DNA of 64,000 nucleotides from Dehalococcoidia bacterium (GTDB lineage Bacteria; Chloroflexota; Dehalococcoidia; DSTF01; JALHUB01), in assembly GCA_030018455.1 (NCBI GenBank), contig JASEFU010000003.1, positions 62,001-126,000 on the forward strand. The letters run 5' to 3'. Below the pieces are notes generated by a model. The model searched no databases. It was given only the letters and a program-made list of their open reading frames with translations, and had not been told where the DNA came from. Both the position numbers and the translations under genes were made by a program. Positions 1 to 64,000 of the stretch are shown piece after piece; positions within the stretch are counted from its first letter, which is position 1, and every line of letters starts with the position of its first letter.

Positions 1-209
1 TGCGCCTTCATCGCCTGAGAGAGGTCAAAGCCGTTGACGCCGTCGGGGAAGCCGGGGTAATTCTCGACCGTGGCAGCGAGGGCAATCTGGCCTCCCGGAA
101 TCTCTTTCTCGATGAGGAAAGCGCAGCGCCTCGCGCGGGCGGCGTATATCCCTGCCGCGAGCCCGGCCGGCCCCCCGCCGATGATCACGACGTCGCATTC
201 CCTTGCCAC
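1..209 (-). CDS. trxB: Thioredoxin reductase, N-terminal part (runs off the window)
   Basis: The visible N-terminus carries an FAD-binding GGGPAG loop after a short beta strand ([15 protein letters not shown]), then the GGQI and ENYPGFP segments typical of low-molecular-weight thioredoxin reductases, which pass electrons from NADPH through FAD to thioredoxin. Only about 69 codons are present; the CxxC redox site lies outside the window. I chose a GTG start with a GGGCGGGGA stretch upstream; an in-frame TTG at 236 is an alternative and would place the start within the trxA-trxB hairpin. It lies downstream of trxA on the same strand, so the two probably form a thioredoxin operon under the promoter at 664-693. 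Confidence 0.85.
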
Positions 210-235
210 TTGTGCCGCATCCCCGCCCGTCAGCA

Positions 236-266
236 AGGATTCGCTGCCGGGCCGGCAGCGAATCCT
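236..266. terminator. Perfect 15-bp inverted repeat between trxA and trxB
   Basis: Bases 236-250 and 252-266 are exact reverse complements around one central base, giving a very stable GC-rich hairpin. It follows the trxA stop on the minus strand. No strong T run follows it, so it may be a leaky terminator, an mRNA-processing or stability element, or a repeat, rather than a full terminator. Confidence 0.6.
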
Positions 267-289
267 CCGCCCGTGGGCTCACGCAAGAC

Positions 290-619
290 TTAAGATGCCA
301 GTACGGCGTCTAGCTGCCGCTTGAGGTCTGACTTAGGCCTGAACCCGATCACCTGGCCGACGACGCTACCGTTCTTGAATATCATCAGCGTAGGTATGCT
401 CCGGATCCCGTAACGCGAAGCGGTCACGGGGTTGTCGTCAGTATTGAGCTTCACGAAGCTTACCTTGCCGGAGTAGTCGCCCGCAAGCTCTTCAACGATA
501 GGCGACACCATGCGGCAGGGCCCGCACCATGGGGCCCAGAAGTCGACCATCACCGGCAAATTGGATTTCAGGACATCGCGCTCGAACGTCGAGTCGCTCA
601 CTTCTTTGACGGCTGCCAT
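290..619 (-). CDS. trxA: Thioredoxin
   Basis: This 109-residue protein has the full thioredoxin fold signature: the FWAPWCGPC redox site near residue 30, the conserved cis-proline segment SIPTLMIF, and the usual family length. It reduces protein disulfides in the cytoplasm and is recharged by the trxB product next door. The frame is open further upstream, but the ATG at 619 is preceded by AAGGAG at good spacing and matches family N-termini. Its promoter (-35 TTGACA at 688-693, -10 TAGCAT at 664-669) contains a palindromic CsoR-type operator in the spacer, so it is probably repressed by the divergent csoR product. Confidence 0.95.
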
Positions 620-644
620 CCCACTCTCCTTGGTCTTTACAGGG

Positions 645-673
645 TTCACTTCCGACGCTGTTTATGCTAACAT
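645..673 (+). promoter_or_regulatory. Putative csoR promoter
   Basis: TTCACT (645-650), a 17-base spacer and TAACAT (668-673) form a sigma70-like promoter reading toward csoR. Its -10 overlaps the operator at 670-690, consistent with autorepression. Predicted by eye only. Confidence 0.4.
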
Positions 674-693
674 ACCCCCAGGGGGTATGTCAA
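664..693 (-). promoter_or_regulatory. trxA promoter with operator in the spacer
   Basis: On the minus strand, TTGACA (688-693) and TAGCAT (664-669) are separated by 18 bases. The spacer is almost exactly the 21-base palindrome at 670-690, so a bound repressor would block RNA polymerase directly. Confidence 0.65.
670..690. promoter_or_regulatory. CsoR/CstR-type operator
   Basis: A perfect palindrome, ten bases each side of a central A, with a run of five C then five G flanked by ATAC/GTAT (core TACCCCC-A-GGGGGTA). This is the known form of DUF156 (CsoR, CstR, RcnR, FrmR) operators. It lies between trxA and the gene for a DUF156 repressor and overlaps that gene's first possible start codon. 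Confidence 0.8.
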
Positions 694-1013
694 CGCAAAT
701 GGATGAGACGGCGGAAGAGCGAAAAGACAAGGCCATTCTGCGGTTGCGGCGCATCGAGGGGCAGATCCGCGGCATACAGAAGATGCTACAGGATGGGCGC
801 GAGTGCGAAGAGGTGCTGACGCAGCTCATGGCAGCGCGCAGCAGCATCGATCAGGTCGGCGTCCTGCTGATGGAGAGCCACATCGAAGACTGCCTGTTCC
901 AGGACTTGGCGGCGGCGGACCCGGCTCGACTGCGCGAACTGAAAGAGACGCTCAAGACGTGGACGCGTTTCGGACTCCTGCCCGGCGCTTCCTCGCCGCT
1001 GGGAGAACCCTGA
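687..1013 (+). CDS. csoR: CsoR-type (DUF156) metal- or thiol-responsive repressor
   Basis: A 108-residue all-helical DUF156 repressor. The Cu(I)-sensor fingerprint is visible as Cys40, His65 and Cys69 (HIEDC), with the same spacing as characterised copper-sensing CsoR proteins; persulfide-sensing CstR proteins keep the two cysteines but lack the histidine. Family knowledge says the ligand-free tetramer binds C-run/G-run palindromes and releases on Cu(I) binding. The ATG at 687 lies inside the operator; the alternative ATG at 699 would remove four residues. No copper ATPase or chaperone gene adjoins; the divergent partner is trxA, so the regulated trait may be thiol redox balance. Copper sensing is inferred from residues only. 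Confidence 0.88.
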   Translation: MSTQMDETAEERKDKAILRLRRIEGQIRGIQKMLQDGRECEEVLTQLMAARSSIDQVGVLLMESHIEDCLFQDLAAADPARLRELKETLKTWTRFGLLPGASSPLGEP

Positions 1014-1022
1014 CCGTACCGC

Positions 1023-2003
1023 TCACTTCCTGGGGATCGTCGACAGCGCTTCGAGTATGCCCGCGCCCACGGCCTCCCTGGCGATCCGCAGGGCGTTCTT
1101 GAAGGCTTTGGCGTCGCTGCGGCCGTGGGCGGCGATCACGATGCCGTTCACCCCCAGCAGCGGAACACCGCCGTATTCCGAGTAGTCGAGCCGCCGGATG
1201 ACGCCGCGAAGGGAGTCGCTGAGCGCCAGCGCCGCCAGGCGGTTCCGGAACCCTTCGCCCAGGACCCGCTTCAACTGCGACAGCACGAACTCCACCGACG
1301 CCTCGCTCATCTTCACCGCCACGTTGCCCGTGAACCCGTCGGTGACGACGACGTCCACCATGTTGCGCGCGATGTCCTTCCCCTCGACGTTGCCCACGAA
1401 GTTGAGGTTCGCTTTCTTTAGTTTCGGGTAGACGTCCTGCGCCAGGTCGTTTCCTTTGTTGTCTTCTTCGCCGATGTTGAGCAGTCCGACGCGCGGCCGG
1501 CTAATCCCGAACATCCTCTCCATGTACGCCGAACCCATGTAGGCGAACTGCACCAGGTACGACGGCTTGCATTCGGCGTTGGCGCCGGCGTCGAGGAGCA
1601 GCACGCCGTGCTCGGTCGAAGGCAGGAGCGCGCCGATCGCCGGGCGGTGGATGCCGGGAAGACGGCCGAGGTTCAGCAGCGCGGAGGCGACAAGCGCCCC
1701 CGTATTCCCGGCGGAGACGACCGCGTCCGCCTCGCCGCTCTTGAGCATCCTCATGGCGACGTTTATGGAGGCGTCGCGCTTCTGCCGCACCGCCTGCGTC
1801 GGCGGCTCGTCCATGGCGATGATCTGGCCGGCCTCGACGATCTCCAGCCGCGGCGCGTCCGCGTGGCGCGCCAGCTCGTTCTCGACCACGTTGCGCGGCC
1901 CGACGAGGGCGATCGGAATCCTGAGCTGTCTCGCCGCCTCGACGGCGCCGGCGACGGCCTCTCCCGGCGCGCGGTCGCCGCCCACGGCGTCAAGCGCTAT
2001 CAA
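1023..2003 (-). CDS. plsX: Phosphate acyltransferase PlsX
   Basis: PlsX converts acyl-ACP to acyl-phosphate at the membrane surface, the first step of the PlsX/PlsY route to phosphatidic acid. The 326-residue protein shows the family N-terminus IALDAVGGDRAPG, the SAGNTGA glycine-rich segment, DAGAN, and VVTDGFTGNV. The start is a TTG at 2003 preceded by AAGGAGG; no ATG fits. The start overlaps the stop of the upstream methyltransferase (TTGA), indicating translational coupling. The usual fab or rpmF neighbours are absent. Confidence 0.93.
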   Translation of the reverse strand: MIALDAVGGDRAPGEAVAGAVEAARQLRIPIALVGPRNVVENELARHADAPRLEIVEAGQIIAMDEPPTQAVRQKRDASINVAMRMLKSGEADAVVSAGNTGALVASALLNLGRLPGIHRPAIGALLPSTEHGVLLLDAGANAECKPSYLVQFAYMGSAYMERMFGISRPRVGLLNIGEEDNKGNDLAQDVYPKLKKANLNFVGNVEGKDIARNMVDVVVTDGFTGNVAVKMSEASVEFVLSQLKRVLGEGFRNRLAALALSDSLRGVIRRLDYSEYGGVPLLGVNGIVIAAHGRSDAKAFKNALRIAREAVGAGILEALSTIPRK

Positions 2004-2782
2004 CGCCGCCTCCTTTTCTGCCCGGCCATGGCGACAAACACCATCCTCTGACTCCGCGAATCGAACGGGTCGAGGTCGTACGAACCGTAGAGGGAAATCT
2101 GCTCGAGGCCCGCCTCCTTCAAAATCAGTTCCATCTCGAACCGCTGCGGATAGCGCATCTCGAACGTTGCGATGCGGCGGCGCAGCGAGCCGGCTTCGCC
2201 CCATTCCTCGTAGATTTGCGTGACATGCTGCGTCTGCTTTGCGGGATCAGCCTCCACGCTGACGTACTTGCTGACCAGCACGCCGTCGGGGCGCCGCCTC
2301 GTCCATTCTAGCACCAGCGCCCGCGCGCCCGGCTCCCACTCCTGCGCTTCAAGAACCGGAATGTCGATGACGGCCACGCCGTCAGGCAGCAGATGCTCGC
2401 GGACACGGCGCAGGGTCTCGATTTGCTCCCGCTGCCCGGGGAGGTGCAGGAAGCCACCGAGGGCGCAGAACGCCAGCCCGAATTTCTCATCGAGCGAGAA
2501 GCCGGCCATGTCCGCCTTAACGAGACGCAGCCCCGCGGTCCGCTGCTCTTCCGCCTTGCGCCGCGCGATCGCCAGCATCGCCTCCGAGGAGTCGATCCCA
2601 ACGACCTGGAAGCCCGCCTGTGCCAGCGGGAGCGCCAGCCGCCCTGTCCCCACGCCCAGCTCGAGGACGGGGGCGTCGGCGCGGCGGGCGAAGTTCTCGT
2701 ACAGATCGAGATCCCCCAGGAAGCCGTCGAGGTCGAGGTCGTAGTAGTCGGCGATGACGTCGAAGGGATCGGAATTCGTCAT
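2000..2782 (-). CDS. Class I SAM-dependent methyltransferase
   Basis: A 260-residue Rossmann-type methyltransferase. Motif I is VLELGVGTGRLALPLA (about residue 40), followed by an acidic end of strand 2 (VGIDSS) and a motif near VKADMAGF. The start ATG at 2782 overlaps the stop of the M20 peptidase gene (ATGA), and its own stop overlaps plsX, so all three are probably one transcript. The substrate cannot be told from sequence; a small molecule is more likely than a nucleic acid because no extra binding domain is present. Confidence 0.82.
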   Translation of the reverse strand: MTNSDPFDVIADYYDLDLDGFLGDLDLYENFARRADAPVLELGVGTGRLALPLAQAGFQVVGIDSSEAMLAIARRKAEEQRTAGLRLVKADMAGFSLDEKFGLAFCALGGFLHLPGQREQIETLRRVREHLLPDGVAVIDIPVLEAQEWEPGARALVLEWTRRRPDGVLVSKYVSVEADPAKQTQHVTQIYEEWGEAGSLRRRIATFEMRYPQRFEMELILKEAGLEQISLYGSYDLDPFDSRSQRMVFVAMAGQKRRRR

Positions 2783-3963
2783 GCTGGAGAAGCCAGGAAG
2801 TGCTCGCGTATCCGCTCGCGGAGCGCGGCGTCCGTCTGAACATCTATCGCCGTCATCGCCAGCGCCTTCGCGGCATCGATGAGGCCGCGGTGCCCCTCCT
2901 CGGACGCGGCGAGACGGGCGAAATCGGGTGTGTGGATCACAACGCCGCGGGGCGCGATGGCGATGGAGGGGTGAATGGTGGGCGCAACGAGGCTCACGTT
3001 GCCCATGTCCGTGCTGCCCAGCCCCCGCAGCGTGGCGGCGTCGCCGACCTTGCGGCCGAGGCGGAGCAGGTTCTCCTTGCACGCCTCCGCCAGCGGCCGG
3101 TTCAGGCGCAGCGGCGCGTACTGCACGTCCGCCCAGTGGTACTCGAGACGCGCGCCTGTCGCCTCCGCTCCCGCGCGAAAGCAGGCGATCACTTTCTCCT
3201 TCAGCTCCTCCAGGTACGTCTCGTCGAAGGCGCGAACCAGGAAGGTGGCGGCAGCGTGCCCAGGAACGACGTTCGGGACGCGGCCGCCGTCGGTGATGAT
3301 GCCGTGGATGCGGGCGGTGTCGCGTATGTGCTGGCGGAGGGCGCTGATGGCGTTGTAGGCGATGATGACGGCATCGAGGGCGTTGACCCCCGTCTCCGGC
3401 CGCGTGGCGGCGTGCGCCTCTTTGCCGAAGTACTCGACGTAGAGGGTGGCGCAGGCGAGGGCGCCCGTGAATACGGCGTTGCGCGACCCGGGGTGAAAGA
3501 GCATGACGGCATCGAGCCCATCGAAGGCGCCGCGTTCGGCCATTATCGCCTTCCCGCCATGGATCTCCTCCGCCGGAGTGCCGATGACGACGACGCTCCC
3601 GCCTGTCTCCGGGAGCAGCCGGGCCAGTGCGACGGCGGCCCCCGTCGAGCTGGCGGCGATGATGTTATGGCCGCAGGCGTGGCCCAGGCCGGGGAGGGCA
3701 TCGTACTCGGCGAGGAAGGCGACGCGCGGCTCGCCTTCGCCTGCCACAGCCCGGAACGCGGTGTCGAGGCCGCAGAACGCCCGCTCTACCTGGAAGCCGT
3801 ACCGTTCCAAGTATTCGCACAGCCACTGCGACGCCTTCTCTTCCTGGAAACCGACCTCCGGGTTCCCGTGGATGCGCAGGCTCAGCTCGACGAGGTGGTC
3901 GCGCTCCGCCTCCACCGCCTCGATGGCGCGCTGCTTCAGCTCTTCTTTGTCAGGGGACGGCAT
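2779..3963 (-). CDS. M20D-family metallo-amidohydrolase
   Basis: The 394-residue protein matches the M20D group (AbgB, N-acyl amino acid amidohydrolases). It shows the IHGNPEVGFQE start region, the GHACGHN metal-binding loop, the GTPAEE catalytic glutamate region, and the HTPDF C-terminal metal site. It likely hydrolyses an amide of an amino acid or aminobenzoyl-glutamate type substrate with two metal ions; the substrate is unknown. A GGAG site lies 8 bases before the ATG. It is the first gene of a three-gene overlapped operon with the methyltransferase and plsX and is divergent from the TPP riboswitch. Confidence 0.88.
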   Translation of the reverse strand: MPSPDKEELKQRAIEAVEAERDHLVELSLRIHGNPEVGFQEEKASQWLCEYLERYGFQVERAFCGLDTAFRAVAGEGEPRVAFLAEYDALPGLGHACGHNIIAASSTGAAVALARLLPETGGSVVVIGTPAEEIHGGKAIMAERGAFDGLDAVMLFHPGSRNAVFTGALACATLYVEYFGKEAHAATRPETGVNALDAVIIAYNAISALRQHIRDTARIHGIITDGGRVPNVVPGHAAATFLVRAFDETYLEELKEKVIACFRAGAEATGARLEYHWADVQYAPLRLNRPLAEACKENLLRLGRKVGDAATLRGLGSTDMGNVSLVAPTIHPSIAIAPRGVVIHTPDFARLAASEEGHRGLIDAAKALAMTAIDVQTDAALRERIREHFLASPA

Positions 3964-4036
3964 ATCGAACTCCGCGATGGGTTGAATTGTAGGAGCGGGC
4001 CGCGAGCGCCGTCAAGGAGACGCGCACCCGGGGCCG

Positions 4037-4065
4037 TTGTCATCGTGGCCGAGGCGTTGTATGAT
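4037..4065 (+). promoter_or_regulatory. Promoter of the thiamin operon
   Basis: TTGTCA (4037-4042), a 17-base spacer and TATGAT (4060-4065) give a good sigma70-type promoter. Transcription would start around 4072, just ahead of the TPP aptamer. Confidence 0.65.
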
Positions 4066-4084
4066 GACAGCAGAACCGAATAGC

Positions 4085-4193
4085 GCTCGGGAGCTGGGGG
4101 ATTCCTTCCGTGGAAGGATGCGCCCGGCTGAGAGGGCGGCCGTAACGCCGCCGACCGTTTGAACCTGATCTGGATAATGCCAGCGTAGGGAGG
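4085..4193 (+). promoter_or_regulatory. TPP riboswitch (THI element)
   Basis: The conserved THI-box cores are present in order: GGCTGAGAGGG near 4126, then GAACCTGATCTGGATAATG (from about 4161) followed by CCAGCGTAGGGA. These form the pyrimidine- and pyrophosphate-binding arms of the thiamin pyrophosphate aptamer. It sits upstream of thiD-thiC and is followed by a terminator hairpin, so high TPP is expected to stop transcription. Confidence 0.95.
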
Positions 4194-4208
4194 GCGGAAT
4201 GTCGAATC

Positions 4209-4261
4209 ACGCTACCTGTACCGGCCGTAGTCTCGGCGAGGTGCCCGTAGCGTTTTCTTTT
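4209..4261 (+). terminator. Riboswitch expression-platform terminator
   Basis: ACGCTAC (4209-4215) pairs with GTAGCGT (4247-4253), with an inner GCCG/CGGC pairing, and is followed directly by TTTTCTTTT. This is an intrinsic terminator between the TPP aptamer and thiD. A matching antiterminator pairing was not worked out. Confidence 0.75.
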
Positions 4262-4272
4262 GCCCGCGGCCG

Positions 4273-5070
4273 ATGCGCACCGTAATGACGATTGCAGGCT
4301 CCGACTCCAGCGGCGGAGCGGGCATTCAGGCCGACCTGAAGACGTTCGCGGCCATGGGCGTCTACGGGACGTCGGCGGTGACGGCGATCACGGCGCAGAG
4401 CACGCTCGGCGTTCACCGCGTCCAGGCGATGGCGCCCGACCTGGTCGCGGCGCAGATCGACGCGGTGATGGACGATATCGGCGCCGACGCCGTGAAGACG
4501 GGAATGCTTCCGAGCGCGGGCATCGTCGAGATCGTGGCCGACAGGGTCCGCGAGCGCTCGCTCGCAAACTTGGTTGTCGACCCGGTCATCCGCGCGGGCA
4601 GCGGGGAGCCGTTGCTTTCGAAGGAGGCGCTGGTGACGCTGCGGGACACGCTCCTGCCGCTCGCCCTCGTCGTCACGCCCAACCTCGCGGAGGCGGCGGC
4701 GCTGACCGGCGAGGAGGTGCGCGACTTCAAGGGGATGCGGGCGGCGGCGGCAAAGATCGCGGCGATGGGCGCGAAGAACGTCGTCGTCACCGGCGGCCAT
4801 CTGGAAGGACCGGCCGTCGACCTCCTCTTTGACGGCAGTGAGTACCATGAGCTGGCGGCGCCCCGCGTCGACACGGCGAACACGCACGGCAGCGGTTGCA
4901 CCTTCGCCGCCGCCATCGCCGCGTCGCTGGCGAAGGGGCTCGACGTGCGGCAGGCGGTGGTAACGGCGAAGGCTTTCGTGACGAAGGCGCTTCAACAGTC
5001 GTATGCGGTGGGAAAGGGCAGCGGCCCCGTCCACCAGTTCTTTCGCTACTGGCAGGATAGCGGAACTTGA
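4273..5070 (+). CDS. thiD: Hydroxymethylpyrimidine / HMP-phosphate kinase
   Basis: ThiD phosphorylates HMP and HMP-phosphate to HMP-PP, the pyrimidine partner for thiamin phosphate synthase. The 265-residue ribokinase-fold protein begins [20 protein letters not shown], the family hallmark, and has the anion-hole segment [12 protein letters not shown] with the catalytic cysteine near the C-terminal third. No clear ribosome-binding site precedes the ATG at 4273; an in-frame ATG at 4285 is an alternative. It is the first gene after the TPP riboswitch and is followed after 23 bases by thiC. Confidence 0.95.
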
Positions 5071-5093
5071 GGGGAAGACCCCGGGAGGCCGAG

Positions 5094-6437
5094 ATGTCCC
5101 AGGGAAGACGGAGTAGAGACGGCGCGAAGACGCAGATGCATTACGCCCGGCAGGGCGTCGTGACGGAGCAGATGAAAGCCGTTGCCGAGAAAGAGAGGCT
5201 GGAGCCGGAGCTCGTCCGGCAGGAGGTGGCGCGCGGACGCCTCGTCATCCCCGCCAACGTTAACCACGTCAGCCTCGACCCTATCGGCATCGGCGCGGCC
5301 GCCAGCATCAAGATAAACGCCAACATCGGCAACTCAGCCGTCTCCTCCGATATCGACACGGAGCTCTGCAAGCTGAGGGTATCGATTAACTTCGGCGCCG
5401 ACACGGTGATGGACCTCAGTTCCGGCGGCGATATCGACGCCATCCGGCAGGCAATCATCAAAGAGAGCACGATCCCCGTCGGCACCGTGCCCATTTATCA
5501 GGTGGCCGCCGAGCTTGACCGCATGGAGGACATGACAACGGAAGACCTGCTGGGGATGATCGAGCACCAGGCGAAGCAGGGGGTCGATTTCATGACCGTG
5601 CACTGCGGCCTCTTGCGGGAGCACCTGCCCCTCGCGCAGAAGCGGGTGACCGGCATCGTTAGCCGCGGCGGCGGACTGCTCGCGTTGTGGATGCAGCGCC
5701 ACGAGCGCCAGAACCCGCTGTACGAGCGCTTCGACGATCTGTGCGAGATCGCCCGCAAGTACGACGTCACGCTGAGCCTCGGCGATGGTCTCCGCCCCGG
5801 CTGTCTGGCCGACGCCAGCGACGAGGCGCAGTTCGCCGAGCTGCGTACGCTGGGCGAGCTGACGGAAAGGGCGTGGGCAAGAGATGTGCAGGTCATTATC
5901 GAGGGGCCGGGGCACATCCCGCTCAATCAGATAGAAATGAACGTGAAGGCCCAGCAGGAGATCTGCCACGAGGCGCCGTTCTACGTGCTGGGGCCGCTCG
6001 TCACCGACGTCGCCCCCGGCTACGACCACATCACGTCGGCGATCGGCGCCACCGTCGCCGGTTACCACGGCGCCAGCTACCTCTGCTACGTCACGCCGAA
6101 GGAACACCTGGGGCTGCCCGACCTGGAGGACGTGCGCGTAGGGGTCGTCACCTACAAGCTGGCGGCCCACGCCGCCGATGTCGCCCGCGGCCACAGGGGC
6201 GCCCGCAGCCGCGACGACGAGATGTCGCGCGCGCGCTTCGCCTTCAACTGGGAGCGGCAGTTCGCTCTCGCCCTCGACCCCGAGACGGCGCGCCGCATGC
6301 ACGACGAAACGCTGCCCGACGACTACTTCAAGAAGGCGGAGTTCTGTTCCATGTGCGGCCCAAAGTTCTGTCCGATGCGCATTACTAAAGAAATGGCAGC
6401 CAGGAACCGGCAGGAAGAAGGGGTGAGGAGTGATTAG
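5094..6437 (+). CDS. thiC: Phosphomethylpyrimidine synthase
   Basis: ThiC is a radical-SAM enzyme that rearranges aminoimidazole ribotide to HMP-phosphate. The 447-residue sequence shows the long conserved core ([54 protein letters not shown]) and the C-terminal cluster motif CSMCGPKFC (C-x2-C-x4-C). It is the short bacterial form without the plant/proteobacterial N-terminal extension. I placed the start at the ATG at 5094 because GGGAGG lies just upstream; the frame is open from 5067. It follows thiD in the riboswitch-controlled operon. Confidence 0.97.
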
Positions 6438-6454
6438 TCAGGAAGGTCGCCCGT

Positions 6455-6703
6455 ATGCGGTCCTCCAGAGTGACAGAACGTATAAACGCAAGAGCGCTTG
6501 AGTTGCTTGAACAGCATCCGGAGGGGCTGCGCTGGTCAGAACTGCTTGCAAGCATCCAGGCATCTGATCCCAGCTTTCATCCGAAGACGGTCAACGGATG
6601 CGTTTGGAAACTTGCCGGGAGGTTTCCTGACAAGGTCTACAAACCATCTAAAGGGCTCTTCCGTTTGCTGAAATACAGATCGGCCGGAGTGGACACGCCT
6701 TGA
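6455..6703 (+). CDS. Small putative winged-helix protein
   Basis: An 82-residue basic protein that I cannot assign to a named family. Its pattern (ARALELLEQHPEGLRWSELL, then a helix leading to KTVNGCVWKLAGRFPDKV, then KGLFRLLKY) resembles a winged-helix domain with a beta hairpin, similar in style to HARE or Mrr N-terminal domains. It lies 17 bases after thiC in an otherwise all-thiamin operon. Its base composition looks less GC-rich than its neighbours, suggesting later insertion. No ribosome-binding site is obvious. A DNA-binding role is a guess from shape only. Confidence 0.55.
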   Translation: MRSSRVTERINARALELLEQHPEGLRWSELLASIQASDPSFHPKTVNGCVWKLAGRFPDKVYKPSKGLFRLLKYRSAGVDTP

Positions 6704-6797
6704 CAAGAAAACGGGTCCTCGCTGGCAAGATCAGGAATCTCGAAAAGAAGAGCGTAAGCGGCGCGCAGGCGGAGCGGCAAGAGGGAGGCCGGCGGCC

Positions 6798-7208
6798 ATG
6801 ACCTTCATCTACCCCAAGCACCAGGCGATCCTGGCGGCGGCGGCCGTTATCGTGCGGGATGACTGCGTCCTCCTGCTGGAAGACCGCTGGGGCCGCTGGG
6901 GACTGCCCTCAGGTTTCATCGAGGAGGGGGAAACGCCCGAGGAAACGGTCGCGCGCGAGATCCGCGAGGAGTTGGGCGTGGAGAGCGAGGTCATCGGGCC
7001 GCTCCGGCCGGAGCTGCGATGGGACGGCCCCGAGGACTCGCGCTTCCTCCTGTTGCACTACGCCGTGCGTCTCCTCGGCGACGACTTCACCCCCAACGAG
7101 GAAGTGGTGCAGCACCGGTGGGTGCCCTTCGGCGAGCTCACGGAGTACAACGTCTGGCCCAACATCGCAAACGTTTGCGCCGATTACCGGCGAACAGCGC
7201 AGCTTTAG
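6798..7208 (+). CDS. Nudix hydrolase
   Basis: A 136-residue single-domain Nudix protein. The full Nudix box is present (G-x5-E-x7-REIREELGV, about residues 39-61), giving the metal-binding helix that hydrolyses nucleoside-diphosphate-X bonds. It lies between thiC and thiG, so a role in thiamin pyrophosphate, HMP-PP or damaged-cofactor clean-up is plausible but is inferred from position only. GGGAGG occurs upstream of the ATG. Confidence 0.88.
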   Translation: MTFIYPKHQAILAAAAVIVRDDCVLLLEDRWGRWGLPSGFIEEGETPEETVAREIREELGVESEVIGPLRPELRWDGPEDSRFLLLHYAVRLLGDDFTPNEEVVQHRWVPFGELTEYNVWPNIANVCADYRRTAQL

Positions 7209-7238
7209 GGGCCGCGAAGGCGGCCGTGGAGGCGACAC

Positions 7239-8042
7239 ATGGACGACTATCTGGAGATCGCAGGCAAGAAGTTCCGCTCGCGGCTGCTTGTAGGAACGGG
7301 GAAATACCGCACGGCAGAGGAGATGGTCGCGGCGCTCGATGCGTCCGGCGCCGAGATCGTAACGGTTGCGATCCGCAGGCTCGACCTCGATAACCCGCAG
7401 AAGGAGACGCTGCTTGACCAGATCGACTGGAAGAAATACACGATACTTCCCAACACCGCCGGCTGCCGCACGGTAGAAGAAGCCCTGTTCACCGCCCGTC
7501 TCGGCCGGCAAGTCACCGGCTCGGACTGGGTCAAGGTGGAGGTCGTGCCCGACCCCAAGTACCTGCTCCCCGATCCCGTCGGCACGCTGGAGGCGGCGAA
7601 GCAGCTCATCAGCGAAGGCTTCGTCGTCCTGCCGTACATTCACGCCGACCCCGTGCTCGCGAGGAAGCTGGAGGAAATCGGTTGCGCCACGGTCATGCCC
7701 CTGGGCTCCGCCATCGGCTCAGGCCAGGGGATCCTCACACAGGAAGAGATACAGATCATCATCGAGCAGGCAAACGTGCCGGTAGTCGTCGACGCCGGCC
7801 TCGGCGCCCCTTCCGACGCGGCGCTGGCGATGGAGATGGGTGCGGACGCCGTGCTCATGAACACCGCCCTCGCCGAGGCAGGCGACCCCGCGCTCATGGC
7901 CGACGCCGTCCGGAAAGCAGTGGAGGCGGGCCGCCAGGCTTTTCTTGCCGGCCGCATGCAGAAGCGACGCTACGCTTCCGCCAGCAGTCCCATAGAAGGA
8001 ATACCCCAACGTCCGACCATGTCAACAGGAGGCCCAGCATGA
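7239..8042 (+). CDS. thiG: Thiazole synthase
   Basis: ThiG condenses deoxyxylulose phosphate, dehydroglycine and ThiS-thiocarboxylate sulfur into the thiazole phosphate carboxylate. The 267-residue TIM-barrel shows [10 protein letters not shown] at the N-terminus, the WVKVEV catalytic lysine region, PNTAGC, and the phosphate-binding [13 protein letters not shown] and ADAVLMNTA segments. GGAGG lies 7 bases before the ATG. The stop overlaps the next gene's ATG (ATGA). Because thiO rather than thiH is present, dehydroglycine is expected to come from glycine oxidation. Confidence 0.97.
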
Positions 8043-8725
8043 CGAGCTTTGTCCCCAGCCGCATGGGACGCCTGCGGCTTCCCACCCTCTGCTTCATCAG
8101 CGACCGCCACCAGTGCCCTAATGGGGAACTCGAGCCCGTCCTGCAGGCGGCAATCGACGGCGGAGCGAACGTCGTCCAGCTCCGCGAGAAAGACCTGCCG
8201 GCAGGGGAGCTCTTCCTTCTCGGCATGACCATGCGGCGGCTTACACGGGGCAAGGCCCTCCTGCTGCTGAACGACCGCTGCGACGTAGCGCAGGCCTGCG
8301 GCGCCGACGGCGTCCATCTGCCCGAGAGCGGGCTCCCCACTTCCATGGCGCGCTGGATCCTGGGGCGGCACGCCCTCGTGGGCCGCTCCGTCCACGACCT
8401 CGATGCGGCGCAGCAGGCGGAACGGGATGGCGCCGACCTCGTGCAGTTCGGCCCCATATTCCCCACTTCGTCGAAGCCGGACGCCAAGCCGGTGGGGATA
8501 AAGGCGCTGCGGGAGGTCGCCACCTCGGTATCGATCCCCGTGCTCGCCGTCGGCGGCATTACCTCTGAGAACGCCGCCCAGGTCATCGAGGCGGGGGCGA
8601 GCGGGATCGCCGTCATCTCCGCAATTTGCCGCGCGGAAGACCCGAAGGCGGCCGCAGAAGCGCTTGTGGCGGCGACAAACGAGGCCTGGTTGAAGCGGAT
8701 GGGAGAGACGAAGGCAACTGCGTGA
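8039..8725 (+). CDS. tenI: TenI-like thiazole tautomerase (ThiE superfamily)
   Basis: A 228-residue member of the ThiE/TenI superfamily. It keeps the core [17 protein letters not shown] and the phosphate-binding [10 protein letters not shown] and ASGIAVIS loops. After GVHL it has PESGLP instead of the ThiE motif GQxDLP, and it has GRSVHD, as in Bacillus TenI (GRSVHS). TenI tautomerises the ThiG product into the aromatic thiazole accepted by ThiE. A canonical ThiE is encoded at 10023-10685, so this copy is best read as TenI. AGGAGG precedes the ATG. Confidence 0.8.
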
Positions 8726-8726
8726 A

Positions 8727-8930
8727 ATGATTACGCTCACCGTCAACGGAAGGCCGCGTGAGCTGGCGGCTGAGACGGACCTCGCGAGCTTTCTGCGCGA
8801 CCTGGAGATAGACATTCGCGCGGTCGCCGTCGCGCATAACGGCGAGGTGGTGCCGCGTGACAGCTACGACGACCTGCGGCTGCGGGACGGCGACTCGCTG
8901 GAGATCGTGCGCATGGTCGGCGGAGGATAG
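8727..8930 (+). CDS. thiS: Sulfur carrier protein ThiS
   Basis: A 67-residue ubiquitin-like protein ending in Gly-Gly (MVGGG), the C-terminus that is adenylated and thiocarboxylated to donate sulfur for the thiazole ring. The NGRPRELAAETDLASFL beginning and the LRDGDSLEIVRMVGGG end are typical. It starts 1 base after tenI and is followed 2 bases later by thiO. No ThiF-type activating enzyme is in the window, so activation must come from elsewhere, for example a MoeB homolog. Confidence 0.95.
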   Translation: MITLTVNGRPRELAAETDLASFLRDLEIDIRAVAVAHNGEVVPRDSYDDLRLRDGDSLEIVRMVGGG

Positions 8931-8932
8931 CG

Positions 8933-10045
8933 GTGAACGGGAGCGCATCACCAGACGTGGTTGTCATCGGCGGGGGCGTAATCGGCTGTTCCATCGCCTA
9001 CTATCTCGCCTGCGAGGGCGCGCGCGTCACCGTCCTCGAAAAGGGTGATATCGGCGGCGAGGCCTCCTGCGCCGCAGCGGGGATGCTCGCTCCGATGGCG
9101 GAGGCGAGCGAGGGCAGCCCCTTTCGCGACCTCGGCATCGCGAGCCTGCGCATGTTCGAGGAACTGGCGCCGCGGCTCCGCGAAGAGAGCGGGGTCGACA
9201 TCGAGTACCTGAAGTCGGGCATTCTGCGCGTTCCTCTTAGCGACGCCGAGGCCGAGAGCCTGCGAGAGCTGGCGCGCCTCGATCTGCCCCTCGAGCTGCA
9301 CTGGCTGGAGCGCGACGAACTGAGGACGCTGGAGCCGGCGGTCTCCCCCGCCGCGGTGGGAGCCCTCTATTCGCCCGAAGAGTGCCAGGTGAACGCCGAC
9401 CGTCTGGTGCGGGCATTTGCGCTGGCGGCGGAGAGGCGTGGCGCAGTCCTCAGGAGAGAGACTCGGTTCACCGCAGCCGAAATCGACAGAGGGCACATAA
9501 CCGGCGTCCGCACCACGGGTGGGAGGTTTAGCGCAGGTCATGTGGTGTTGGCCGCCGGCGCCTGGAGCGGAAGGCTCGCCTCCGCTTTCGGCTGCTCGCT
9601 GCCCGTCTTCCCCGTCCGTGGGCAGATGATGGCGCTCCCTGCTTCCCGCTCGATGCCCCGCTACATCATTTGGGGAGAAGAGTGCTATTTAGTGCCGAAA
9701 GCGAACGGCCTACTTTTCGCCGGCGCTACCACCGAAAAGGTGGGATTTCGCAAGAAGACAACGCGGAAGGGGCTGGCGGACATCAAGAGAATGTCGGCGG
9801 CGCTGGCGCCCGTGCTGGGCAGCATCTGCCCGGCGGACGCGTGGGCGGGCTTCAGGCCAGGATCCGGCGATGGCCTGCCGATTCTCGGGCCGGTGCCGGA
9901 CCGGGAGGGACTCACCGTCGCGACCGGCCACTACCGCAACGGCGTCCTCCTCTCGCCGATAACCGGACGGCTCATCGCGCGCTCGATTCTCGACGGCTCC
10001 TCGAACGAGGCGCTCGCTCCTTTCAGCCCCTCCCGCTTTCTCTGA
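8933..10045 (+). CDS. thiO: Glycine oxidase ThiO
   Basis: A 370-residue FAD-dependent D-amino-acid-oxidase-family protein that oxidises glycine to dehydroglycine for ThiG, the oxygen-dependent route. The FAD-binding VVVIGGGVIGCSIAYYL is at the N-terminus, CAAAGMLAPMAE follows, and GFRPGSGDGLPILGP with GHYRNGVLLSPITG close the FAD site near the C-terminus. The start is GTG at 8933 with GGAGG upstream. It is the last gene of the plus-strand thiamin operon and overlaps thiE tail to tail by 23 bases. Confidence 0.93.
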   Translation: MNGSASPDVVVIGGGVIGCSIAYYLACEGARVTVLEKGDIGGEASCAAAGMLAPMAEASEGSPFRDLGIASLRMFEELAPRLREESGVDIEYLKSGILRVPLSDAEAESLRELARLDLPLELHWLERDELRTLEPAVSPAAVGALYSPEECQVNADRLVRAFALAAERRGAVLRRETRFTAAEIDRGHITGVRTTGGRFSAGHVVLAAGAWSGRLASAFGCSLPVFPVRGQMMALPASRSMPRYIIWGEECYLVPKANGLLFAGATTEKVGFRKKTTRKGLADIKRMSAALAPVLGSICPADAWAGFRPGSGDGLPILGPVPDREGLTVATGHYRNGVLLSPITGRLIARSILDGSSNEALAPFSPSRFL

Positions 10046-10685
10046 CGCCCTTCCCCGCCGCCGCTTCGAAGAGCACTTTCAGCCACTGCGCCGCCGCCTT
10101 AACGTCTTCCGCCTCGCAAACCGCGCTTATGACCGCCGCGGCGTCGGCCCCGGCTTCGGCGACGCGCGCGATGTTGCCCTCGTTTATGCCGCCGATGGCG
10201 ACGACCGGCACGCGCACCGCCGCCTTCACTTCCGCCAGCCGCTCGAGGCTCGCCGGCCGCGTCACCCCTTTCGTCGCCGTCGGGAAGACGCTGCCCACGG
10301 CAACGTAGCCAGCGCCGTCCTTCTGCGCGCGGCGCGCCTCCTCCACGTTGTTCGTCGACACCCCGATCAGGAAGTCTTTCGGCGCCATGCCCTTGACTTC
10401 GGCGGCGGGCAAGTCTTTCTGGCCCAGGTGCACACCGTGGGCAGACGCCGCCAGCGCCAGGTCGAAGTGGTCGTTGACGATAAGCAGCGCGCCGTGCTCC
10501 TCACAGAGAGACCTGACGGCCCGCACCTCCGGGAGCTGGACCCCTTTCTCCCGCGTCTTGTCGCGCCACTGGATGACGCGCGCCCCACCCTCGAGCGCCT
10601 GCCGCGCGACCTCGACGGCGTCGCGCCCCCGCGTCTGCTCGGGGTCGACAATCACGTACAACCCTCTGATTTGCGCCGCGTTCAT
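10023..10685 (-). CDS. thiE: Thiamin-phosphate synthase
   Basis: ThiE joins HMP-PP and thiazole phosphate to thiamin phosphate. The 220-residue barrel has the canonical motifs IQWRDK, NDHFDLALAASAHGVHLGQ, VGSVFPTATK and GGINEGN. The GVHLGQKDLP segment distinguishes it from the TenI-like copy at 8039-8725. It is last in a minus-strand unit with thiZ, thiX and thiY, which would supply pyrimidine precursor, and it converges on thiO with a 23-base overlap. Confidence 0.93.
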   Translation of the reverse strand: MNAAQIRGLYVIVDPEQTRGRDAVEVARQALEGGARVIQWRDKTREKGVQLPEVRAVRSLCEEHGALLIVNDHFDLALAASAHGVHLGQKDLPAAEVKGMAPKDFLIGVSTNNVEEARRAQKDGAGYVAVGSVFPTATKGVTRPASLERLAEVKAAVRVPVVAIGGINEGNIARVAEAGADAAAVISAVCEAEDVKAAAQWLKVLFEAAAGKGVRESGRG

Positions 10686-10694
10686 GGGTTTCCG

Positions 10695-11756
10695 CTACGG
10701 CGACCCCGGCCCGCCGCTTTCGTAAATGACACGCAGGAACTCATTGTAGAACGCCGCGTTCACGTCCACCGGCTCCGCCAGCGCGCCGTATTCGATGAGC
10801 GCGTCGTGGAGGCCCTGCCACTGCTCCTCCGTCTGCCAGCCGATGCCGTGCTGTGCCGTCACGTCCGAGTCCGCCGCCTCGAGCTCGGCATCGAGCATGA
10901 AGCGCTGGTGCTCCCGCTCCTCGCCGCTCGCGTACTTGAGAACGATGTCGACCGCCTCGTCCCGATTGTCGCGCGCCCACTCGATGCCGCGCAGCGCCGC
11001 CCGGAGAAAGCGCTCCACCGTCTCCGGGTGCTCCCGCATGTAGCCTTCCGACGTGACGTAGGTGAGGCCGAGCGTCGGCATCCCGTAGTCGGATGCGCGG
11101 AAGACGTTCACCTCTTTCCCCAGCTTGCGGCGGATGATGTCCGGCTCGTTGGAAAGGAACACGGGGTAGACGTCTACGCGGCCTTCCACCAGCAGTTGCG
11201 GCGGCTGGTAGCCGACGTTCACCTCGTTGACGTCGTCAAGGGTCATGCCGTTCGCCTTGAGGATGGCGAGCAGGTCCGGGGGCACCGTACCGCGGTAGCC
11301 TACCGTCTTGCCTGCCCAGTCCTTCGGGTCATCCAGGCCCGAATCGGCCAGCGTGACCCATCCCTGCTGTCCCGTCTGTCCGATGAGGGCGACGGCGACC
11401 AGCGGTATGCCGGGGTCGGCGACGCGCTGGAGCACGTTCGCGGCGTCGGCTGTCGTGAACTGCACGTCGCCGCTGAGCAGGAGCTGCACGTGCTGCCCGC
11501 CGCCGGTGGAGTGCTGTATTTCCACCTCCAGCCCCTCCTCGCGGAAGAAGCCCTTCTCTTTCGCCACGTACGCGCCGACGAAAGGCAGGTTCGCCTGCGC
11601 CTTGAACCCGGCCATGAACGTGACATTTTCGATAGCAGGCGTCGAGGAAGTGGACGCCGCTTGTTCCGTCTCTTCCTCACCACAGCCCAACAGGAACAGG
11701 AGAGGCAACGTCGCAAACAGCAGGGCGAAAGACCGTAGAAAGGCGATAGTCCGCAT
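10695..11756 (-). CDS. thiY: ThiY-like pyrimidine-binding lipoprotein of an ABC importer
   Basis: A 353-residue NMT1/THI5-like solute-binding protein. A signal peptide ends in the lipobox LLGC (around residue 25), followed by an acidic linker, so it is likely a lipid-anchored binding protein outside the membrane. The fold core (KAQANLPFVGAYVAKEKGFF, EVEIQHSTGGGQHVQLLLSG, GWVTLADSG) matches proteins binding HMP or formylaminopyrimidine. It is encoded with permease, ATPase and thiE, supporting uptake of a thiamin pyrimidine. AGGAG lies 6 bases before the second of two adjacent ATGs, chosen here. Confidence 0.88.
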   Translation of the reverse strand: MRTIAFLRSFALLFATLPLLFLLGCGEEETEQAASTSSTPAIENVTFMAGFKAQANLPFVGAYVAKEKGFFREEGLEVEIQHSTGGGQHVQLLLSGDVQFTTADAANVLQRVADPGIPLVAVALIGQTGQQGWVTLADSGLDDPKDWAGKTVGYRGTVPPDLLAILKANGMTLDDVNEVNVGYQPPQLLVEGRVDVYPVFLSNEPDIIRRKLGKEVNVFRASDYGMPTLGLTYVTSEGYMREHPETVERFLRAALRGIEWARDNRDEAVDIVLKYASGEEREHQRFMLDAELEAADSDVTAQHGIGWQTEEQWQGLHDALIEYGALAEPVDVNAAFYNEFLRVIYESGGPGSP

Positions 11757-11765
11757 CATGCGCTC

Positions 11766-12545
11766 CTACATGCTAATGCTTGATTCGTGCCAGAACAACA
11801 GCCGTCGCTCGAGAAACGAGGTGATCACGTACAGGCTGACTCCCAGCGCCGCGAGCGACACTATCGCCGCGAACGCCATCGGCATGTCCAGATTGCTGTT
11901 CGACACCTGGATCACGCGCCCCAGCCCGTCCTGCCCGCTGAACCACTCCGCCACGACGGCGCCGATCACGCTCAGCGGTATCGACACCTTAAACGCGGCG
12001 AAGAGGTACGGCAGCGAGCTGGGGACCCGCAGCTTCAGGAACACTTCCCAGGGAGAAGCCGCGAGCGATCGTAGCAGATCGAGCGCCCAGGGGTTGACGG
12101 AGCGGAAGCCGATGACTGCGTTCACCATCACCGGAAAGAAGACGATGAGCGCGGCGATGAACACCTTCGGCAGGAGGCCGAACCCGAACCAAATGGCGAG
12201 CAGCGGCGCAATCGCGACGATGGGCGTCACCTTCACCATGATCGCCACCGGAAACAGGCTCTTCTCCAGAAAGCGCGAGTGGGCCATGAAAACGGCGAGC
12301 AGCACGGCCACGCCCGCGCCCAGCGCAAAGCCGAGCATCGCTCCCATAAGCGTGACGCCGCCCTGTCGCAGGAAGAAGAGCGGGTCGTCCACGAGGCAGG
12401 CGCCGATGGCCGAGGGCGCCGGGACGAGGTACTCCGGCACGTCGTCCAGGCGCACCCACGACTCCCACGCGGCGACGGCCACAGCGAGCGCCAGCGCCGG
12501 CGGCAGGAGAGCGGACAGCAGGCTAGACGGGCTTGATTGCCTCAT
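11766..12545 (-). CDS. thiX: ABC transporter permease of the ThiYXZ system
   Basis: A 259-residue integral membrane protein of the SsuC/ThiX permease family with about six hydrophobic segments. The conserved EAA-type loop is visible as AASPWEVFLKLRVPSSLPYLFAAFK cut here into its key parts: AASPWEVFLKLRVP and SLPYLFAAFK. GGAG lies 8 bases before the ATG at 12545. The start overlaps the ATPase gene end by 23 bases, showing tight coupling. Confidence 0.9.
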   Translation of the reverse strand: MRQSSPSSLLSALLPPALALAVAVAAWESWVRLDDVPEYLVPAPSAIGACLVDDPLFFLRQGGVTLMGAMLGFALGAGVAVLLAVFMAHSRFLEKSLFPVAIMVKVTPIVAIAPLLAIWFGFGLLPKVFIAALIVFFPVMVNAVIGFRSVNPWALDLLRSLAASPWEVFLKLRVPSSLPYLFAAFKVSIPLSVIGAVVAEWFSGQDGLGRVIQVSNSNLDMPMAFAAIVSLAALGVSLYVITSFLERRLLFWHESSISM

Positions 12546-13341
12546 TCAAGCGCTCCGTTTGTTCCTTCAGCAGGGCGCGCAAGCGGCCCGCGTAGTGCAA
12601 GAACGCCGCGTCTTCCTCGATCCCCTCGCGGCGGGGGCGCGGCAGATCAATGTCGACTACGTCCCGCACAGTGCCCGGCGACGGGGAAAGGACAACGACG
12701 CGGTCCGACAGAAGCACTGCCTCCGGGATGCTGTGGGTAACGAAGAGCGCCGTCTTTCGCGGCCCGCCGTCGCCTGTCCCCTGCCAGATGCGCAGCAACT
12801 CGAAGCGCAGCGACTCCCTGGTGATCTCGTCGAGGGCGCCGAACGGCTCGTCCATCAACAGAAGCGGCGGGTCGAAGACGAGGGCGCGGGCCAGCGCCAC
12901 CCGCTGCTGCATGCCGCCGGACAGCTCCCAGGGGTGATAGCGCGCGAATTCGCTCAACCGCACCACCTCCAGCAGACGCTCCACGACCTCGCCTCTCGCG
13001 GCGCCGTCGCCGCCGCCCACTTCCAGCGGCAGGCGGACGTTGTCGCGCACGGAGCGCCAGGGCAGCAGCGACGCCTCCTGGAAGACGTACCCGATCCGCT
13101 TGTTCCGCTGAGCCAGGCGCGGCGGGCTGCCCGCGATCTCGATAGCGCCGGACGTGGGTTCCAGCAGGCCACCGATCACGCGAAGGAGCGTCGTCTTGCC
13201 GCAGCCGCTCGGCCCGATTATCGAAACGAATTCGCCCGGCGCCACTTCGAGATCGACCCCATTGAGGGCGAGGACTTCGCCCCTGTCGCTCCTGAAGACT
13301 TTGGCGATATTCCGGACCGACACATGAACGGGGGCAGCCAT
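12523..13341 (-). CDS. thiZ: ABC transporter ATPase of the ThiYXZ system
   Basis: A 272-residue ABC ATPase with Walker A GPSGCGKTT, Q-loop YVFQEASLLPW, signature LSGGMQQR, Walker B LLLMDEPFGALDE and the H-loop in FVTHSIPEA. It belongs to the SsuB/TauB/ThiZ type energising nitrate/sulfonate/pyrimidine importers. The start ATG at 13341 (MAAPVHVSV) fits family N-termini; the frame is open to 13431 with no better signal. It is first in thiZ-thiX-thiY-thiE. No TPP aptamer could be recognised upstream. Confidence 0.9.
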   Translation of the reverse strand: MAAPVHVSVRNIAKVFRSDRGEVLALNGVDLEVAPGEFVSIIGPSGCGKTTLLRVIGGLLEPTSGAIEIAGSPPRLAQRNKRIGYVFQEASLLPWRSVRDNVRLPLEVGGGDGAARGEVVERLLEVVRLSEFARYHPWELSGGMQQRVALARALVFDPPLLLMDEPFGALDEITRESLRFELLRIWQGTGDGGPRKTALFVTHSIPEAVLLSDRVVVLSPSPGTVRDVVDIDLPRPRREGIEEDAAFLHYAGRLRALLKEQTERLNEAIKPV

Positions 13342-13524
13342 CGCTGTTGCTTTCCCAGGCGCGGGGGCCTTGTCGGCGCAGCCGCCAGGCCATAACATAC
13401 GGCTGGGGGCCGGGACAGCCCGCTCTCTCACCGACTCTCACCCGAAGGCGACCGATTTGAGTATTATTGTACTCCCTCCTGCAAAGTCCAGGCCCTCGCC
13501 CGTTGAGGCCCTCGCCGCACCGCA

Positions 13525-14202
13525 ATGAGCCCGGTTGCCGGAGGAAAGCGCGTTATCGCCATCATTGGAGGGACGGGGCCCGAGGGCCGCGGCCTGGCGC
13601 TGCGCTTCGCGGCGGCGGGCGAAAGCGTGATCATCGGTTCGCGCAGCGCCGAACGGGGCCGGGCGGCGGCGCAGAAGGTAAGGGCAGCGCTTCCGCATGC
13701 CGACGTGCGCGGCGCCGACAACCGGTCAGCGGCGCGCGAAGGCGAGATTATTGTCGTTACCGTCCCCTATGAGGGCCAGAGGCCCACGCTGGAGGCCCTG
13801 CGGGAAGAATCGCGGGGCAAGGTGGTCATCACGACCGTCGTCCCCCTCGCGGTGACGAAGGCGGGCGTCGCCGTCCTCGGCGTCGATGAGGGCTCGGCGG
13901 CAGAGCAGGCGCAGACGCTGCTGCCGGAAGCGGGCGTGGCAGCGGCGTTCCAGACCGTCAGCGCAACGCAGCTTGCGGCACTCGAACGGCCCGTGGAAGC
14001 GGACGTCATCGCTTGCAGCGACGACGCGGTTGCGAGGGACACGGCAATAGCGCTTGCCGAAGCGATACCGGGGGTGCGCGCGCTCGACGGCGGCCCGCTG
14101 CGAAACGCGCGCTACCTGGAGCATATGACGGCGCTCCTTCTGGTGCTGGGCCGGCGCTACCGGGCGCATCCCAGCGTAAGATTCACGGGAATCGACAAGT
14201 GA
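13525..14202 (+). CDS. npdG: NADPH-dependent F420 reductase
   Basis: A 225-residue Rossmann protein with IAIIGGTGPEGRGLALRFA at the N-terminus followed by IIGSRSAERG, the NADP-binding signature of F420H2:NADP oxidoreductase. The C-terminal segment GGPLRNARYLEHMTALLL is also characteristic. It transfers hydride between NADPH and coenzyme F420. The stop overlaps the cofE GTG start, so the two are coupled, which strengthens the F420 assignment. Confidence 0.9.
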   Translation: MSPVAGGKRVIAIIGGTGPEGRGLALRFAAAGESVIIGSRSAERGRAAAQKVRAALPHADVRGADNRSAAREGEIIVVTVPYEGQRPTLEALREESRGKVVITTVVPLAVTKAGVAVLGVDEGSAAEQAQTLLPEAGVAAAFQTVSATQLAALERPVEADVIACSDDAVARDTAIALAEAIPGVRALDGGPLRNARYLEHMTALLLVLGRRYRAHPSVRFTGIDK

Positions 14203-14981
14203 ACGATTCGACAGCCACGCCTTTGGACAGCGCCGAGGTGAGGATCATCGGGGTGAGAGGCATCCCCGAGGTGAAACCGGGCGACGACCTGGCGGGACTG
14301 ATCGTGTCGGCGGCGGAGCGCCAGGGGACGCCGCTCCAGGGCGGCGACCTGCTCGTCGTCACGCAGAAGGTCGTCTCGAAGGCGGAAGGCCGGCTGGTCG
14401 AGCTGTCGACGGTCGAGCCGTCGGACTTCGCCCGCCGCTTTGCCCGCGAGTGGGGCAAGGACGCCCGCCTCATGGAGGTGGTGCTGCGGGAGACCCGCCG
14501 CATCGTGCGCATGGACCGCGGCTTGCTCATCGTCGAGACGAAGCAGGGCTTTGTCTGCGCCAACGCCGGCGTCGACAGCTCGAACAGCGGCGGCCGGGGC
14601 CTTGTCACGCTTCTCCCGGAGGACTGCGACCGCTCGGCGGAGACGTTGCGCTCGGAGATAAAGCTGCGCTCGGGCGCGGAGGTCGCGATCATAATCTGCG
14701 ACAGCTTCGGGCGGCCCTGGCGGGAGGGCATCGATCAGGTGGCGCTGGGAGTCGCGGGAATAGCGCCCCTGCGCGACTACGGCGGCGAGCGCGACCCCTC
14801 CGGCTACGAGCTGAAGGTAACGCAGGTCGCCGTCGCCGACGAACTCGCCTCCGCCGCCGAGCTGGTGATGGGCAAGCTCGAACGCATTCCGGCGGCGATC
14901 GTCCGCGGCTACCGGGCGCCGCCGGGGCCGGGCAGCGGCCGCCGGTTGCTGCGGGGGCCGGAGACGGACCTGTTCCGTTGA
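14199..14981 (+). CDS. cofE: Coenzyme F420-0:L-glutamate ligase
   Basis: CofE adds glutamates to F420-0 using GTP. The 260-residue protein has VRGIPEVKPGDDLAGLI at the N-terminus, the VVTQKVVSKAEGR core, ANAGVDSSN, and CDSFGRPWREGIDQVALG, all typical of CofE. It starts with GTG overlapping the npdG stop (GTGA). It is the short single-domain type without the FMN-binding C-terminal domain of mycobacterial FbiB. Confidence 0.93.
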   Translation: MNDSTATPLDSAEVRIIGVRGIPEVKPGDDLAGLIVSAAERQGTPLQGGDLLVVTQKVVSKAEGRLVELSTVEPSDFARRFAREWGKDARLMEVVLRETRRIVRMDRGLLIVETKQGFVCANAGVDSSNSGGRGLVTLLPEDCDRSAETLRSEIKLRSGAEVAIIICDSFGRPWREGIDQVALGVAGIAPLRDYGGERDPSGYELKVTQVAVADELASAAELVMGKLERIPAAIVRGYRAPPGPGSGRRLLRGPETDLFR

Positions 14982-14998
14982 GTCCCGAACTACGACAG

Positions 14999-16240
14999 AT
15001 GCCAGAGCGCGACGCGCCGCCGGCCGCCGAACTCCGGGCGGAGCCTTCCCCCGTGCCGGGGGTCAGCCGCAACGTATTCGTGCTCGGGTGGGTCAGCCTG
15101 GCGTCGGATATCGCCAGCGAGATGCTGTACCCGCTCATCCCAATCTTTCTCACGGTGACGCTTGGCGCGCCCGTGGCCTTCCTCGGCCTGATCGAGGGCG
15201 TCGCCGAGGGCACGGCGAGCATCATGAAGGTGGCCTCGGGCTGGTACTCCGACCGCCTGGCGCTGCGCCGCCCGCTGGTCGCCGCCGGATACGGACTGTC
15301 GGCGCTCGGCAAGCTCCTGCTGGCGACGGCGTTCCACTGGCCGCAGGTGCTGTTCGCGCGCGCCATTGACCGGTTTGGGAAGGGGGTGCGCACTTCGCCG
15401 CGCGACGCCCTCATCGCCGACTCGTCACTGCCGGAGGCGTACGGGCGGGCGTTCGGGTTCCACCGCGCCGCCGATACGGCGGGGGCGGTGCTGGGGCCGC
15501 TCATCGGCCTCGCCTTTCTGACGATAGCGGGCGAGGACAACCTGCGGCCGGTCTTCCTCATGGCCGCGGTCCCCGGCATCGCCAGCGTGGCGCTGATCGC
15601 CTTCGTGCGCGACCGTCGCTGGCCGCCGCAGCCGACAAGGCAGGTGAAGGGCGGCCCCCGGATCGACCTCTCAGGCGCGAGCGCGGTGTTCTGGATGTTC
15701 CTGGGCATCAGCCTGCTGTTCGCCCTCGGCAATTCCAGCGACACGTTCCTGATCCTGCGCGCGAACGACCTCGGTCTGAGCCTGACAATCGTCATACTCA
15801 TGTACGTCGTGTACAACACGAGCTACAGCCTGCTCTCGCTGCCCGCAGGCATCGCCGCCGACAGGGTGGGCAAGCGGACGCTGGTGACGGGCGGCTTCTT
15901 CGTCTACGGGCTGGTGTACCTGGGGTTTGCGCTGACCGGACAGGGGAGCGTCTTGTGGCCGCTGTTCCTGACCTACGGCGTGTACATGGCATTCACCGAC
16001 GGCCAGGCGCGGGCGCTGGTAGCGGAACTGGCGCCGGAGGAGAAGCGAGGCACGTTCCTCGGACTGTACCACACGGGAATCGGGCTGATGGCGGTGGCGG
16101 CGAGCGTGCTGGCGGGCGTGTTGTGGGACGTGGTCGGGAAGCCGGCGCCGTTCTTTCTCGGCGCGTCGACGGCGTTCGCGGCCGCCGCCCTCATGCTGCT
16201 CCTTCCGCGGCAGAGGGCGATTCATTCGTGGGGCCGCTGA
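14999..16240 (+). CDS. MFS transporter
   Basis: A 413-residue major-facilitator protein with about twelve hydrophobic segments. The loop between TM2 and TM3 is present as SGWYSDRLALRRP, with an equivalent in the second half (AGIAADRVGKRTLV). An in-frame TTG at 14978 overlaps the cofE stop and could extend the protein by seven residues. It directly follows the F420 genes, but the substrate is unknown; drug or sugar-phosphate export would both fit. Confidence 0.85.
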   Translation: MPERDAPPAAELRAEPSPVPGVSRNVFVLGWVSLASDIASEMLYPLIPIFLTVTLGAPVAFLGLIEGVAEGTASIMKVASGWYSDRLALRRPLVAAGYGLSALGKLLLATAFHWPQVLFARAIDRFGKGVRTSPRDALIADSSLPEAYGRAFGFHRAADTAGAVLGPLIGLAFLTIAGEDNLRPVFLMAAVPGIASVALIAFVRDRRWPPQPTRQVKGGPRIDLSGASAVFWMFLGISLLFALGNSSDTFLILRANDLGLSLTIVILMYVVYNTSYSLLSLPAGIAADRVGKRTLVTGGFFVYGLVYLGFALTGQGSVLWPLFLTYGVYMAFTDGQARALVAELAPEEKRGTFLGLYHTGIGLMAVAASVLAGVLWDVVGKPAPFFLGASTAFAAAALMLLLPRQRAIHSWGR

Positions 16241-16249
16241 CGCCCCCGT

Positions 16250-16264
16250 GGCGGGCAACCCGCC
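16250..16264. repeat. GC-rich hairpin in repeat field
   Basis: GGCGGG and CCCGCC flank CAA, a six-base-pair stem just past the MFS stop codon. The strand GGCGGGCAA recurs inverted as TTGCCCGCC about 50 bases later. It may serve as a weak terminator or belong to the repeat field at 16318-16430. Confidence 0.45.
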
Positions 16265-16317
16265 TGTGGGCAGGCAGGGATGCCCGTCCTATTCAACCGA
16301 CGGCAGTTGCCCGCCCG

Positions 16318-16344
16318 ATGTAGAGGAGGGCTTCAGCCCTCCAC
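16318..16344 (+). repeat. REP-like palindromic unit, copy 1
   Basis: A 27-base unit beginning ATGTAGAGGAGGGCTTC and ending AGCCCTCCAC, folding into a GGAGGGCT/AGCCCTCC hairpin. Compared with copy 2 at 16404-16430 the stem differs by paired, compensating changes, the mark of a conserved hairpin repeat family. Confidence 0.7.
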
Positions 16345-16403
16345 TTCTTCGCACCGACGGCAGGCGTATCACACATACGGGAAGCCGATGTTAGTGCAGG
16401 GAC

Positions 16404-16430
16404 GTGGAAGGCTAAAGCCTTCCCCTACAT
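16404..16430 (-). repeat. REP-like palindromic unit, copy 2 (inverted)
   Basis: Read on the minus strand this is ATGTAGGGGAAGGCTTT followed by AGCCTTCCAC. It aligns end to end with copy 1 over 27 bases, and the stem base changes are complementary (AGGGCT/AGCCCT versus AAGGCT/AGCCTT). The two copies face each other about 60 bases apart. Confidence 0.7.
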
Positions 16431-16474
16431 TGTGGAGACGCTCGCCTGTGCGGATGATGAAGGGGGGCCCGCCG

Positions 16475-17551
16475 CTACGATTTCCACGTTCGCTTCAGGA
16501 GGCGCAGCCAGTTCTCGTGCGTGGCCTTGCGCAGCGCCGCCTCATCGTACCCCCGCGCGCGCAACGCCTCGATCAACTTCGGCAGGCCGGTCACGTCCCC
16601 CAGCTCGAGCGGCATGACCGCGCCGTCGAAGTCGGAGCCGAAGGCCACATGCTCGACGCCGATGCGACCGGCGATGTAATCGACGTGACGCACGATTTCG
16701 GTAATCGGCGTTTCCGCGTCCGGCCGGCCGTCCGCGCGCAGGAAGCCGACGTGAAACGCAACGCCGATCACCCCTCCCGACTCTCCGATGGCGTCGATCT
16801 GCCTGTCCGTCAGGTTGCGGCTCGATGGGCAGAGCGCGTGGGCCGCGGCGTGGGTCACGACGAGCGGCTGATCGGAAAGGGCGGCGACGTCCCAGAAGCC
16901 CTGCTCGTTCAGGTGGGCGAGGTCGACCACAACGCCGAGCCGGTTGCACTCGCGCACGAGCTCCTTTCCCCGTTCGCTCAGCCCGGGGCCGGTATCGGGA
17001 GAGCCGGGGAACTTGAAGGGAACGCCGGTCCCGAACGCGTTCGGGCGGCTCCAGACGATGCCAAGCGAGCGAAGCCCCGACTGGTAGAAGATGTGGAGCG
17101 CTTCGAGCTCCGGGTCTATCGCGTCGGCGCCCTCAAGGTGCAGCACGATGGCGATAACGCCCCGCCGCAGGCACGACGCGACCTCTCTCGCCGACCGCGC
17201 CACCTTGACCTTCCCGCCCGACTCCGCCTCCAGCCGGAAGGCGCTCGCCATGACGGAAACAGTCATCTGGTGGGCGTACGCCGGGTCGAGCGGCGGCGGC
17301 AAGGGCAGCTCGTAGCCCGTTTCGGTGAGCAGGAGGTCGAATTCGGCAGGGTCACGTGACGTCGGGTCGGCGGGGACGCAGACAGCGAAGAAGCCGCCGC
17401 CGAAGCCGCCCTCGACGGCGCGTGGCAGGTCGAGGTGGCCGTGCTCGCTCCGTTCGAGGAACGAGCGCTCCTCTTCGGGCTTGGGGAACCGTATGTCGAC
17501 CAGGGTATCGTTGTGGCCGTCGAAGACGGTGTCCGCGGGTATGCCGGCCAT
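16475..17551 (-). CDS. Membrane-dipeptidase family (M19) peptidase
   Basis: A 358-residue M19 protein related to renal dipeptidase. The first zinc-binding motif DGHNDT is at about residue 11, the bridging glutamate lies in HLEGADA, histidine ligands appear in VVTHAAAHALC, and FGSDFDGA closes the active site. Such enzymes cleave dipeptides, including those with D-residues, using two zincs. No signal peptide is seen, so a cytoplasmic location is likely. It follows ilvD by 8 bases on the same strand. Confidence 0.9.
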   Translation of the reverse strand: MAGIPADTVFDGHNDTLVDIRFPKPEEERSFLERSEHGHLDLPRAVEGGFGGGFFAVCVPADPTSRDPAEFDLLLTETGYELPLPPPLDPAYAHQMTVSVMASAFRLEAESGGKVKVARSAREVASCLRRGVIAIVLHLEGADAIDPELEALHIFYQSGLRSLGIVWSRPNAFGTGVPFKFPGSPDTGPGLSERGKELVRECNRLGVVVDLAHLNEQGFWDVAALSDQPLVVTHAAAHALCPSSRNLTDRQIDAIGESGGVIGVAFHVGFLRADGRPDAETPITEIVRHVDYIAGRIGVEHVAFGSDFDGAVMPLELGDVTGLPKLIEALRARGYDEAALRKATHENWLRLLKRTWKS

Positions 17552-17559
17552 GTCGGCGG

Positions 17560-19236
17560 TCAGGGCTCGCGGAGGACGGCGCCTGTGCTCGCGCTCGTCA
17601 CCAGACTGGCGTAGCGGCGGAGCCAGCGGCTCGGCAGTTCTCGCTGCGGCGGCTTGACCTCCGCCAGACGCCTCTCGATCTCGGCATCCGGCAGGTCGAC
17701 ATCGAGGCGGTGGTTGGGGATATCGATGTGCACGACGTCGCCGTCGCGCAGGGCCGCGATCGGCCCGCCCGCCGCCGCTTCCGGCGAGACGTGCCCGATG
17801 CAGGCGCCGCGGCTGCCGCCCGAAAAGCGGCCGTCCGTTATCAGCGCCACGCTCTCGCCCAGCCCGCTGCCGACGATGTTGGCGGTGGGAGCGAGCATCT
17901 CCCGCATGCCGGGGCCGCCCCTCGGGCCCTCGTAGCGGATGACGACCGCCTCTCCCGGCTTCACGCCGCCGCGCAGGATAGCCTCGTTCGCCGCGTCCTC
18001 GGAGTCGAACACGCGCGCCGGCCCGCTGAAGACGCGCATCGACGGGTCGACGGCGCCCGCCTTGACGATCGCGCCCTCCGGCGCCAGGTTGCCGAAAAGC
18101 ACTGCCAGCCCGCCCGTCTCGCTGTACGGGTCGTCGAGCGGGCGTATGACCTCGCGGTCGCGCACCTCCGCCCCGGCCACGTTCTCGCCCAGCGTGCGCA
18201 GGGTCACCGTCTTCTGGCTGAGGTCGAGGACGCCCGGCTTGCGGCTTATCTCGTTCAGTATGGCGCTGATCCCGCCCGCGCGGTCGACGTCCTCCAGGTG
18301 GACTGTGGAGGCGGGGGCGACCTTGCAGATGTGGGGGACGCGCGCGGCGACGTCGTTGATGCGGTGGAGCGAGTAATCGATGCCGCCCTCATAGGCGAGC
18401 GCGAGCGTGTGCAGCACGGTGTTGGTCGAGCCGCCCATCGCCATGTCGAGGGCGAAGGCGTTGTCGATGGCCTCCGGCGTGACGATGTGGGACGGCCTGA
18501 GGTCGGCCTCCAGCACGGCCATTATCTGCTTCCCCGCCTGACGGTAAAGCTCACTGCGCTCCTCGCTATCGGCGAGGACGGTGCCGTTTCCGGGAAGCGC
18601 CAGGCCAATCGCTTCCGAGAGGCAGTTCATGGAGTTGGCCGTGAACATTCCGGCGCAGGAGCCGCAGCCGGGGCAGGCGAACCGCTCCAGCTCGCGGAGC
18701 TGCTCCTCGCTGACGCGGCCCGCGGCGAGCCCGCCGACCGCTTCGAAGATGTTGATCAGGTCGGCGTGGCGGCCTCCGGGGAGCACTCCCGCGCGCATCG
18801 GGCCGCCGCTGACGAAGATGGTCGGGATGTCGAGGCGCATCGCCGCCATCAGCATGCCGGGAACGATCTTGTCGCAGTTGGGGATACAGACCATGGCGTC
18901 GAAGCAGTGGGCGGCGACCATCGTTTCGACGCAGTCGGCCACGAGCTCGCGGCTGGGCAGTGAGTACTTCATCCCGAAGTGCCCCATGACGATCCCGTCG
19001 TCGACGGCGATGGTGTTGAACTCGAAGGGCACGCCGCCGGCCTCACGTACCGCCTCCTTGACGATGCGTCCGACCTCCTGGAGGTGCACGTGGCCGGGCA
19101 CGATGTCGGTGTAGGAGTTGGCGACGGCGATGAACGGCTTATCGAAATCGGCCTCGCCACGGATGGCGCCGGTGGCGCGCAGCAGCCCCCGGTGGGGCGC
19201 CCGCTCGAACCCTTTTTTTATCTGGTCGGAACGCAT
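17560..19236 (-). CDS. ilvD: Dihydroxy-acid dehydratase
   Basis: IlvD makes the 2-keto acids of valine and isoleucine from dihydroxy acids. The 558-residue protein has Cys121 in NCDKIVPGM and Cys194 in [11 protein letters not shown], two cluster ligands. The position of the third cysteine in the [2Fe-2S] subgroup is Gly48 here (IVPGHVHL), as in the oxygen-sensitive Escherichia coli type. [20 protein letters not shown] and the C-terminal GRFSGGSRG are conserved. GAGAGG precedes the ATG. No leader peptide or T-box is visible in the short upstream gap. Confidence 0.95.
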
Positions 19237-19344
19237 TTGCCGCCTCTCTAGCCTGTGAAGTCTGTATCGTCTATCTTACGCCCGAGAGAATGTAGGATCG
19301 ACAGGCTGTCCGCCCGTCGTACCGCCGAGAAAAAGGAGACGGCT

Positions 19345-19902
19345 GTGGAACTGCAGTTCCGACCCGTGACGCCCGAACGCTGGCGAGACTTCGAGACGTT
19401 GTTCGGGGAGTGCGGCGCCTACGGCGGCTGCTGGTGCATGTGGTGGCGAACGACGCGCCGCGAGTTCGCGCGGCAGCGAGGCGAAGGCAACCGCCGGGCG
19501 ATGAAGCGAATCGTCGACTCAGGGACGGTGCCGGGGCTGCTTGCGTACGACGGCGAGACCCCCGTCGGGTGGGTATCGGTCGCCCCGCGCGAGGACTACC
19601 CCTCGCTGAACCGCTCGCCCCACTTCAAGCGCGTCGACGACAAGCCGGTGTGGTCGATCGTTTGCTTCTACGTCGACCCGGCCCATCGGGGGAAGGGCGT
19701 GCTGACGGGGCTCGCCGCCGCCGCGCGCGACTACGCGCTGAGCCGGGGGGCGCGCATCGTCGAGGCGTACCCGCGCGACCCGGGGCGCCGGATATCGAGC
19801 GACCTTGCGTATATGGGGCTGGCGCCCGTGTTCAAGGACGCGGGGTTCGTCGAGGTGCTGCGCCGCACTGCCGGTCGCCCCATCCTCCGCTACCAAGCCT
19901 GA
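19345..19902 (+). CDS. GNAT-family N-acetyltransferase
   Basis: A 185-residue GNAT protein. The acetyl-CoA binding motif A is VCFYVDPAHRGKGVLTGLAA (about residues 107-126). The aromatic, cysteine-rich stretch GECGAYGGCWCMWWRTT near residue 26 is typical of a GNAT subgroup annotated only as acetyltransferase. The GTG at 19345 has AAGGAG at ideal spacing, so I prefer it to the open frame beginning at 19255. The substrate is unknown. It diverges from ilvD. Confidence 0.85.
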   Translation: MELQFRPVTPERWRDFETLFGECGAYGGCWCMWWRTTRREFARQRGEGNRRAMKRIVDSGTVPGLLAYDGETPVGWVSVAPREDYPSLNRSPHFKRVDDKPVWSIVCFYVDPAHRGKGVLTGLAAAARDYALSRGARIVEAYPRDPGRRISSDLAYMGLAPVFKDAGFVEVLRRTAGRPILRYQA

Positions 19903-19935
19903 CGTCGTGTCCGCTCCGCCCTCGACAGGGCCCGC

Positions 19936-21927
19936 CTATATCTTCCGCGCGACCTCGTTGGCGGTCTGGATGGCGTGGTTGATGTTGCCGTTGTGATCGC
20001 AGTCCCCGATCTTGTAGACCTCCGGCACCTTCCCTTGCAGCTCTGAAAAGAGCGAGTCGTTCCTCTTTCGCCCCAAGGAGACGATCAGGGTGTCGTACGG
20101 GATGACCTTCTCGCCCTCCTCCTTAACCGACACCGTGATCGCGCCATCGGCGATGCTCTGCACTTCCGCCTGGTACAGCACCCTGGCGTTCTCGAGCCTG
20201 GCGTCCTGGGGAGTGGGCCGCACGAAATCGATGTCGGTCAGCTTCTTCAGGATGTACGCGCGCCTTGACGACTGCGGTAAGACGTAGCCCCCGCGGCCGG
20301 AGACAAGCGCCTCCTCGCTGCCGCTGCCCATAAGGACCACGTCCTTGCCTTCTTCAGCCAGAGAGACGGCCAGCTCCTGACCCAGGAAGCCCCATACCAC
20401 GACCTTCTTCCCGATCTCCCTCTTCCTCCTCAAAGCCTCCACGTGGGTCATCACCCCCGGCTTTCCTCTGGCCACAGGCGGGACGGTCAGCGTCGACCCT
20501 GCGGCCAGGACGACCACGTCGGGCTGCAGCTCGTCGATAACCTCAGCGCAGGCCTCGCAACATACGCGGACGTCTACCCGCAGCTTGCGCATCTGCGTCG
20601 TCAGATAGTCGACGACGTTTCTGAACTCGGCCAGCAGCGGGTCGATGGCCAGCGCAGCGACGTTGCCGCCGAGCTCGGAGTCCTTCTCCATAAGCGTCAC
20701 CTTATGGCCGCGCAGCGCCGCTATTCTCGCCGCTTCCATACCGGCCACGCCGCCGCCGACAACGAGCACCTTCTTCGGCTTCTCGGCGGGGACAAGCGGC
20801 AAGGGGTTGTTGCGCGGGAGATCGTAGTTGACGGCGCAGGGGCCGCACCCCTGCAGACAGCCGATGCAATGTCGGATGTCCTCAGGGTTTCCGGCGAGGT
20901 ATTTCTTGACGGTGTCGGGGTCCGCGATCAGTTGCCGCCCGAGGTAGATGATGTCGGCCTTGCCTTCCTCAATGAAGCGGTTTGCCATATCGATATCGAT
21001 GATCCGGCCGACCCCGATGACCGGCAGTTTCGTCACCTTCTTTACGGCGGCGGCGTTTTCGATGAACGCGCCCCGAGGATAGTACGGGGGAATGGTGATG
21101 CCTTGCGGCGAGCGCACGATGCAGCCCTGTGAGACATCGAGGCAGTCCGCCCCGGCATCTTCGAGGGCAGGAACCACGTACTTGCAGGCGTCCTCGACGG
21201 TCGTGCCCAGCTCCCCGAGAAGGTCGGTGGCGTTCATTCTGACATGTATCGGGAAGTCGTCGCCCACGGCCTTCCTCATCTTTCGTACCGTTTCTGTGGC
21301 GAAGGCCAGCCGGTTCTCCCAGCTCCCGCCGTACTTATCGGTCCGCCGGTTGTAGTAAGGCGAGATCGAGGAGCAATGCAAAGTCGCTCCCCCGTGGGCG
21401 CAGTGCAGCAGGACGCAGTCAACGCCCGCGGCCTTGGCCCTGGCGGCGGCGGCGGCAAAGCCGTCCTGGAGCAGCTCGGCCTCCTCCACCGTGAGCACCT
21501 TGATCGGCAAGGGCGCGCCGAACCCTCCCGCGGCCTGTCCCATAAGGGCGAAGACCGTCGGCTTCGCGCGCCTCTCGTCCGGGTACGGCGAAGGCGACCA
21601 TCCGACTCCCGCGAGCGGCCCGCCCATCGCGATCTGCACGCCGAGCTTCGCGCCGTGCGCGTGGACCGCATCGGCAAGCTTCGCGAAACCCGGGATGCAG
21701 TCATCGGAGCCCAGCGAAAGCCGCGGGAAAAGGGCCATGGGAAACGGCCCGACGGCCCCCGTCATTACCAGCCCGACCTCGCCTCTTGCTATCGTCTCAA
21801 ACCAGTCGACCGTCTGGTCGGTTACGCCGCTGGCCTCCTGCCCAGCGGGCTGATGAAGATACGGCGGGAAGGCTATCCTGTTCTTGAGCCTCATCCCTCT
21901 GATCTCAATCGGCTCGAAGATCTTCAT
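19936..21927 (-). CDS. Old Yellow Enzyme / 2,4-dienoyl-CoA reductase-like flavoprotein
   Basis: A 663-residue three-part protein: an OYE-type FMN barrel (residues 1-350; MKIFEPIEIRGMRLKNRI, HCAHGGATLHC, DKYGGSWENRLAF), an iron-sulfur segment, and an FAD/NAD(P) domain (VLVVGGGVAGMEAARIAA). The cysteines are C354, C357, C361 and C364. The family usually has 11-12 residues between the third and fourth; only two are present here. It probably reduces an activated alkene with NAD(P)H; the substrate is unknown. GGAGG lies ahead of the ATG. It is divergent from the flavoprotein at 22152. Confidence 0.88.
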   Translation of the reverse strand: MKIFEPIEIRGMRLKNRIAFPPYLHQPAGQEASGVTDQTVDWFETIARGEVGLVMTGAVGPFPMALFPRLSLGSDDCIPGFAKLADAVHAHGAKLGVQIAMGGPLAGVGWSPSPYPDERRAKPTVFALMGQAAGGFGAPLPIKVLTVEEAELLQDGFAAAAARAKAAGVDCVLLHCAHGGATLHCSSISPYYNRRTDKYGGSWENRLAFATETVRKMRKAVGDDFPIHVRMNATDLLGELGTTVEDACKYVVPALEDAGADCLDVSQGCIVRSPQGITIPPYYPRGAFIENAAAVKKVTKLPVIGVGRIIDIDMANRFIEEGKADIIYLGRQLIADPDTVKKYLAGNPEDIRHCIGCLQGCGPCAVNYDLPRNNPLPLVPAEKPKKVLVVGGGVAGMEAARIAALRGHKVTLMEKDSELGGNVAALAIDPLLAEFRNVVDYLTTQMRKLRVDVRVCCEACAEVIDELQPDVVVLAAGSTLTVPPVARGKPGVMTHVEALRRKREIGKKVVVWGFLGQELAVSLAEEGKDVVLMGSGSEEALVSGRGGYVLPQSSRRAYILKKLTDIDFVRPTPQDARLENARVLYQAEVQSIADGAITVSVKEEGEKVIPYDTLIVSLGRKRNDSLFSELQGKVPEVYKIGDCDHNGNINHAIQTANEVARKI

Positions 21928-22151
21928 CGCGCAACCTCCGTTCCAGGTGTCCGGTCTGTCTGCTCAGATAAGAGACGGCGGGAGAGATTGATCTGGATGT
22001 TAGCAGAGGGCCCAGCTATAAGTACACAAAAAAACGAATCCGTCCGCCGGTCCGAGGGTCTGCGCTCCGCCGCCGCGTTGCGGTCAAGCGCCGTTCGATC
22101 GATGATTCGGCGGAAGGCGTCGAGCAGCCGAAATGGAAGAAGGAGCGTACC

Positions 22152-23144
22152 ATGAAGACGAGAGTTACGGAGCTTTTCGGCATTCAGTACCCCATTCTCT
22201 GTGGCGCGATGATGTGGCTGGCGAAGCCCCAACTTTGTGCCGCTGTCTCGAACGCGGGCGGCCTCGGCAACCTCACGGCGGGCAACTTCGCATCCGGCGA
22301 TGAGCTCCGCGCGGCCATCCGCGAGACGCGAGAGCTCACCGACAAGCCCTTTTGCGTCAACCTTACGCTGCTGCCCTCGGTGCGGCTGGGGAAAGACCTG
22401 CACGAGGCCTACTTTCGCGTCTGCTGCGAAGAGGGCGTCAACTCCATCGACGTGTCGGGAGCGCCGCTCGACCGCTACTTCGGAACCGATGCGATACGGC
22501 GCGCGAAGGACAGCGGAGTGCGGCTGGTCCACAAGGTGGGCGCGGTAAAGCACGCCGTCCATGCCGAAGAGGCGGGCTACGATTGCGTGATCGCCGCCGG
22601 CTTCGAAGAGGGCGGCCACCCCCTGCACGAGGACGTGACGACGATGCTGCTTACGCCGCGCATCGTCGAGTCGGTGAGTATTCCGGTGGTGACGGCGGGA
22701 GGGATCGCCGACGGCAGGGGGATGGCGGCAGCGATGGCGCTGGGCGCCGACGGAGTGATGATGGCCTCCCGCTTCATCGCCACCGAGGAGTGTCTCGTGC
22801 ATCCCGAGATCAAGGCGGAACTCGTGCGCCGCAAGGAGAACGACACGGTAATGATCTGCCGCTCGATCAATCTCCAGATGCGGGCGCTGCGGAACGCGCA
22901 GGTCGAGAAGGTGCTGGCGGCGGAATCGCGGGGCGCCGGCCCGCAGGAGATCGTCCCCCTCATCGCGGGGGAGCAGCAGGTCAAGGCGTGGGAGACGGGA
23001 GACGTCAGCTCAAGCCCGCTTCCCGTCGGTCAGTCGATAGGGCTCATCAGGGACGTGGTGAGCTGTCGCGAGCTAATCGAGCGGATGGTGGCAGAGGCGC
23101 GGGAGGCGCTGGCGAACGCGCAGAAACGCCTCGGGGAAGGATAA
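22152..23144 (+). CDS. Nitronate monooxygenase / NPD-type flavoprotein
   Basis: A 330-residue FMN TIM-barrel of the nitronate monooxygenase / FabK superfamily. Seen are FGIQYPILCGAMMWLA at the start, NLTLLPS, the AAGFEEGGHP catalytic-histidine region, PVVTAGGIADGRGMAAAMALGADGVMM phosphate-binding region (in parts), and FIATEEC. The family includes nitronate oxidation and enoyl-ACP reduction; sequence alone does not decide. AGGAG lies 7 bases before the ATG. The divergent partner is another FMN enzyme, so both may serve one catabolic pathway. Confidence 0.85.
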   Translation: MKTRVTELFGIQYPILCGAMMWLAKPQLCAAVSNAGGLGNLTAGNFASGDELRAAIRETRELTDKPFCVNLTLLPSVRLGKDLHEAYFRVCCEEGVNSIDVSGAPLDRYFGTDAIRRAKDSGVRLVHKVGAVKHAVHAEEAGYDCVIAAGFEEGGHPLHEDVTTMLLTPRIVESVSIPVVTAGGIADGRGMAAAMALGADGVMMASRFIATEECLVHPEIKAELVRRKENDTVMICRSINLQMRALRNAQVEKVLAAESRGAGPQEIVPLIAGEQQVKAWETGDVSSSPLPVGQSIGLIRDVVSCRELIERMVAEAREALANAQKRLGEG

Positions 23145-23169
23145 CGTGGGCGCGGACTACGCGAAGCCA

Positions 23170-23203
23170 GAGGCGGGACCGCCTTTCATCTCGATCCCGC
23201 CTC
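23170..23203. terminator. Convergent terminator hairpin
   Basis: GAGGCGGGA (23170-23178) and TCCCGCCTC (23195-23203) are perfect complements, followed by GTCCTTTGAGTTT. It separates the plus-strand flavoprotein from the minus-strand macroglobulin gene and could work in both directions. Confidence 0.65.
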
Positions 23204-23224
23204 GTCCTTTGAGTTTGATTGCGA

Positions 23225-26200
23225 TCAGGGAGCCACGGTGACGTCCTCGCTCAGGGTCTCGGCGCGCCACTCAGGCTTGTAGTACGAGTACACCTGCGAC
23301 GCCACGCCTTTCGCTTTCACCGGGTACAACGCCTTCGCCTGGAACGCGAACGCTATCTCGTCGCCCGGCTCCATGTCCTCGATGTAAAAAATGACCTTCC
23401 GTCCCGCCACGTCGTAGCGCTTTATCTTCGGCTCGGCCGTGACGGCGGAATCGATTGAATCGGCCAGCGCTTCGAAGCCGGTAGGAACCGCGATGTCGAC
23501 CACCACCATCCCCGCTTTCATCGGCAGCGGCGGGTGAAACTCGACGCTCGCTCGAATGTCTATCACGTCGTTCGCCTGCACCTGCTCCGTCGCGTAGTCG
23601 ACTTCGATCGTGAACGCGCCCTGCTCCGGCTCTTCGGCCGGGACGTTGAACCGCGTCACGAGTTGCAGTACGACTTCGCCCTTGCCCTCGGCCCGCACCT
23701 GCACCTGCGCATCGGGCGGCACCTCGATGACCTGGAGAACGTCGAAGTTCCCCGAGTTTACGGTCACCTCCTTCGACTCACCGCCCGCGTTGACGCTGAC
23801 CCTGAGATCGACGTCCGACGCCGCTCCTATCGCCTGCTCGGTCAGCGCCTGCAAGGCAACGACCGTGTCCTGCGTCGACCCGAAGCCGCCGTACGCGTTC
23901 CTCCGGCTCACGAGCCAGCGGGCAGCCTGACCCGCGTTCAGGGCGTCGCCGCGCTTCGTGAGGGTGAGGGTGGCGTAGCCCGTGGCCTCTATCGCGGTGC
24001 TCTGCCCCGGCAGAGGGAACGGCTCGGGCATCGGCCGGACGCCGGGCCCGGGCGGCTCTTCCTCCTCCAGCAGCGGGACGATCTCGCTGCCCCAGTGGAG
24101 ACCGTCCTCGTCCTCTTCCGCCATCTCCATCAGCTTCGCGTGAGCGGCGTCCCTGCTGCCGCTACCGGCCAGCTCAAGCGCGTAGGCGACGATCGCCATC
24201 GTGTACGCGTCGTCGATCCTTTCGAGCTCGCCCTCCAGATAGCGGACCGCCTTCGCCGAGCTGTCGGTCTCGCCCGCCTCAAGCAGGGCGATGGCGACGT
24301 AGGCGGTGAGCGCGGTCTTGCCTTCCACGCCGCCCAGCATCTCCTCGTGATGGACAAAGCCCACCTTCTCGAACGAGCCGTCCTCTTTCTGCTGTTGCGT
24401 GATCCAGTTCACGGCCTCGCTCAGCACGGCGTCGTCGATGAAGACGAGCCCCTTCGCCTGTGAGAACGTCTTCAGCACGAAGGCGGTGAGCCACAGGCTG
24501 CCCACCTCGTCGCTCTCACCGAACGCCGAGAAGCTGCCGTCGTCGCGCCTGTATGTGAGCTCGCGCTGGTAGCCCGTGATCATAAGTTTCTCCGCCTTCG
24601 CCATGATCTCCGGCTTGAGCTGGTTGGTCTCCTTCAGATAGCGGGCGATGAACACGTCGGGCGCCAGCAGCACCATGTTCTGCTCGCCGCAGCCGTAGGG
24701 CATCTGCAAGAGCTGGTCGAGCCCCTCGATTGTCTGCGTCAAATAGCTGGCGGTCAGCGTGAGGTAGGCGCGCGCCGACCCCTCGACGACGGCCGGGGGC
24801 AGCGACGGACCGAACGTGGTCGAGCCGCCGGCGGAGAGGACGGCGTTCTGCGCCGTCTCCCGCTCTATGCCCTCCGGCACAATGATTATCTCTTTGATGA
24901 CGGCGTCGGCGGAATCAGCGCTGCGCGCCGTCACCTTGATCTGCTGCACCCCCAGCGAGCGCGGCCGGATGGTAAACTGCGCGCCGCCGACGTCGTTCGG
25001 CCCGACCGCCACCGTGTCGCTGAGCGCCCCCACGCTCTCGAACCAGGCGGCGGAATCCATCTCTACCGCAAACTCCTGAGGGCTGTCCTGGTAGTTGTAG
25101 AGCGCGATCTTCACCGGGAACTCCTCGCCGCGAACGGCCGAGTACGGAACGTCGACCTGGATGAAGAACGGCTGCATCACCACCAGCTCGCCCTCAGCAA
25201 TGCCCAGACCCTTCTCCTTCGAGAGGGCGACTGCGCGCAGCACCCACGTCGTGATGCTGTCGGGCGCCTCTACGGGCAGCGAGCCCCTGCCGTCGGCGTC
25301 CGTGATTAGCTCTTCCCACAGCCACGTCTCGGGGAAGTACTGCCGCACGCGCCGCACCTCGGCGAGGGCGGCGCCGCTCTGCGATTGCCGGTCCCCTTCG
25401 TCCGGCGCCGCTGCTGCCGGCACCGCTACGCCTTTCATGTCGCCGCGCTCGGCGAGCAGGACGCCGCCTTCGGCCTCCCAGGGGCTCTCGTATTCCTTGC
25501 CCTCCGGCACCTTCTTGTTGCTGAGGACGGTCAGGCCCGCCTCTTCGAAGGTCTCCTTCGCGCCGCGGGTCACAATGCCCTCGTAGGGCGTCGCCTCGTG
25601 CAACTCCACCTGCGGCTCCATGTAAAGCCGCTCCAGTTCGTCGAACACCTGCTGCAGATTAAGACGGTTCTCCGCCAGGATGAAGACCGAGCGGTCGACG
25701 GCGACGAGCCCGACCTTCGCCGGGCCGTCCGTCTGCACCAGCACGTCGAGCGACTGGCCGGGCTCGGCCTGCTCCGCGTTGAACGCGGCCTCGACCGCGT
25801 GCGGATAGTCGCCGCTGACCTCGAACGGCAGGTAGTCGGCGGCGACCTCGCTGTTGGGCAGTATCTGGTAGACGAGCAGCCGGGCACCGGGCGCCATCAG
25901 CGGCGTCGTCCGGAATGAGATTTCGCTGGAGCTCGACGACGCGGTAAAGACGACGCGGCCGCGCGAAACGACTTCGTAGTAGAAGTTGGCGGCCTCGCGC
26001 GTGGAGTGCACCTTAAACTTCGCCTCGTCGCCCGCTTTTAGCTCGCCCTGCGTCACCTGTTCCAGGTGAATGAAGTTGCCCGACGGCGAGTAGGCGGCGT
26101 CGATGGCGACGTAAGAGTAGGCCTCGTCGCTGTACGCGTTCGCCATCAGCGAGACGGCCGCTTCCGGCGGCCTCACTTCCAGCAGCGCCAGCCCGTTCTC

Positions 26201-27358
26201 TGTCCGGACCCGCTCCTGCTCTTGCCCGACGGCCTCGAAGTCTTCGCCCAGGTAGTTGATCTCCACCGTCACCTCTCCGTCGACCGGCTTGTTGTCAGGG
26301 GTCTCGGTGACGACGAGGAACGTGAAGGGCAGCGACGGCTTGAAGGCGTTGCTTTCGGGGATGAGCTCCACCACGACCGGCGCTTCGGAGACCGTGAGGA
26401 GGCGCGTCGTCTTCTCCTCGTAGCCGGTTGACTTCTCCCTGACGGCGATTTCCAACGTCACGTTCCCCATTCCCCTCGCCCCAGGGACGCCGGCCACGTA
26501 CTGCACGGCGGGAAGCTCGAACTGCGCCTCCCCATCGATCTCCTTTGAGAACCGCGCGAACTCCTCCCATTCGCCCACGTAGCGCTGAGCGACGATCTCC
26601 AACTCACCCCGCACCGGTCTTCCGTAGCTGTACTCGGCGGCTACCTTGCCCGTAATCGTCTCGTCGACCAGGAACCACTCTTTCGGCAGGTCAGCCTTGA
26701 TCTCGTACTTGGGCAGCACGTACTCCTCGACCCGCACGTCGATCTGCGCGCTGTGGTCGCCCGCCTGCGCGCTGACTTTCCAGACGCCGAGGTTCGGCTC
26801 CTCCGATATGGGGATGTCGAGAGCGCCCATGCCGTACTCATCGGTGCGCAGGACCGCCTTGTAGACCTTGATCCCCTTGGAGTCCTGCACTTCGAGCGTG
26901 GCGTCCACCGGCGACGGCTTCAGCTCCGAGTCGAGCGATATCAGCCGCGCGTGCAGCGTCTGGCCGGGCTTGTAGATGGGCTTGTCCGTCTCGAGGAAGA
27001 GCATCGAGCCCTGCGCGACCTGCACCGTCGCCTTGTCGGCGAAGCCTTCGCCGCGAACCGTCAGCTCGTATTCGCCCTCGGGCAGGGCCGGCACCTCGAA
27101 GGCGATCGACCCTTTGCCGTCGATCTCGGCGCTCTCCTTGATCACCTCGCGGCCCCCTCGCAGGAGCGCCACCTCGACGTTGCCCGAGGTCAGCTTGTCG
27201 CCCGCGAACAGGCTCAGCGATACCGTCTCCTGCTCGCCGATGCGCAGCACGTTGGGCACGAGCGCAACGTAGCCGTTTATCGCCGAGGCCGTGTCGGAGC
27301 AGTTGCTCACGACGAGGACTGTCAGCAAAAGGCCCGCAATGAAGGATAGCCGTCTCAT
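23225..27358 (-). CDS. Alpha-2-macroglobulin / complement-like thioester protein, animal type
   Basis: A 1377-residue secreted protein. A signal peptide ends near TASA (about residue 27); an alternative lipobox (VSNC) is weak. Beta-sandwich MG domains follow (ETDKPIYKPGQTLHARL), a low-complexity bait-like region at about 610-675, then RQYFPETWLWEEL and DSITTWVLRAVALS as in animal A2M. The thioester is PYGCGEQNM with Cys890 and Gln893. Further on is HHEEMLGG, with His1004 aligning with the complement C3 catalytic histidine, 114 residues from the Cys. A C-terminal receptor-binding-like domain closes the protein. Most bacterial homologs carry CLEQ and sit beside pbpC; neither is true here. GGGAGG precedes the ATG at 27358. 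Confidence 0.93.
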   Translation of the reverse strand: MRRLSFIAGLLLTVLVVSNCSDTASAINGYVALVPNVLRIGEQETVSLSLFAGDKLTSGNVEVALLRGGREVIKESAEIDGKGSIAFEVPALPEGEYELTVRGEGFADKATVQVAQGSMLFLETDKPIYKPGQTLHARLISLDSELKPSPVDATLEVQDSKGIKVYKAVLRTDEYGMGALDIPISEEPNLGVWKVSAQAGDHSAQIDVRVEEYVLPKYEIKADLPKEWFLVDETITGKVAAEYSYGRPVRGELEIVAQRYVGEWEEFARFSKEIDGEAQFELPAVQYVAGVPGARGMGNVTLEIAVREKSTGYEEKTTRLLTVSEAPVVVELIPESNAFKPSLPFTFLVVTETPDNKPVDGEVTVEINYLGEDFEAVGQEQERVRTENGLALLEVRPPEAAVSLMANAYSDEAYSYVAIDAAYSPSGNFIHLEQVTQGELKAGDEAKFKVHSTREAANFYYEVVSRGRVVFTASSSSSEISFRTTPLMAPGARLLVYQILPNSEVAADYLPFEVSGDYPHAVEAAFNAEQAEPGQSLDVLVQTDGPAKVGLVAVDRSVFILAENRLNLQQVFDELERLYMEPQVELHEATPYEGIVTRGAKETFEEAGLTVLSNKKVPEGKEYESPWEAEGGVLLAERGDMKGVAVPAAAAPDEGDRQSQSGAALAEVRRVRQYFPETWLWEELITDADGRGSLPVEAPDSITTWVLRAVALSKEKGLGIAEGELVVMQPFFIQVDVPYSAVRGEEFPVKIALYNYQDSPQEFAVEMDSAAWFESVGALSDTVAVGPNDVGGAQFTIRPRSLGVQQIKVTARSADSADAVIKEIIIVPEGIERETAQNAVLSAGGSTTFGPSLPPAVVEGSARAYLTLTASYLTQTIEGLDQLLQMPYGCGEQNMVLLAPDVFIARYLKETNQLKPEIMAKAEKLMITGYQRELTYRRDDGSFSAFGESDEVGSLWLTAFVLKTFSQAKGLVFIDDAVLSEAVNWITQQQKEDGSFEKVGFVHHEEMLGGVEGKTALTAYVAIALLEAGETDSSAKAVRYLEGELERIDDAYTMAIVAYALELAGSGSRDAAHAKLMEMAEEDEDGLHWGSEIVPLLEEEEPPGPGVRPMPEPFPLPGQSTAIEATGYATLTLTKRGDALNAGQAARWLVSRRNAYGGFGSTQDTVVALQALTEQAIGAASDVDLRVSVNAGGESKEVTVNSGNFDVLQVIEVPPDAQVQVRAEGKGEVVLQLVTRFNVPAEEPEQGAFTIEVDYATEQVQANDVIDIRASVEFHPPLPMKAGMVVVDIAVPTGFEALADSIDSAVTAEPKIKRYDVAGRKVIFYIEDMEPGDEIAFAFQAKALYPVKAKGVASQVYSYYKPEWRAETLSEDVTVAP

Positions 27359-27379
27359 GGTCCACCTCCCGTCATTCAT

Positions 27380-27717
27380 GTCTTAAGAGACGGCGACAGG
27401 GAGAAAAAGGTTCCGGCAGGGGATGCACGCGACGCGGGATTGCGCAAAAAGCGCTTTTCATCGCATATTGTCAGTGGTGCTTCTCAGACCGCCGGGAAAG
27501 GGGGTGACTCCGATGGCTGCCAGCCAGCGCAAGACCTGATTCTTGCAGACAGCGATGCACGGGCTGCATTGTCGAGTTGCCGCGCTGTTCCGGCGGCTGT
27601 TCGCAAGGGTCACCCTCGTCAAGCGAGGTCGGGAACCCCCGGGCTCCTGAAGTCGAAGGCCTGACTGCACGGGCAGTTGCCGCTGCGGTCGGCTCTTACG
27701 ACGAAAGGAGCTTCTTT
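27380..27717 (+). other. Long, apparently structured leader before the selenium genes
   Basis: No convincing gene lies in these 338 bases. A promoter-like pair is at 27440-27469. Downstream, GGGTGAC (27502-27508) can pair with GTCACCC (27609-27615), enclosing smaller hairpins such as GGCT/AGCC and GATGCA/TGCATT; CCTCG/CGAGG follows. This could be a structured 5' leader. It does not match any riboswitch class I know, nor a tRNA. TCTTAAGAGAC at 27381-27391 is also found before the gene at 38378-39202. Confidence 0.4.
27440..27469 (+). promoter_or_regulatory. Possible promoter of the selenium cluster
   Basis: TTGCGC (27440-27445), an 18-base spacer and CATATT (27464-27469) resemble a sigma70 promoter in a GC-rich genome. 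It would give a leader of about 240 bases before the yedE GTG. Confidence 0.4.
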
Positions 27718-29007
27718 GTGATACCTCTTCTGCGAAATGCGGCGGATATATCCGCTCGTGCCTGCAAACGTCTTCTTCTCAGCGCCCTGTCGCTGCCCTT
27801 CCGCGCTACCGGCGAAGGCGCTTCGGATGCGGCTTCCAGCGGCGCCGCCGTCGGTGTTGCCGACAAAGAGACCCCGGGTGCTCGCCGCCCGGAAGTCCGG
27901 CGCGAGGGTCTTCTGCGGCGCTTTCTGCGTTCCCGCTGGCTAGTCATAGGCACAGGGCTTTTCATCGGTGTGCTGGCGCCGGTGCTGGCGAAGGCGGGCA
28001 ATCCCGGAAACATGGGGATCTGCGTCGCCTGCTTCAACCGCGACATCGCGGGGGCGCTGGGACTGCACCGCGCGGCCGCCGTCCAGTACATACGCCCCGA
28101 GATAATCGGCATCGTGCTGGGGTCGGTGGCGTCCGCGGTCTTCTTCCGAGAGTTCAGGCCCCGCACCGGCTCGGCGCCTCTGGTGCGCTTCCTCCTCGGC
28201 GCGTTCGCCGTTATCGGCGCCCTCGTCTTCCTGGGGTGCCCCTGGCGCGCCTACCTGCGCCTCAGCGGCGGCGACTGGAACGCCGTTCTGGGGATCGGCG
28301 GACTGATTGCGGGGATAGCTGTGGGCGTGGTCTTCCTGAGGATGGGCTATACGCTGGGCCGAAGCAGAGCGGCCCCATTCTCCCTCGGCTGGATGATGCC
28401 GCTGCTGATGGTCGGGCTCCTCCTGCTGCTCCTCTTCGAACCGAAGCTGGGCAGAGACGCCGAAGGCAACGCTGTCGGCCCCATCTTTTTCAGCGAGTCC
28501 GGCCCTGGCTCTCAGTACGCCCCGCTGGCGGTCTCGCTCGTCGTGGGGCTTGCCATCGGCGCGCTGGCGCAGCGCAGCCGCTTTTGCACGATAGCGGGCG
28601 TGCGCGACTTCATACTGATGCGCGACACCCATCTGCTGAGCGGCATCCTGGCGCTGATTGCGGCGGCGTTCGTGACCAACGCCCTCCTCGGGCAGTTCCA
28701 CGCCGGCTTCGACGGCCAGCCCGTCGCTCACACCGAACACCTGTGGAACTTCTCCGGCATGGCGCTGGCCGGCCTGGCCTTTACCCTCGCCGGCGGCTGT
28801 CCGGGAAGGCAACTTGTCCTTTCCGGTGAAGGAGACGGCGACGCCGCCGTCTTCGCGCTGGGCATGATTTTCGGCGCAGGTTTCGCCCACACGTTTTCGC
28901 TCGCCAGCTCGCCCGCGGGACACGGCGTCTACGGGCCGGCGGCGGTGGTCATCGGGCTGGTCTTCTGCGCCGCCGTCGGGCTCACAATGCGCGAGGCCCG
29001 GAGCTGA
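27718..29007 (+). CDS. yedE: YedE/YeeE-family selenium (or sulfur) transporter
   Basis: A 429-residue multi-spanning membrane protein of the selenium-associated YedE group. Hallmarks are KAGNPGNMGICVACFNRDIAG, HRAAAVQYIRPEI, FLGCPWRAYLRL, RSRFCTIAGVRDFIL and LAGGCPGRQL, with conserved cysteines thought to pass the substrate. The GTG at 27718 has AAAGGAG upstream. This start gives about 70 residues of low-complexity extra N-terminus before the usual family start, so translation could begin later. TusA-like, desulfurase-like and DUF3343 genes follow, the set known to travel with selenium metabolism. Confidence 0.88.
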   Translation: MIPLLRNAADISARACKRLLLSALSLPFRATGEGASDAASSGAAVGVADKETPGARRPEVRREGLLRRFLRSRWLVIGTGLFIGVLAPVLAKAGNPGNMGICVACFNRDIAGALGLHRAAAVQYIRPEIIGIVLGSVASAVFFREFRPRTGSAPLVRFLLGAFAVIGALVFLGCPWRAYLRLSGGDWNAVLGIGGLIAGIAVGVVFLRMGYTLGRSRAAPFSLGWMMPLLMVGLLLLLLFEPKLGRDAEGNAVGPIFFSESGPGSQYAPLAVSLVVGLAIGALAQRSRFCTIAGVRDFILMRDTHLLSGILALIAAAFVTNALLGQFHAGFDGQPVAHTEHLWNFSGMALAGLAFTLAGGCPGRQLVLSGEGDGDAAVFALGMIFGAGFAHTFSLASSPAGHGVYGPAAVVIGLVFCAAVGLTMREARS

Positions 29008-29019
29008 AAGGGGTAAGAG

Positions 29020-29241
29020 ATGGCTGACATACACACCGTTGACGCCAGGGGGCTTTCGTGCCCGCATCCGGCAATGATGACCCGCGAAGCTATCCTCCGC
29101 CAGGACTCAGGGGTCATAGAGGTGCTGGTGGACACGGCGACCTCGCGCGACAACTGCGCCCGCATGGCGGAGAGCAACGGCTGGTCGGTGGAGACGGCGC
29201 CGAACAACGAAGGCGGGTTCCGCCTGGTGCTGAGAAAATGA
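29020..29241 (+). CDS. TusA/YedF-like sulfur or selenium carrier
   Basis: A 73-residue TusA-fold protein with the cysteine motif GLSCPHPAMM (CPxP; Cys14), which carries persulfide or perselenide. It corresponds to the N-terminal domain of selenium-associated YedF proteins; the C-terminal domain of longer YedF is absent. It lies 12 bases after yedE and its stop overlaps the next start (ATGA). Confidence 0.9.
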   Translation: MADIHTVDARGLSCPHPAMMTREAILRQDSGVIEVLVDTATSRDNCARMAESNGWSVETAPNNEGGFRLVLRK

Positions 29242-30389
29242 TCTACCTCGACAACGCCGCTACCTCCTGGCCCAAGCCGCCGGAGGTGGCGCGCGCCATG
29301 ACCGATTTTCTGGAAAAAGCGGGGGGTAACCCCGGGCGCTCCGGACACGGCCTGTCTGTGCAGGCAGGCCGTGTCCTTTTCGAGACGCGCGAGCTGCTCG
29401 CCGCCTTGTTCAACGCTCCCGATCCGCTGCGCGTCATCTTCACCGCCAGCGCCACGCACGCGCTCAACATCGCCCTTCAGGGGCTGCTTCGTGAAGGCGA
29501 CCACGTGGTCTGCAGCGGCATCGAGCACAACTCGGTGATGCGGCCGCTCCGCGAGCTGGAGCGACGGGGCGTGCGGCTCACCGTGGCGCCCTGTTCCAGC
29601 GATGGGACGCTGCAAGTGTCCGAACTGCGGAAGGCGGTGACACCGAGGACCCGCCTGGTCGCGCTTGCCCACGCGAGCAACGTCATCGGCACGATACAGC
29701 CGGTGGAGGAAGCAGCGGCCATCGCCCATGCGGCGGGAGCGCTCCTGCTCATCGACGCGGCCCAGACGGCGGGCGTCCTGCCGATAGACATCGCGGCGCA
29801 GGGCATCGACCTTCTCGCCTTCACGGGGCATAAGGGACTCCTGGGCCCACAGGGGACAGGCGGGCTCGTCATCGGAGAGCGCGTGGACGTGCGCGAGCTG
29901 CGCCCGCTTTTCTTCGGCGGGACGGGGAGCCGGTCGCAGCACCAGGAGCAGCCGGACGCCCTCCCCGACAAATACGAGAGCGGCACACCCAACGGCCCCG
30001 GCATCGCCGGACTGGGCGCGGGCGTGAGGTTCCTGCTCGCGCGCGGCATCGACTCCGTGCGGGAACACGAGCTCGCACTGATGCGGGCGCTGATCGACGG
30101 GTTGGGGGAGACGCCGAACGTCACGCTGTTCGGTCCCACCGACGTCCACCGGCGCGTCGCCATCGCGTCGGTGACCGTCGCCGGCCGCTCCGTCTCGGAG
30201 GTCGGGCAACGGCTGGAACAGGAGTCCGGCGTGCTCGCCCGCGTGGGGCTTCACTGCGCGCCCGCCGCGCACCGAACCATCGGCACCTTTCCCGAGGGCA
30301 CGGTGCGACTGGCCCCCGGCGTGTTCACGACAATGCGAGACGTCGACGCGGCGGTGAAAGCGCTGCGAAGGATAGCGCAGGGCAGATGA
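29238..30389 (+). CDS. Cysteine desulfurase / selenocysteine lyase-like enzyme
   Basis: A 383-residue class V aminotransferase-fold PLP enzyme. It starts MIYLDNAATSWPKP, has NSVMRPL, IDAAQTAG and the lysine motif FTGHKGLLGPQG that binds PLP, and keeps a catalytic cysteine in VGLHCAPAAH. This matches the desulfurase subfamily found with YedE and YedF in selenium gene sets, so it may release selenium or sulfur from cysteine analogs. Its stop overlaps the DUF3343 start. Confidence 0.9.
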   Translation: MIYLDNAATSWPKPPEVARAMTDFLEKAGGNPGRSGHGLSVQAGRVLFETRELLAALFNAPDPLRVIFTASATHALNIALQGLLREGDHVVCSGIEHNSVMRPLRELERRGVRLTVAPCSSDGTLQVSELRKAVTPRTRLVALAHASNVIGTIQPVEEAAAIAHAAGALLLIDAAQTAGVLPIDIAAQGIDLLAFTGHKGLLGPQGTGGLVIGERVDVRELRPLFFGGTGSRSQHQEQPDALPDKYESGTPNGPGIAGLGAGVRFLLARGIDSVREHELALMRALIDGLGETPNVTLFGPTDVHRRVAIASVTVAGRSVSEVGQRLEQESGVLARVGLHCAPAAHRTIGTFPEGTVRLAPGVFTTMRDVDAAVKALRRIAQGR

Positions 30390-30607
30390 CGGCGGTCTTC
30401 CTCTTCCACACCAGCTCGGCGGTGTTCAGGGCCGAGAAAGCGCTCAAGGAGGCGCGCGTACCGGCGCGTCTCATCCCCACGCCGCGTCAGTTCTCCAGCG
30501 ACTGCGGCATCGCCCTGAGCATTGACGCACAGTATGCGGAAGCAGCGCAAACCGTCCTCGACAAGGCGGGCGTCGAATATGCCGCCCTGCACCGGATGGC
30601 GCCCTGA
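30386..30607 (+). CDS. DUF3343 putative Se/S carrier-like protein
   Basis: A 73-residue DUF3343 protein starting FLFHTSSAVFRAEKALKEA and holding the conserved SSDCGIAL with a single cysteine (Cys40) that may carry selenium or sulfur. It overlaps the desulfurase-like gene by 4 bases and ends the four-gene cluster; only 7 bases separate it from the convergent ECF gene. Function in the family is not established. Confidence 0.85.
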   Translation: MTAVFLFHTSSAVFRAEKALKEARVPARLIPTPRQFSSDCGIALSIDAQYAEAAQTVLDKAGVEYAALHRMAP

Positions 30608-30614
30608 CGGCGCG

Positions 30615-31451
30615 CTACTCGAAGCGGACCTGAAAGCGGTCGCGGAAACGCGTGAGGACGTCGAGCACGGGCCTGCCCAGCGCAAGGATGAGGACCAGGT
30701 TCGCCAGGGCCCGCCAGGCGTCCCAACCGGCGGACGTCAGGATGTAGAACGACCAGTAGTGACGGACCGCCTCGTCGAAGCCCATGCCGGGACGCCACGA
30801 TATGCTCTCGCCGCTCGCCATCATCGGCCAGAACCAGAGGTTCATCACGGCGCCGAACAGGAACCCCCAGGCCACGCCGAACGCCGCCAGCAACGCCAGC
30901 TCCGTACGCGGCCGACGGCACAGCCGCCCCTTCGCCGCGCCCAGCCAGCCCGCGGTCATCCCCATCCAGCCGGAGACGAACACCTGGAACGGCAGCCAGG
31001 GCCCAAACCCGCTGACGGCAAAGGCCGAGACGAAGAGCGCGCCCGCCCCGAGGAGAAAGCCGAAACGGGGTCCGAAGACATACCCTCCCAGAATGATCGC
31101 AAAGAAGAACGCCGTGGCCCCTGCCGGCAGCGTGGGGACGCGGAGCGCCGCCGCAATCACCACCAGCGCCGCCATCACCGAGGCCGTCTTCGCGTTCATC
31201 CCCTGACCCGCGATCTCGAGGACGAACAGCAGCAGGCTGAGCCCCAGCACGAGGCCGAAGATGAGCGGCGCGTCCTGGGAGTGGGCGGCCGTGCCGGAGC
31301 TGGTTGCCGCGCTCAAGAAGAAGGGATAAAAGAACGCGAACAGCCCGACGAGGCTGATCACCACCAGCGTCGCCGTCGAAGAGAGGCCGGCAAGCAGGGA
31401 GCGGGCGGGAAGACCTCCGCGTAGCGACGGCAGCGCGACTTCGCTAGCCAC
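30615..31451 (-). CDS. ECF transporter S component, probably for cobalamin
   Basis: A 278-residue membrane protein with about six to eight hydrophobic segments, typical of ECF substrate-binding components (FFFAIILGGYVFGPRFGFLLG, in part, and GPWLPFQVFVSGWMGMTAG). It is the last gene behind a cobalamin riboswitch, after EcfT, the EcfA fusion and the DUF4430-like protein, so vitamin B12 or a corrinoid is the inferred substrate. The GTG start at 31451 has GGAGGAG upstream and overlaps the preceding gene's stop by 8 bases. Confidence 0.82.
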   Translation of the reverse strand: MASEVALPSLRGGLPARSLLAGLSSTATLVVISLVGLFAFFYPFFLSAATSSGTAAHSQDAPLIFGLVLGLSLLLFVLEIAGQGMNAKTASVMAALVVIAAALRVPTLPAGATAFFFAIILGGYVFGPRFGFLLGAGALFVSAFAVSGFGPWLPFQVFVSGWMGMTAGWLGAAKGRLCRRPRTELALLAAFGVAWGFLFGAVMNLWFWPMMASGESISWRPGMGFDEAVRHYWSFYILTSAGWDAWRALANLVLILALGRPVLDVLTRFRDRFQVRFE

Positions 31452-32265
31452 GTGATCTCCTCCACAGGACGAGCGACACAGTACCCAGAGCCGCGGCCAC
31501 GGCCCCGAACCCGAGCAGCTCGAGCGGAAAATCGAGGCCGTTGTCTCCACCCTGTTCCGTCGACGGCGTATTCGTCGCGACGGGGGTCTTCGTCGCGGCC
31601 TCAGGGGTCTTCGTCGCGGCCTTAGCCGGCGCCCTTTCCGTCTGGGCCGGCGTCGAAGTCGCAGTCGGCAGCTCCGTAGCCCCGGCCGCCGTCGCAGCGA
31701 GGGTGGGAGCGACGGTCTGGGAAGCCAGCGCCGGCTCCGTCGGCGGCGGCGCCAGCGTGGGCGGCGGCTCCGTCGGCGGCGGACATATCTCCTCGAACGC
31801 GCGCAGTTCGGGCTGGGCGCCGCCGCCCGGCTTGCCGGAGCCCCACGCCCAGCCATCGACGTCCCCGTCACGCACCTTGCGCAACGACGCCCCCACGTTC
31901 GAATACTTCCACGCGCCCGCGTCCAGCGTGTAATACGCCCAATAGCGGCAATCGGCGCCGCGGCAGTGGCAAAAACAATCATTGGGGTTATCGCAGCCCA
32001 CGTCCTCAATTTTGCATACCGCAGCCCCGCCGGCGCCCCCTGTGGTCACAAGCGAAAGCCCTGAGCGGCGCAACAACTCCGCCCCTGTTATCTCCGCCTC
32101 CGCGAACTCGACGCATACGGTTGTGGTCCGCCCGCCGCCGAAGCTGACCACGATCCCGGCCCGCTTCGGGGCCTCGCCCGCAGCGTCGCCGCCGGGCAGC
32201 GCCGCCAGGGCAACCGCCAGCGCGAAGAGCGCCAAGAGACGCATGCCCCTAAAGCTACTGCGCAA
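31444..32265 (-). CDS. Membrane-anchored DUF4430-like (transcobalamin C-domain type) protein
   Basis: A 273-residue secreted protein. A signal peptide (LLALFALAVALAALPGGDA) leads to a domain with ITGAELLRRSGL, a cysteine-rich insert (CDNPNDCFCHCRGADC), and YWAYYTLDAGAWKYSNVGAS with KVRDGDVDGWAWG, the pattern of DUF4430, which is related to the small C-terminal domain of intrinsic factor and transcobalamin. A Thr/Pro/Ala stalk (about 165-240) and one C-terminal transmembrane helix with a basic tail (WRRSRG) follow. I chose TTG at 32265 with GGGAGG upstream; ATG at 32244 is an alternative. It probably helps hold cobalamin at the cell surface. Confidence 0.75.
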   Translation of the reverse strand: MRSSFRGMRLLALFALAVALAALPGGDAAGEAPKRAGIVVSFGGGRTTTVCVEFAEAEITGAELLRRSGLSLVTTGGAGGAAVCKIEDVGCDNPNDCFCHCRGADCRYWAYYTLDAGAWKYSNVGASLRKVRDGDVDGWAWGSGKPGGGAQPELRAFEEICPPPTEPPPTLAPPPTEPALASQTVAPTLAATAAGATELPTATSTPAQTERAPAKAATKTPEAATKTPVATNTPSTEQGGDNGLDFPLELLGFGAVAAALGTVSLVLWRRSRG

Positions 32266-33862
32266 CCTTCTCCCCCTCCCTCGATTGCAGCACGTCCTCC
32301 ACCGTCAGATAACCGCCGCCGAAGAGCTTGTTCACCTGCGTGCTGAACGTGATCGATTCCGTGAGCACGTCGCGCGCCGGGCCCTCCGCCACGATCTCGC
32401 CGTCCGCCAGCAGGACGATGCGGTCGGCGCACGAGGCGACGAGTTCGACATCGTGGCTGGCGAGCACGACTGTCGCGCCTTCGCGGCAGCGGCGCCTCAG
32501 GTTGTCGACGAGGATCTGTTTCGTCTCATAGTCCATGCCGCGCGTGGGCTCGTCGAGCAGGAGGACAGATGGGCGGCCCGCGAGCATGGAAGCCAGCGCC
32601 GCCCTCTGGCGCTCGCCGGCGCTAAGGTCGCGGGGATGCAAGCCCCGCAGCGACTCCAGCCGCCACTCGCTGAGCGCCTCGTCGACGCTGCCCGCGCGGC
32701 CCGTTCCCTTGAGTGTGTCCTCTATCTCCGCCTCGACTGTCGAATGAAAGAGGACGGAGGCAGGCTCCTGCGGCACCAGCGCCAGTCGCAGCGCCAGACG
32801 CTCGGCGCCGCACCCGGCGGCGTCCTCGTCGAGTATGCGGACACTTCCCGACTTCACCGGCAGCAGCCCGGCGCACGCCCTCAGCAGGCTGGTCTTGCCG
32901 GCGCCGTTCCGTCCCATCAGGGCAAGTATCTGCCCGGGATAGGCGGCGAGCGAGACGTTTGTGACGGCGGGACGCGGCCCGTACGCTATGCTCACCTTTT
33001 CGATGAGCACGGCAGGCTTGTGGTCTCGCGCGGGCGTCGAGCCGTCGCGACCCGAGCGCGGCGCCGGCATCCGCTCCACAAAACGCCTCCCCTCTCGTAT
33101 CGACAGCGGTAGCGGCTCCCAGCCGAGCGTCCGCCCCAGGCGTGCGACGGGAGGAGAAAGCGGGAGCATCCTCATCGCCTCCCGCGCCGTGAGATCGACG
33201 ACGGAGCCGGAGCCGTCGAGGTACAGGACGCGCTCCGCGTACTGCACCACCCGCTCCAGCCGGTGCTCGGCGATGACGATCGTCAGCCCCAGGTCGGTGT
33301 TGAGCCGCTGCACCGCCGTCAGCACCTCCTCTGCCGCCTGCGGGTCGAGCTGCGACGTCGGCTCGTCGAGGAGCAGCGCCTTCGGCTGCATGGTCAGCAC
33401 CGCGCCGATGACGACGCGCTGCAGCTCGCCGCCGGAGAGCGTGTCCAGCCGCCGCTTCTTCAGATGAGCGATGCCCAGGATATCCAGCACCTCTTCCACG
33501 CGCTTCCGCATCGTCAGGCGCGGCACGCCCAGGTTCTCCATCCCGAATGCGATCTCGTCCTCCACCGTGTCGGCGACAAACTGCGCCTCGGGGTCCTGGA
33601 ACACCATGCCCGCCTTCTGCGCCAGGTCGCGCGGCTGGCAGGTCAACGTGTCCAGGCCCTCGACGATGACGCGACCACCGAAGCTGCCGCCGTGGAAATG
33701 GGGCACGAGACCGTTCAGACAGCGCAGGAACGTGGACTTGCCGCTGCCCGATGCTCCCACCAGCAGCACTACCTCGCCCGCGCCGATTGTGAGGCTGACG
33801 TCGCGCAGCACGGGCGCCGATGCGTTCGGGTAGGAAAACGTTAGGCCGCTAACCTCGATCAC
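32255..33862 (-). CDS. ecfA: Fused ECF transporter ATPase (EcfA-EcfA')
   Basis: A 535-residue protein with two ABC ATPase domains in one chain. Domain 1 has GASGSGKST, VFQDPEAQF, LSGGELQR and LLLDEPTSQLDP; domain 2 (from about residue 285) has GRNGAGKTS, LSAGERQR and LLLDEPTRGMDYE. These pair in one polypeptide to drive the ECF module, replacing separate EcfA1 and EcfA2. It overlaps ecfT by 14 bases and the DUF4430-like gene by 11 bases, so the operon is tightly coupled. Confidence 0.93.
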   Translation of the reverse strand: MIEVSGLTFSYPNASAPVLRDVSLTIGAGEVVLLVGASGSGKSTFLRCLNGLVPHFHGGSFGGRVIVEGLDTLTCQPRDLAQKAGMVFQDPEAQFVADTVEDEIAFGMENLGVPRLTMRKRVEEVLDILGIAHLKKRRLDTLSGGELQRVVIGAVLTMQPKALLLDEPTSQLDPQAAEEVLTAVQRLNTDLGLTIVIAEHRLERVVQYAERVLYLDGSGSVVDLTAREAMRMLPLSPPVARLGRTLGWEPLPLSIREGRRFVERMPAPRSGRDGSTPARDHKPAVLIEKVSIAYGPRPAVTNVSLAAYPGQILALMGRNGAGKTSLLRACAGLLPVKSGSVRILDEDAAGCGAERLALRLALVPQEPASVLFHSTVEAEIEDTLKGTGRAGSVDEALSEWRLESLRGLHPRDLSAGERQRAALASMLAGRPSVLLLDEPTRGMDYETKQILVDNLRRRCREGATVVLASHDVELVASCADRIVLLADGEIVAEGPARDVLTESITFSTQVNKLFGGGYLTVEDVLQSREGEKVAQ

Positions 33863-34985
33863 TTTCTTCGTCCTTGGTCGACAGCATGAGCAGGGCCGGA
33901 GCGGGCAACAACAAGAACGCCGCTACCGCGAGGGGGTGGAACGCCGGGAAAGACGCTTCCGGGAAAGGCGAGTAGCCGACACCGGCCGCGTCGAGGACAC
34001 GCAGCGCCAGCAGCATAAGCGGCGCCAGCAACGCGCTTCCCGCAATAGCAAAGTCCGCGCCGTCCCACATCTCCTTCACGTAAAAGCTGCTCTCGTCGCC
34101 GCCGCCCCAGAACGCGACCGCCACAAGCGCCGTCCCGCCGAGCAGCAGCAGGGCGGCGACGGCCGGCGCGGAGTAGTAAAAGTACACGAACGAGCCGGCC
34201 CCCAGGAGCGCGGCGCCCGCCACCGACGCCGCCGCCTTCGCCAGACGCCGCGCCGATGATGATACGGGCACCCGGCCGAAACCGCGCGCGTCGAGCGACT
34301 CCGCCCGCTGGACCGACCGCTCGAGCGACGCGCCCAGCACCGGTACCGCTAGCGCGGCGACGCTGCGCAGACCCGTCGCCTTCCTTCCCCGCAGCCGCTG
34401 CGCCTCCACCGCCGACTTCGACTGCCGGACGAGCTGCGGGAGCAGCATCACCGCAACCGTCAGCACGATGCCGAGTTGTCGCAGGCCGGGGGGCAGCAGG
34501 CGCAGCAGCCGGTAATGATCGACGGCGAGGTTGAAGGCGGCGGCAAACAAGAGGAGCGCGACCACTCGCAGGGCGCGCTCGAGGGCGTAAAGGAGCGATT
34601 CCAGCGTTACGGCGCCCCCCAGCGTCACGCCGCCGAACCAGTCGGGAAACGTAAGGCTGGGCAGTTCGAAGAGGAGCGTAGGCCCGCGGCCCCCGGTCAG
34701 CAGATTGAACGGGATGCTGAGCAGCGCGAAGAAGAGAACCAGCTTCACCGCCAGGTCGTAGAACGACTGTTGCGACCGCCACGGCAGCGAGGTGCAAACC
34801 ATCAGCGCCCCCAGGCACGCCGTCGCCAAGTACAGCGGGTTGGAGGTCAGGAAGACGGCGACGGAGGCGGCCAGCAGCCAGACGAGCCAGACGTCGGCGC
34901 GCCCGACCCGTCCGCGCGCGCCCTCTCGTTCCGTCCGCTCACGGACCGGCTGTCCCCGCCAGGAACGGTCGCGTATCCCGATCAA
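33849..34985 (-). CDS. ecfT: ECF transporter transmembrane component EcfT
   Basis: A 378-residue CbiQ/EcfT-family membrane protein. The two coupling motifs are AQRLRGRKA and AESLDARGFG near residues 190-240; they dock onto the EcfA ATPases. It starts with TTG at 34985, three bases after the preceding stop. Its C-terminal region has extra hydrophobic segments beyond the usual EcfT core, making it longer than the typical 250-270 residues. Confidence 0.88.
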   Translation of the reverse strand: MIGIRDRSWRGQPVRERTEREGARGRVGRADVWLVWLLAASVAVFLTSNPLYLATACLGALMVCTSLPWRSQQSFYDLAVKLVLFFALLSIPFNLLTGGRGPTLLFELPSLTFPDWFGGVTLGGAVTLESLLYALERALRVVALLLFAAAFNLAVDHYRLLRLLPPGLRQLGIVLTVAVMLLPQLVRQSKSAVEAQRLRGRKATGLRSVAALAVPVLGASLERSVQRAESLDARGFGRVPVSSSARRLAKAAASVAGAALLGAGSFVYFYYSAPAVAALLLLGGTALVAVAFWGGGDESSFYVKEMWDGADFAIAGSALLAPLMLLALRVLDAAGVGYSPFPEASFPAFHPLAVAAFLLLPAPALLMLSTKDEESDRG

Positions 34986-34988
34986 CCG

Positions 34989-36194
34989 TCATCCCTTTCC
35001 CATGCGGCGCGCGACCAGCGAAGCGGTGATGCCCACGCCGGCCGCCAGCAGGAGCGCCGCCGCAAAAACAGGCGCGAGATCATGCCCGGTCTCGCCGCCG
35101 CCGCCCGAGCGCGGCATCGTAACGGCCTGCGAGGCCGGCGTGGGAGCGAGAGACGAGCCGCCAGGGGGAGCAATGACCGGCTGAGGCGAAGGCGTCTCGG
35201 TCGCCGTCATCACCGGGGTAGGCGTCTTCGTCGGCTTCGGGGTAGCGGTCTCCTCCTGGGGCGTCGCCGTAGGAAGCGAATACGTGCGCAGGAGAAGCGC
35301 CGGTACCGCCTGGTACGTGGCATAGGCGCTGTCCACGCCGCCATAGGTGAATGCGCCCGTCACCGGGTTCTGGAACGCCAGCAGCGCCTCCATGGGAGTG
35401 TTGCCCTGCTTCTCCCAGGGGCCTCCGGCGTCGATGTTCTCGCCGGCGGCGACCAGCGCCTGGATTACGAACGCCGTCGAGTTGGCGTCGGAATCGCTTG
35501 GTATCAGGTAGGGGAAGCCGCCGTCGTTGTTCTGGGCGGCCGCCAAGTAGTCCAGCGCGTCCTCGATTGCGCTGTCCGAGGGAGAGACGTCGGCGGCCAC
35601 CAGCGCCTGGATAGCCAGCGACGTGGTGTTGGTGTCGCAGCCCCAACCGTCGCCGTACTCCCAGCAGCCCTCGGCCATCTGCTTCGATTTCAGGTGATTG
35701 ACGGAGCCGGCGGCGGGCGACAGACCGAGCTTCGAGCGGGCGAGCATGTAAAGGCAATGGTCGAAGACGCCATCACCGTAGCTGCCGGCGTCGAAATACG
35801 ACTCCATCTTCTCGACGAAGTCGACGCCGGCGAAATCGCGCGGGTCCTCTCCCAGCGCAATCAGGCCCAGGACCAGCTTGGCGGCGGCCCCGGCGACACC
35901 GCTGTAGGACGCCGCCTGCCCTTCGATGTAGTCGACGGGCGAGTTCCCGCCGCTTGTAACTGTGCGGGCGTCGATCCCGGCGGCCGCAAAGGCGAAGACG
36001 GCATCGAGCGTCGCCCCCGGGGACGAGCCGGCGCCGAAATCAGGGAAGCCGCCGTCGGCGTTCTGCAGCCCGCGGATGTAGTCCAGCGCCTCTTCGGCCG
36101 CGTCCTGTTCCGGTGTTGCGGCGATAACGAACGAGTAGCCCGCCGCCATCACGGCGGCAACGGCCAGTAGAAAGCATGCAGCTTTGCGAAGCAT
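34989..36194 (-). CDS. Membrane-anchored alpha/alpha-barrel protein (intrinsic-factor-like domain)
   Basis: A 401-residue secreted protein, first after the cobalamin riboswitch. A signal peptide ends near FVIAA. Repeats of the prenyltransferase/squalene-cyclase type follow: QNADGGFPDFG, CDTNTTSLAIQALVAA, QNNDGGFPYL and DANSTAFVIQALVAAG. The D-x6-I-x-A-L helix pattern resembles the large barrel of intrinsic factor and transcobalamin. A Thr/Pro stalk (about 310-365) and one C-terminal helix with tail ARRMGKG anchor it. AAAGGA lies 8 bases before the ATG. A terpene-cyclase role is unlikely: no catalytic DxDD motif is seen and the protein is exported. Confidence 0.8.
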   Translation of the reverse strand: MLRKAACFLLAVAAVMAAGYSFVIAATPEQDAAEEALDYIRGLQNADGGFPDFGAGSSPGATLDAVFAFAAAGIDARTVTSGGNSPVDYIEGQAASYSGVAGAAAKLVLGLIALGEDPRDFAGVDFVEKMESYFDAGSYGDGVFDHCLYMLARSKLGLSPAAGSVNHLKSKQMAEGCWEYGDGWGCDTNTTSLAIQALVAADVSPSDSAIEDALDYLAAAQNNDGGFPYLIPSDSDANSTAFVIQALVAAGENIDAGGPWEKQGNTPMEALLAFQNPVTGAFTYGGVDSAYATYQAVPALLLRTYSLPTATPQEETATPKPTKTPTPVMTATETPSPQPVIAPPGGSSLAPTPASQAVTMPRSGGGGETGHDLAPVFAAALLLAAGVGITASLVARRMGKG

Positions 36195-36327
36195 GAGGAG
36201 TCCTTTCTCAGAGTCTGACGCGGGAATGAGAGCTTACGTGAAGAGACCCCCGGCGCTGCGAGGGTCTTGATCAGGTGGCACGTACCATGTTTCCGCCCCC
36301 CTTTCGAGCGAAGGTCCTGGGAACGAA

Positions 36328-36445
36328 CAGGGGCGGGTATCCTGGCTCGTCGGTCACAGCCGACTTACAGTTGCGCGACAGCGCCGGACTCTCACCGGCT
36401 TCCCCCTTGGCGACCCTCGCATCCGGGCTTCGGGTCACCCCTGCC
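36328..36445 (-). promoter_or_regulatory. Cobalamin riboswitch
   Basis: On the minus strand the conserved core reads GGGGGAAGCCGGTGAGAGTC, then CGGCGCTGTCGCGCAACTG followed by TAAG, and the B12 box GCCAGGATACCCGCC. CAGGGG (36438-36443) pairs with CCCCTG (36328-36333) to close the aptamer. Downstream, AGACCC/GGGTCT near 36245-36270 may form the regulatory hairpin. It controls the ECF operon. Confidence 0.93.
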
Positions 36446-36467
36446 GGCCTATAGTGTTGTTGGCTAG

Positions 36468-36497
36468 ATTGTAGCAGCGAGCAGAAAAAGCCGTCAA
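36468..36497 (-). promoter_or_regulatory. Promoter of the cobalamin ECF operon
   Basis: TTGACG (36492-36497), an 18-base spacer and TACAAT (36468-36473) on the minus strand give a strong sigma70-like promoter just upstream of the riboswitch. The 250 bases from here to the acyl-CoA ligase start hold only weak promoter-like sequences such as TTGACC near 36661 and no visible gene. Confidence 0.7.
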
Positions 36498-36747
36498 TAC
36501 CAGCGGGTGGAAGCGTCAACGGTGGCTCGCATCGACACTGGTGATCGGGCAGAGACGCCCGCTCCTTTGGAGCGAGAAGAGCGATACTTTTCGCATCCGC
36601 TTATCCGTTTCCCCGTCCGTTGACAGGCCCACCGGCTGCCGCGTCAGCGGACGTTCCGTGCTTGACCCAGCCATTGTCCGCTGGCATCCTAGCATCGAGT
36701 CCGGATAAAGACGGTTTCGAACTACCCGACCACCAGGAGGCACACAG

Positions 36748-38310
36748 ATGATCGTCTCCAGCTACTGGCCCAGCCAGCAACCGTACCCCGAATACCCGCT
36801 GCCCGAACTGCTCAGACGGACCGTCCAGACCTTCGCCGACAAGCCCGCGCTCATAAGCGCCGAGGGCGACATGCGGACCTACGGCAGGGTCTGGAGCGAC
36901 GCCCGAAAGGTCGCCCGCCTGCTGCAGGACAAGGGCGTCGAAAAGGGCGATAAGGTTGCCATCTTCTCCCCCAACCACGTCGACTACGCCGCCGTCTTCT
37001 ACGGCTCGCTCCTCGCAGGGGCCACCGTCACCACGCTCAATCCGCTCTACACCGCCCACGAGGCGCAGACCCAGCTCGCCGACGCCGAAGCGGTCGCCAT
37101 CTTCGTGTACAGCCCCATGGCCGCCGCCGTCCAGGAAGCGAAAAAGGGTCTGCCCCTCTTGCGCGAGGTCTTCCCCATCGACCAGCTCGCCGACGTCCTC
37201 GGCGGCGTCTCCGAGGACTACCGCCCAGTGCAGATCAACCCGCGCGAGGACGTCGCCGCCCTCCCCTACTCGAGCGGCACGACGGGGATGCCCAAGGGCG
37301 TGATGCTCACCCACTACAACATCACCAGCAACGTCGCGCAGGGGCTCGTCACCCGCTTCGTCTCCTCCGACATGGTGGGGCTATGGACACTCCCCCTCTT
37401 CCACATCTACGGCATGACCGTGCTCATGAGCAGCGGCGTCGCCCGGGGAGGCACGGGCATCGTGATGATGCGCTTCGACGCCGAGCAGATGCTGTACCTT
37501 ATCGAGAAGCACCGCATCACCGACATCTACCTGGCGCCGCCCGCCATCCTGGCGATGGTCAACGTTCCCAACGCGACGTCGCGCTTCGACACCTCGTCGC
37601 TCCAGGTCATCGGCTCCGGCGCCGCGCCGCTGCCGCTCGAGATCGGCGAACGCGCCAAGTCGATGTTCAAGTGCGTCGTCTCGCAGGGCTACGGCATGAC
37701 GGAGACCAGCCCGACCACGAACACCAACCCGCTCGACCGCGTCAAGCTGGAGACGGTGGGGCCGCCGTTCCCCGACACGTTCGAGAAGATCGTCAGCCTC
37801 GACACGGGCGAGGAGCTGCCGCCGACCGAGGTGGGCGAGCTTCTGGTGAAGGGCCCGCAGGTGATGAAGGGCTACTGGAAGAACCCGAAGGAAACGGCGG
37901 AGTGTCTCACCGAGGACGGCTGGCTGCGCACGGGCGACATCGGCCGCTTCGATGAGGAGAACTACCTCTGCCTCATCGAGCGCAAGAAGGAGATGATCAA
38001 GTACAAGGGCTACCAGGTGGCGCCGGCGGAGATCGAGGCGCTGATGCACCAGCACCCGGCCGTCCTCGACGTTGCCGTCATCCCCAAGCCCGACGCCGCC
38101 GGCGGCGAGATACCGAAGGCGTGCGTCGTGCTGCGCCCCGGCGTCGAGTGCGCGCCCGAACAGCTCATGGCGTTCGTCGCCGAGCGCGTCGCGCCTTATA
38201 AGAAGATCCGCGAGGTCGAGTTCTTCCGGGAGATACCGAAGACGGCGTCGGGCAAGATACTGCGACGCGACCTCATCCAGCGCGAGCGCGAGAAGGCGCA
38301 GCCGCAATAG
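36748..38310 (+). CDS. Acyl-CoA ligase (AMP-forming), 4-coumarate/fatty acid type
   Basis: A 520-residue ANL-superfamily enzyme. Seen are the P-loop YSSGTTGMPKGVMLTHYN, the GYGMTETSP motif, the TGDIGRFDEENYL hinge region, and the C-terminal catalytic lysine in PKTASGKILRR. It activates a carboxylic acid with ATP and forms a CoA thioester. The length and motifs fit the 4-coumarate/medium-to-long-chain acid group; the acid is not determined. AGGAGG lies 8 bases before the ATG. Confidence 0.92.
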   Translation: MIVSSYWPSQQPYPEYPLPELLRRTVQTFADKPALISAEGDMRTYGRVWSDARKVARLLQDKGVEKGDKVAIFSPNHVDYAAVFYGSLLAGATVTTLNPLYTAHEAQTQLADAEAVAIFVYSPMAAAVQEAKKGLPLLREVFPIDQLADVLGGVSEDYRPVQINPREDVAALPYSSGTTGMPKGVMLTHYNITSNVAQGLVTRFVSSDMVGLWTLPLFHIYGMTVLMSSGVARGGTGIVMMRFDAEQMLYLIEKHRITDIYLAPPAILAMVNVPNATSRFDTSSLQVIGSGAAPLPLEIGERAKSMFKCVVSQGYGMTETSPTTNTNPLDRVKLETVGPPFPDTFEKIVSLDTGEELPPTEVGELLVKGPQVMKGYWKNPKETAECLTEDGWLRTGDIGRFDEENYLCLIERKKEMIKYKGYQVAPAEIEALMHQHPAVLDVAVIPKPDAAGGEIPKACVVLRPGVECAPEQLMAFVAERVAPYKKIREVEFFREIPKTASGKILRRDLIQREREKAQPQ

Positions 38311-38333
38311 CGGGCCCTACGATTGAGAGAAGC

Positions 38334-38359
38334 GAGGGGGAGGCAGGAGCCTCCCCCTC
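38334..38359. terminator. Convergent terminator hairpin
   Basis: GAGGGGGAGGC (38334-38344) and GCCTCCCCCTC (38349-38359) form an 11-base-pair perfect stem with an AGGA loop between the convergent ligase and DUF11 genes. The outer flanks AAGC and GCTT also complement. Confidence 0.75.
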
Positions 38360-38377
38360 AACGCTTGTTTGCGGTAA

Positions 38378-39202
38378 CTAGCGCGTCCTGCGCGACCAGG
38401 CGACGCCGCCGCCCAGTAGCAGCAGTCCGCCAACCGTCGCGATGCCCGCGATAGCCCAGAAGACCATCGTGCCGGCGGAAGGCCCGGTGCCCGTCGGCGG
38501 CGCGACCACCGTCGGCAGCGGCGGTGGCGGCGGAACAGTGGGAACGACCGGCGGTGGAGGCGGCGGGACGGTGGGGACAGAAGTCGCCGTCGGCGGCGTT
38601 GTGGGCATGGCCGTCGGCGCGGGGCCGACGTCCGTTCTCTCCGTATCGCAGACCTCGACCTCTCTCTCCGCGATGACACATGCCGTGTTCGTTATCTCGT
38701 CGTCCTCTTCGACGTCCGACTCAAGCTGAACGACCATTTGCACCTCGACGCGGTCGCCGGGCTCGATGACGTCGTCGGTGGTCCACCGCACAACGCCGGA
38801 CGCGTCGCAGTCGTCCTCATCGAAGTCGATATCCACTCCTGAGGGCTCGCGCGTCACGGCCAAGCTCACGCAATCGGTGTCCGTCGGTATGGTGTCGCTT
38901 ATCACCATGTCGAAGCAGTCGTCATTGCCCGTGTTTCTGACTGTGATCGTGTAGGTTATGCGGCCTCCCTCGGGAACCGTGGTAGGGCTGTCGCTCTTGC
39001 TGATCGTGAGGATGCAGCCGGTGTTGGGGGTGGCCGTAGCCGTGGGCGTAGCGGTGTCAGTCGGCGTGGCCGTCGGTTCTTGTCCGTTCTGTGAATAAGC
39101 GGTCGGCGCCGTCGTGCTCGACAGCGCCAGCCAGAGGAAAAGCATGCCGACGACGATAGCCGTCAACGACAGCAACCAAACGATTGGGGTTTTCCGAAGC
39201 AT
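38378..39202 (-). CDS. DUF11-type surface protein with stalk and membrane anchor
   Basis: A 274-residue exported protein: an N-terminal hydrophobic signal or anchor, a Thr/Pro stalk (TATPTDTATPTATATP), one immunoglobulin-like DUF11 domain (ISKSDSPTTVPEGGRITYTI, VRNTGNDDCFDMVISDTIP), a Pro/Val-rich hinge, and a C-terminal transmembrane helix with tail SRRTR. No enzymatic motif is present; a wall or surface role is likely. The stalk-plus-anchor plan is shared with the two cobalamin-operon surface proteins. Confidence 0.8.
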   Translation of the reverse strand: MLRKTPIVWLLSLTAIVVGMLFLWLALSSTTAPTAYSQNGQEPTATPTDTATPTATATPNTGCILTISKSDSPTTVPEGGRITYTITVRNTGNDDCFDMVISDTIPTDTDCVSLAVTREPSGVDIDFDEDDCDASGVVRWTTDDVIEPGDRVEVQMVVQLESDVEEDDEITNTACVIAEREVEVCDTERTDVGPAPTAMPTTPPTATSVPTVPPPPPPVVPTVPPPPPLPTVVAPPTGTGPSAGTMVFWAIAGIATVGGLLLLGGGVAWSRRTR

Positions 39203-39284
39203 TCAAGCCTCCCTTCTCTTAAGAGACAAAACCTCCCAGGGTTCCCACCCATCTCCTTGGCTTTGTCAAAATCGCAGCTTTCTC

Positions 39285-39314
39285 ATTATCCTCTGCGAGT
39301 CAAGCCCCTGTCAA
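39285..39314 (-). promoter_or_regulatory. Promoter of the DUF11 gene
   Basis: TTGACA (39309-39314), an 18-base spacer and GATAAT (39285-39290) on the minus strand form a near-consensus promoter. Its leader contains CTCTTAAGAGAC (39216-39227) ahead of the start codon. The rest of 39315-39491 shows no gene. Confidence 0.7.
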
Positions 39315-39491
39315 CGAGTAGCGCTCGCCGTTACCGGCCCCATAGCTGGCAGGTGTCGTCATTGTCCTGCGACAGCACCCCAGCCGGAAGGCTGAGGCAT
39401 ATGGAAACGGGTTCATGCCCTTGCCTTCAGGCGGAGTGGGAAAAACATCCACCATCAGCCAACGTTACGCTCTCTGCGGACGTTAACGCTG

Positions 39492-40937
39492 CTACCCGAA
39501 CGGCCTGCCCGGCGCGTATGTCCCCGGCGACGCCTGGCCCGGCACGTACGTCTCCATGCCCAGGTAGCCGCCGAACGCCTCGTAGAGGACGTTTCCCCAG
39601 CGGCCGGGCGCGATCGCCGCGTGGTGGGGGAAGCGCCGGAGCAGTATCTCCGAGTAGATGCGCATGAAGCCGGGGATGCGGCACCACCCGTATGCCCCCG
39701 ACGTAGCGGCCGGGTTGTCCTCGACGGCGCCCTCGCAGACGAACGCCTTCCACCTCCCGTCGCCGTCCTCCGTGACGCGGCCTAGCGTCAGCGGCCCTTC
39801 CTTCATCCGGAACTCGACGACGCCGCTCGCCCTCTCCGGCCCCAGCGTCTCGCCCATCAGGAAGTGCGCCCCCACGCGCGCCTTCTCCCCGGCGTAAGAG
39901 GTGGGGAAGACGCCGCAGTGCCATATGTTCACGAGGTCGGGGTCTTCGTTGTGCAGGTTGTTGATATCGGCGAGGGCCGACGGCGCGCCCGCCGCCAGCC
40001 TCAGCGCGTGCATCGACAGCGCGCCGTTGACGTCCGACTCGCAGGCGCAGGGGATGCCGCGGTCGCCGAGGCGGCTCATCGGCAGGCAGGCGCAGATGCC
40101 AAGGGTCGCCTGAAGGCTGTTCCAGCACTGGACGGCGAGAGCGTCCAGCCGGTTCGTCTCCGCGAAGTCGAGGAGGAAGCGCTCGAACTTGCCAAGCCTC
40201 GCCAGCGCCTCCTTCGAAACGGCGCTCGCGTCCAGCGTCTCCTCCATCTCCCGCACGATCTCCCGCACCGCCGGCATGTCGTCGGGCATGCCATTCACCG
40301 CCTGCACCGCCTCCGACAGGTCGAGGCTCACGACCGTGACGCCGAGCCGCTCGAGCGCCTTCTCGTTGACGCGGCACGTCCAGAAGGCGTCGGGCCGGGC
40401 GCCGACCTGCCCGAAGCGGGCGCCGCGTATTCCAGTTACAACGCGGCAGACGCGCGTGAACCAGTCGAAGTCGGCGGCGAGGGCCTCGCTTGCGGGCGAC
40501 GCGATGGGCGTCGCGCCGACGCTGTACCGCGCGCCCACCTGTCGGAGCGCCTCGCCGATGGACAGCAGCCCGCACAACGAGTCGCGCCGCTGGGTGGCGG
40601 GACGCAGCGTTTCCTCCTCCTCCAGCCCAAAGATGAGGACCGGTACGTCGAGGGCGGCCATGCGGACGGTGAGGGCGGCGGCCTGCTCATCGCCGAAGTT
40701 CATGGCGCCGATGACGATGCCCTGCACCTCTTCGCGCCGGAAGAGCGCCGCCGTCGCCCTCGCCTCGTCGAGCGATTCCACGCACCCCAGCTCCGTCAGG
40801 GACGGGTCAGGCGCGACGACCTCGGCGCCGCACTTCTTCAGCGCCTCAATCGTCTCCGCCCGTCCGCGTCGCGCCGGCTCGGCGGGGAACATGCCGCGGC
40901 GCGCGGGGATGAACCCTAGCTTCAGAGCGCTGCTCAT
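39492..40937 (-). CDS. L-fucose/L-arabinose isomerase-family protein
   Basis: A 481-residue protein resembling the FucI/AraA sugar isomerase superfamily: an N-terminal Rossmann-like part (GCVESLDEARATAALFRREEVQGIVI in pieces) and a C-terminal part with CACESDVNGALSMHAL, NIWHCGVFP and the final HHAAIAPGRWGNVLYEAFGG. The acidic E/D metal ligands and WHCG region suggest metal-dependent aldose/ketose isomerisation, but the exact sugar is not clear. AGGAGG lies 5 bases before the ATG at 40937; a GTG at 40943 is possible. Confidence 0.8.
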   Translation of the reverse strand: MSSALKLGFIPARRGMFPAEPARRGRAETIEALKKCGAEVVAPDPSLTELGCVESLDEARATAALFRREEVQGIVIGAMNFGDEQAAALTVRMAALDVPVLIFGLEEEETLRPATQRRDSLCGLLSIGEALRQVGARYSVGATPIASPASEALAADFDWFTRVCRVVTGIRGARFGQVGARPDAFWTCRVNEKALERLGVTVVSLDLSEAVQAVNGMPDDMPAVREIVREMEETLDASAVSKEALARLGKFERFLLDFAETNRLDALAVQCWNSLQATLGICACLPMSRLGDRGIPCACESDVNGALSMHALRLAAGAPSALADINNLHNEDPDLVNIWHCGVFPTSYAGEKARVGAHFLMGETLGPERASGVVEFRMKEGPLTLGRVTEDGDGRWKAFVCEGAVEDNPAATSGAYGWCRIPGFMRIYSEILLRRFPHHAAIAPGRWGNVLYEAFGGYLGMETYVPGQASPGTYAPGRPFG

Positions 40938-40997
40938 CTCCACCTCCTGTCGAGAACAAAGGGCACGAGACGCTGCCGGCGGGGGATGCCGGTCGGT

Positions 40998-42248
40998 TCA
41001 GTCGGAGAGGCGGATGCCGGGTGCGGGATAGCGGACGCAGAAGTCGCGCACTTCCCCGCGCACCCGCTTCACCACGTCCTCGTTGTTGACGTTGCTGATC
41101 ACCTCGTCGATCCAGGCGACGATCTGGGCCATCTCCGCCTCTTTCATGCCGCGAGAAGTGACCGCGGGCGTGCCGAGACGGATGCCGCTTGGGTTGGCGG
41201 GCCGGCGCGGGTCGTAGGGGACGGTGTTGTAGTTCACGACGATGCCCGCCCTGTCTAGCGTTTGCGCCGCCTTGCGGCCCGTCACCCCCTTGTTCGTCAG
41301 GTCGATGACGATGAGATGGTTGTCGGTCCCGCCCGTCACGAGGTCGAAACCGCGTTCCAGCAACTGGGCGGCCATCGCCTTCGCGTTGCGCACGATCTGC
41401 GCGCCGTACTCCCTGAACTCCTCGGTCGCCGCTTCTTTGAGCGCGACGGCGATGCCGGCGATGCTGTGATCGTGGGGGCCGCCCTGAAGACCGGGGGACA
41501 CCGCCTGGTCGATCCGCTCCGCGAACCGCTCGGGGCAGAGGATGATGGCGCCGCGGGGGCCTCGCAAGGTCTTGTGGGTGGTCGTGGTAATGACGTCGGC
41601 GTAGGGCGTCGGGTCCTGGTGGACGCCGGCAACGATGAGGCCGGCTATGTGCGCGATGTCGGCGAGGAAATACGCCCCTACCTCTTTGGCTATGTCGCCG
41701 AAGGCCTTGAAGTCGTACTCCCTGGGGTACGCGGTGGCCCCGGCGACGATTATGCTCGGGCGCTCCTTCCTGGCGAGGGCGCGCACGGCGTCGTAATCGA
41801 TAAGCTGGGTCTCGCGGTGCACCGTGTACTGGACGGAGCGGTAGAAGCGCGACGAGAAGCTGACCTCCCAGCCGTGTGTAAGGTGGCCGCCATGAGGCAG
41901 GGCAAGGCCCATCACCGTGTCGCCCGGCTCGAGGAGGGCGTAGTAGACCGCCATGTTGGCCGGCGATCCCGAGTGGGGCTGGACGTTCGCGTGCTCCGCC
42001 CCGAACAGTCTCTTCGCCCGCTCGATCGCCACCGTCTCCATCTGGTCGACGTAGCGCTGGCCCTCGTAGTAGCGCTTGCCGGGGTATCCCTCGGAGTACT
42101 TGTTCATGAGGACCGATCCGACCGCCTGCATCACCGCCTGCGAGGCGTAGTTCTCGGAAGGGATTAGCCGGAGAGTCTCGAACTGGTAGCGCTCTTCGGC
42201 CTCAATGAAACAGTAGATTTCGGGATCGGTCCTTTGCAGCTCCTGCAA
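40998..42248 (-). CDS. glyA: Serine hydroxymethyltransferase
   Basis: GlyA interconverts serine and glycine while charging tetrahydrofolate with a one-carbon unit. The 416-residue PLP enzyme has LIPSENYAS, NKYSEGYPGKRYYEG, PHSGSPANMAVY, and the PLP-lysine motif TTTTHKTLRGPRGA. The start is TTG at 42248 with GGAGG six bases upstream. It might be cotranscribed with ricT, 162 bases upstream on the same strand. Confidence 0.97.
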   Translation of the reverse strand: MQELQRTDPEIYCFIEAEERYQFETLRLIPSENYASQAVMQAVGSVLMNKYSEGYPGKRYYEGQRYVDQMETVAIERAKRLFGAEHANVQPHSGSPANMAVYYALLEPGDTVMGLALPHGGHLTHGWEVSFSSRFYRSVQYTVHRETQLIDYDAVRALARKERPSIIVAGATAYPREYDFKAFGDIAKEVGAYFLADIAHIAGLIVAGVHQDPTPYADVITTTTHKTLRGPRGAIILCPERFAERIDQAVSPGLQGGPHDHSIAGIAVALKEAATEEFREYGAQIVRNAKAMAAQLLERGFDLVTGGTDNHLIVIDLTNKGVTGRKAAQTLDRAGIVVNYNTVPYDPRRPANPSGIRLGTPAVTSRGMKEAEMAQIVAWIDEVISNVNNEDVVKRVRGEVRDFCVRYPAPGIRLSD

Positions 42249-42410
42249 AACTAGCCTCCTTCGTGCGGAGATGTCGCTGCCGCTTCGCTGGCGGTGAGCA
42301 GATGGCGAGGCGAACTGGCTTTACCGGGAAGATACGGCGTCAGGTGCCAGTCTATTGGGGATCAGCCGAAGCTGTCAACGTTTTCCGCGAGAAAGCGGGG
42401 GGACGGCGTG

Positions 42411-43472
42411 TCACTGGCCGGACGCTCCGTTCTTGCCCCGCTTCCTGCGCCGCCCGTTGCGCCGCCGTCGGCGCCTGCGCGTCCTGTCTCCGGCGGTATC
42501 GGCGGTCGTTTCCCCTGCTTTCGCTTCCGGCGGCTCTCCAGCGGCCTCGGCGGTAGCGGGCTCCGGTTCGCTGGCAACGGCGTTCGTCTCCACGAGCGTC
42601 TCCTCGGCTTCGGCCGGCCGGACCACGGTGCCGTACTGCTTCCGCAGCTCTTCGGCCGGCATGTCGAGAGTCGCGTACGTATCGAGCATCTGAAGGGTAA
42701 CCGTCTCACGTGGCACGTTCACGGCGATGAGCCTGGCGTCGCCAGCGGGGGTGGAAACGGTCTGCCCGATCCTGGGCAACTGCCCGCGCACGGACCTGTA
42801 GTACTCGTGCTCGAAGGCGAGACAGCAGAGGAGCCTGCCGCAGACGCCTGATATCTTCGCCGGGTTCAGGGGCACGTCCTGCTCCTTCGCCATGCGGATC
42901 GAAATCGAGGGAAACGAGGTCAACCACGAGCGGCAGCACAGCCGGTAGCCGCAGTGCCCGATGCCCCCGGCGAGTTTCGCCCTGTCCCGCTCCCCCACCT
43001 GGATGAGCTGGACTCGCTTGCCGAGGGTCGACGAAAGGTCGCGGACAAGGCTGCGGAAATCGACGCGCTGCTCGGCGATGAAATACAGCGTTAGTTGCGA
43101 GCCTTCGAGGGCGCAGTCGCCGCCGATCAGCCGCATGGGGAGGCCGTGCTCCTCGACCTTCTTCCGCGCTGTCTCAAGCTCCTCCTGGACCTTGCAGCGG
43201 AGCGCCTCTGCCTGGTTGAGGTCGTCGGGGCCGGCAACGCGAAGTACGGGGCTAAGGTCGTTGGAGACCTCCGCCGCCAGGAGCTGGTCGGGGCCTATCA
43301 CGACTCTCGCCACCTCCGACCCCTGCGGCGTCTGTACGACCACGTGCTGCCCCACTTCGAGGGTGAAACCCGTGGCGTCGAAATAGAAGACGCGCCCCGC
43401 TTCTTTGAACCTGACGCCTACTATCGAAGGCGCGGCCTCAGGGGACGCGACTTCTCCCTGTTCTTCTGTCAT
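42411..43472 (-). CDS. ricT: PSP1-domain protein RicT (YaaT)
   Basis: A 353-residue PSP1 protein. It has two cysteine clusters, GGIGHCGYRLCC and ISGVCGRLLCC, which in Bacillus RicT take part in Fe-S cluster binding within the RicAFT complex acting on RNase Y. The C-terminal 70 residues are unusual: an Ala/Glu-rich linker followed by a strongly basic tail (RRRRRRRR-NGRRRKRGKNG). It is next to holB, its usual neighbour. Confidence 0.9.
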   Translation of the reverse strand: MTEEQGEVASPEAAPSIVGVRFKEAGRVFYFDATGFTLEVGQHVVVQTPQGSEVARVVIGPDQLLAAEVSNDLSPVLRVAGPDDLNQAEALRCKVQEELETARKKVEEHGLPMRLIGGDCALEGSQLTLYFIAEQRVDFRSLVRDLSSTLGKRVQLIQVGERDRAKLAGGIGHCGYRLCCRSWLTSFPSISIRMAKEQDVPLNPAKISGVCGRLLCCLAFEHEYYRSVRGQLPRIGQTVSTPAGDARLIAVNVPRETVTLQMLDTYATLDMPAEELRKQYGTVVRPAEAEETLVETNAVASEPEPATAEAAGEPPEAKAGETTADTAGDRTRRRRRRRNGRRRKRGKNGASGQ

Positions 43473-43508
43473 GCCTTAACAACAACCGCACGGCCCGCCA
43501 TCGCCCTG

Positions 43509-44573
43509 CTAAGCGACGGGGCCCGTCGCGGATGTCTTCTCCTTTCTGATCGACGGCGCCGCGAGATCGAGCATCAGCACCTCGAGCGCCAGTTGAGCGT
43601 TTATGTTATCGAGCAGGCTGCGCCTCGTTCCGGCAATCGCCTGCAGGACGTATCTTATCTCTTCTACTGTATATTTTCTCGCCAACAGCCCCAGTCTGTC
43701 TAGGGCGTCAACGTTCGTGACGATATCGGGGCAGCCGGAGGCCACCAGGAGCACGTCGCGCCACCAGTCACGCCAGAGCTCGAGCACGCGCAGGACGCCC
43801 TCCCGATCGCGCGAGAAGCGACCCCCCAGCTCGGCGGCGTAGGCGAAGCGCTCGTCGCGGCCCACGGTTGTGAGGCGATAGGCGTCTTCGAGGAGCGCCG
43901 TCCGCGCCGGCAACACCGTCTCGTCCTCCCACGCCGTCACCGCCCAGCCGAGCCGTCCGCCGCTGAGCCGCGCCAGCAGCCCTGCGTCCTCCGGCGGCAC
44001 CGACCACTCTTCCTCCAGCGCTTCCTGCACCGCCGTCACCGTCATGAGCGAGAACGGCACCTTCCGGCAGCGGGAGACGACGGTGGGAAGGAGCGACTCC
44101 TCGCGGCTGGTGATAAGGATGAGCACGAGCGAGGGGGGCGGCTCTTCCAGCGTCTTGAGGAAGGCGTTCGACGCCTCGACGTTGAGGGCATCCGCGGGGT
44201 CGATGATGAGCACGCGGTATCGCCCCTCGAACGGCGTCCGGCTGACGACGCGCTCCAGGCGCCGCACCTGGCAGATGCGGATGTCGCGCGAGTTGTCCGA
44301 TGAGTGGTCATGAGAGCTTTCGTCGCAGAGGCCGCCAACCGTTATCAGCTCGACGTCCGGGTGGCTTCCCTGCTCGATAAGATAGCACTGGCGGCAGCGG
44401 CGGCAGGGAGGGTCTTCGCCGCGGCAGTTGAGCGCCTGCGCGAACTGGACGGCAGCGGTGCGCTTTCCCACCTGTGGAGGCCCGCTAAAGAGGTAAGCAT
44501 GTGAGAGCCGCCCGTCCGAGCGGGCGCGCGACAGCGCCGCTATCGCTTGCTCCTGCCCGATTATCGTCCACAT
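43509..44573 (-). CDS. holB: DNA polymerase III delta-prime subunit
   Basis: A 354-residue clamp-loader AAA+ protein. It starts IIGQEQAIAALSRA, has a P-loop GPPQVGKRTA, the zinc finger CRRCRQC preceded by CRGEDPPC, and LKTLEEPPP with an SRCR sensor 1 region. With the delta and tau/gamma subunits it opens and loads the sliding clamp. It lies between lysA and ricT on the same strand with short gaps, so they are probably one operon. Confidence 0.93.
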   Translation of the reverse strand: MWTIIGQEQAIAALSRARSDGRLSHAYLFSGPPQVGKRTAAVQFAQALNCRGEDPPCRRCRQCYLIEQGSHPDVELITVGGLCDESSHDHSSDNSRDIRICQVRRLERVVSRTPFEGRYRVLIIDPADALNVEASNAFLKTLEEPPPSLVLILITSREESLLPTVVSRCRKVPFSLMTVTAVQEALEEEWSVPPEDAGLLARLSGGRLGWAVTAWEDETVLPARTALLEDAYRLTTVGRDERFAYAAELGGRFSRDREGVLRVLELWRDWWRDVLLVASGCPDIVTNVDALDRLGLLARKYTVEEIRYVLQAIAGTRRSLLDNINAQLALEVLMLDLAAPSIRKEKTSATGPVA

Positions 44574-44588
44574 CGTCGGTTGTGGCCG

Positions 44589-45908
44589 CTACGTCTCGCA
44601 GCGCAGGACGTCTTCGTACGTCTCGCGGCGTCGCACGAGGCGCGCTTTCCCCTCCCGCACGAACAGCACAGGCGGCTTCAGCGCGGCGTTGTAGTTGCTC
44701 GCCATGGGGAGACAATACGCGCCCGCCCCGGGAACGGCGAGGATGTCGTCCGCCCACAGCTTCGGCAGATCGATGTCGCGGATCAGCACGTCGCCCGATT
44801 CGCAGTACTTGCCCGCAACGGTCACCCGCTCTTCCGCCGCGTCGTTCATGCGGCTGGCTACGACCGCCTCGTATCGCGCCTGGTACAGCGCCGGCCGGAT
44901 GTTGTCGGCCATGCCGCCGTCAACCGCGACGTAGGTGCGCACGCCCGGAATCTCCTTGCGCGCCCCCACGCCGTACAGGGCGACGCCGGCGCGGCCCGCA
45001 ATCGAGCGTCCGGGCTCGACCGTCAGGCGCGGCGCCGGAAGGCCGTGCTCGTCGCACCCTTCCTTGACCGCCGATACCACCGCTTCCGCGTACTGCGCCT
45101 TCGACGGGGGCGCGGTGTCGCGCACGTATTGGATGGCGAAGCCGCCGCCTGCGCTCAGCACCCGCGCCTCGAACCCGTGACGCGCCTTCATCGCGGCGGC
45201 GAAGCGCACAAGCTCGCGACACGCCTCCGCGTGCGGCTCCAGCTCCATGATCTGCGAGCCGATGTGGACGTGAAAACCGAGCAGTTCGATTCCCGGCGCG
45301 GCGAGCAGCTCCGTCGCCGCCTCTTCGGCCTGACCCGTCCCTATCGCGACGCCGAACTTGCTGTCGAGGGCGCCGGTGGAGATGTAGCGGTGCGTGTGGG
45401 GGTCGATGTTGGGCGAGACGCGCAGCAGCGCCCGCTGCCGCCGGCCCGCCGCTACCGCGATCTCGTTCAGCATCGCCGCCTCGTGCAGGTTGTCGACAAC
45501 GACACAGCCGAGGCCGGCCTCCACCGCTTCCTCAATCTCGCGCCGCGACTTGTTGTTGCCGTGGAAGTAGATGCGCTCCGCCGGGAACCCGGCCGCGAGG
45601 GCGATGGCAAGCTCGCCGCCGGACGCGACGTCGAGTCCCAGTCCTTCCTCGGCAATGAGTTGGGCGAGGGCGCGTCCCAGATAGGCCTTCGCCGCGTAGA
45701 CCACTGCCGTCTCCGGGTGACGCGACCGGAACTCGTGCAGCCACTCGCGGCAATTCTCGCGAAGCTCCGTCTCATCGAAGAGGTAAAGCGGCGTCCCGAA
45801 TTCACGCGCGAGAGCGACCGTATCGCAGCCGCCGATGACGAGGCGGCCCTGTGGCGACACCACTGCCGTGCGCGGGAACACGGGAGCGAGCGCGGGATCG
45901 AGAGGCAT
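44589..45908 (-). CDS. lysA: Diaminopimelate decarboxylase
   Basis: LysA decarboxylates meso-diaminopimelate to lysine, the last step of the pathway. The 439-residue PLP barrel enzyme shows YAAKAYLGRA with the PLP lysine, LDVASGGEL, HGNNKS, HVHIGSQI, VEPGRSI and the CESGDVLIRD active-site cysteine from the second subunit. I placed the start at ATG 45908, with GAGG nine bases upstream; an in-frame TTG at 45917 is possible. Confidence 0.95.
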   Translation of the reverse strand: MPLDPALAPVFPRTAVVSPQGRLVIGGCDTVALAREFGTPLYLFDETELRENCREWLHEFRSRHPETAVVYAAKAYLGRALAQLIAEEGLGLDVASGGELAIALAAGFPAERIYFHGNNKSRREIEEAVEAGLGCVVVDNLHEAAMLNEIAVAAGRRQRALLRVSPNIDPHTHRYISTGALDSKFGVAIGTGQAEEAATELLAAPGIELLGFHVHIGSQIMELEPHAEACRELVRFAAAMKARHGFEARVLSAGGGFAIQYVRDTAPPSKAQYAEAVVSAVKEGCDEHGLPAPRLTVEPGRSIAGRAGVALYGVGARKEIPGVRTYVAVDGGMADNIRPALYQARYEAVVASRMNDAAEERVTVAGKYCESGDVLIRDIDLPKLWADDILAVPGAGAYCLPMASNYNAALKPPVLFVREGKARLVRRRETYEDVLRCET

Positions 45909-46049
45909 GAACGGCAACCTCGGGTGGGAAGGTGGTCCAATTATATGCGAAGTAGACGGGAGGGTCTAGGAAGCCTGCCAGCGGATAGAAAACGGATAAA
46001 CGATGCGAGGGGAAGCGCAGAAGCCGCCTTCCCCATGGCCAGCCTCCCG

Positions 46050-46943
46050 CTACCCGCGCAGGGAGCAGGCTATCTCCTCACCCTCTTGCCTCATCGTCAC
46101 GCGGCCCTCGGCCTCCAGCTTATGGAGGTGCGAAAGTATCTGACCCCGCGCCATCCGCTCCAGCCGGGGGTCGAGCTCGGGGTATATGCCCCGCACGATC
46201 TGGCTCAGCCTGTCCTTCCCCTGACTGATAAGACGAAGCACCTGCTCGTCGCGCTCGCGGCGGTGGTCTATCAGCTCCTGAATCTTGCGCCGCGGCTGGT
46301 GAACGATGGGCCCGTGCCCGGGACAGATGATCGCCGCGTCGAGCGACTGCATCCGGCGCAGGGAATCGATGTACTGGAGCATGTCGCCGTAGGGCGGCGG
46401 CGCGATAGCCGTCGTCCCGATGCCGAGCACGTTGTCGCCGCTGAACAGCAACCCCTCTTCCTCAAAATGGAAGCACATGTGTCCCGCGCTGTGCCCCGGC
46501 ATGAGCAGCGCCCGCAGCGTAAGGCGTCCTGCTTCCAGCGCAGCCCCATCCTCGAGGAACACATCCACCCTGACACGCGCCGCCTTGCGCCGCAGCCGCC
46601 GCTCCTCCGCCGAGCGCTCCGGCGACGCGCTCTTCGCCGCCTGCTTCAGCAAGTCCGCCTCGACCGGGTTCATCGCGACTGCAACGTCCGCCTCCTGCTG
46701 ATAGCGATAGGCGCCGCTCGAGTGGTCGTAGTGATGGTGCGTGAGAGCGATCAGCTTCAGTCTGGGGCTGCCCAACGAACGCAAGTAGTCCAGGCGCGCG
46801 CCCACCGAGTCGTCGTCGGGGAAGCCGCTGTCCACCATGAACGCCTCGCCCCCGTCGACCACGAAGTAGACGTTGGGGGAATACGCCTCGGGATACGACC
46901 GTACCCTGACGCGGACGACGTGGACGTGCTCGCTTACCTGCAC
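46050..46943 (-). CDS. Metallo-beta-lactamase-fold hydrolase with C-terminal winged helix
   Basis: A 297-residue MBL-fold protein with THHHYDHSSG, PGHSAGHMCF and SGDNVLG metal-site segments. The C-terminal 75 residues (RRERDEQVLRLI, GQILSHLHKLEAEGRV) form a short winged-helix-like tail as in the LACTB2 group. The start is uncertain: GTG at 46943 has GAGG upstream, GTG at 46958 is also in frame. A TATAAT box at 46971-46976 lies very close upstream, so the leader is short. Substrate unknown. Confidence 0.82.
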   Translation of the reverse strand: MQVSEHVHVVRVRVRSYPEAYSPNVYFVVDGGEAFMVDSGFPDDDSVGARLDYLRSLGSPRLKLIALTHHHYDHSSGAYRYQQEADVAVAMNPVEADLLKQAAKSASPERSAEERRLRRKAARVRVDVFLEDGAALEAGRLTLRALLMPGHSAGHMCFHFEEEGLLFSGDNVLGIGTTAIAPPPYGDMLQYIDSLRRMQSLDAAIICPGHGPIVHQPRRKIQELIDHRRERDEQVLRLISQGKDRLSQIVRGIYPELDPRLERMARGQILSHLHKLEAEGRVTMRQEGEEIACSLRG

Positions 46944-47054
46944 AGAGGCCTCGGACACTGAAGTGGCACCATTATACACTCGCGCCAGGCTTTGACCGCA
47001 GACGCGGCCTCTGCTATCCTGCCACGCAACGCGGAGTCGGGAGGGAGGAACACG

Positions 47055-47687
47055 TTGGCAGGAGACGACCTGAGAGTGATAAAGATCGGCCCGCTCGGGC
47101 CTCATGCCAACAACGCCTACGTCATCATTGACGGCGGCAGCGGCGAAAGCCTCATCGTCGACATGCCGGCGGAGGGGGAAAAGGTCCTTGAGCAGGCGCA
47201 GGGGACGAAGGTGATGGGAATCGTCTTGACGCACGCCCACCCCGATCACCGGCTCTCCTTCGACCTGATGACCAAAGCAACGGGGGCGCCGGTCATGGCG
47301 CATGTGGAGGAAAGAGGGATATCGGAGGACAAGGTGACGCGCCGGTTGAGCGACGAAGAGACGCTGTCGCTCGGCTCCCAGGAGGTGAAGGTGATCCACA
47401 CGCCGGGTCACACGCCCGGCAGCATCTGTCTGCTTGCGGGCGAGCATCTCATTGCCGGCGACACCCTCTTCCCCGGCGGCCCCGGCCACACCGGCACGCC
47501 GCAGCAATTGCAGCAGGTGATACGGTCGATAATCGAGAGGCTCTTCGCGCTGCCCGATGACACGCTGGTCTGCCCCGGACACGGCGAGAACACGACAATC
47601 GGGCGCGCGAAACAGGAGTACGCCGTCTTCGCTTCGAGACAGCACCCTCCCGACCTGTGCGGCGATGTGACGTGGGAGGGATCGTAG
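47055..47687 (+). CDS. Metallo-beta-lactamase-fold hydrolase (glyoxalase II-like)
   Basis: A 210-residue MBL-fold protein with LTHAHPDHRLS (HxHxDH), HTPGHTPGSICL, AGDTLFPGG and PGHGENTTIG, a typical small hydroxyacylglutathione hydrolase-like arrangement. The TTG start at 47055 is preceded by GGGAGG. It is divergent from the other MBL-fold gene with about 100 bases between them. A thioester or persulfide-related substrate is possible but not shown. Confidence 0.85.
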   Translation: MAGDDLRVIKIGPLGPHANNAYVIIDGGSGESLIVDMPAEGEKVLEQAQGTKVMGIVLTHAHPDHRLSFDLMTKATGAPVMAHVEERGISEDKVTRRLSDEETLSLGSQEVKVIHTPGHTPGSICLLAGEHLIAGDTLFPGGPGHTGTPQQLQQVIRSIIERLFALPDDTLVCPGHGENTTIGRAKQEYAVFASRQHPPDLCGDVTWEGS

Positions 47688-47707
47688 GACCGGGGAGCAG
47701 GGCGCGA

Positions 47708-49369
47708 CTAGGCCGCGCGTCTGGTAGCAGGCCGGGCGCAGACGCGGTTGCCGCCCATTTTCTTCGCCTCATACAGCGCCTCGTCCGCCAATTCGACGAA
47801 CCGTCCAGCGCTGTCCACCGTTCCCCTGGTGAACTCCGCCACCCCGAGACTGGCCTTCATCGCTACCGTCTCGCCCTTCGAGAGGGAGAACTCGTGCCGC
47901 TCCACCCGGGTGCGGAACCGCTCCGCGAACCGGGCGCCGGCGGCGAGAGCGGAGCCGGGGAGCACGAACAGGAACTCGTCGCCGCCCAGGCGGCCTACGG
48001 CGTCGCCCTTGCGGCAACTTCTGCGCGCCAGTTGCGCAAGCTGCACAAGCACGTCATCGCCCGCTTGGTGGCCGTAGGTGTCGTTGATCCGTTTCAGCCC
48101 GTCCACGTCGAGCATAACGATGCTCAAGGCGGTATCGTGACGGACGGCACGCGCGCACTCCGCCTCGATGACTTCTTCTATATAGCGCCGGTTGGGGATG
48201 CCGGTCAGCGCGTCCGTGCGCGCCAGCCTGTGCTGGATCTCCATGCTGGCCTGCAACCGTTGCGCGTACTCCCTCAGTTGCGCCTCCGATTCGGCAAGGG
48301 CCTTGTACATCTGCATCGCCTTCAACGCGGCGGCGACCTGGGAAGCGATGCCCTTCATGAACGCTATTTCAGCGGGCGGAAAATCCCGGGGGGTAAAGCT
48401 GGAGCACTGCAAGAAGCCGAGATACTCGTCGCCGAAGAAGAGGGGTACCGACATTGACGACCTGAGGAGGTTGCGCCGGGCGAAGTCTCGCACCGTTTCC
48501 GGAACGCGCTCATCTTCTTGTGCGTCCTGAGCCACGAAGGGCTCACGCGTCTCCTTCATCAAGGTACCGATCGCATGCAATCCCCCGTCGCCGGTCAACA
48601 GCCGCCGCCACTCCTGCGCGGCGGACAGGTCGGAAAACCGGTTCCGGTTCATCGCGATGCGCGCAACGATCTGCGTGCCCGGCTCAGACACACCGATGGT
48701 CGCAAAGTCAAACGACGCCACAGCCGCCACAGCCGTCGCCAGCTCCACGAGCGCCGGCTGCACGTCCTCCGAGCGGGTAAGCATGTCCGCCGCGTTGGCG
48801 AGAGCGAGCAGGTGCTCTTTCTGCCTGGCGCCCCGCGCTGCGTTCAGCATTCGCTCCAGCAAGACCGTGATCGAGGGCATCGCCGCCTCGATAAACGTCA
48901 CGAGCTCCGGCGGGACACGCCCCTTCCAGGCGCCTTCGAGAATCAGCATCTCGGCCGGGCTCTCGCTGGTCGGCACCTTGAACGCTACGTACCGTCGCCC
49001 CGAGGCTACGGCCGCTGCCGCAAAGTCACCTACGCGGCGCTTTTCAATGTTGAAGGCCACAGGCCCACCCAGCAGGCCAAGCTGCCGCTGCACAAGCCAC
49101 AGCCCTATCTGCGACGTGCCGATGTCGTTCCCCGATCGCGAGCCGCCGTGGACGATGAAGCCCTGATCGAGCGCATAGGTAAAGAATATCTTCGACGCCC
49201 CCACGAACTCCGATAGGGCGTCCGCAAAGAGGGTCAGCGTCTTGTCGTCGGGCGGTTGTTGGAGTGCGGCGGTGCTCAGTCGATGCAGCGCCTTCAGCGC
49301 CGCGCCGCCATCGTCCCGTCGAGGCCCGCGTCCTGAGCCCGCAGCTGGCGTTGTTGCTCGCGAGCGCAC
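47708..49369 (-). CDS. Diguanylate cyclase with novel N-terminal sensor and GAF domain (copy 1)
   Basis: A 553-residue soluble protein. An unrecognised N-terminal domain (about 30-190; GTSQIGLWLVQRQ, WKGRVPPELVTF) is followed by a GAF domain (about 190-365), a coiled coil with RLQASMEIQHRLARTDALTG, and a GGDEF domain. The active site GGDEF is at about 462-466 and the RxxD inhibition site (RKGD) lies just before it, so it should make cyclic di-GMP with product feedback. GTG start. Its start is 3 bases from the stop of copy 2. Confidence 0.9.
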   Translation of the reverse strand: MRSRATTPAAGSGRGPRRDDGGAALKALHRLSTAALQQPPDDKTLTLFADALSEFVGASKIFFTYALDQGFIVHGGSRSGNDIGTSQIGLWLVQRQLGLLGGPVAFNIEKRRVGDFAAAAVASGRRYVAFKVPTSESPAEMLILEGAWKGRVPPELVTFIEAAMPSITVLLERMLNAARGARQKEHLLALANAADMLTRSEDVQPALVELATAVAAVASFDFATIGVSEPGTQIVARIAMNRNRFSDLSAAQEWRRLLTGDGGLHAIGTLMKETREPFVAQDAQEDERVPETVRDFARRNLLRSSMSVPLFFGDEYLGFLQCSSFTPRDFPPAEIAFMKGIASQVAAALKAMQMYKALAESEAQLREYAQRLQASMEIQHRLARTDALTGIPNRRYIEEVIEAECARAVRHDTALSIVMLDVDGLKRINDTYGHQAGDDVLVQLAQLARRSCRKGDAVGRLGGDEFLFVLPGSALAAGARFAERFRTRVERHEFSLSKGETVAMKASLGVAEFTRGTVDSAGRFVELADEALYEAKKMGGNRVCARPATRRAA

Positions 49370-49372
49370 GGC

Positions 49373-50968
49373 CTAGGCGACCCTCTCTCCCACAGGCAGC
49401 GCCCGGGTGGTATTCCCTCCCGCCGACTTCGCCGCGTAGAGGGCGCTATCGGCAAGAGCAATCAGATCAGAGGGGCCTTGCGACGTCGAGTTGGCGAACT
49501 GCGCCGCTCCCGCGCTCACACGGACACGCACACTCGTCTGTCCCTTGAGGGGGATAGGCTGCCGTTCCACCTTGAGGCGAAAGCGCTCACCGAACCTTTC
49601 CGCATCCCGCAGATCGGCCCCCGCGAGCACGAAGAGGAACTCGTCGCCGCCAAAGCGGGCTACCGTGTCCCCGCGGCGGCAACTCGTCCTCGCCAGATGG
49701 GCGAGCCTGATGAGGACGTCGTCGCCCGCCTGGTGGCCGTACTCGTCGTTTACTCGTTTCAGCCCGTCTACGTCGGCCATCACGATGCTGAGGGGCGTGC
49801 CGCTCCGAAGGGCCCGGGCGATTTCCGCGTCCATGACCTCTTCTGCGTAACGACGGTTGGGTATGCCGGTAAGGGCGTCCGTCCGGGCCAACCGGTGCTG
49901 GATTTCAACGCTGGCCTGAAGCTGTTCCGCGTATAGCCGCAGTTGTTCCTCGGAATCGGCGAGCTTCTTATACATCTGCATCGCCTTCAAGGCTGTGGCC
50001 GCCTGCGTAGCCACGCTCTGCAGGAACTGCACCTCCTCTTTGGGAAAGCTGCGGGGACGAAAACTCGCCAGTCCCAGCGTCCCCAGGACTTCATCGTTGA
50101 AGATGAGAGGGAAGCGCGCAGTGGAGACCACCATGAGGAACTGCCAGAACCTGCGGCCCGCTTCGTGCACCCGCTCGTCGTGCTGCGCGTCCGGCATCAA
50201 GACCGGCTGCCGCGTGGATATCGATTCGAGGGCGGGCCAGTCCGGCACCGATTCGAGCATCTCCCTCCATTCGGCGTAGAGGGAGCTCTCCTCCCAGCGT
50301 GTGCCGTTTATCACCCGTGTGGTCAGTTTCTGCGTCGTTTCGTCCCAGAGGTCGAGGCTCACCAGCTCGTAGTCAAGTGATTCGGCGACGGCCGTCGCCA
50401 CCTTCTCCAGCGTGGCATCCGTGTCCTTCGAGGCCGTGAGCACCTGCGCGGGGTTCGCCAGCGCCACCATCTGGTTTCTCTGGCGCTCGCCCTTGGTGGC
50501 GTCGAGCATTCTCTCGAGGAAGAACTGAAGGGAGGGCGTCAACATGCTGACCAGGCGCAGCAACCGCGGGGGAATCCCGCCCTTCCAGGCGCCCTTCACG
50601 ATGATCATTTCGCTTGGGCTGGCGCTTATGGGCAGCCGGGCCGCCATATAGCAGCGTCCTCGCGCCTTGGCGGCAGGGGCAAAGTCCTCCACACGGCGGT
50701 CGCGGACGTTGAACGCGACGGGGCACCCTTGCAGCTCGCACTGCCTCTGGACCAGCCAGACGCCGGTGCTGCCCGTTCCAAGGTCATCGCCCGAGCGGGA
50801 ATCGCCGCAGACCGTCCAGTCTCGCTCCGTGGCGTAGGTAAAGTAGACGCTCACGTCTCCGAGGGCAGCCGCAATCGTGTCCCCTACGGAGCGGAGTCCT
50901 TCTTTGGTCGCTTCCGCCCGACGGGCCATTTCCGCGACGCGCCGCAACGCGTTGAACTCGTCTCGCAA
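49373..50968 (-). CDS. Diguanylate cyclase with novel N-terminal sensor and GAF domain (copy 2)
   Basis: A 531-residue paralog of the genes on both sides. The same N-terminal domain is seen (GTGSTGVWLVQRQ, WKGGIPPRLLRL), then GAF, coiled coil (LQASVEIQHRLARTDALTG) and GGDEF at about 440-444, with RRGD as the inhibition site. The start is TTG at 50968 with GGGGAG upstream. A 119-base gap separates it from copy 3. Intact catalytic and inhibition motifs argue for an active enzyme. Confidence 0.9.
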   Translation of the reverse strand: MRDEFNALRRVAEMARRAEATKEGLRSVGDTIAAALGDVSVYFTYATERDWTVCGDSRSGDDLGTGSTGVWLVQRQCELQGCPVAFNVRDRRVEDFAPAAKARGRCYMAARLPISASPSEMIIVKGAWKGGIPPRLLRLVSMLTPSLQFFLERMLDATKGERQRNQMVALANPAQVLTASKDTDATLEKVATAVAESLDYELVSLDLWDETTQKLTTRVINGTRWEESSLYAEWREMLESVPDWPALESISTRQPVLMPDAQHDERVHEAGRRFWQFLMVVSTARFPLIFNDEVLGTLGLASFRPRSFPKEEVQFLQSVATQAATALKAMQMYKKLADSEEQLRLYAEQLQASVEIQHRLARTDALTGIPNRRYAEEVMDAEIARALRSGTPLSIVMADVDGLKRVNDEYGHQAGDDVLIRLAHLARTSCRRGDTVARFGGDEFLFVLAGADLRDAERFGERFRLKVERQPIPLKGQTSVRVRVSAGAAQFANSTSQGPSDLIALADSALYAAKSAGGNTTRALPVGERVA

Positions 50969-51087
50969 TATCTGCTCCCCGTGGCTGAGGGTTGCTCTGT
51001 AGAAGGTTCGGATACTCGACGTTGTTCCTGAATACGTGCAGGGGTCGCTGGCGGGAACAGTTGATGGGAGGTGTCGTCTTGCCCGCT

Positions 51088-52692
51088 CTATGCCGCTCGC
51101 CGGGCAGACTCGTAGAGCACGGTTCTATCGCCGCCCTGGCATTTTGCCTGGTAGAGGGCTTCGTCGGCCTCCCTCACCAGCGCCGCCGCCTCCTGCGGTT
51201 TTTCCCCATCGATGGCTGTGACTCCTATGCTCACCCGCAACTTTGTCTCGCAGTCGGCCGCAATCGAGAATAGACGCCCGGCGACCTCCGAGCGAAAGCG
51301 CTCGCCGAACCGCTTCGCCGCCGCGAGGCCCGTCTCCGGCAGCACGAAGAGGAACTCGTCGCCGCCGTAGCGCCCGACCATGTCGCCGCGACGGCAGGTG
51401 CGGCGCGCAAGGTCGGCGAGCTGGACGAGCGCTTCGTCACCGGCCTTGTGTCCGTAGGTGTCGTTCACGTCCTTGAAGCGATCGATATCCGCTATCGCCA
51501 GGCTCAGGCTGGTGCCGTGCCGGGCGGCGCGCGCGCATTCGCCGCCGACCACCTCGTCGATGTAGCGGCGGTTCGGGATCCCCGTGAGCGGATCGGTCCG
51601 CGCCAGGCGGTGCTGTATCTCCATGCTCGACTGAAGGCGCTGGGAGTAGGCCTTTAGCTGCTTCTCTGATTCGCCGAGGGCCTTGTACATCCGCACCGCT
51701 TTCAGCGCGACGGAGAGCTGCGCGGCGAACCCCTCGAGCACGCGCACCTCCTGCGGGTTGAAGCTCCGCGGGTGCTGGCTCCCCACGCGCAGCGTCCCCA
51801 GGAACTCGTCCCCAAAGACAAGAGGGAATTGCCCGGCGGAAAAGATGTGGGCGTTCCTGAAAAAGGCGCGCTCCTCCGGTCGCAACCGGCTATCGCTTTG
51901 AATATCGCTGATGAAAAGGGGTTTGCGCGTGCGCATGGCCGCCTGCATGAGCTCGTCGGAGTATGTCATGCTGAAGACCTGCCCCTTCCAGAGCGCGCCC
52001 AGAGAGCTGCGCGTTTGCAGGGCCTTGTTAAGAGCGCTTATGCCGATCCGCTTCGAAGCGTCGTCATAGACATCGATCGAGACCAGGGGATAACCGGTTG
52101 ATGAGGATACGGCCGTCGCCAGATCGCTCAGGACCGATTCCATCTGCTCTGCCTGGATCAGCAGCTCCCCCGCATTGGCAAGGGCAGTCATCTGCTCTTT
52201 CTGACGCGCCACCCTCCAGGCGCTCAACTGCTGCTCGAGAAGAAGCGCCAGAGAGGGGAAGGCGGCATCGACGAACGCGGAGAGCGCCCGCGTAAGCTCC
52301 CCCTCCCGCTTCGCCTTCACGAGCAGCATCTGTCCGGAGGCGGAGTCAGTCGAAAGCGGGAACGCAGCGTATATGCGCCCCTTTGCCTTGCGGTAGGGCG
52401 TAATCGCCTCTACTCTGCTGCCGCGCATCTCGAAGGTCACGGGGCCGGACACGAGTTGCATCTGGTGGTCCAGAAGCCAGATCCCCATCTGCCCGGTGCC
52501 CACACTGTCGGGCCCGCTGGAGTCTCCAACGCAGAGGAACTCGGAGTCCTGGGCGTAAGCAAGGAAGACGCGGTCCAGCCCGGTAACGTCCCGGATTATA
52601 TCCAGTGCCTGCACCAACTTCCGCTGGCTGGGTCCCGGGGCCGCCACGATCTGCGCCAGCGCACCCAGCGCCTCTATCTTTCCTCCTACCAT
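51088..52692 (-). CDS. Diguanylate cyclase with novel N-terminal sensor and GAF domain (copy 3)
   Basis: A 534-residue paralog, the most upstream and the most divergent in its N-terminal domain (GTGQMGIWLLDHQ). The GAF domain, coiled coil (LQSSMEIQHRLARTDPLTG) and GGDEF (about 443-447, RRGD before it) are intact. In all three copies the GGDEF glycine is exactly 92 residues from the C-terminus. The start ATG at 52692 has GGGGGA further upstream. The 160 bases to the divergent M16 gene hold the likely promoters. Confidence 0.9.
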   Translation of the reverse strand: MVGGKIEALGALAQIVAAPGPSQRKLVQALDIIRDVTGLDRVFLAYAQDSEFLCVGDSSGPDSVGTGQMGIWLLDHQMQLVSGPVTFEMRGSRVEAITPYRKAKGRIYAAFPLSTDSASGQMLLVKAKREGELTRALSAFVDAAFPSLALLLEQQLSAWRVARQKEQMTALANAGELLIQAEQMESVLSDLATAVSSSTGYPLVSIDVYDDASKRIGISALNKALQTRSSLGALWKGQVFSMTYSDELMQAAMRTRKPLFISDIQSDSRLRPEERAFFRNAHIFSAGQFPLVFGDEFLGTLRVGSQHPRSFNPQEVRVLEGFAAQLSVALKAVRMYKALGESEKQLKAYSQRLQSSMEIQHRLARTDPLTGIPNRRYIDEVVGGECARAARHGTSLSLAIADIDRFKDVNDTYGHKAGDEALVQLADLARRTCRRGDMVGRYGGDEFLFVLPETGLAAAKRFGERFRSEVAGRLFSIAADCETKLRVSIGVTAIDGEKPQEAAALVREADEALYQAKCQGGDRTVLYESARRAA

Positions 52693-52852
52693 AGGCCTAA
52701 GGTTTCCCCCATATCTCCTATCTAAGGTTCGGCAGTCGTCGCCGTTTCATGAGATGGATTAGATGGCCGCAGCCGTTTTGTTTAATTGAATCGCTGACCT
52801 GCTGATGATAAATTGATACCAGGGGTCGTTTTCGGGCCTCGTCTTTTCTCAA

Positions 52853-54127
52853 ATGGCAGACCAAACCTACCGGCGGACTGTGCTGGACAACGGCCTTCGT
52901 GTCCTTACTGCTCCCATGCCTCAGACGCGCTCCGTGAGCGTCAACATCTATGTGGGCGCCGGCTCCCGCTACGAAAGCCCGCCTGAGGCCGGCCTGTCGC
53001 ATTTCACGGAGCACCTGTGCTTCAAGGGGACGCAAAGGAGGCCCAGCAGCCGCCTGATTTCGGAGGCCATCGACAACGTGGGAGGAGTCCTGAACGCGGC
53101 GACCGACCGCGAGCTCACCGTCTACTACGGCAAGGTAGCGTCGCCGCACCTCGAGCTGCTTACCGACGTTCTGACCGACATGCTCCGCTTCTCGCTCTTC
53201 GAGCCCTCAGAAATCGAGAAGGAGCGAAAGGTCATCCTCGAAGAGCTGGCGATGGTCGCCGACTCGCCGGCGCAACTCGTCGACGTACTCATCGACCGGA
53301 CGCTCTGGCCCGACCAGCCGCTGGGTTGGGACGTCGCGGGTACCCGTGAGACCGTCTCCGCCATCAGCCGCGACCAGCTCATCTCCTACGTGGGGCGCCA
53401 GTACGTCCCCAACAACACAGTGGTGGCGATCGCGGGGAACATGGTCGAGGAGGAGGCGCTCGAAATCGTTGAGCGGCTTACGAGGGACTGGGAGCCCAAA
53501 GCGTTCCTGCCCTGGTCCCCGGCGATGGACAGCCAGAATGAGCCGAAAGCAGCCGTGATGCGCAAGAAGACCGAGCAGGCGCACCTGTCGCTGGCGACCC
53601 ACGGCCCGCATCTCGAGCACCCCGACCGCTACGTCTTCGATCTGCTCAGCGCCGTCCTCGGCGAAGGGATGAGCAGCCGCCTGTTCGTGGAGCTGCGCGA
53701 GAAAATGGCCATCTGCTACGACGTCCACAGCTACACCAACCATTTTCTCGACACCGGTTCCTTCGTCATCTACATCGCCGTCGAGCCGATCGATGTCATC
53801 CGCGCGCTCGACGCGCTGATGAGGGAGGTGAACCGTATCCGCGAAGGGGTCGACGAGGAGGAGTTGCGGAAGGCGAAAGAGATGTCGAAGGGGCGATTAC
53901 TCTTGCGGATGGAGGACACCCGCAACGTCGCCGGCTGGATCGGCGCGCAGGAGCTGCTGCTGGGGCGTGTACGTTCGGTCGACGACGTGATGGCGGCGAT
54001 AGAGGCGGTGACAACCGAAGACGTCGCGCGGGTGGCCAGCAGCGTCTTCGTCGAGAAAGGGCTAAACCTCGCTGTTGTGGGGCCGTTCCGCAGCGAGCGC
54101 CGCTTCCTCCCCCTACTCAAGCTCTAA
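52853..54127 (+). CDS. M16-family zinc protease (processing-peptidase-like)
   Basis: A 424-residue M16 peptidase with the inverted zinc motif HFTEH (His50, Glu53, His54) and the third ligand in ILEEL at about residue 131; the second half carries the typical R/Y substrate-binding region (SSRLFVELREKMAICYDV, in part). It has no signal peptide, so it likely degrades or processes peptides in the cytoplasm, as in PqqF-like and YmxG-like proteins. No strong ribosome-binding site is seen before the ATG. Confidence 0.92.
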   Translation: MADQTYRRTVLDNGLRVLTAPMPQTRSVSVNIYVGAGSRYESPPEAGLSHFTEHLCFKGTQRRPSSRLISEAIDNVGGVLNAATDRELTVYYGKVASPHLELLTDVLTDMLRFSLFEPSEIEKERKVILEELAMVADSPAQLVDVLIDRTLWPDQPLGWDVAGTRETVSAISRDQLISYVGRQYVPNNTVVAIAGNMVEEEALEIVERLTRDWEPKAFLPWSPAMDSQNEPKAAVMRKKTEQAHLSLATHGPHLEHPDRYVFDLLSAVLGEGMSSRLFVELREKMAICYDVHSYTNHFLDTGSFVIYIAVEPIDVIRALDALMREVNRIREGVDEEELRKAKEMSKGRLLLRMEDTRNVAGWIGAQELLLGRVRSVDDVMAAIEAVTTEDVARVASSVFVEKGLNLAVVGPFRSERRFLPLLKL

Positions 54128-54169
54128 CCGACGCCGCAGACTTGCGATCACTTCCTGTTCTGCTAATAA

Positions 54170-54211
54170 GGAAGGGGGCCGTTTCCGGCCCCTTCCACTT
54201 TCTTTTTCTTT
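54170..54211. terminator. Strong bidirectional terminator
   Basis: GGAAGGGGGCC (54170-54180) pairs with GGCCCCTTCC (54187-54196) around a short loop, followed by a T-rich tract through about 54211; on the other strand an A-rich stretch precedes it. It lies between the convergent M16 gene and groL. Confidence 0.85.
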
Positions 54212-54215
54212 CGGA

Positions 54216-55853
<1,638 letters not shown>

Positions 55854-55900
55854 TCAAGACGCCCACTTCACGGCATGCGACCGGAGGTGAGCTTGAAAGA

Positions 55901-56200
55901 TTACTTGATTTCTACCTTGCAGAGCACGTCCTTCTCCGAGAGGACGATGTACTCCTCCTGCTCGATCTTCACTTCCTGTCCCGTGTACTTGGCATAGAGG
56001 ATGCGATCGCCGACCTTGAGGTCCATGGGGATGCGCTTGCCGTCCTCATCCAGCCGGCCTGGGCCGACGGCGATTATCTCGCCTTGCTGCGGCTTCTCTT
56101 TCGCAGTGTCGGGAATGACGATACCACTGGCAAGCACTTCTTCCTGGACAACCGGCTTGATCACGATCTTGTCTGCCAGAGGAACGAGCTTCGTAGCCAA
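55901..56200 (-). CDS. groS: Co-chaperonin GroES
   Basis: A 99-residue 10-kDa chaperonin with KLVPLADKIVIKP, the mobile loop region EEVLASGIVIPDTAKEKPQQG (in part) and VGDRILYAKYTGQEV. It caps GroEL. The TTG start at 56200 is preceded by AAAGGAGG; an upstream TTG at 56239 lacks a ribosome-binding site and gives an atypical N-terminus. CIRCE and a sigma70-type promoter lie upstream. Confidence 0.95.
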   Translation of the reverse strand: MATKLVPLADKIVIKPVVQEEVLASGIVIPDTAKEKPQQGEIIAVGPGRLDEDGKRIPMDLKVGDRILYAKYTGQEVKIEQEEYIVLSEKDVLCKVEIK

Positions 56201-56269
56201 CCTTTTACCCTCCTTTGCCTGGATTTTTCTTTGAGACAAGATTTCCCGATTTGTGACCGGGGACGCAGG

Positions 56270-56296
56270 TTAGCACTCTCGAGGGGAGAGTGCTAA
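56270..56296. promoter_or_regulatory. CIRCE operator for HrcA
   Basis: TTAGCACTC (56270-56278), nine bases, and GAGTGCTAA (56288-56296) form a perfect CIRCE inverted repeat upstream of groS, indicating HrcA repression and heat-shock induction of groSL. No hrcA gene is in the window. Confidence 0.97.
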
Positions 56297-56306
56297 TCCA
56301 CTAGCA

Positions 56307-56335
56307 ATCATAGCGTACATGTCATCGGGATGCAA
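56307..56335 (-). promoter_or_regulatory. groSL promoter
   Basis: TTGCAT (56330-56335), a 17-base spacer and TATGAT (56307-56312) on the minus strand, directly upstream of CIRCE, form a good vegetative promoter. Confidence 0.7.
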
Positions 56336-56503
56336 CAGGTGCGCGAAAAAACCCAGCGCCTGGTGGCGCGCTACCCTCGACCGGCGCGCCGCCGCGGCCG
56401 CTGCGATGACGCCCCCACACCCGAGGGGATGATTTGGGGCCTAAAAGTAAGACTGCTTCCCGTTCTTAATTGAGTGATTTTTTCGAGATTAGCGCTTTTG
56501 TAG

Positions 56504-56532
56504 TTGATTTTCGCCCTTCGGTGGCCTATACT
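56504..56532 (+). promoter_or_regulatory. Promoter of the zinc-ribbon gene
   Basis: TTGATT (56504-56509), a 17-base spacer and TATACT (56527-56532) make a strong-looking promoter within the 315-base gap before the zinc-ribbon gene. The remainder of that gap (56336-56503) is GC-rich with short inverted repeats and no visible gene. Confidence 0.7.
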
Positions 56533-56611
56533 TTTCGCCGGTGGCCACGCCGGGCGTGTTGCTAGCGGGCCCGGCCCGTACCTCATCCGTGGCGACAGGG
56601 AGGTTCTTACG

Positions 56612-56902
56612 TTGGCTCTACAAGACAAGACCCTAATGTGTAGGGACTGTGGCGAGCAGTTCGTGTTCACTGCAGGGGAGCAGGGGTTCTATCTGGAAAA
56701 GGGGCTCTTGAACGACCCACAGAGATGCCCCATGTGTCGGGCCGCGCGGCGCCGCGAAAGGACCGACCAGCGAAAGATGACGACCGTCGTGTGCGCCACC
56801 TGCGGCGCGGAGACTTCGGTCCCCTTCGTCCCCCGGCTTGACCGGCCTGTCTACTGCAACAGTTGCTTTGAAAAAGTGAGGTCGGCGGCCGCGCAAACGT
56901 AA
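56612..56902 (+). CDS. Four-CxxC zinc-ribbon protein
   Basis: A 96-residue protein with four CxxC pairs (MCRDCGEQF, RCPMCRAA, VCATCGAET, YCNSCFEKV), two zinc ribbons. The QDKTLMCRDCGEQFVFTAGEQ and PFVPRLDRPVYC segments match a widespread small zinc-ribbon family often annotated only as zinc-binding. The TTG start at 56612 has GGGAGG upstream. The strong promoter suggests it is well expressed; its role is not established. Confidence 0.85.
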   Translation: MALQDKTLMCRDCGEQFVFTAGEQGFYLEKGLLNDPQRCPMCRAARRRERTDQRKMTTVVCATCGAETSVPFVPRLDRPVYCNSCFEKVRSAAAQT

Positions 56903-56925
56903 TCACACCACTCGCTTCGCACACT

Positions 56926-56950
56926 AGAGAGGGCCCTGCCGGCCCTCTCT
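56926..56950. terminator. Bidirectional terminator
   Basis: AGAGAGGGCC (56926-56935) and GGCCCTCTCT (56941-56950) form a 10-base-pair stem followed by TTTGCTT, between the convergent zinc-ribbon and moaD-moaE genes. Confidence 0.85.
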
Positions 56951-56959
56951 TTGCTTCCG

Positions 56960-57640
56960 TCACTCCCGCCCCTCCTCGCGCACGTGGTGACCTTCCAGCC
57001 ACGCTTCGCCGCCCTCCCACGTCTCCTTCTTCCAGATGGGCACGGTCTCCTTTAGCCGTTCGATCGCGTGGCGGCAGGCCTCGAACGCCTCCGCGCGATG
57101 CGGGCTCGCGACCGCAATCACCACGCTTGTCTCGCCGACGGTGAGCTTTCCCAGCCGGTGGCGCATCGCCACCTTCGCGTCCGGCCAGCGGGCGACGATC
57201 TCGTCCCCGATCTGTCGCATCGCCTTTTCCGCCATCGACGCGTAGGCGTCATACTCGAGCTGAAGCACCCTGCGGCCCTCGTTTTCGCCCCGGACCGTGC
57301 CGCAGAACAGCACCACCGCGCCGTCGCTGTCCGTCCGCACCGCCTCCAGGACGGGGGTGACCTCGAGCGGGTCATGCGTCACTTCGAACATCTGCTCCCC
57401 GCCGCTGATGGGGGGGATTAGCGCGACCTCATCCCCCTCGCTCAGCCGGTAGTCCAGCGGCCGGAACTCCTCGTTGACGGCGTAGGCGAGGGCGGGCAGA
57501 AACGGCGCCAGCCGGGGAAAGCGCTCCTCCACCACCCTCTTGAGGTCGCCGATGGTGGCGCCGTCGCTCAGGTCGACCGTCACCTCTCGCTGCCCGACGG
57601 CTTCCCTCAGCCCCGCGAAGAGCCTTACTCGTACCTTCAC
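56960..57640 (-). CDS. moaX: MoaD-MoaE fusion, molybdopterin synthase
   Basis: A 226-residue fusion. Residues 1-81 are MoaD (ubiquitin-like) with the terminal Gly-Gly at 80-81 (PPISGG); residues 84-226 are MoaE (VLFCGTVRGENEGR, YDAYASMAEKAM, RHRLGKLTVGE, IWKKETWEGG). Molybdopterin synthase inserts two sulfurs into precursor Z; MoaD must have a free C-terminal glycine, so the fusion likely needs cleavage after Gly81, as reported for the mycobacterial MoaX type. The GTG start at 57640 has GGAGG upstream. Confidence 0.93.
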   Translation of the reverse strand: MKVRVRLFAGLREAVGQREVTVDLSDGATIGDLKRVVEERFPRLAPFLPALAYAVNEEFRPLDYRLSEGDEVALIPPISGGEQMFEVTHDPLEVTPVLEAVRTDSDGAVVLFCGTVRGENEGRRVLQLEYDAYASMAEKAMRQIGDEIVARWPDAKVAMRHRLGKLTVGETSVVIAVASPHRAEAFEACRHAIERLKETVPIWKKETWEGGEAWLEGHHVREEGRE

Positions 57641-57752
57641 AAGACCTCCACATTCTCGCTTCATTTCAGTATACGATACCGCCGCCGCCCGCACATCCAT
57701 GCCGATTCGCGGGCGGAAGGTGAACCGGCAGGGCCGCGGCGCAAACCGGCGA

Positions 57753-57781
57753 ATGACGGAGCGGCAACGATGATATATAAT
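57753..57781 (+). promoter_or_regulatory. Promoter of the comFC-like gene
   Basis: ATGACG (57753-57758), a 17-base spacer and a perfect TATAAT (57776-57781). It places the transcript start near 57788, which supports the ATG at 57803 over the one at 57770. Confidence 0.65.
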
Positions 57782-57802
57782 GGGCCGCGATTAATTAGGA
57801 AG

Positions 57803-58507
57803 ATGAAGGTCGGGCCCGCCCTCAGGAGAATCGGCGAGACGGCCCTGGACGCCGTTCTTCCTCCCCGCTGCGTCGGCTGCGGGCGCTTCGGCAGCTTTCT
57901 CTGTGACCGGTGCGAGTCGGGCCTCATTCCCGCCGGCCCGCCACGCTGCGAGATCTGCTGGCAACCCGTCGTTCATCCGCCGACATGCGCGCGCTGTCGC
58001 ACACAGCGCCCCGCTTTCGAGGGACTGCGCGCGGCCTACGTCTTCGAGGGGGTAGCGCGGGAACTCGTCCATGCGCTGAAGTACAGGCAGCAGAGGGCCC
58101 TTGCCGCGCCTGCCGCCGCGCTCCTCGCGCGACACCTGGAAAAACACCCCGTTCCCTTCGACATCGTCGTCCCTGTCCCGTTGCACCCGCATCGCGAGCG
58201 GACGCGAGGGTACAACCAGTCGGCCCTGATCGCGCGCGGCCTGGCGCGAAAACTTGACGTCCCGGTGGCAGAGAAGGCGCTCGTGCGACAGCGGAACACG
58301 CGGTCGCAGGCAGAGAGGCCGAGCGCCGAGGAGAGAAGGGCCAACGTCGCGGGCGCGTTCGCCTACGGAGGGTCGCCGCTCGCGGGCAGGGCGCTCTTGG
58401 TGGACGACGTCTCCACCACCGGCGCCACGCTCGATTCTTGCGCCCGCGTGCTTCGGGAAAACGGCGCCGCGTCTGTCTGGGCGCTCACCTTTGCACGAGA
58501 GGACTGA
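57803..58507 (+). CDS. comFC: ComFC/GntX-like phosphoribosyltransferase-fold protein
   Basis: A 234-residue ComF-family protein. The N-terminus has two CxxC-type zinc pairs (RCVGCGRFGSFLCDRC, RCEICW) and CARC; the C-terminal half is a type I phosphoribosyltransferase domain (VVPVPLHPHRERTRGYNQS) with the PRPP motif LLVDDVSTTGATL. The family takes part in DNA uptake and single-strand DNA handling in competent bacteria, but it is also common in non-competent ones. It diverges from moaX. Confidence 0.88.
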   Translation: MKVGPALRRIGETALDAVLPPRCVGCGRFGSFLCDRCESGLIPAGPPRCEICWQPVVHPPTCARCRTQRPAFEGLRAAYVFEGVARELVHALKYRQQRALAAPAAALLARHLEKHPVPFDIVVPVPLHPHRERTRGYNQSALIARGLARKLDVPVAEKALVRQRNTRSQAERPSAEERRANVAGAFAYGGSPLAGRALLVDDVSTTGATLDSCARVLRENGAASVWALTFARED

Positions 58508-58549
58508 AACGCGCATATTACCCTTGCGTTTCTTGTCTGGGAGCGACAC

Positions 58550-59677
58550 ATGTCTCTGGCCAAACTGCTAGTCTTCTACGGCGGCATCTCCGGCAGCCCC
58601 GTGGAAGAAATGCTCGCCGAAGCGCTGGCGGAAGACGTCCTCGACTCGCTGGAGAAGATCGTCGGTTCCGGCGTGGTGGAAGGCGCCGTCCTCGTCACCG
58701 ACCGCAAAGAGATGACGCAGCGCTGCCCACCGGACATCGAGGTCGACGTCGACCAGGGGCCTTTTCACTTCGGGAAGCGCCTCGCCGAGGTGGTCCGCCG
58801 TCACAAGCTCGAACGCGTCATATACCTCGGCGCCGGCTGCGCTCCCCTCATGCAGCACGACGACTTCTTCTCGCTTGGCCACTATCTCAGGATGGCGTGG
58901 AGCACCGTGCTCACAAACAACCTGTACTCCGCCGACCTCGTGGCCTTCGTCCCCGGAGAGGCGCTTTCGCAGATCGAGCTTCCGGCGACCGATAACAACC
59001 TGGCGATGCTGCTCCGCGACCAGGCGGGCCTCGTGGCCCAGGAGCTTCCCCGGAGGGCCGCCACACAGTTCAACATCGACTCTCCCGCCGATCTCGCCAT
59101 ACTCAAGCTCATCGGCGGCGCCGGCCCGCGTCTGGAGGCGTGGCTTGAAAAGGCCGCTCTCGATGTCGAGCCTTACCAGCGCGTCCTCACCGCGTTCGCC
59201 GATAGCGGCGCCGAAGTGCTGGTGGCGGGCCGCGTGGGAAGCCAGGTCTGGCAGCATCTGGAGAAAGAGACCGCATGCCGCGTGCGAGTCTTCTCGGAAG
59301 AGCGCGGGATGCAGGCCTCCGGTCGCGAAAAAACGCGGCAGGCCCGCTCGCTGCTCGGATACCACCTGCAGGAAGTGGGCTGTAGCCGCTTCTTCGAACA
59401 ACTTGCCACCCTGGCGGACGTAGCCCTCATCGACAGCCGCGTCCTCCTCGCTCACCTCGGCCTTGCGCCCTCACGCGCCGACCGCTTCCTCTCCGACCTG
59501 GCCCGGCACGACCAGATAACGGATCCCTTCCTGCGGGAATTCACCGAGGCAGCGGCAAATGCTCCCATCCCCGTCATACTGGGGGGCCATTCGCTGGTGG
59601 CCGGCGGCCTGATGGCGCTCATCGAAAAGGCGTGGAGCGAGCACGATGCGGCCGCGGCGGCCAACGCCGCGTCCTGA
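58550..59677 (+). CDS. Hypothetical protein, possible nucleotidyltransferase fold
   Basis: A 375-residue protein not assigned to a named family. The first 170 residues look like a GT-A/Rossmann nucleotidyltransferase (LVTDRKEMTQR, DVDQGPFHFGKRLAEVV, RVIYLGAGCAPLM, FNIDSPADLAIL), close in style to MobA/CofC-like proteins. The second half is mostly helical with no known motif. It lies between comFC and the LCP gene. With F420 genes elsewhere in the window, a CofC-like activity is conceivable but the usual metal-binding acidic pair is not clear, so this is speculation. Confidence 0.6.
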   Translation: MSLAKLLVFYGGISGSPVEEMLAEALAEDVLDSLEKIVGSGVVEGAVLVTDRKEMTQRCPPDIEVDVDQGPFHFGKRLAEVVRRHKLERVIYLGAGCAPLMQHDDFFSLGHYLRMAWSTVLTNNLYSADLVAFVPGEALSQIELPATDNNLAMLLRDQAGLVAQELPRRAATQFNIDSPADLAILKLIGGAGPRLEAWLEKAALDVEPYQRVLTAFADSGAEVLVAGRVGSQVWQHLEKETACRVRVFSEERGMQASGREKTRQARSLLGYHLQEVGCSRFFEQLATLADVALIDSRVLLAHLGLAPSRADRFLSDLARHDQITDPFLREFTEAAANAPIPVILGGHSLVAGGLMALIEKAWSEHDAAAAANAAS

Positions 59678-59783
59678 TCGCCGTCGTCCGGCCGTGCTCC
59701 GAAATAGCGGTCGCCCTAAGCTACCGACCGGCGGGTTTAACTCAGCTTGACAGCCTCACAATCAATAGGATACGCTCACGACG

Positions 59784-61160
59784 GTGTTAGGGAACTCTTC
59801 GACGCCACGGCTGCCTTCCAGGACTTCCAGCGTCGGCATAGGCCACAGGTTATTGCTGGCGTTCCTGGTCGTTCTGTTTGCCCTCGGCGCCGCCTACGGC
59901 GCCCTCGTCCTCGTCAGCCGCATCGATGAGATCCTCTTTCCCGGAAACGGCCTGCGACTCAGCGGCGGCCTCGGTAAGCTGCCCGGGGTCGACAGCGGGA
60001 CCGGCAACGGCATCGGCAGCGAGCGCATCAACTTCCTCGTGATGGGCCTCGACCTTCGCCCCTCGGAAGGCGACGCCCCCTCCCGCAGCGACACGATGTT
60101 CATCCTCACGCTCGACCCGAAGACGAAGACCGCCGGCATACTGGGGATCCCCCGTGACCTTTACGTCGAAATCCCCTACGAAGACGGCGGCTACTATGAG
60201 GACCGCATAAACACCGCCTTCATCATGGGCGAGGTCAACGGGTATTCGGGCGGGGGCCGCGCGCTCGCCATCGACACGGTCGAGCGCAACATCGGCGTAA
60301 AGATACACCATTACATCATCATCGACTTCGAGGGGTTCAAGGAACTTATCGACGCGCTCGGCGGCGTGGACGTCGACGTGCCGGAGTACCTGTACGACCC
60401 CGAGTACTCAGAGAGTGAACTGCCGGGCGACTACGACCCGCAGGAATTCTTTCCGGGGGTGCAGCACATGGACGGCAAGACCGCCCTCGCTTACGCCCGC
60501 ATCCGCCGCCCATCGAACGATTTCGACCGCATACAAAGGCAGCAACGCATAATCTTCGCCGCCATGGACGCAGCCCTCGATCAGGGCGTCCTCCGCAATG
60601 CCCTTGAACTCTGGAAAAAGTACAAGGACGCCATCGACACCGACGTGAACGACTTCCAGATCCCGGGTCTCGCCGCGCTGGCCAGCGATATACCACCCGA
60701 GAAGGTGGCCGCTCTCTCGCTCGGCGCCTGCACCACGGACTGGGTCACCGATGAGGGCGCCCAGGTGCTGCTGCCTGCCGAAGACTGCATCCAGCGACTC
60801 GTCAACGCCCTCTTCTCCGACCAGAGCATCCTTGAAGAGAACGCGCTGGTGGAGATTCAGGACGGGACAGGTGAGGACAGCCTCGCGGAGGAAACGTATG
60901 ACCTGCTTGTTGATCTCGGGTTTCCCGAGGAATCGCTCATCAGCGTCCTCCCACCCGACGGCGGCGTCTTCCCCCAGACTGTGATTCTGGACTTCAGTGG
61001 AGGAACGAAAGACTACACGCTCAGCAGGCTGGCCGAGTGGCTGAAAGTGCCGCCCGAGCAGGTCCGGCAGGCGCTGCCGGAGGAAGAGGCGCTCCGCAAC
61101 ACCAACGCCGACATCGTCGTGCAGCTGGCGTCGGACGTCGAAGCCGCAATGGTCGATTGA
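59784..61160 (+). CDS. LytR-CpsA-Psr (LCP) family protein with LytR C-terminal domain
   Basis: A 458-residue membrane-anchored protein: one N-terminal transmembrane helix (LLLAFLVVLFALGAAYGAL), then an LCP domain (NFLVMGLDLRPSEGD, SDTMFILTLDPKTKTAGILG in parts, IPRDLYVEIP, DRINTAFIMG, ALAYARIRRPSNDFDRIQRQQ), and a LytR_C-like C-terminus. LCP enzymes attach lipid-linked glycopolymers to peptidoglycan; the conserved arginines and aspartates for pyrophosphate are present. It implies a monoderm-style wall. The GTG start is uncertain. Confidence 0.92.
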   Translation: MLGNSSTPRLPSRTSSVGIGHRLLLAFLVVLFALGAAYGALVLVSRIDEILFPGNGLRLSGGLGKLPGVDSGTGNGIGSERINFLVMGLDLRPSEGDAPSRSDTMFILTLDPKTKTAGILGIPRDLYVEIPYEDGGYYEDRINTAFIMGEVNGYSGGGRALAIDTVERNIGVKIHHYIIIDFEGFKELIDALGGVDVDVPEYLYDPEYSESELPGDYDPQEFFPGVQHMDGKTALAYARIRRPSNDFDRIQRQQRIIFAAMDAALDQGVLRNALELWKKYKDAIDTDVNDFQIPGLAALASDIPPEKVAALSLGACTTDWVTDEGAQVLLPAEDCIQRLVNALFSDQSILEENALVEIQDGTGEDSLAEETYDLLVDLGFPEESLISVLPPDGGVFPQTVILDFSGGTKDYTLSRLAEWLKVPPEQVRQALPEEEALRNTNADIVVQLASDVEAAMVD

Positions 61161-61197
61161 CCGCGGCCGGGCGCGTTCGCCCATCGCGCGGAAAGAA

Positions 61198-61227
61198 AAA
61201 GCCGCGTCCCTGTTCGGGCGCGGCTTT
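61198..61227. terminator. Bidirectional terminator
   Basis: AAAGCCGCG and CCC pair with GGG and CGCGGCTTT, a 12-base-pair stem with a single bulged T, between the convergent LCP gene and rpsT; A-rich and T-containing flanks fit termination both ways. Confidence 0.8.
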
Positions 61228-61245
61228 CCCGTTGCCGGAGCGGGT

Positions 61246-61593
61246 CTAGGAGCCGGTCTCCTTTTTCTTCGTGCGGCGGGCCCGCGCCTTGGGGGCGGCG
61301 GGCGCCGGCTCCGCCGTCGCGGAGGCGGCAGCGGCGGCAGCCGCGTACTTCCTCATCAGCCGCGACTTGCGACGGGCCGCGTTGTTGGGATGTATAATCC
61401 CCTTCTCCGCCGCCTTGTCGAGCGCGCTCACGGCGTGGCGGACGGCCTTCTCCGCTTCTTCGAGCGCTCCCCCTTCGATCAGGGGAAGGGCCTTGCGGAC
61501 CTCCGTCCTGGTGGCGCTCCGCACAGACCTGTTTCGCTGACGGCGTCGCTCGGCCTGTCGCGCCCGCTTCGCCGGGGACCTGCTCTCTGCCAA
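61246..61593 (-). CDS. rpsT: Ribosomal protein bS20
   Basis: A 115-residue S20. The core RQAERRRQRNRSVRSATRTE, then VSALDKAAEKGIIHPNNAARRKSRL (in parts), is typical; S20 binds 16S rRNA in the small subunit. The C-terminus carries an additional 25-30 residue Ala/Pro/Lys-rich tail (AAAAAAASATAEPAPAAPKA), longer than the usual 85-90 residues. Confidence 0.95.
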   Translation of the reverse strand: MAESRSPAKRARQAERRRQRNRSVRSATRTEVRKALPLIEGGALEEAEKAVRHAVSALDKAAEKGIIHPNNAARRKSRLMRKYAAAAAAASATAEPAPAAPKARARRTKKKETGS

Positions 61594-61623
61594 GATAGTC
61601 TCTCCTCGTCCGGTCTGTTGACT

Positions 61624-61652
61624 ATATTAGAGCACCTCTCCCGTGGTGTCTA
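61624..61652 (-). promoter_or_regulatory. rpsT promoter
   Basis: TAGACA (61647-61652), a 17-base spacer and TAATAT (61624-61629) on the minus strand upstream of rpsT. Confidence 0.6.
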
Positions 61653-61694
61653 GGGATGCTATAATCTCTGCGAATCTCACAAACGAACGAGAGC

Positions 61695-63338
61695 ATGGAA
61701 GAGTCGAGGGCGCAGGGCCCCAGCGGTGGGCTTGCCGCCGCGGCCATCATCGTAGCGGTCGGTTTCTTCGGCAGCCGGCTGCTCGGTCTGCTCCGCACGG
61801 TCGCCATCGCCCAGGGCTTCGGCACCAGCCCCGAGCTCAGCGCCTACTGGGTTGCCTTTCGCCTGCCAGACATGGTGTTCCAGCTCCTGGCGGGCGCGAC
61901 CCTCGCCAGCGCCTTCATCCCCGTCTTCTCCCAGTACTATCTGCGACGCACGAGCGACGAGGCCTGGCGCCTCGCGAGCTCGGTGCTCAACCTCATCTTC
62001 CTTGCCACCATCGCCTTTGCCCTGGTCGGCTTCATCCTCGCGCCTTGGCTCGTCCCGATCATGGCCCCCGGCCTGGGAGAAGAATCGGGGCGCCAGGCGG
62101 AGCTTCACGCGCTCGCCGTCGATCTGACGCGGATAATGCTCATCTCCCCCGTCTTCTTCTCCGTGAGCGGCATGTTCATGGGAATACTGAATGCGCGGCA
62201 CCACTTCCTTTTCCCGGCGCTCGCTCCCTGGACGTACAACCTGTCGATCATCGTCGCCGCCCTCGTCTCCGACGACGTGCACGCGCTTGCCATCGGCGTC
62301 GTGGTCGGCTCGCTGCTCCACCTTCTTGTTCAGATACCGGCGCTCCGCCTGGTCGGCATGGCGTACCGGCCGGCGGCGGACTGGCGCGATGCGGGCGTGC
62401 GCGAGGTTGGGCGGCTCATGCTGCCGCGCGCCTTCGGGCTGGCGGCGGTGCAGCTCAATTTTCTCGTCACCATCTTCTTCGCCTCGCAGGTGAGCGATCA
62501 GGCGATATCGGCTGTGAACTACGCCTGGCTGATCGTCATGACGCCGCTGGGGCTGTTCGGCATGGCCATCTCTACTGCCGTCTTCCCCACGCTCGCCGAG
62601 CAAGCGGCGACGGAGAACATCAGCGAACTCAAGCGAATGCTCTCGCTCAGTCTCCGTCTGATACTCTTCCTCACGCTGCCCTCAAGCGTCGGTCTGATGA
62701 TCCTGGGGCGGCCGCTGCTGACGTTCTTCTTCGAGCACGGCGCCTTCACCGCCGCCTCCACCGACATCACGCTCGACGCCCTGGTCTTCTACGCGATGGG
62801 GCTCTTCGCGCTGGCCGGCACCGAGATCCTGAGCCGCGGCTTCTACGCCCTCTCCGACACGCGCACGCCGGTCAAATTCGCCGTCGTCTCGATGGTGGCG
62901 AACCTCATCCTCTGTCTGATACTGGTCAACCCGCTCGAAGTGCGTGGGCTTGGCCTTGCCTATTCTCTGAGCGCTGTCCTTGAGTTCGCGCTGCTGTTCT
63001 CCGTGCTGAGGCAGAGGCTGTCCGGCCTCGACGACCGGCAGGTGACCGCCTCCGCCGTCCGAACGGCAGGCGCCACCGTCCTGATGGCGGAGGTCGTTGG
63101 GCTGTTCGTCATGCTGCTGCATCTGTCGGGGCATCTGAACACGGGCAGCCTGGGCGATGCCTTCGTGGCGCTGGTCGGCGGCGGAGCCCTCGGCGCGGCC
63201 GTCTTCCTGTTCGGCGCCTCGGTGTTCGGAAGCGACGAGACCGGCGTCCTGCTGCGCCGCTTTCCCACGCTGCGGCTCCCGTTCGCATCCACCGCGGCCG
63301 GCGGCGCCGACGTGTCGGGCGAAGTCCGCTTCCCCTGA
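61695..63338 (+). CDS. murJ: Lipid II flippase MurJ
   Basis: A 547-residue MATE-like membrane protein with about fourteen hydrophobic segments. Typical MurJ features are VAIAQGFGTSPELSAYWVAFRLPD, the FQLLAGATLASAFIPVF stretch, and MFMGILNARHHFLFPALAPW, with GFYALSDTRTPVKFA later. It flips lipid II for peptidoglycan. A TATAAT box at 61660-61665 lies upstream without a clear -35. The divergent gene is rpsT. Confidence 0.93.
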   Translation: MEESRAQGPSGGLAAAAIIVAVGFFGSRLLGLLRTVAIAQGFGTSPELSAYWVAFRLPDMVFQLLAGATLASAFIPVFSQYYLRRTSDEAWRLASSVLNLIFLATIAFALVGFILAPWLVPIMAPGLGEESGRQAELHALAVDLTRIMLISPVFFSVSGMFMGILNARHHFLFPALAPWTYNLSIIVAALVSDDVHALAIGVVVGSLLHLLVQIPALRLVGMAYRPAADWRDAGVREVGRLMLPRAFGLAAVQLNFLVTIFFASQVSDQAISAVNYAWLIVMTPLGLFGMAISTAVFPTLAEQAATENISELKRMLSLSLRLILFLTLPSSVGLMILGRPLLTFFFEHGAFTAASTDITLDALVFYAMGLFALAGTEILSRGFYALSDTRTPVKFAVVSMVANLILCLILVNPLEVRGLGLAYSLSAVLEFALLFSVLRQRLSGLDDRQVTASAVRTAGATVLMAEVVGLFVMLLHLSGHLNTGSLGDAFVALVGGGALGAAVFLFGASVFGSDETGVLLRRFPTLRLPFASTAAGGADVSGEVRFP

Positions 63339-63467
63339 GCTAGAGCCGCAAGCGCCGTTTCCTGGACACACGCGCGGCCCGACCAAGCCGGACGGCGGCG
63401 TCCTTGCCCCGGCCCGGTCGTTCGGGTAACATGATTTAAGCCCCCATTCAATCAGGAGCATTCACGC

Positions 63468-64000
63468 ATGAAGGAATACAGGACAGAGGATATCCGCAAC
63501 ATCGCCCTCGTCGGCCATGGAGGAACCGGCAAGACTTCTTTCGCCGAGGCGGCTCTGTTCGTCAGCGGCGCCATCAGCCGGATCGGCCGCGTTGAAGACG
63601 GCACCACCACCTCCGATTACGACCCCGACGAAGCGAAGCGCAAGATAAGCATCAACCTGTCCCTTCTTCCCTGCGAGTGGAAAGGCAAGAAGCTGAACCT
63701 CATCGACACGCCGGGGTACGCCGACTTCGTGGGCGAGGTGAAGGCCGGTCTCCGCGCCGCCGACGCCGCCCTGCTTGTCGTCGACGCCTCTTCGGGAGTG
63801 GAGGTGGGCACCGAGATGTCGTGGTCCTACATCGACGAACGCGACCTGCCCCGCCTCATCCTCGTGAACCGCATGGACCGGGAGAACGCCGACTTCTTCC
63901 AGGCGCTAAACCAGATACAATCTTTCTTCGGCAAGCAATGCGTCCCTCTCCAGCTCCCTATCGGCAGGCAAAGCTCATTCGAGGGCGTCGTCGATCTCCT
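63468..64000 (+). CDS. fusA: Elongation factor G, FusA2-type (runs off the window)
   Basis: The first 177 residues of a translational GTPase. G1 is GHGGTGKTS, switch I is around VEDGTTTSDYDPDEAKR, G3 is DTPGYADF, and G4 is VNRMD (NKxD-like with Arg). The GHGG P-loop and SDYDPDE pattern are those of the FusA2 / EF-G type II subgroup rather than the main fusA next to rpsL/rpsG. AGGAG lies upstream of the ATG at 63468. Confidence 0.92.
   Translation, partial: MKEYRTEDIRNIALVGHGGTGKTSFAEAALFVSGAISRIGRVEDGTTTSDYDPDEAKRKISINLSLLPCEWKGKKLNLIDTPGYADFVGEVKAGLRAADAALLVVDASSGVEVGTEMSWSYIDERDLPRLILVNRMDRENADFFQALNQIQSFFGKQCVPLQLPIGRQSSFEGVVDL

Follow-up and report, generated by a model that had tools for sequence, protein, structure and literature searches.

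The present study considers how a bacterium may capture vitamin B12 at its surface, and whether a five-gene locus encodes both an importer and the means to bind its substrate outside the cell. The window analyzed is a 64,000-nucleotide stretch of a Dehalococcoidia genome, and the locus spans positions 30615-36497 on the minus strand, on which all features given below also lie. ECF transporters are understood as capturing their vitamin by the membrane S component alone. In animals, intrinsic factor and transcobalamin consist of an alpha/alpha barrel and a small C-terminal domain related to DUF4430, and this locus raises the question of whether two surface proteins encoded with an ECF importer are the halves of such a binder. 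We consider it likely that the operon encodes a corrinoid importer of the group I ECF type together with a surface-tethered corrinoid binder that resembles a transcobalamin split in two, with ligand, clamp and hand-over being presumptive.

Results

The genes are ordered barrel protein, EcfT, EcfA, small DUF4430-like protein and S component, with a 3 bp gap between the barrel and EcfT genes and overlaps of 14 bp (EcfT/EcfA), 11 bp (EcfA/small protein) and 8 bp (small protein/S component). Upstream is a promoter of sigma-70 type (TTGACG-18-TACAAT, 36468..36497), the sole such site in 30300-36800, where shuffles gave an expectation of 0.4, followed by a cobalamin riboswitch aptamer (RF00174, 36315..36457) scoring 78.2 bits (E 1.5e-17) over an Rfam gathering threshold of 31.5, with the conserved core present. 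It is the only RF00174 match in the 2.38 Mb genome, and covariation was seen in the orthologous riboswitch set. No signal above shuffles emerged when the leader was folded thermodynamically (z 0.47), and we therefore make no claim for transcriptional over translational control. An earlier note on this DNA, made from the sequence, had described one promoter and a cobalamin riboswitch ahead of five overlapping or abutting genes, and every one of these elements was found; the gene identities it proposed were also borne out, with CbiQ, ABC_tran and TIGR04520, ECF_trnsprt and SQHop_cyclase_C all above family cut-offs. The gene set is not a chance arrangement, and it recurs with the same riboswitch in dozens of related genomes.

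Three of the genes make up the importer, each scoring above a curated cut-off. EcfT, the transmembrane coupling protein (33849..34985), matched PF02361 CbiQ at 38.2 bits (cut-off 25), and EcfA (32255..33862), with two fused ABC ATPase domains, matched TIGR04520 at 326.6 bits (cut-off 315) and has the Walker A, signature and Walker B motifs in two copies each. The S component (30615..31451, 278 aa, GTG start at 31451) matched PF12822 ECF_trnsprt at 47.7 bits (cut-off 30.7) and, by this match and synteny, is encoded beside its own T and A genes. As judged from its CbiQ-family EcfT, intact ATPase motifs and dedicated T and A components, the operon is a group I ECF transporter. The S component differs in kind from CbiM; the best PDB match of its family profile, and its nearest solved relative, was 6FNP chain A (CbrT, E 1.5e-8), the next being folate S components at E 4e-4 and weaker. 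CbrT is the characterised cobalamin S component of Lactobacillus delbrueckii (PMC5997447).

The genome has two B12-dependent enzymes, a methylmalonyl-CoA mutase and an IcmF-like fused mutase, and single-family searches, on which all gene absences given here rest, found neither CbiC nor BtuC nor a PduO-type adenosyltransferase in it. BtuC was rejected as an alternative importer, the one FecCD match being a metal-type ABC-3 permease. Because the mutases are present and CbiC and BtuC absent, the operon appears to be the genome's only visible corrinoid importer. The B12 substrate that the earlier note had drawn from the riboswitch thus gains support from a genome that needs B12 and in which neither corrin synthesis nor a second corrinoid importer is visible. 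Alternatively, what the system imports might not be complete cobalamin but a precursor of corrinoids, a lower-ligand compound or cobalt. Cobalamin riboswitches also govern cobalt and precursor transporters, such as CblT and Cbi-type cobalt systems, and this would be consistent with such a substrate, but the S component is nearest CbrT rather than CbiM, the genome has mutases that depend on B12, and a cell lacking CbiC could do little with cobalt or early precursors. We regard this alternative as distinctly unlikely, and cobalamin or a closely related corrinoid as the probable substrate; since CbrT also transports cobinamide (PMC5997447), incomplete corrinoids stay among the possible substrates.

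The first surface protein (34989..36194, 401 aa) is predicted to be secreted and C-terminally anchored, with a signal peptide (about 36120-36194), an alpha/alpha barrel (about 35265-36122), a stalk and a membrane helix (35013-35069) by hydropathy. It matched PF13243 SQHop_cyclase_C at 38.1 bits (cut-off 26.1) and, below a cut-off of 300, SCO2321_fam at 125.1 bits. A Pfam search gave no match between it and PF01122 Cobalamin_bind, a eukaryotic cobalamin-binding family reached by one orthologous barrel (26.6 against a cut-off of 25) and matched weakly by 3 of 20 barrels. By sequence the window barrel is nearer to squalene cyclases, its top matches, than to transcobalamin. The barrel could be an enzyme that is secreted and merely travels with a vitamin operon, either resembling terpene cyclases or being a thioester protein of the complement type; this is what its cyclase matches would suggest, and about 8 kb away there is an alpha-2-macroglobulin gene. 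The catalytic DxDD motif, however, is absent from the window barrel and occurs in only one of 47 family barrels, the CGEQ thioester occurs in none of them, window barrel included, and the linkage to ECF genes and riboswitch is constant. Catalytic roles of either kind were rejected on the missing motifs, and we hold the enzyme explanation to be highly improbable.

The second surface protein (31444..32265, with ATG 32244 a likelier start than 32265) is likewise predicted to be secreted and C-terminally anchored, and comprises a folded domain (31771-32181), a stalk and a membrane helix (31462-31518, from hydropathy). Its relationships are visible solely by fold comparison and profile-profile comparison. 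The 17 PDB structures that best matched the AlphaFold model of the small domain (pLDDT 92.1) were all transcobalamin, haptocorrin, intrinsic factor or the bacterial DUF4430 protein RUMGNA_00854 (3u7z, rank 5), at probability 0.99-1.00. TM-scores were moderate (mostly 0.52-0.56 by query, and 0.65-0.76 by isolated target), and identity was 10-17%. In hhalign, the small-domain family matched DUF4430 (PF14478) at 94% and E 1.2e-7. None of 40 family members passed the PF14478 cut-off (best E 0.15), the protein matched no Pfam family, direct Pfam and PDB searches for the domain, whether started from its own sequence or from profiles of 16 and 40 rows, gave nothing useful, and SCO2322_fam scored 34.1 bits, below its cut-off of 85. 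The earlier description of the protein as DUF4430-like therefore stands by fold and profile-profile comparison and not by Pfam match, and the comparison of this protein with intrinsic factor and transcobalamin that the earlier note called for came out in its favor, as did every other part of its interpretation that computation could address. As modeled, the small domain has the transcobalamin beta-domain fold.

The small domain is carried by 84 of 350 genomes across the phylum. Among 36 independently fetched loci, 33 had a riboswitch close upstream, at 111-382 bp from the barrel domain or, where the barrel was absent or came later, from the small domain; Rfam searches gave confirmation. Several relatives have fused forms. 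In one (L134) a single barrel followed by the small domain forms one 543 aa chain, led by a riboswitch and upstream of S, T and A genes; its small domain is 47% identical to that of the window. The 14 best PDB matches of the model of this fusion were transcobalamin or intrinsic factor over both domains, with E down to 1e-10, and in the model the two domains are not positioned against each other as they are in transcobalamin (rmsd about 24 A). Two further relatives (L091 and L092) have barrel-barrel-small fusions behind a riboswitch, so that barrel-first single chains occur in three relatives while the window has separate genes, and another two (L014 and L079) have riboswitch-led fusions in the reverse order, small-barrel. 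In five operons no barrel accompanies the small domain, indicating that the two-part clamp is not obligatory. The term "split", used for the system by the earlier note, is accordingly fair for the window, but relatives have both split and fused forms and some have no barrel. A related type of locus, with barrel, DUF4430 and ECF genes, is without a riboswitch; no relative was found in a plasmid collection, and the small-domain phylogeny was too poorly resolved for fusion events to be counted.

It is also conceivable that the ECF part imports corrinoids and the surface proteins bind none, acting instead as a scaffold, as a shield for the transporter or in binding the cell wall or a partner. Both alpha/alpha barrels and folds of the DUF4430 type are found in many settings, the best sequence relatives of the window barrel are cyclases, and operons lacking the barrel exist. 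Against this, several lineages encode both folds of the animal B12 carriers together, have them as fusions in either order and place them behind a B12 riboswitch, and non-binding surface proteins seem to us unlikely.

Discussion

Patterns detected are most consistent with the two surface proteins acting as a corrinoid binder. Under low intracellular corrinoid the operon would be expressed through its riboswitch, and the barrel and the DUF4430-like protein would form the two halves of a binder like transcobalamin or intrinsic factor, each anchored on the membrane's outer side through its stalk and single membrane helix. The corrinoid, presumably B12, would most likely be captured between both halves as in a clamp and then released to the S component, with EcfT and the fused EcfA driving import with ATP. 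With somewhat less assurance, we lean toward a widespread class of ECF importers with a dedicated extracellular, two-part, surface-tethered clamp of intrinsic-factor and transcobalamin folds, occurring in split and single-chain forms, with which the animal B12 carriers could share ancestry. Such a class would run counter to how ECF transporters are usually defined.

If so, B12 capture in bacteria may resemble that by animal intrinsic factor and transcobalamin. An external capture step would be added to the model of ECF transporters, families without a function (SCO2321, SCO2322 and their kin) would be given one, and there would be a bacterial system with which to compare intrinsic factor and transcobalamin, whose origin is unexplained. 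With both domains in one chain, as in L134, a single purified protein would suffice to put the idea to a direct test.

We found no description of the whole system in the literature, the hints being a SEED "additional lipoprotein component" and the Streptomyces SCO2321/2322 families. The former is listed for Lacticaseibacillus rhamnosus as an "additional lipoprotein component of putative cobalamin ECF transporter" (PMC9963975); it shares a proposed link to B12 ECF transport, is likened here by annotation and has no described barrel partner. The latter, as NCBIfam SCO2321_fam and SCO2322_fam, are exactly the two families, neighbors in numbering, that the window surface proteins match, but at scores below the curated cut-offs, and they carry no function. 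In a Streptomyces genome ECF genes follow such a small domain, and elsewhere in the same genome there is a riboswitch-led small-barrel-barrel fusion. ECF-CbrT of L. delbrueckii (PDB 6FNP, PMC5997447) shares the ECF architecture and is the best PDB match of the S-component profile, but it draws on a common ECF module (group II), and its description includes no extracellular binding proteins; the window operon has T and A components of its own and two anchored surface proteins. DUF4430 proteins, including RUMGNA_00854, resemble the window small domain in fold and profile; the window family differs in falling below the PF14478 cut-off and in having extra conserved cysteines, and DUF4430 proteins have no described barrel partner. 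BtuG and related B12 lipoproteins of Bacteroides (PMC6143338) also capture B12 at the surface ahead of an importer, but belong to an outer-membrane TonB-dependent system, and the likeness is an analogy of function only. Finally, animal transcobalamin, intrinsic factor and haptocorrin share with this system a barrel and a small beta domain, in the same one-chain order in L134, but the window encodes each half as a membrane-anchored protein of its own within one operon, sequence identity is 10-17%, and binding is predicted.

Results and discussion

On the minus strand at 30615–36497, a sigma-70-like promoter and a cobalamin riboswitch (78.2 bits; threshold 31.5) precede genes for the barrel protein, EcfT, EcfA, the DUF4430-like small protein and the S component, which meet at a 3 bp gap or at overlaps of 8–14 bp, bearing out the earlier note's description of a promoter and B12 riboswitch before five overlapping or nearly abutting genes. 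No second cobalamin riboswitch was found in the host genome (2.38 Mb, 97.7% complete). EcfT, EcfA and the S component score over curated cut-offs, with the full motif set in both ATPase halves of EcfA. The barrel protein (34989–36194) and the small protein (31444–32265) each begin with an N-terminal hydrophobic segment; the domain is followed by a stalk rich in Pro, Thr and Ala and by a single membrane helix at the C-terminus. Convergent with the operon is a sulphur/selenium cluster (27577–30607, plus strand) of a YeeE-type transporter, a TusA-like protein, a class V, cysteine desulfurase-like aminotransferase and a putative Se/S carrier (PF11823). Separate from it is a bacterial alpha-2-macroglobulin (23225–27379, minus strand; TED, bait-region and receptor domains, CGEQ thioester). 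A thiD-thiC-thiG-like thiamine synthesis cluster stands behind a TPP riboswitch (4077–8042, plus strand).

The S-component profile matched CbrT best (6FNP, E 1.5e-8; identified in PMC5997447), followed by folate S components (4e-4). Among the host's genes are those for methylmalonyl-CoA mutase and for a protein in which B12-binding, MeaB and mutase parts are fused. CbiC was not found in its genome, and the sole match to FecCD there proved to be a metal permease of the ABC-3 type; the host therefore appears to need imported corrinoid, with this operon the only visible route. The fused protein is IcmF-like, with 1202 residues, at about 3228–6518 of a contig of this genome (G000:C4; loci L054 and L139). 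Sun and co-workers mentioned, in general terms, that a Chloroflexi species has a B12 transporter under riboswitch control (PMC3766115).

A single-sequence search detected the small protein in 19 of the 197 class genomes, the three weakest matches probably reflecting stalk repeats only; with a profile it was found in 84 of 350 genomes across the phylum, spread over 45 of 201 genera. Among the barrel's named relatives are Anaerolineae and other Chloroflexi, which points to this phylum as the probable source of the window. The five-gene set recurs in relatives' neighbourhoods, ordered barrel-T-A-small-S or barrel-small-S-T-A, with variants. Eleven of the leaders of these gene sets showed a covariation of 0.416, compared with 0.131 for shuffles and no more than 0.112 for slid controls. 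A covariance model trained on them recovered the riboswitch at 33 of another 36 loci, in all found cases 111–382 bp upstream of the barrel domain or of the small domain. The latter arrangement was seen in L079 and in five small domain and ECF operons without a barrel (L068, L069, L090, L095, L100). Rfam confirmed the riboswitch at almost every locus checked, scores reaching 130 bits. Tandem small domains within one operon occurred in L073, L083 and L075 (7898–9051), the L075 copies being identical.

Although no Pfam family matched the small protein, its domain gave a confident AlphaFold model (16-row alignment; pLDDT 92.1, pTM 0.86), and every one of the top 17 PDB matches was to transcobalamin, the isolated beta domain of transcobalamin, haptocorrin, intrinsic factor or the bacterial DUF4430 protein 3u7z (probability 0.99–1.00, E about 1e-3 to 8e-2; TM 0.51–0.56 by query, 0.65–0.76 by isolated domains). 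Profile-profile comparison with genuine DUF4430 domains of the class gave 73% with 16 rows and 94% (E 1.2e-7) with 40, and in sequence searches that set itself matched haptocorrin (transcobalamin-1; E 0.0024) and, less strongly, transcobalamin-2. The proposal that the small protein is DUF4430-like and transcobalamin-related thus held. The barrel is an alpha/alpha toroid. Sequence searches favoured squalene cyclases, with transcobalamin-1 at E 0.01 across most of the length; cyclase and thioester motifs were not found in the window barrel, and its ortholog in L024 exceeded the cut-off of PF01122, the eukaryotic cobalamin-binding family (26.6 vs 25, profile positions 134–312).

Barrel and small domain belong together. 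The small domain is fused N-terminally to the barrel in L014, L016, L018 and L079 and C-terminally in L091, L092 and L134. In L134, the cleanest fusion, a 65.4-bit riboswitch precedes one 543-residue protein (signal, one barrel, small domain, stalk, membrane helix), then S, T and A; its small domain is 47% identical to that of the window. The 14 best PDB matches of the fusion model (pLDDT 89.5, pTM 0.72) were transcobalamin and intrinsic factor, with both domains aligned (E 1.4e-10 to 3.4e-7), outranking all cyclases. With an rmsd of about 24 A, relative domain placement was not reproduced, which, in a ligand-free model, speaks neither for nor against a closed clamp. A Streptomyces contig (L018, 3477–6139) has a small-barrel-barrel fusion and another barrel gene led by three cores of cobalamin riboswitches, of which two are divergent.

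Cobalamin riboswitches are known to switch genes on under corrinoid scarcity, and scarce corrinoid would do so here. Fold and fusions suggest that corrinoid would be held jointly between barrel and small protein at the cell surface; it would then pass to the S component and be imported with ATP, ECF import being established from the S component onward. A second locus type in the class (L045–L050) encodes a regulator, an anchored barrel (in L045 with a transcobalamin-like domain at its C-terminus), a DUF4430 lipoprotein, EcfT, fused EcfA and an S component, with no detectable cobalamin riboswitch. Given these loci and the barrel-less lineages, members of the wider family do not all have the pair, nor do they all have the riboswitch.

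An earlier pointer to such a system is the label "additional lipoprotein component of putative cobalamin ECF transporter", used in a database (PMC9963975). The surface proteins match two Streptomyces families without assigned function. The lipoprotein name presumably originated in SEED. The link of DUF4430 to transcobalamin in animals has been noted (PMC4350170); in the open full-text literature, neither the barrel nor the pair was found described, nor was any ECF importer that has a binder of this kind, although absence there is not proof. In L091, L092 and L134, the domain order, barrel and then small domain, is that of the animal carriers.
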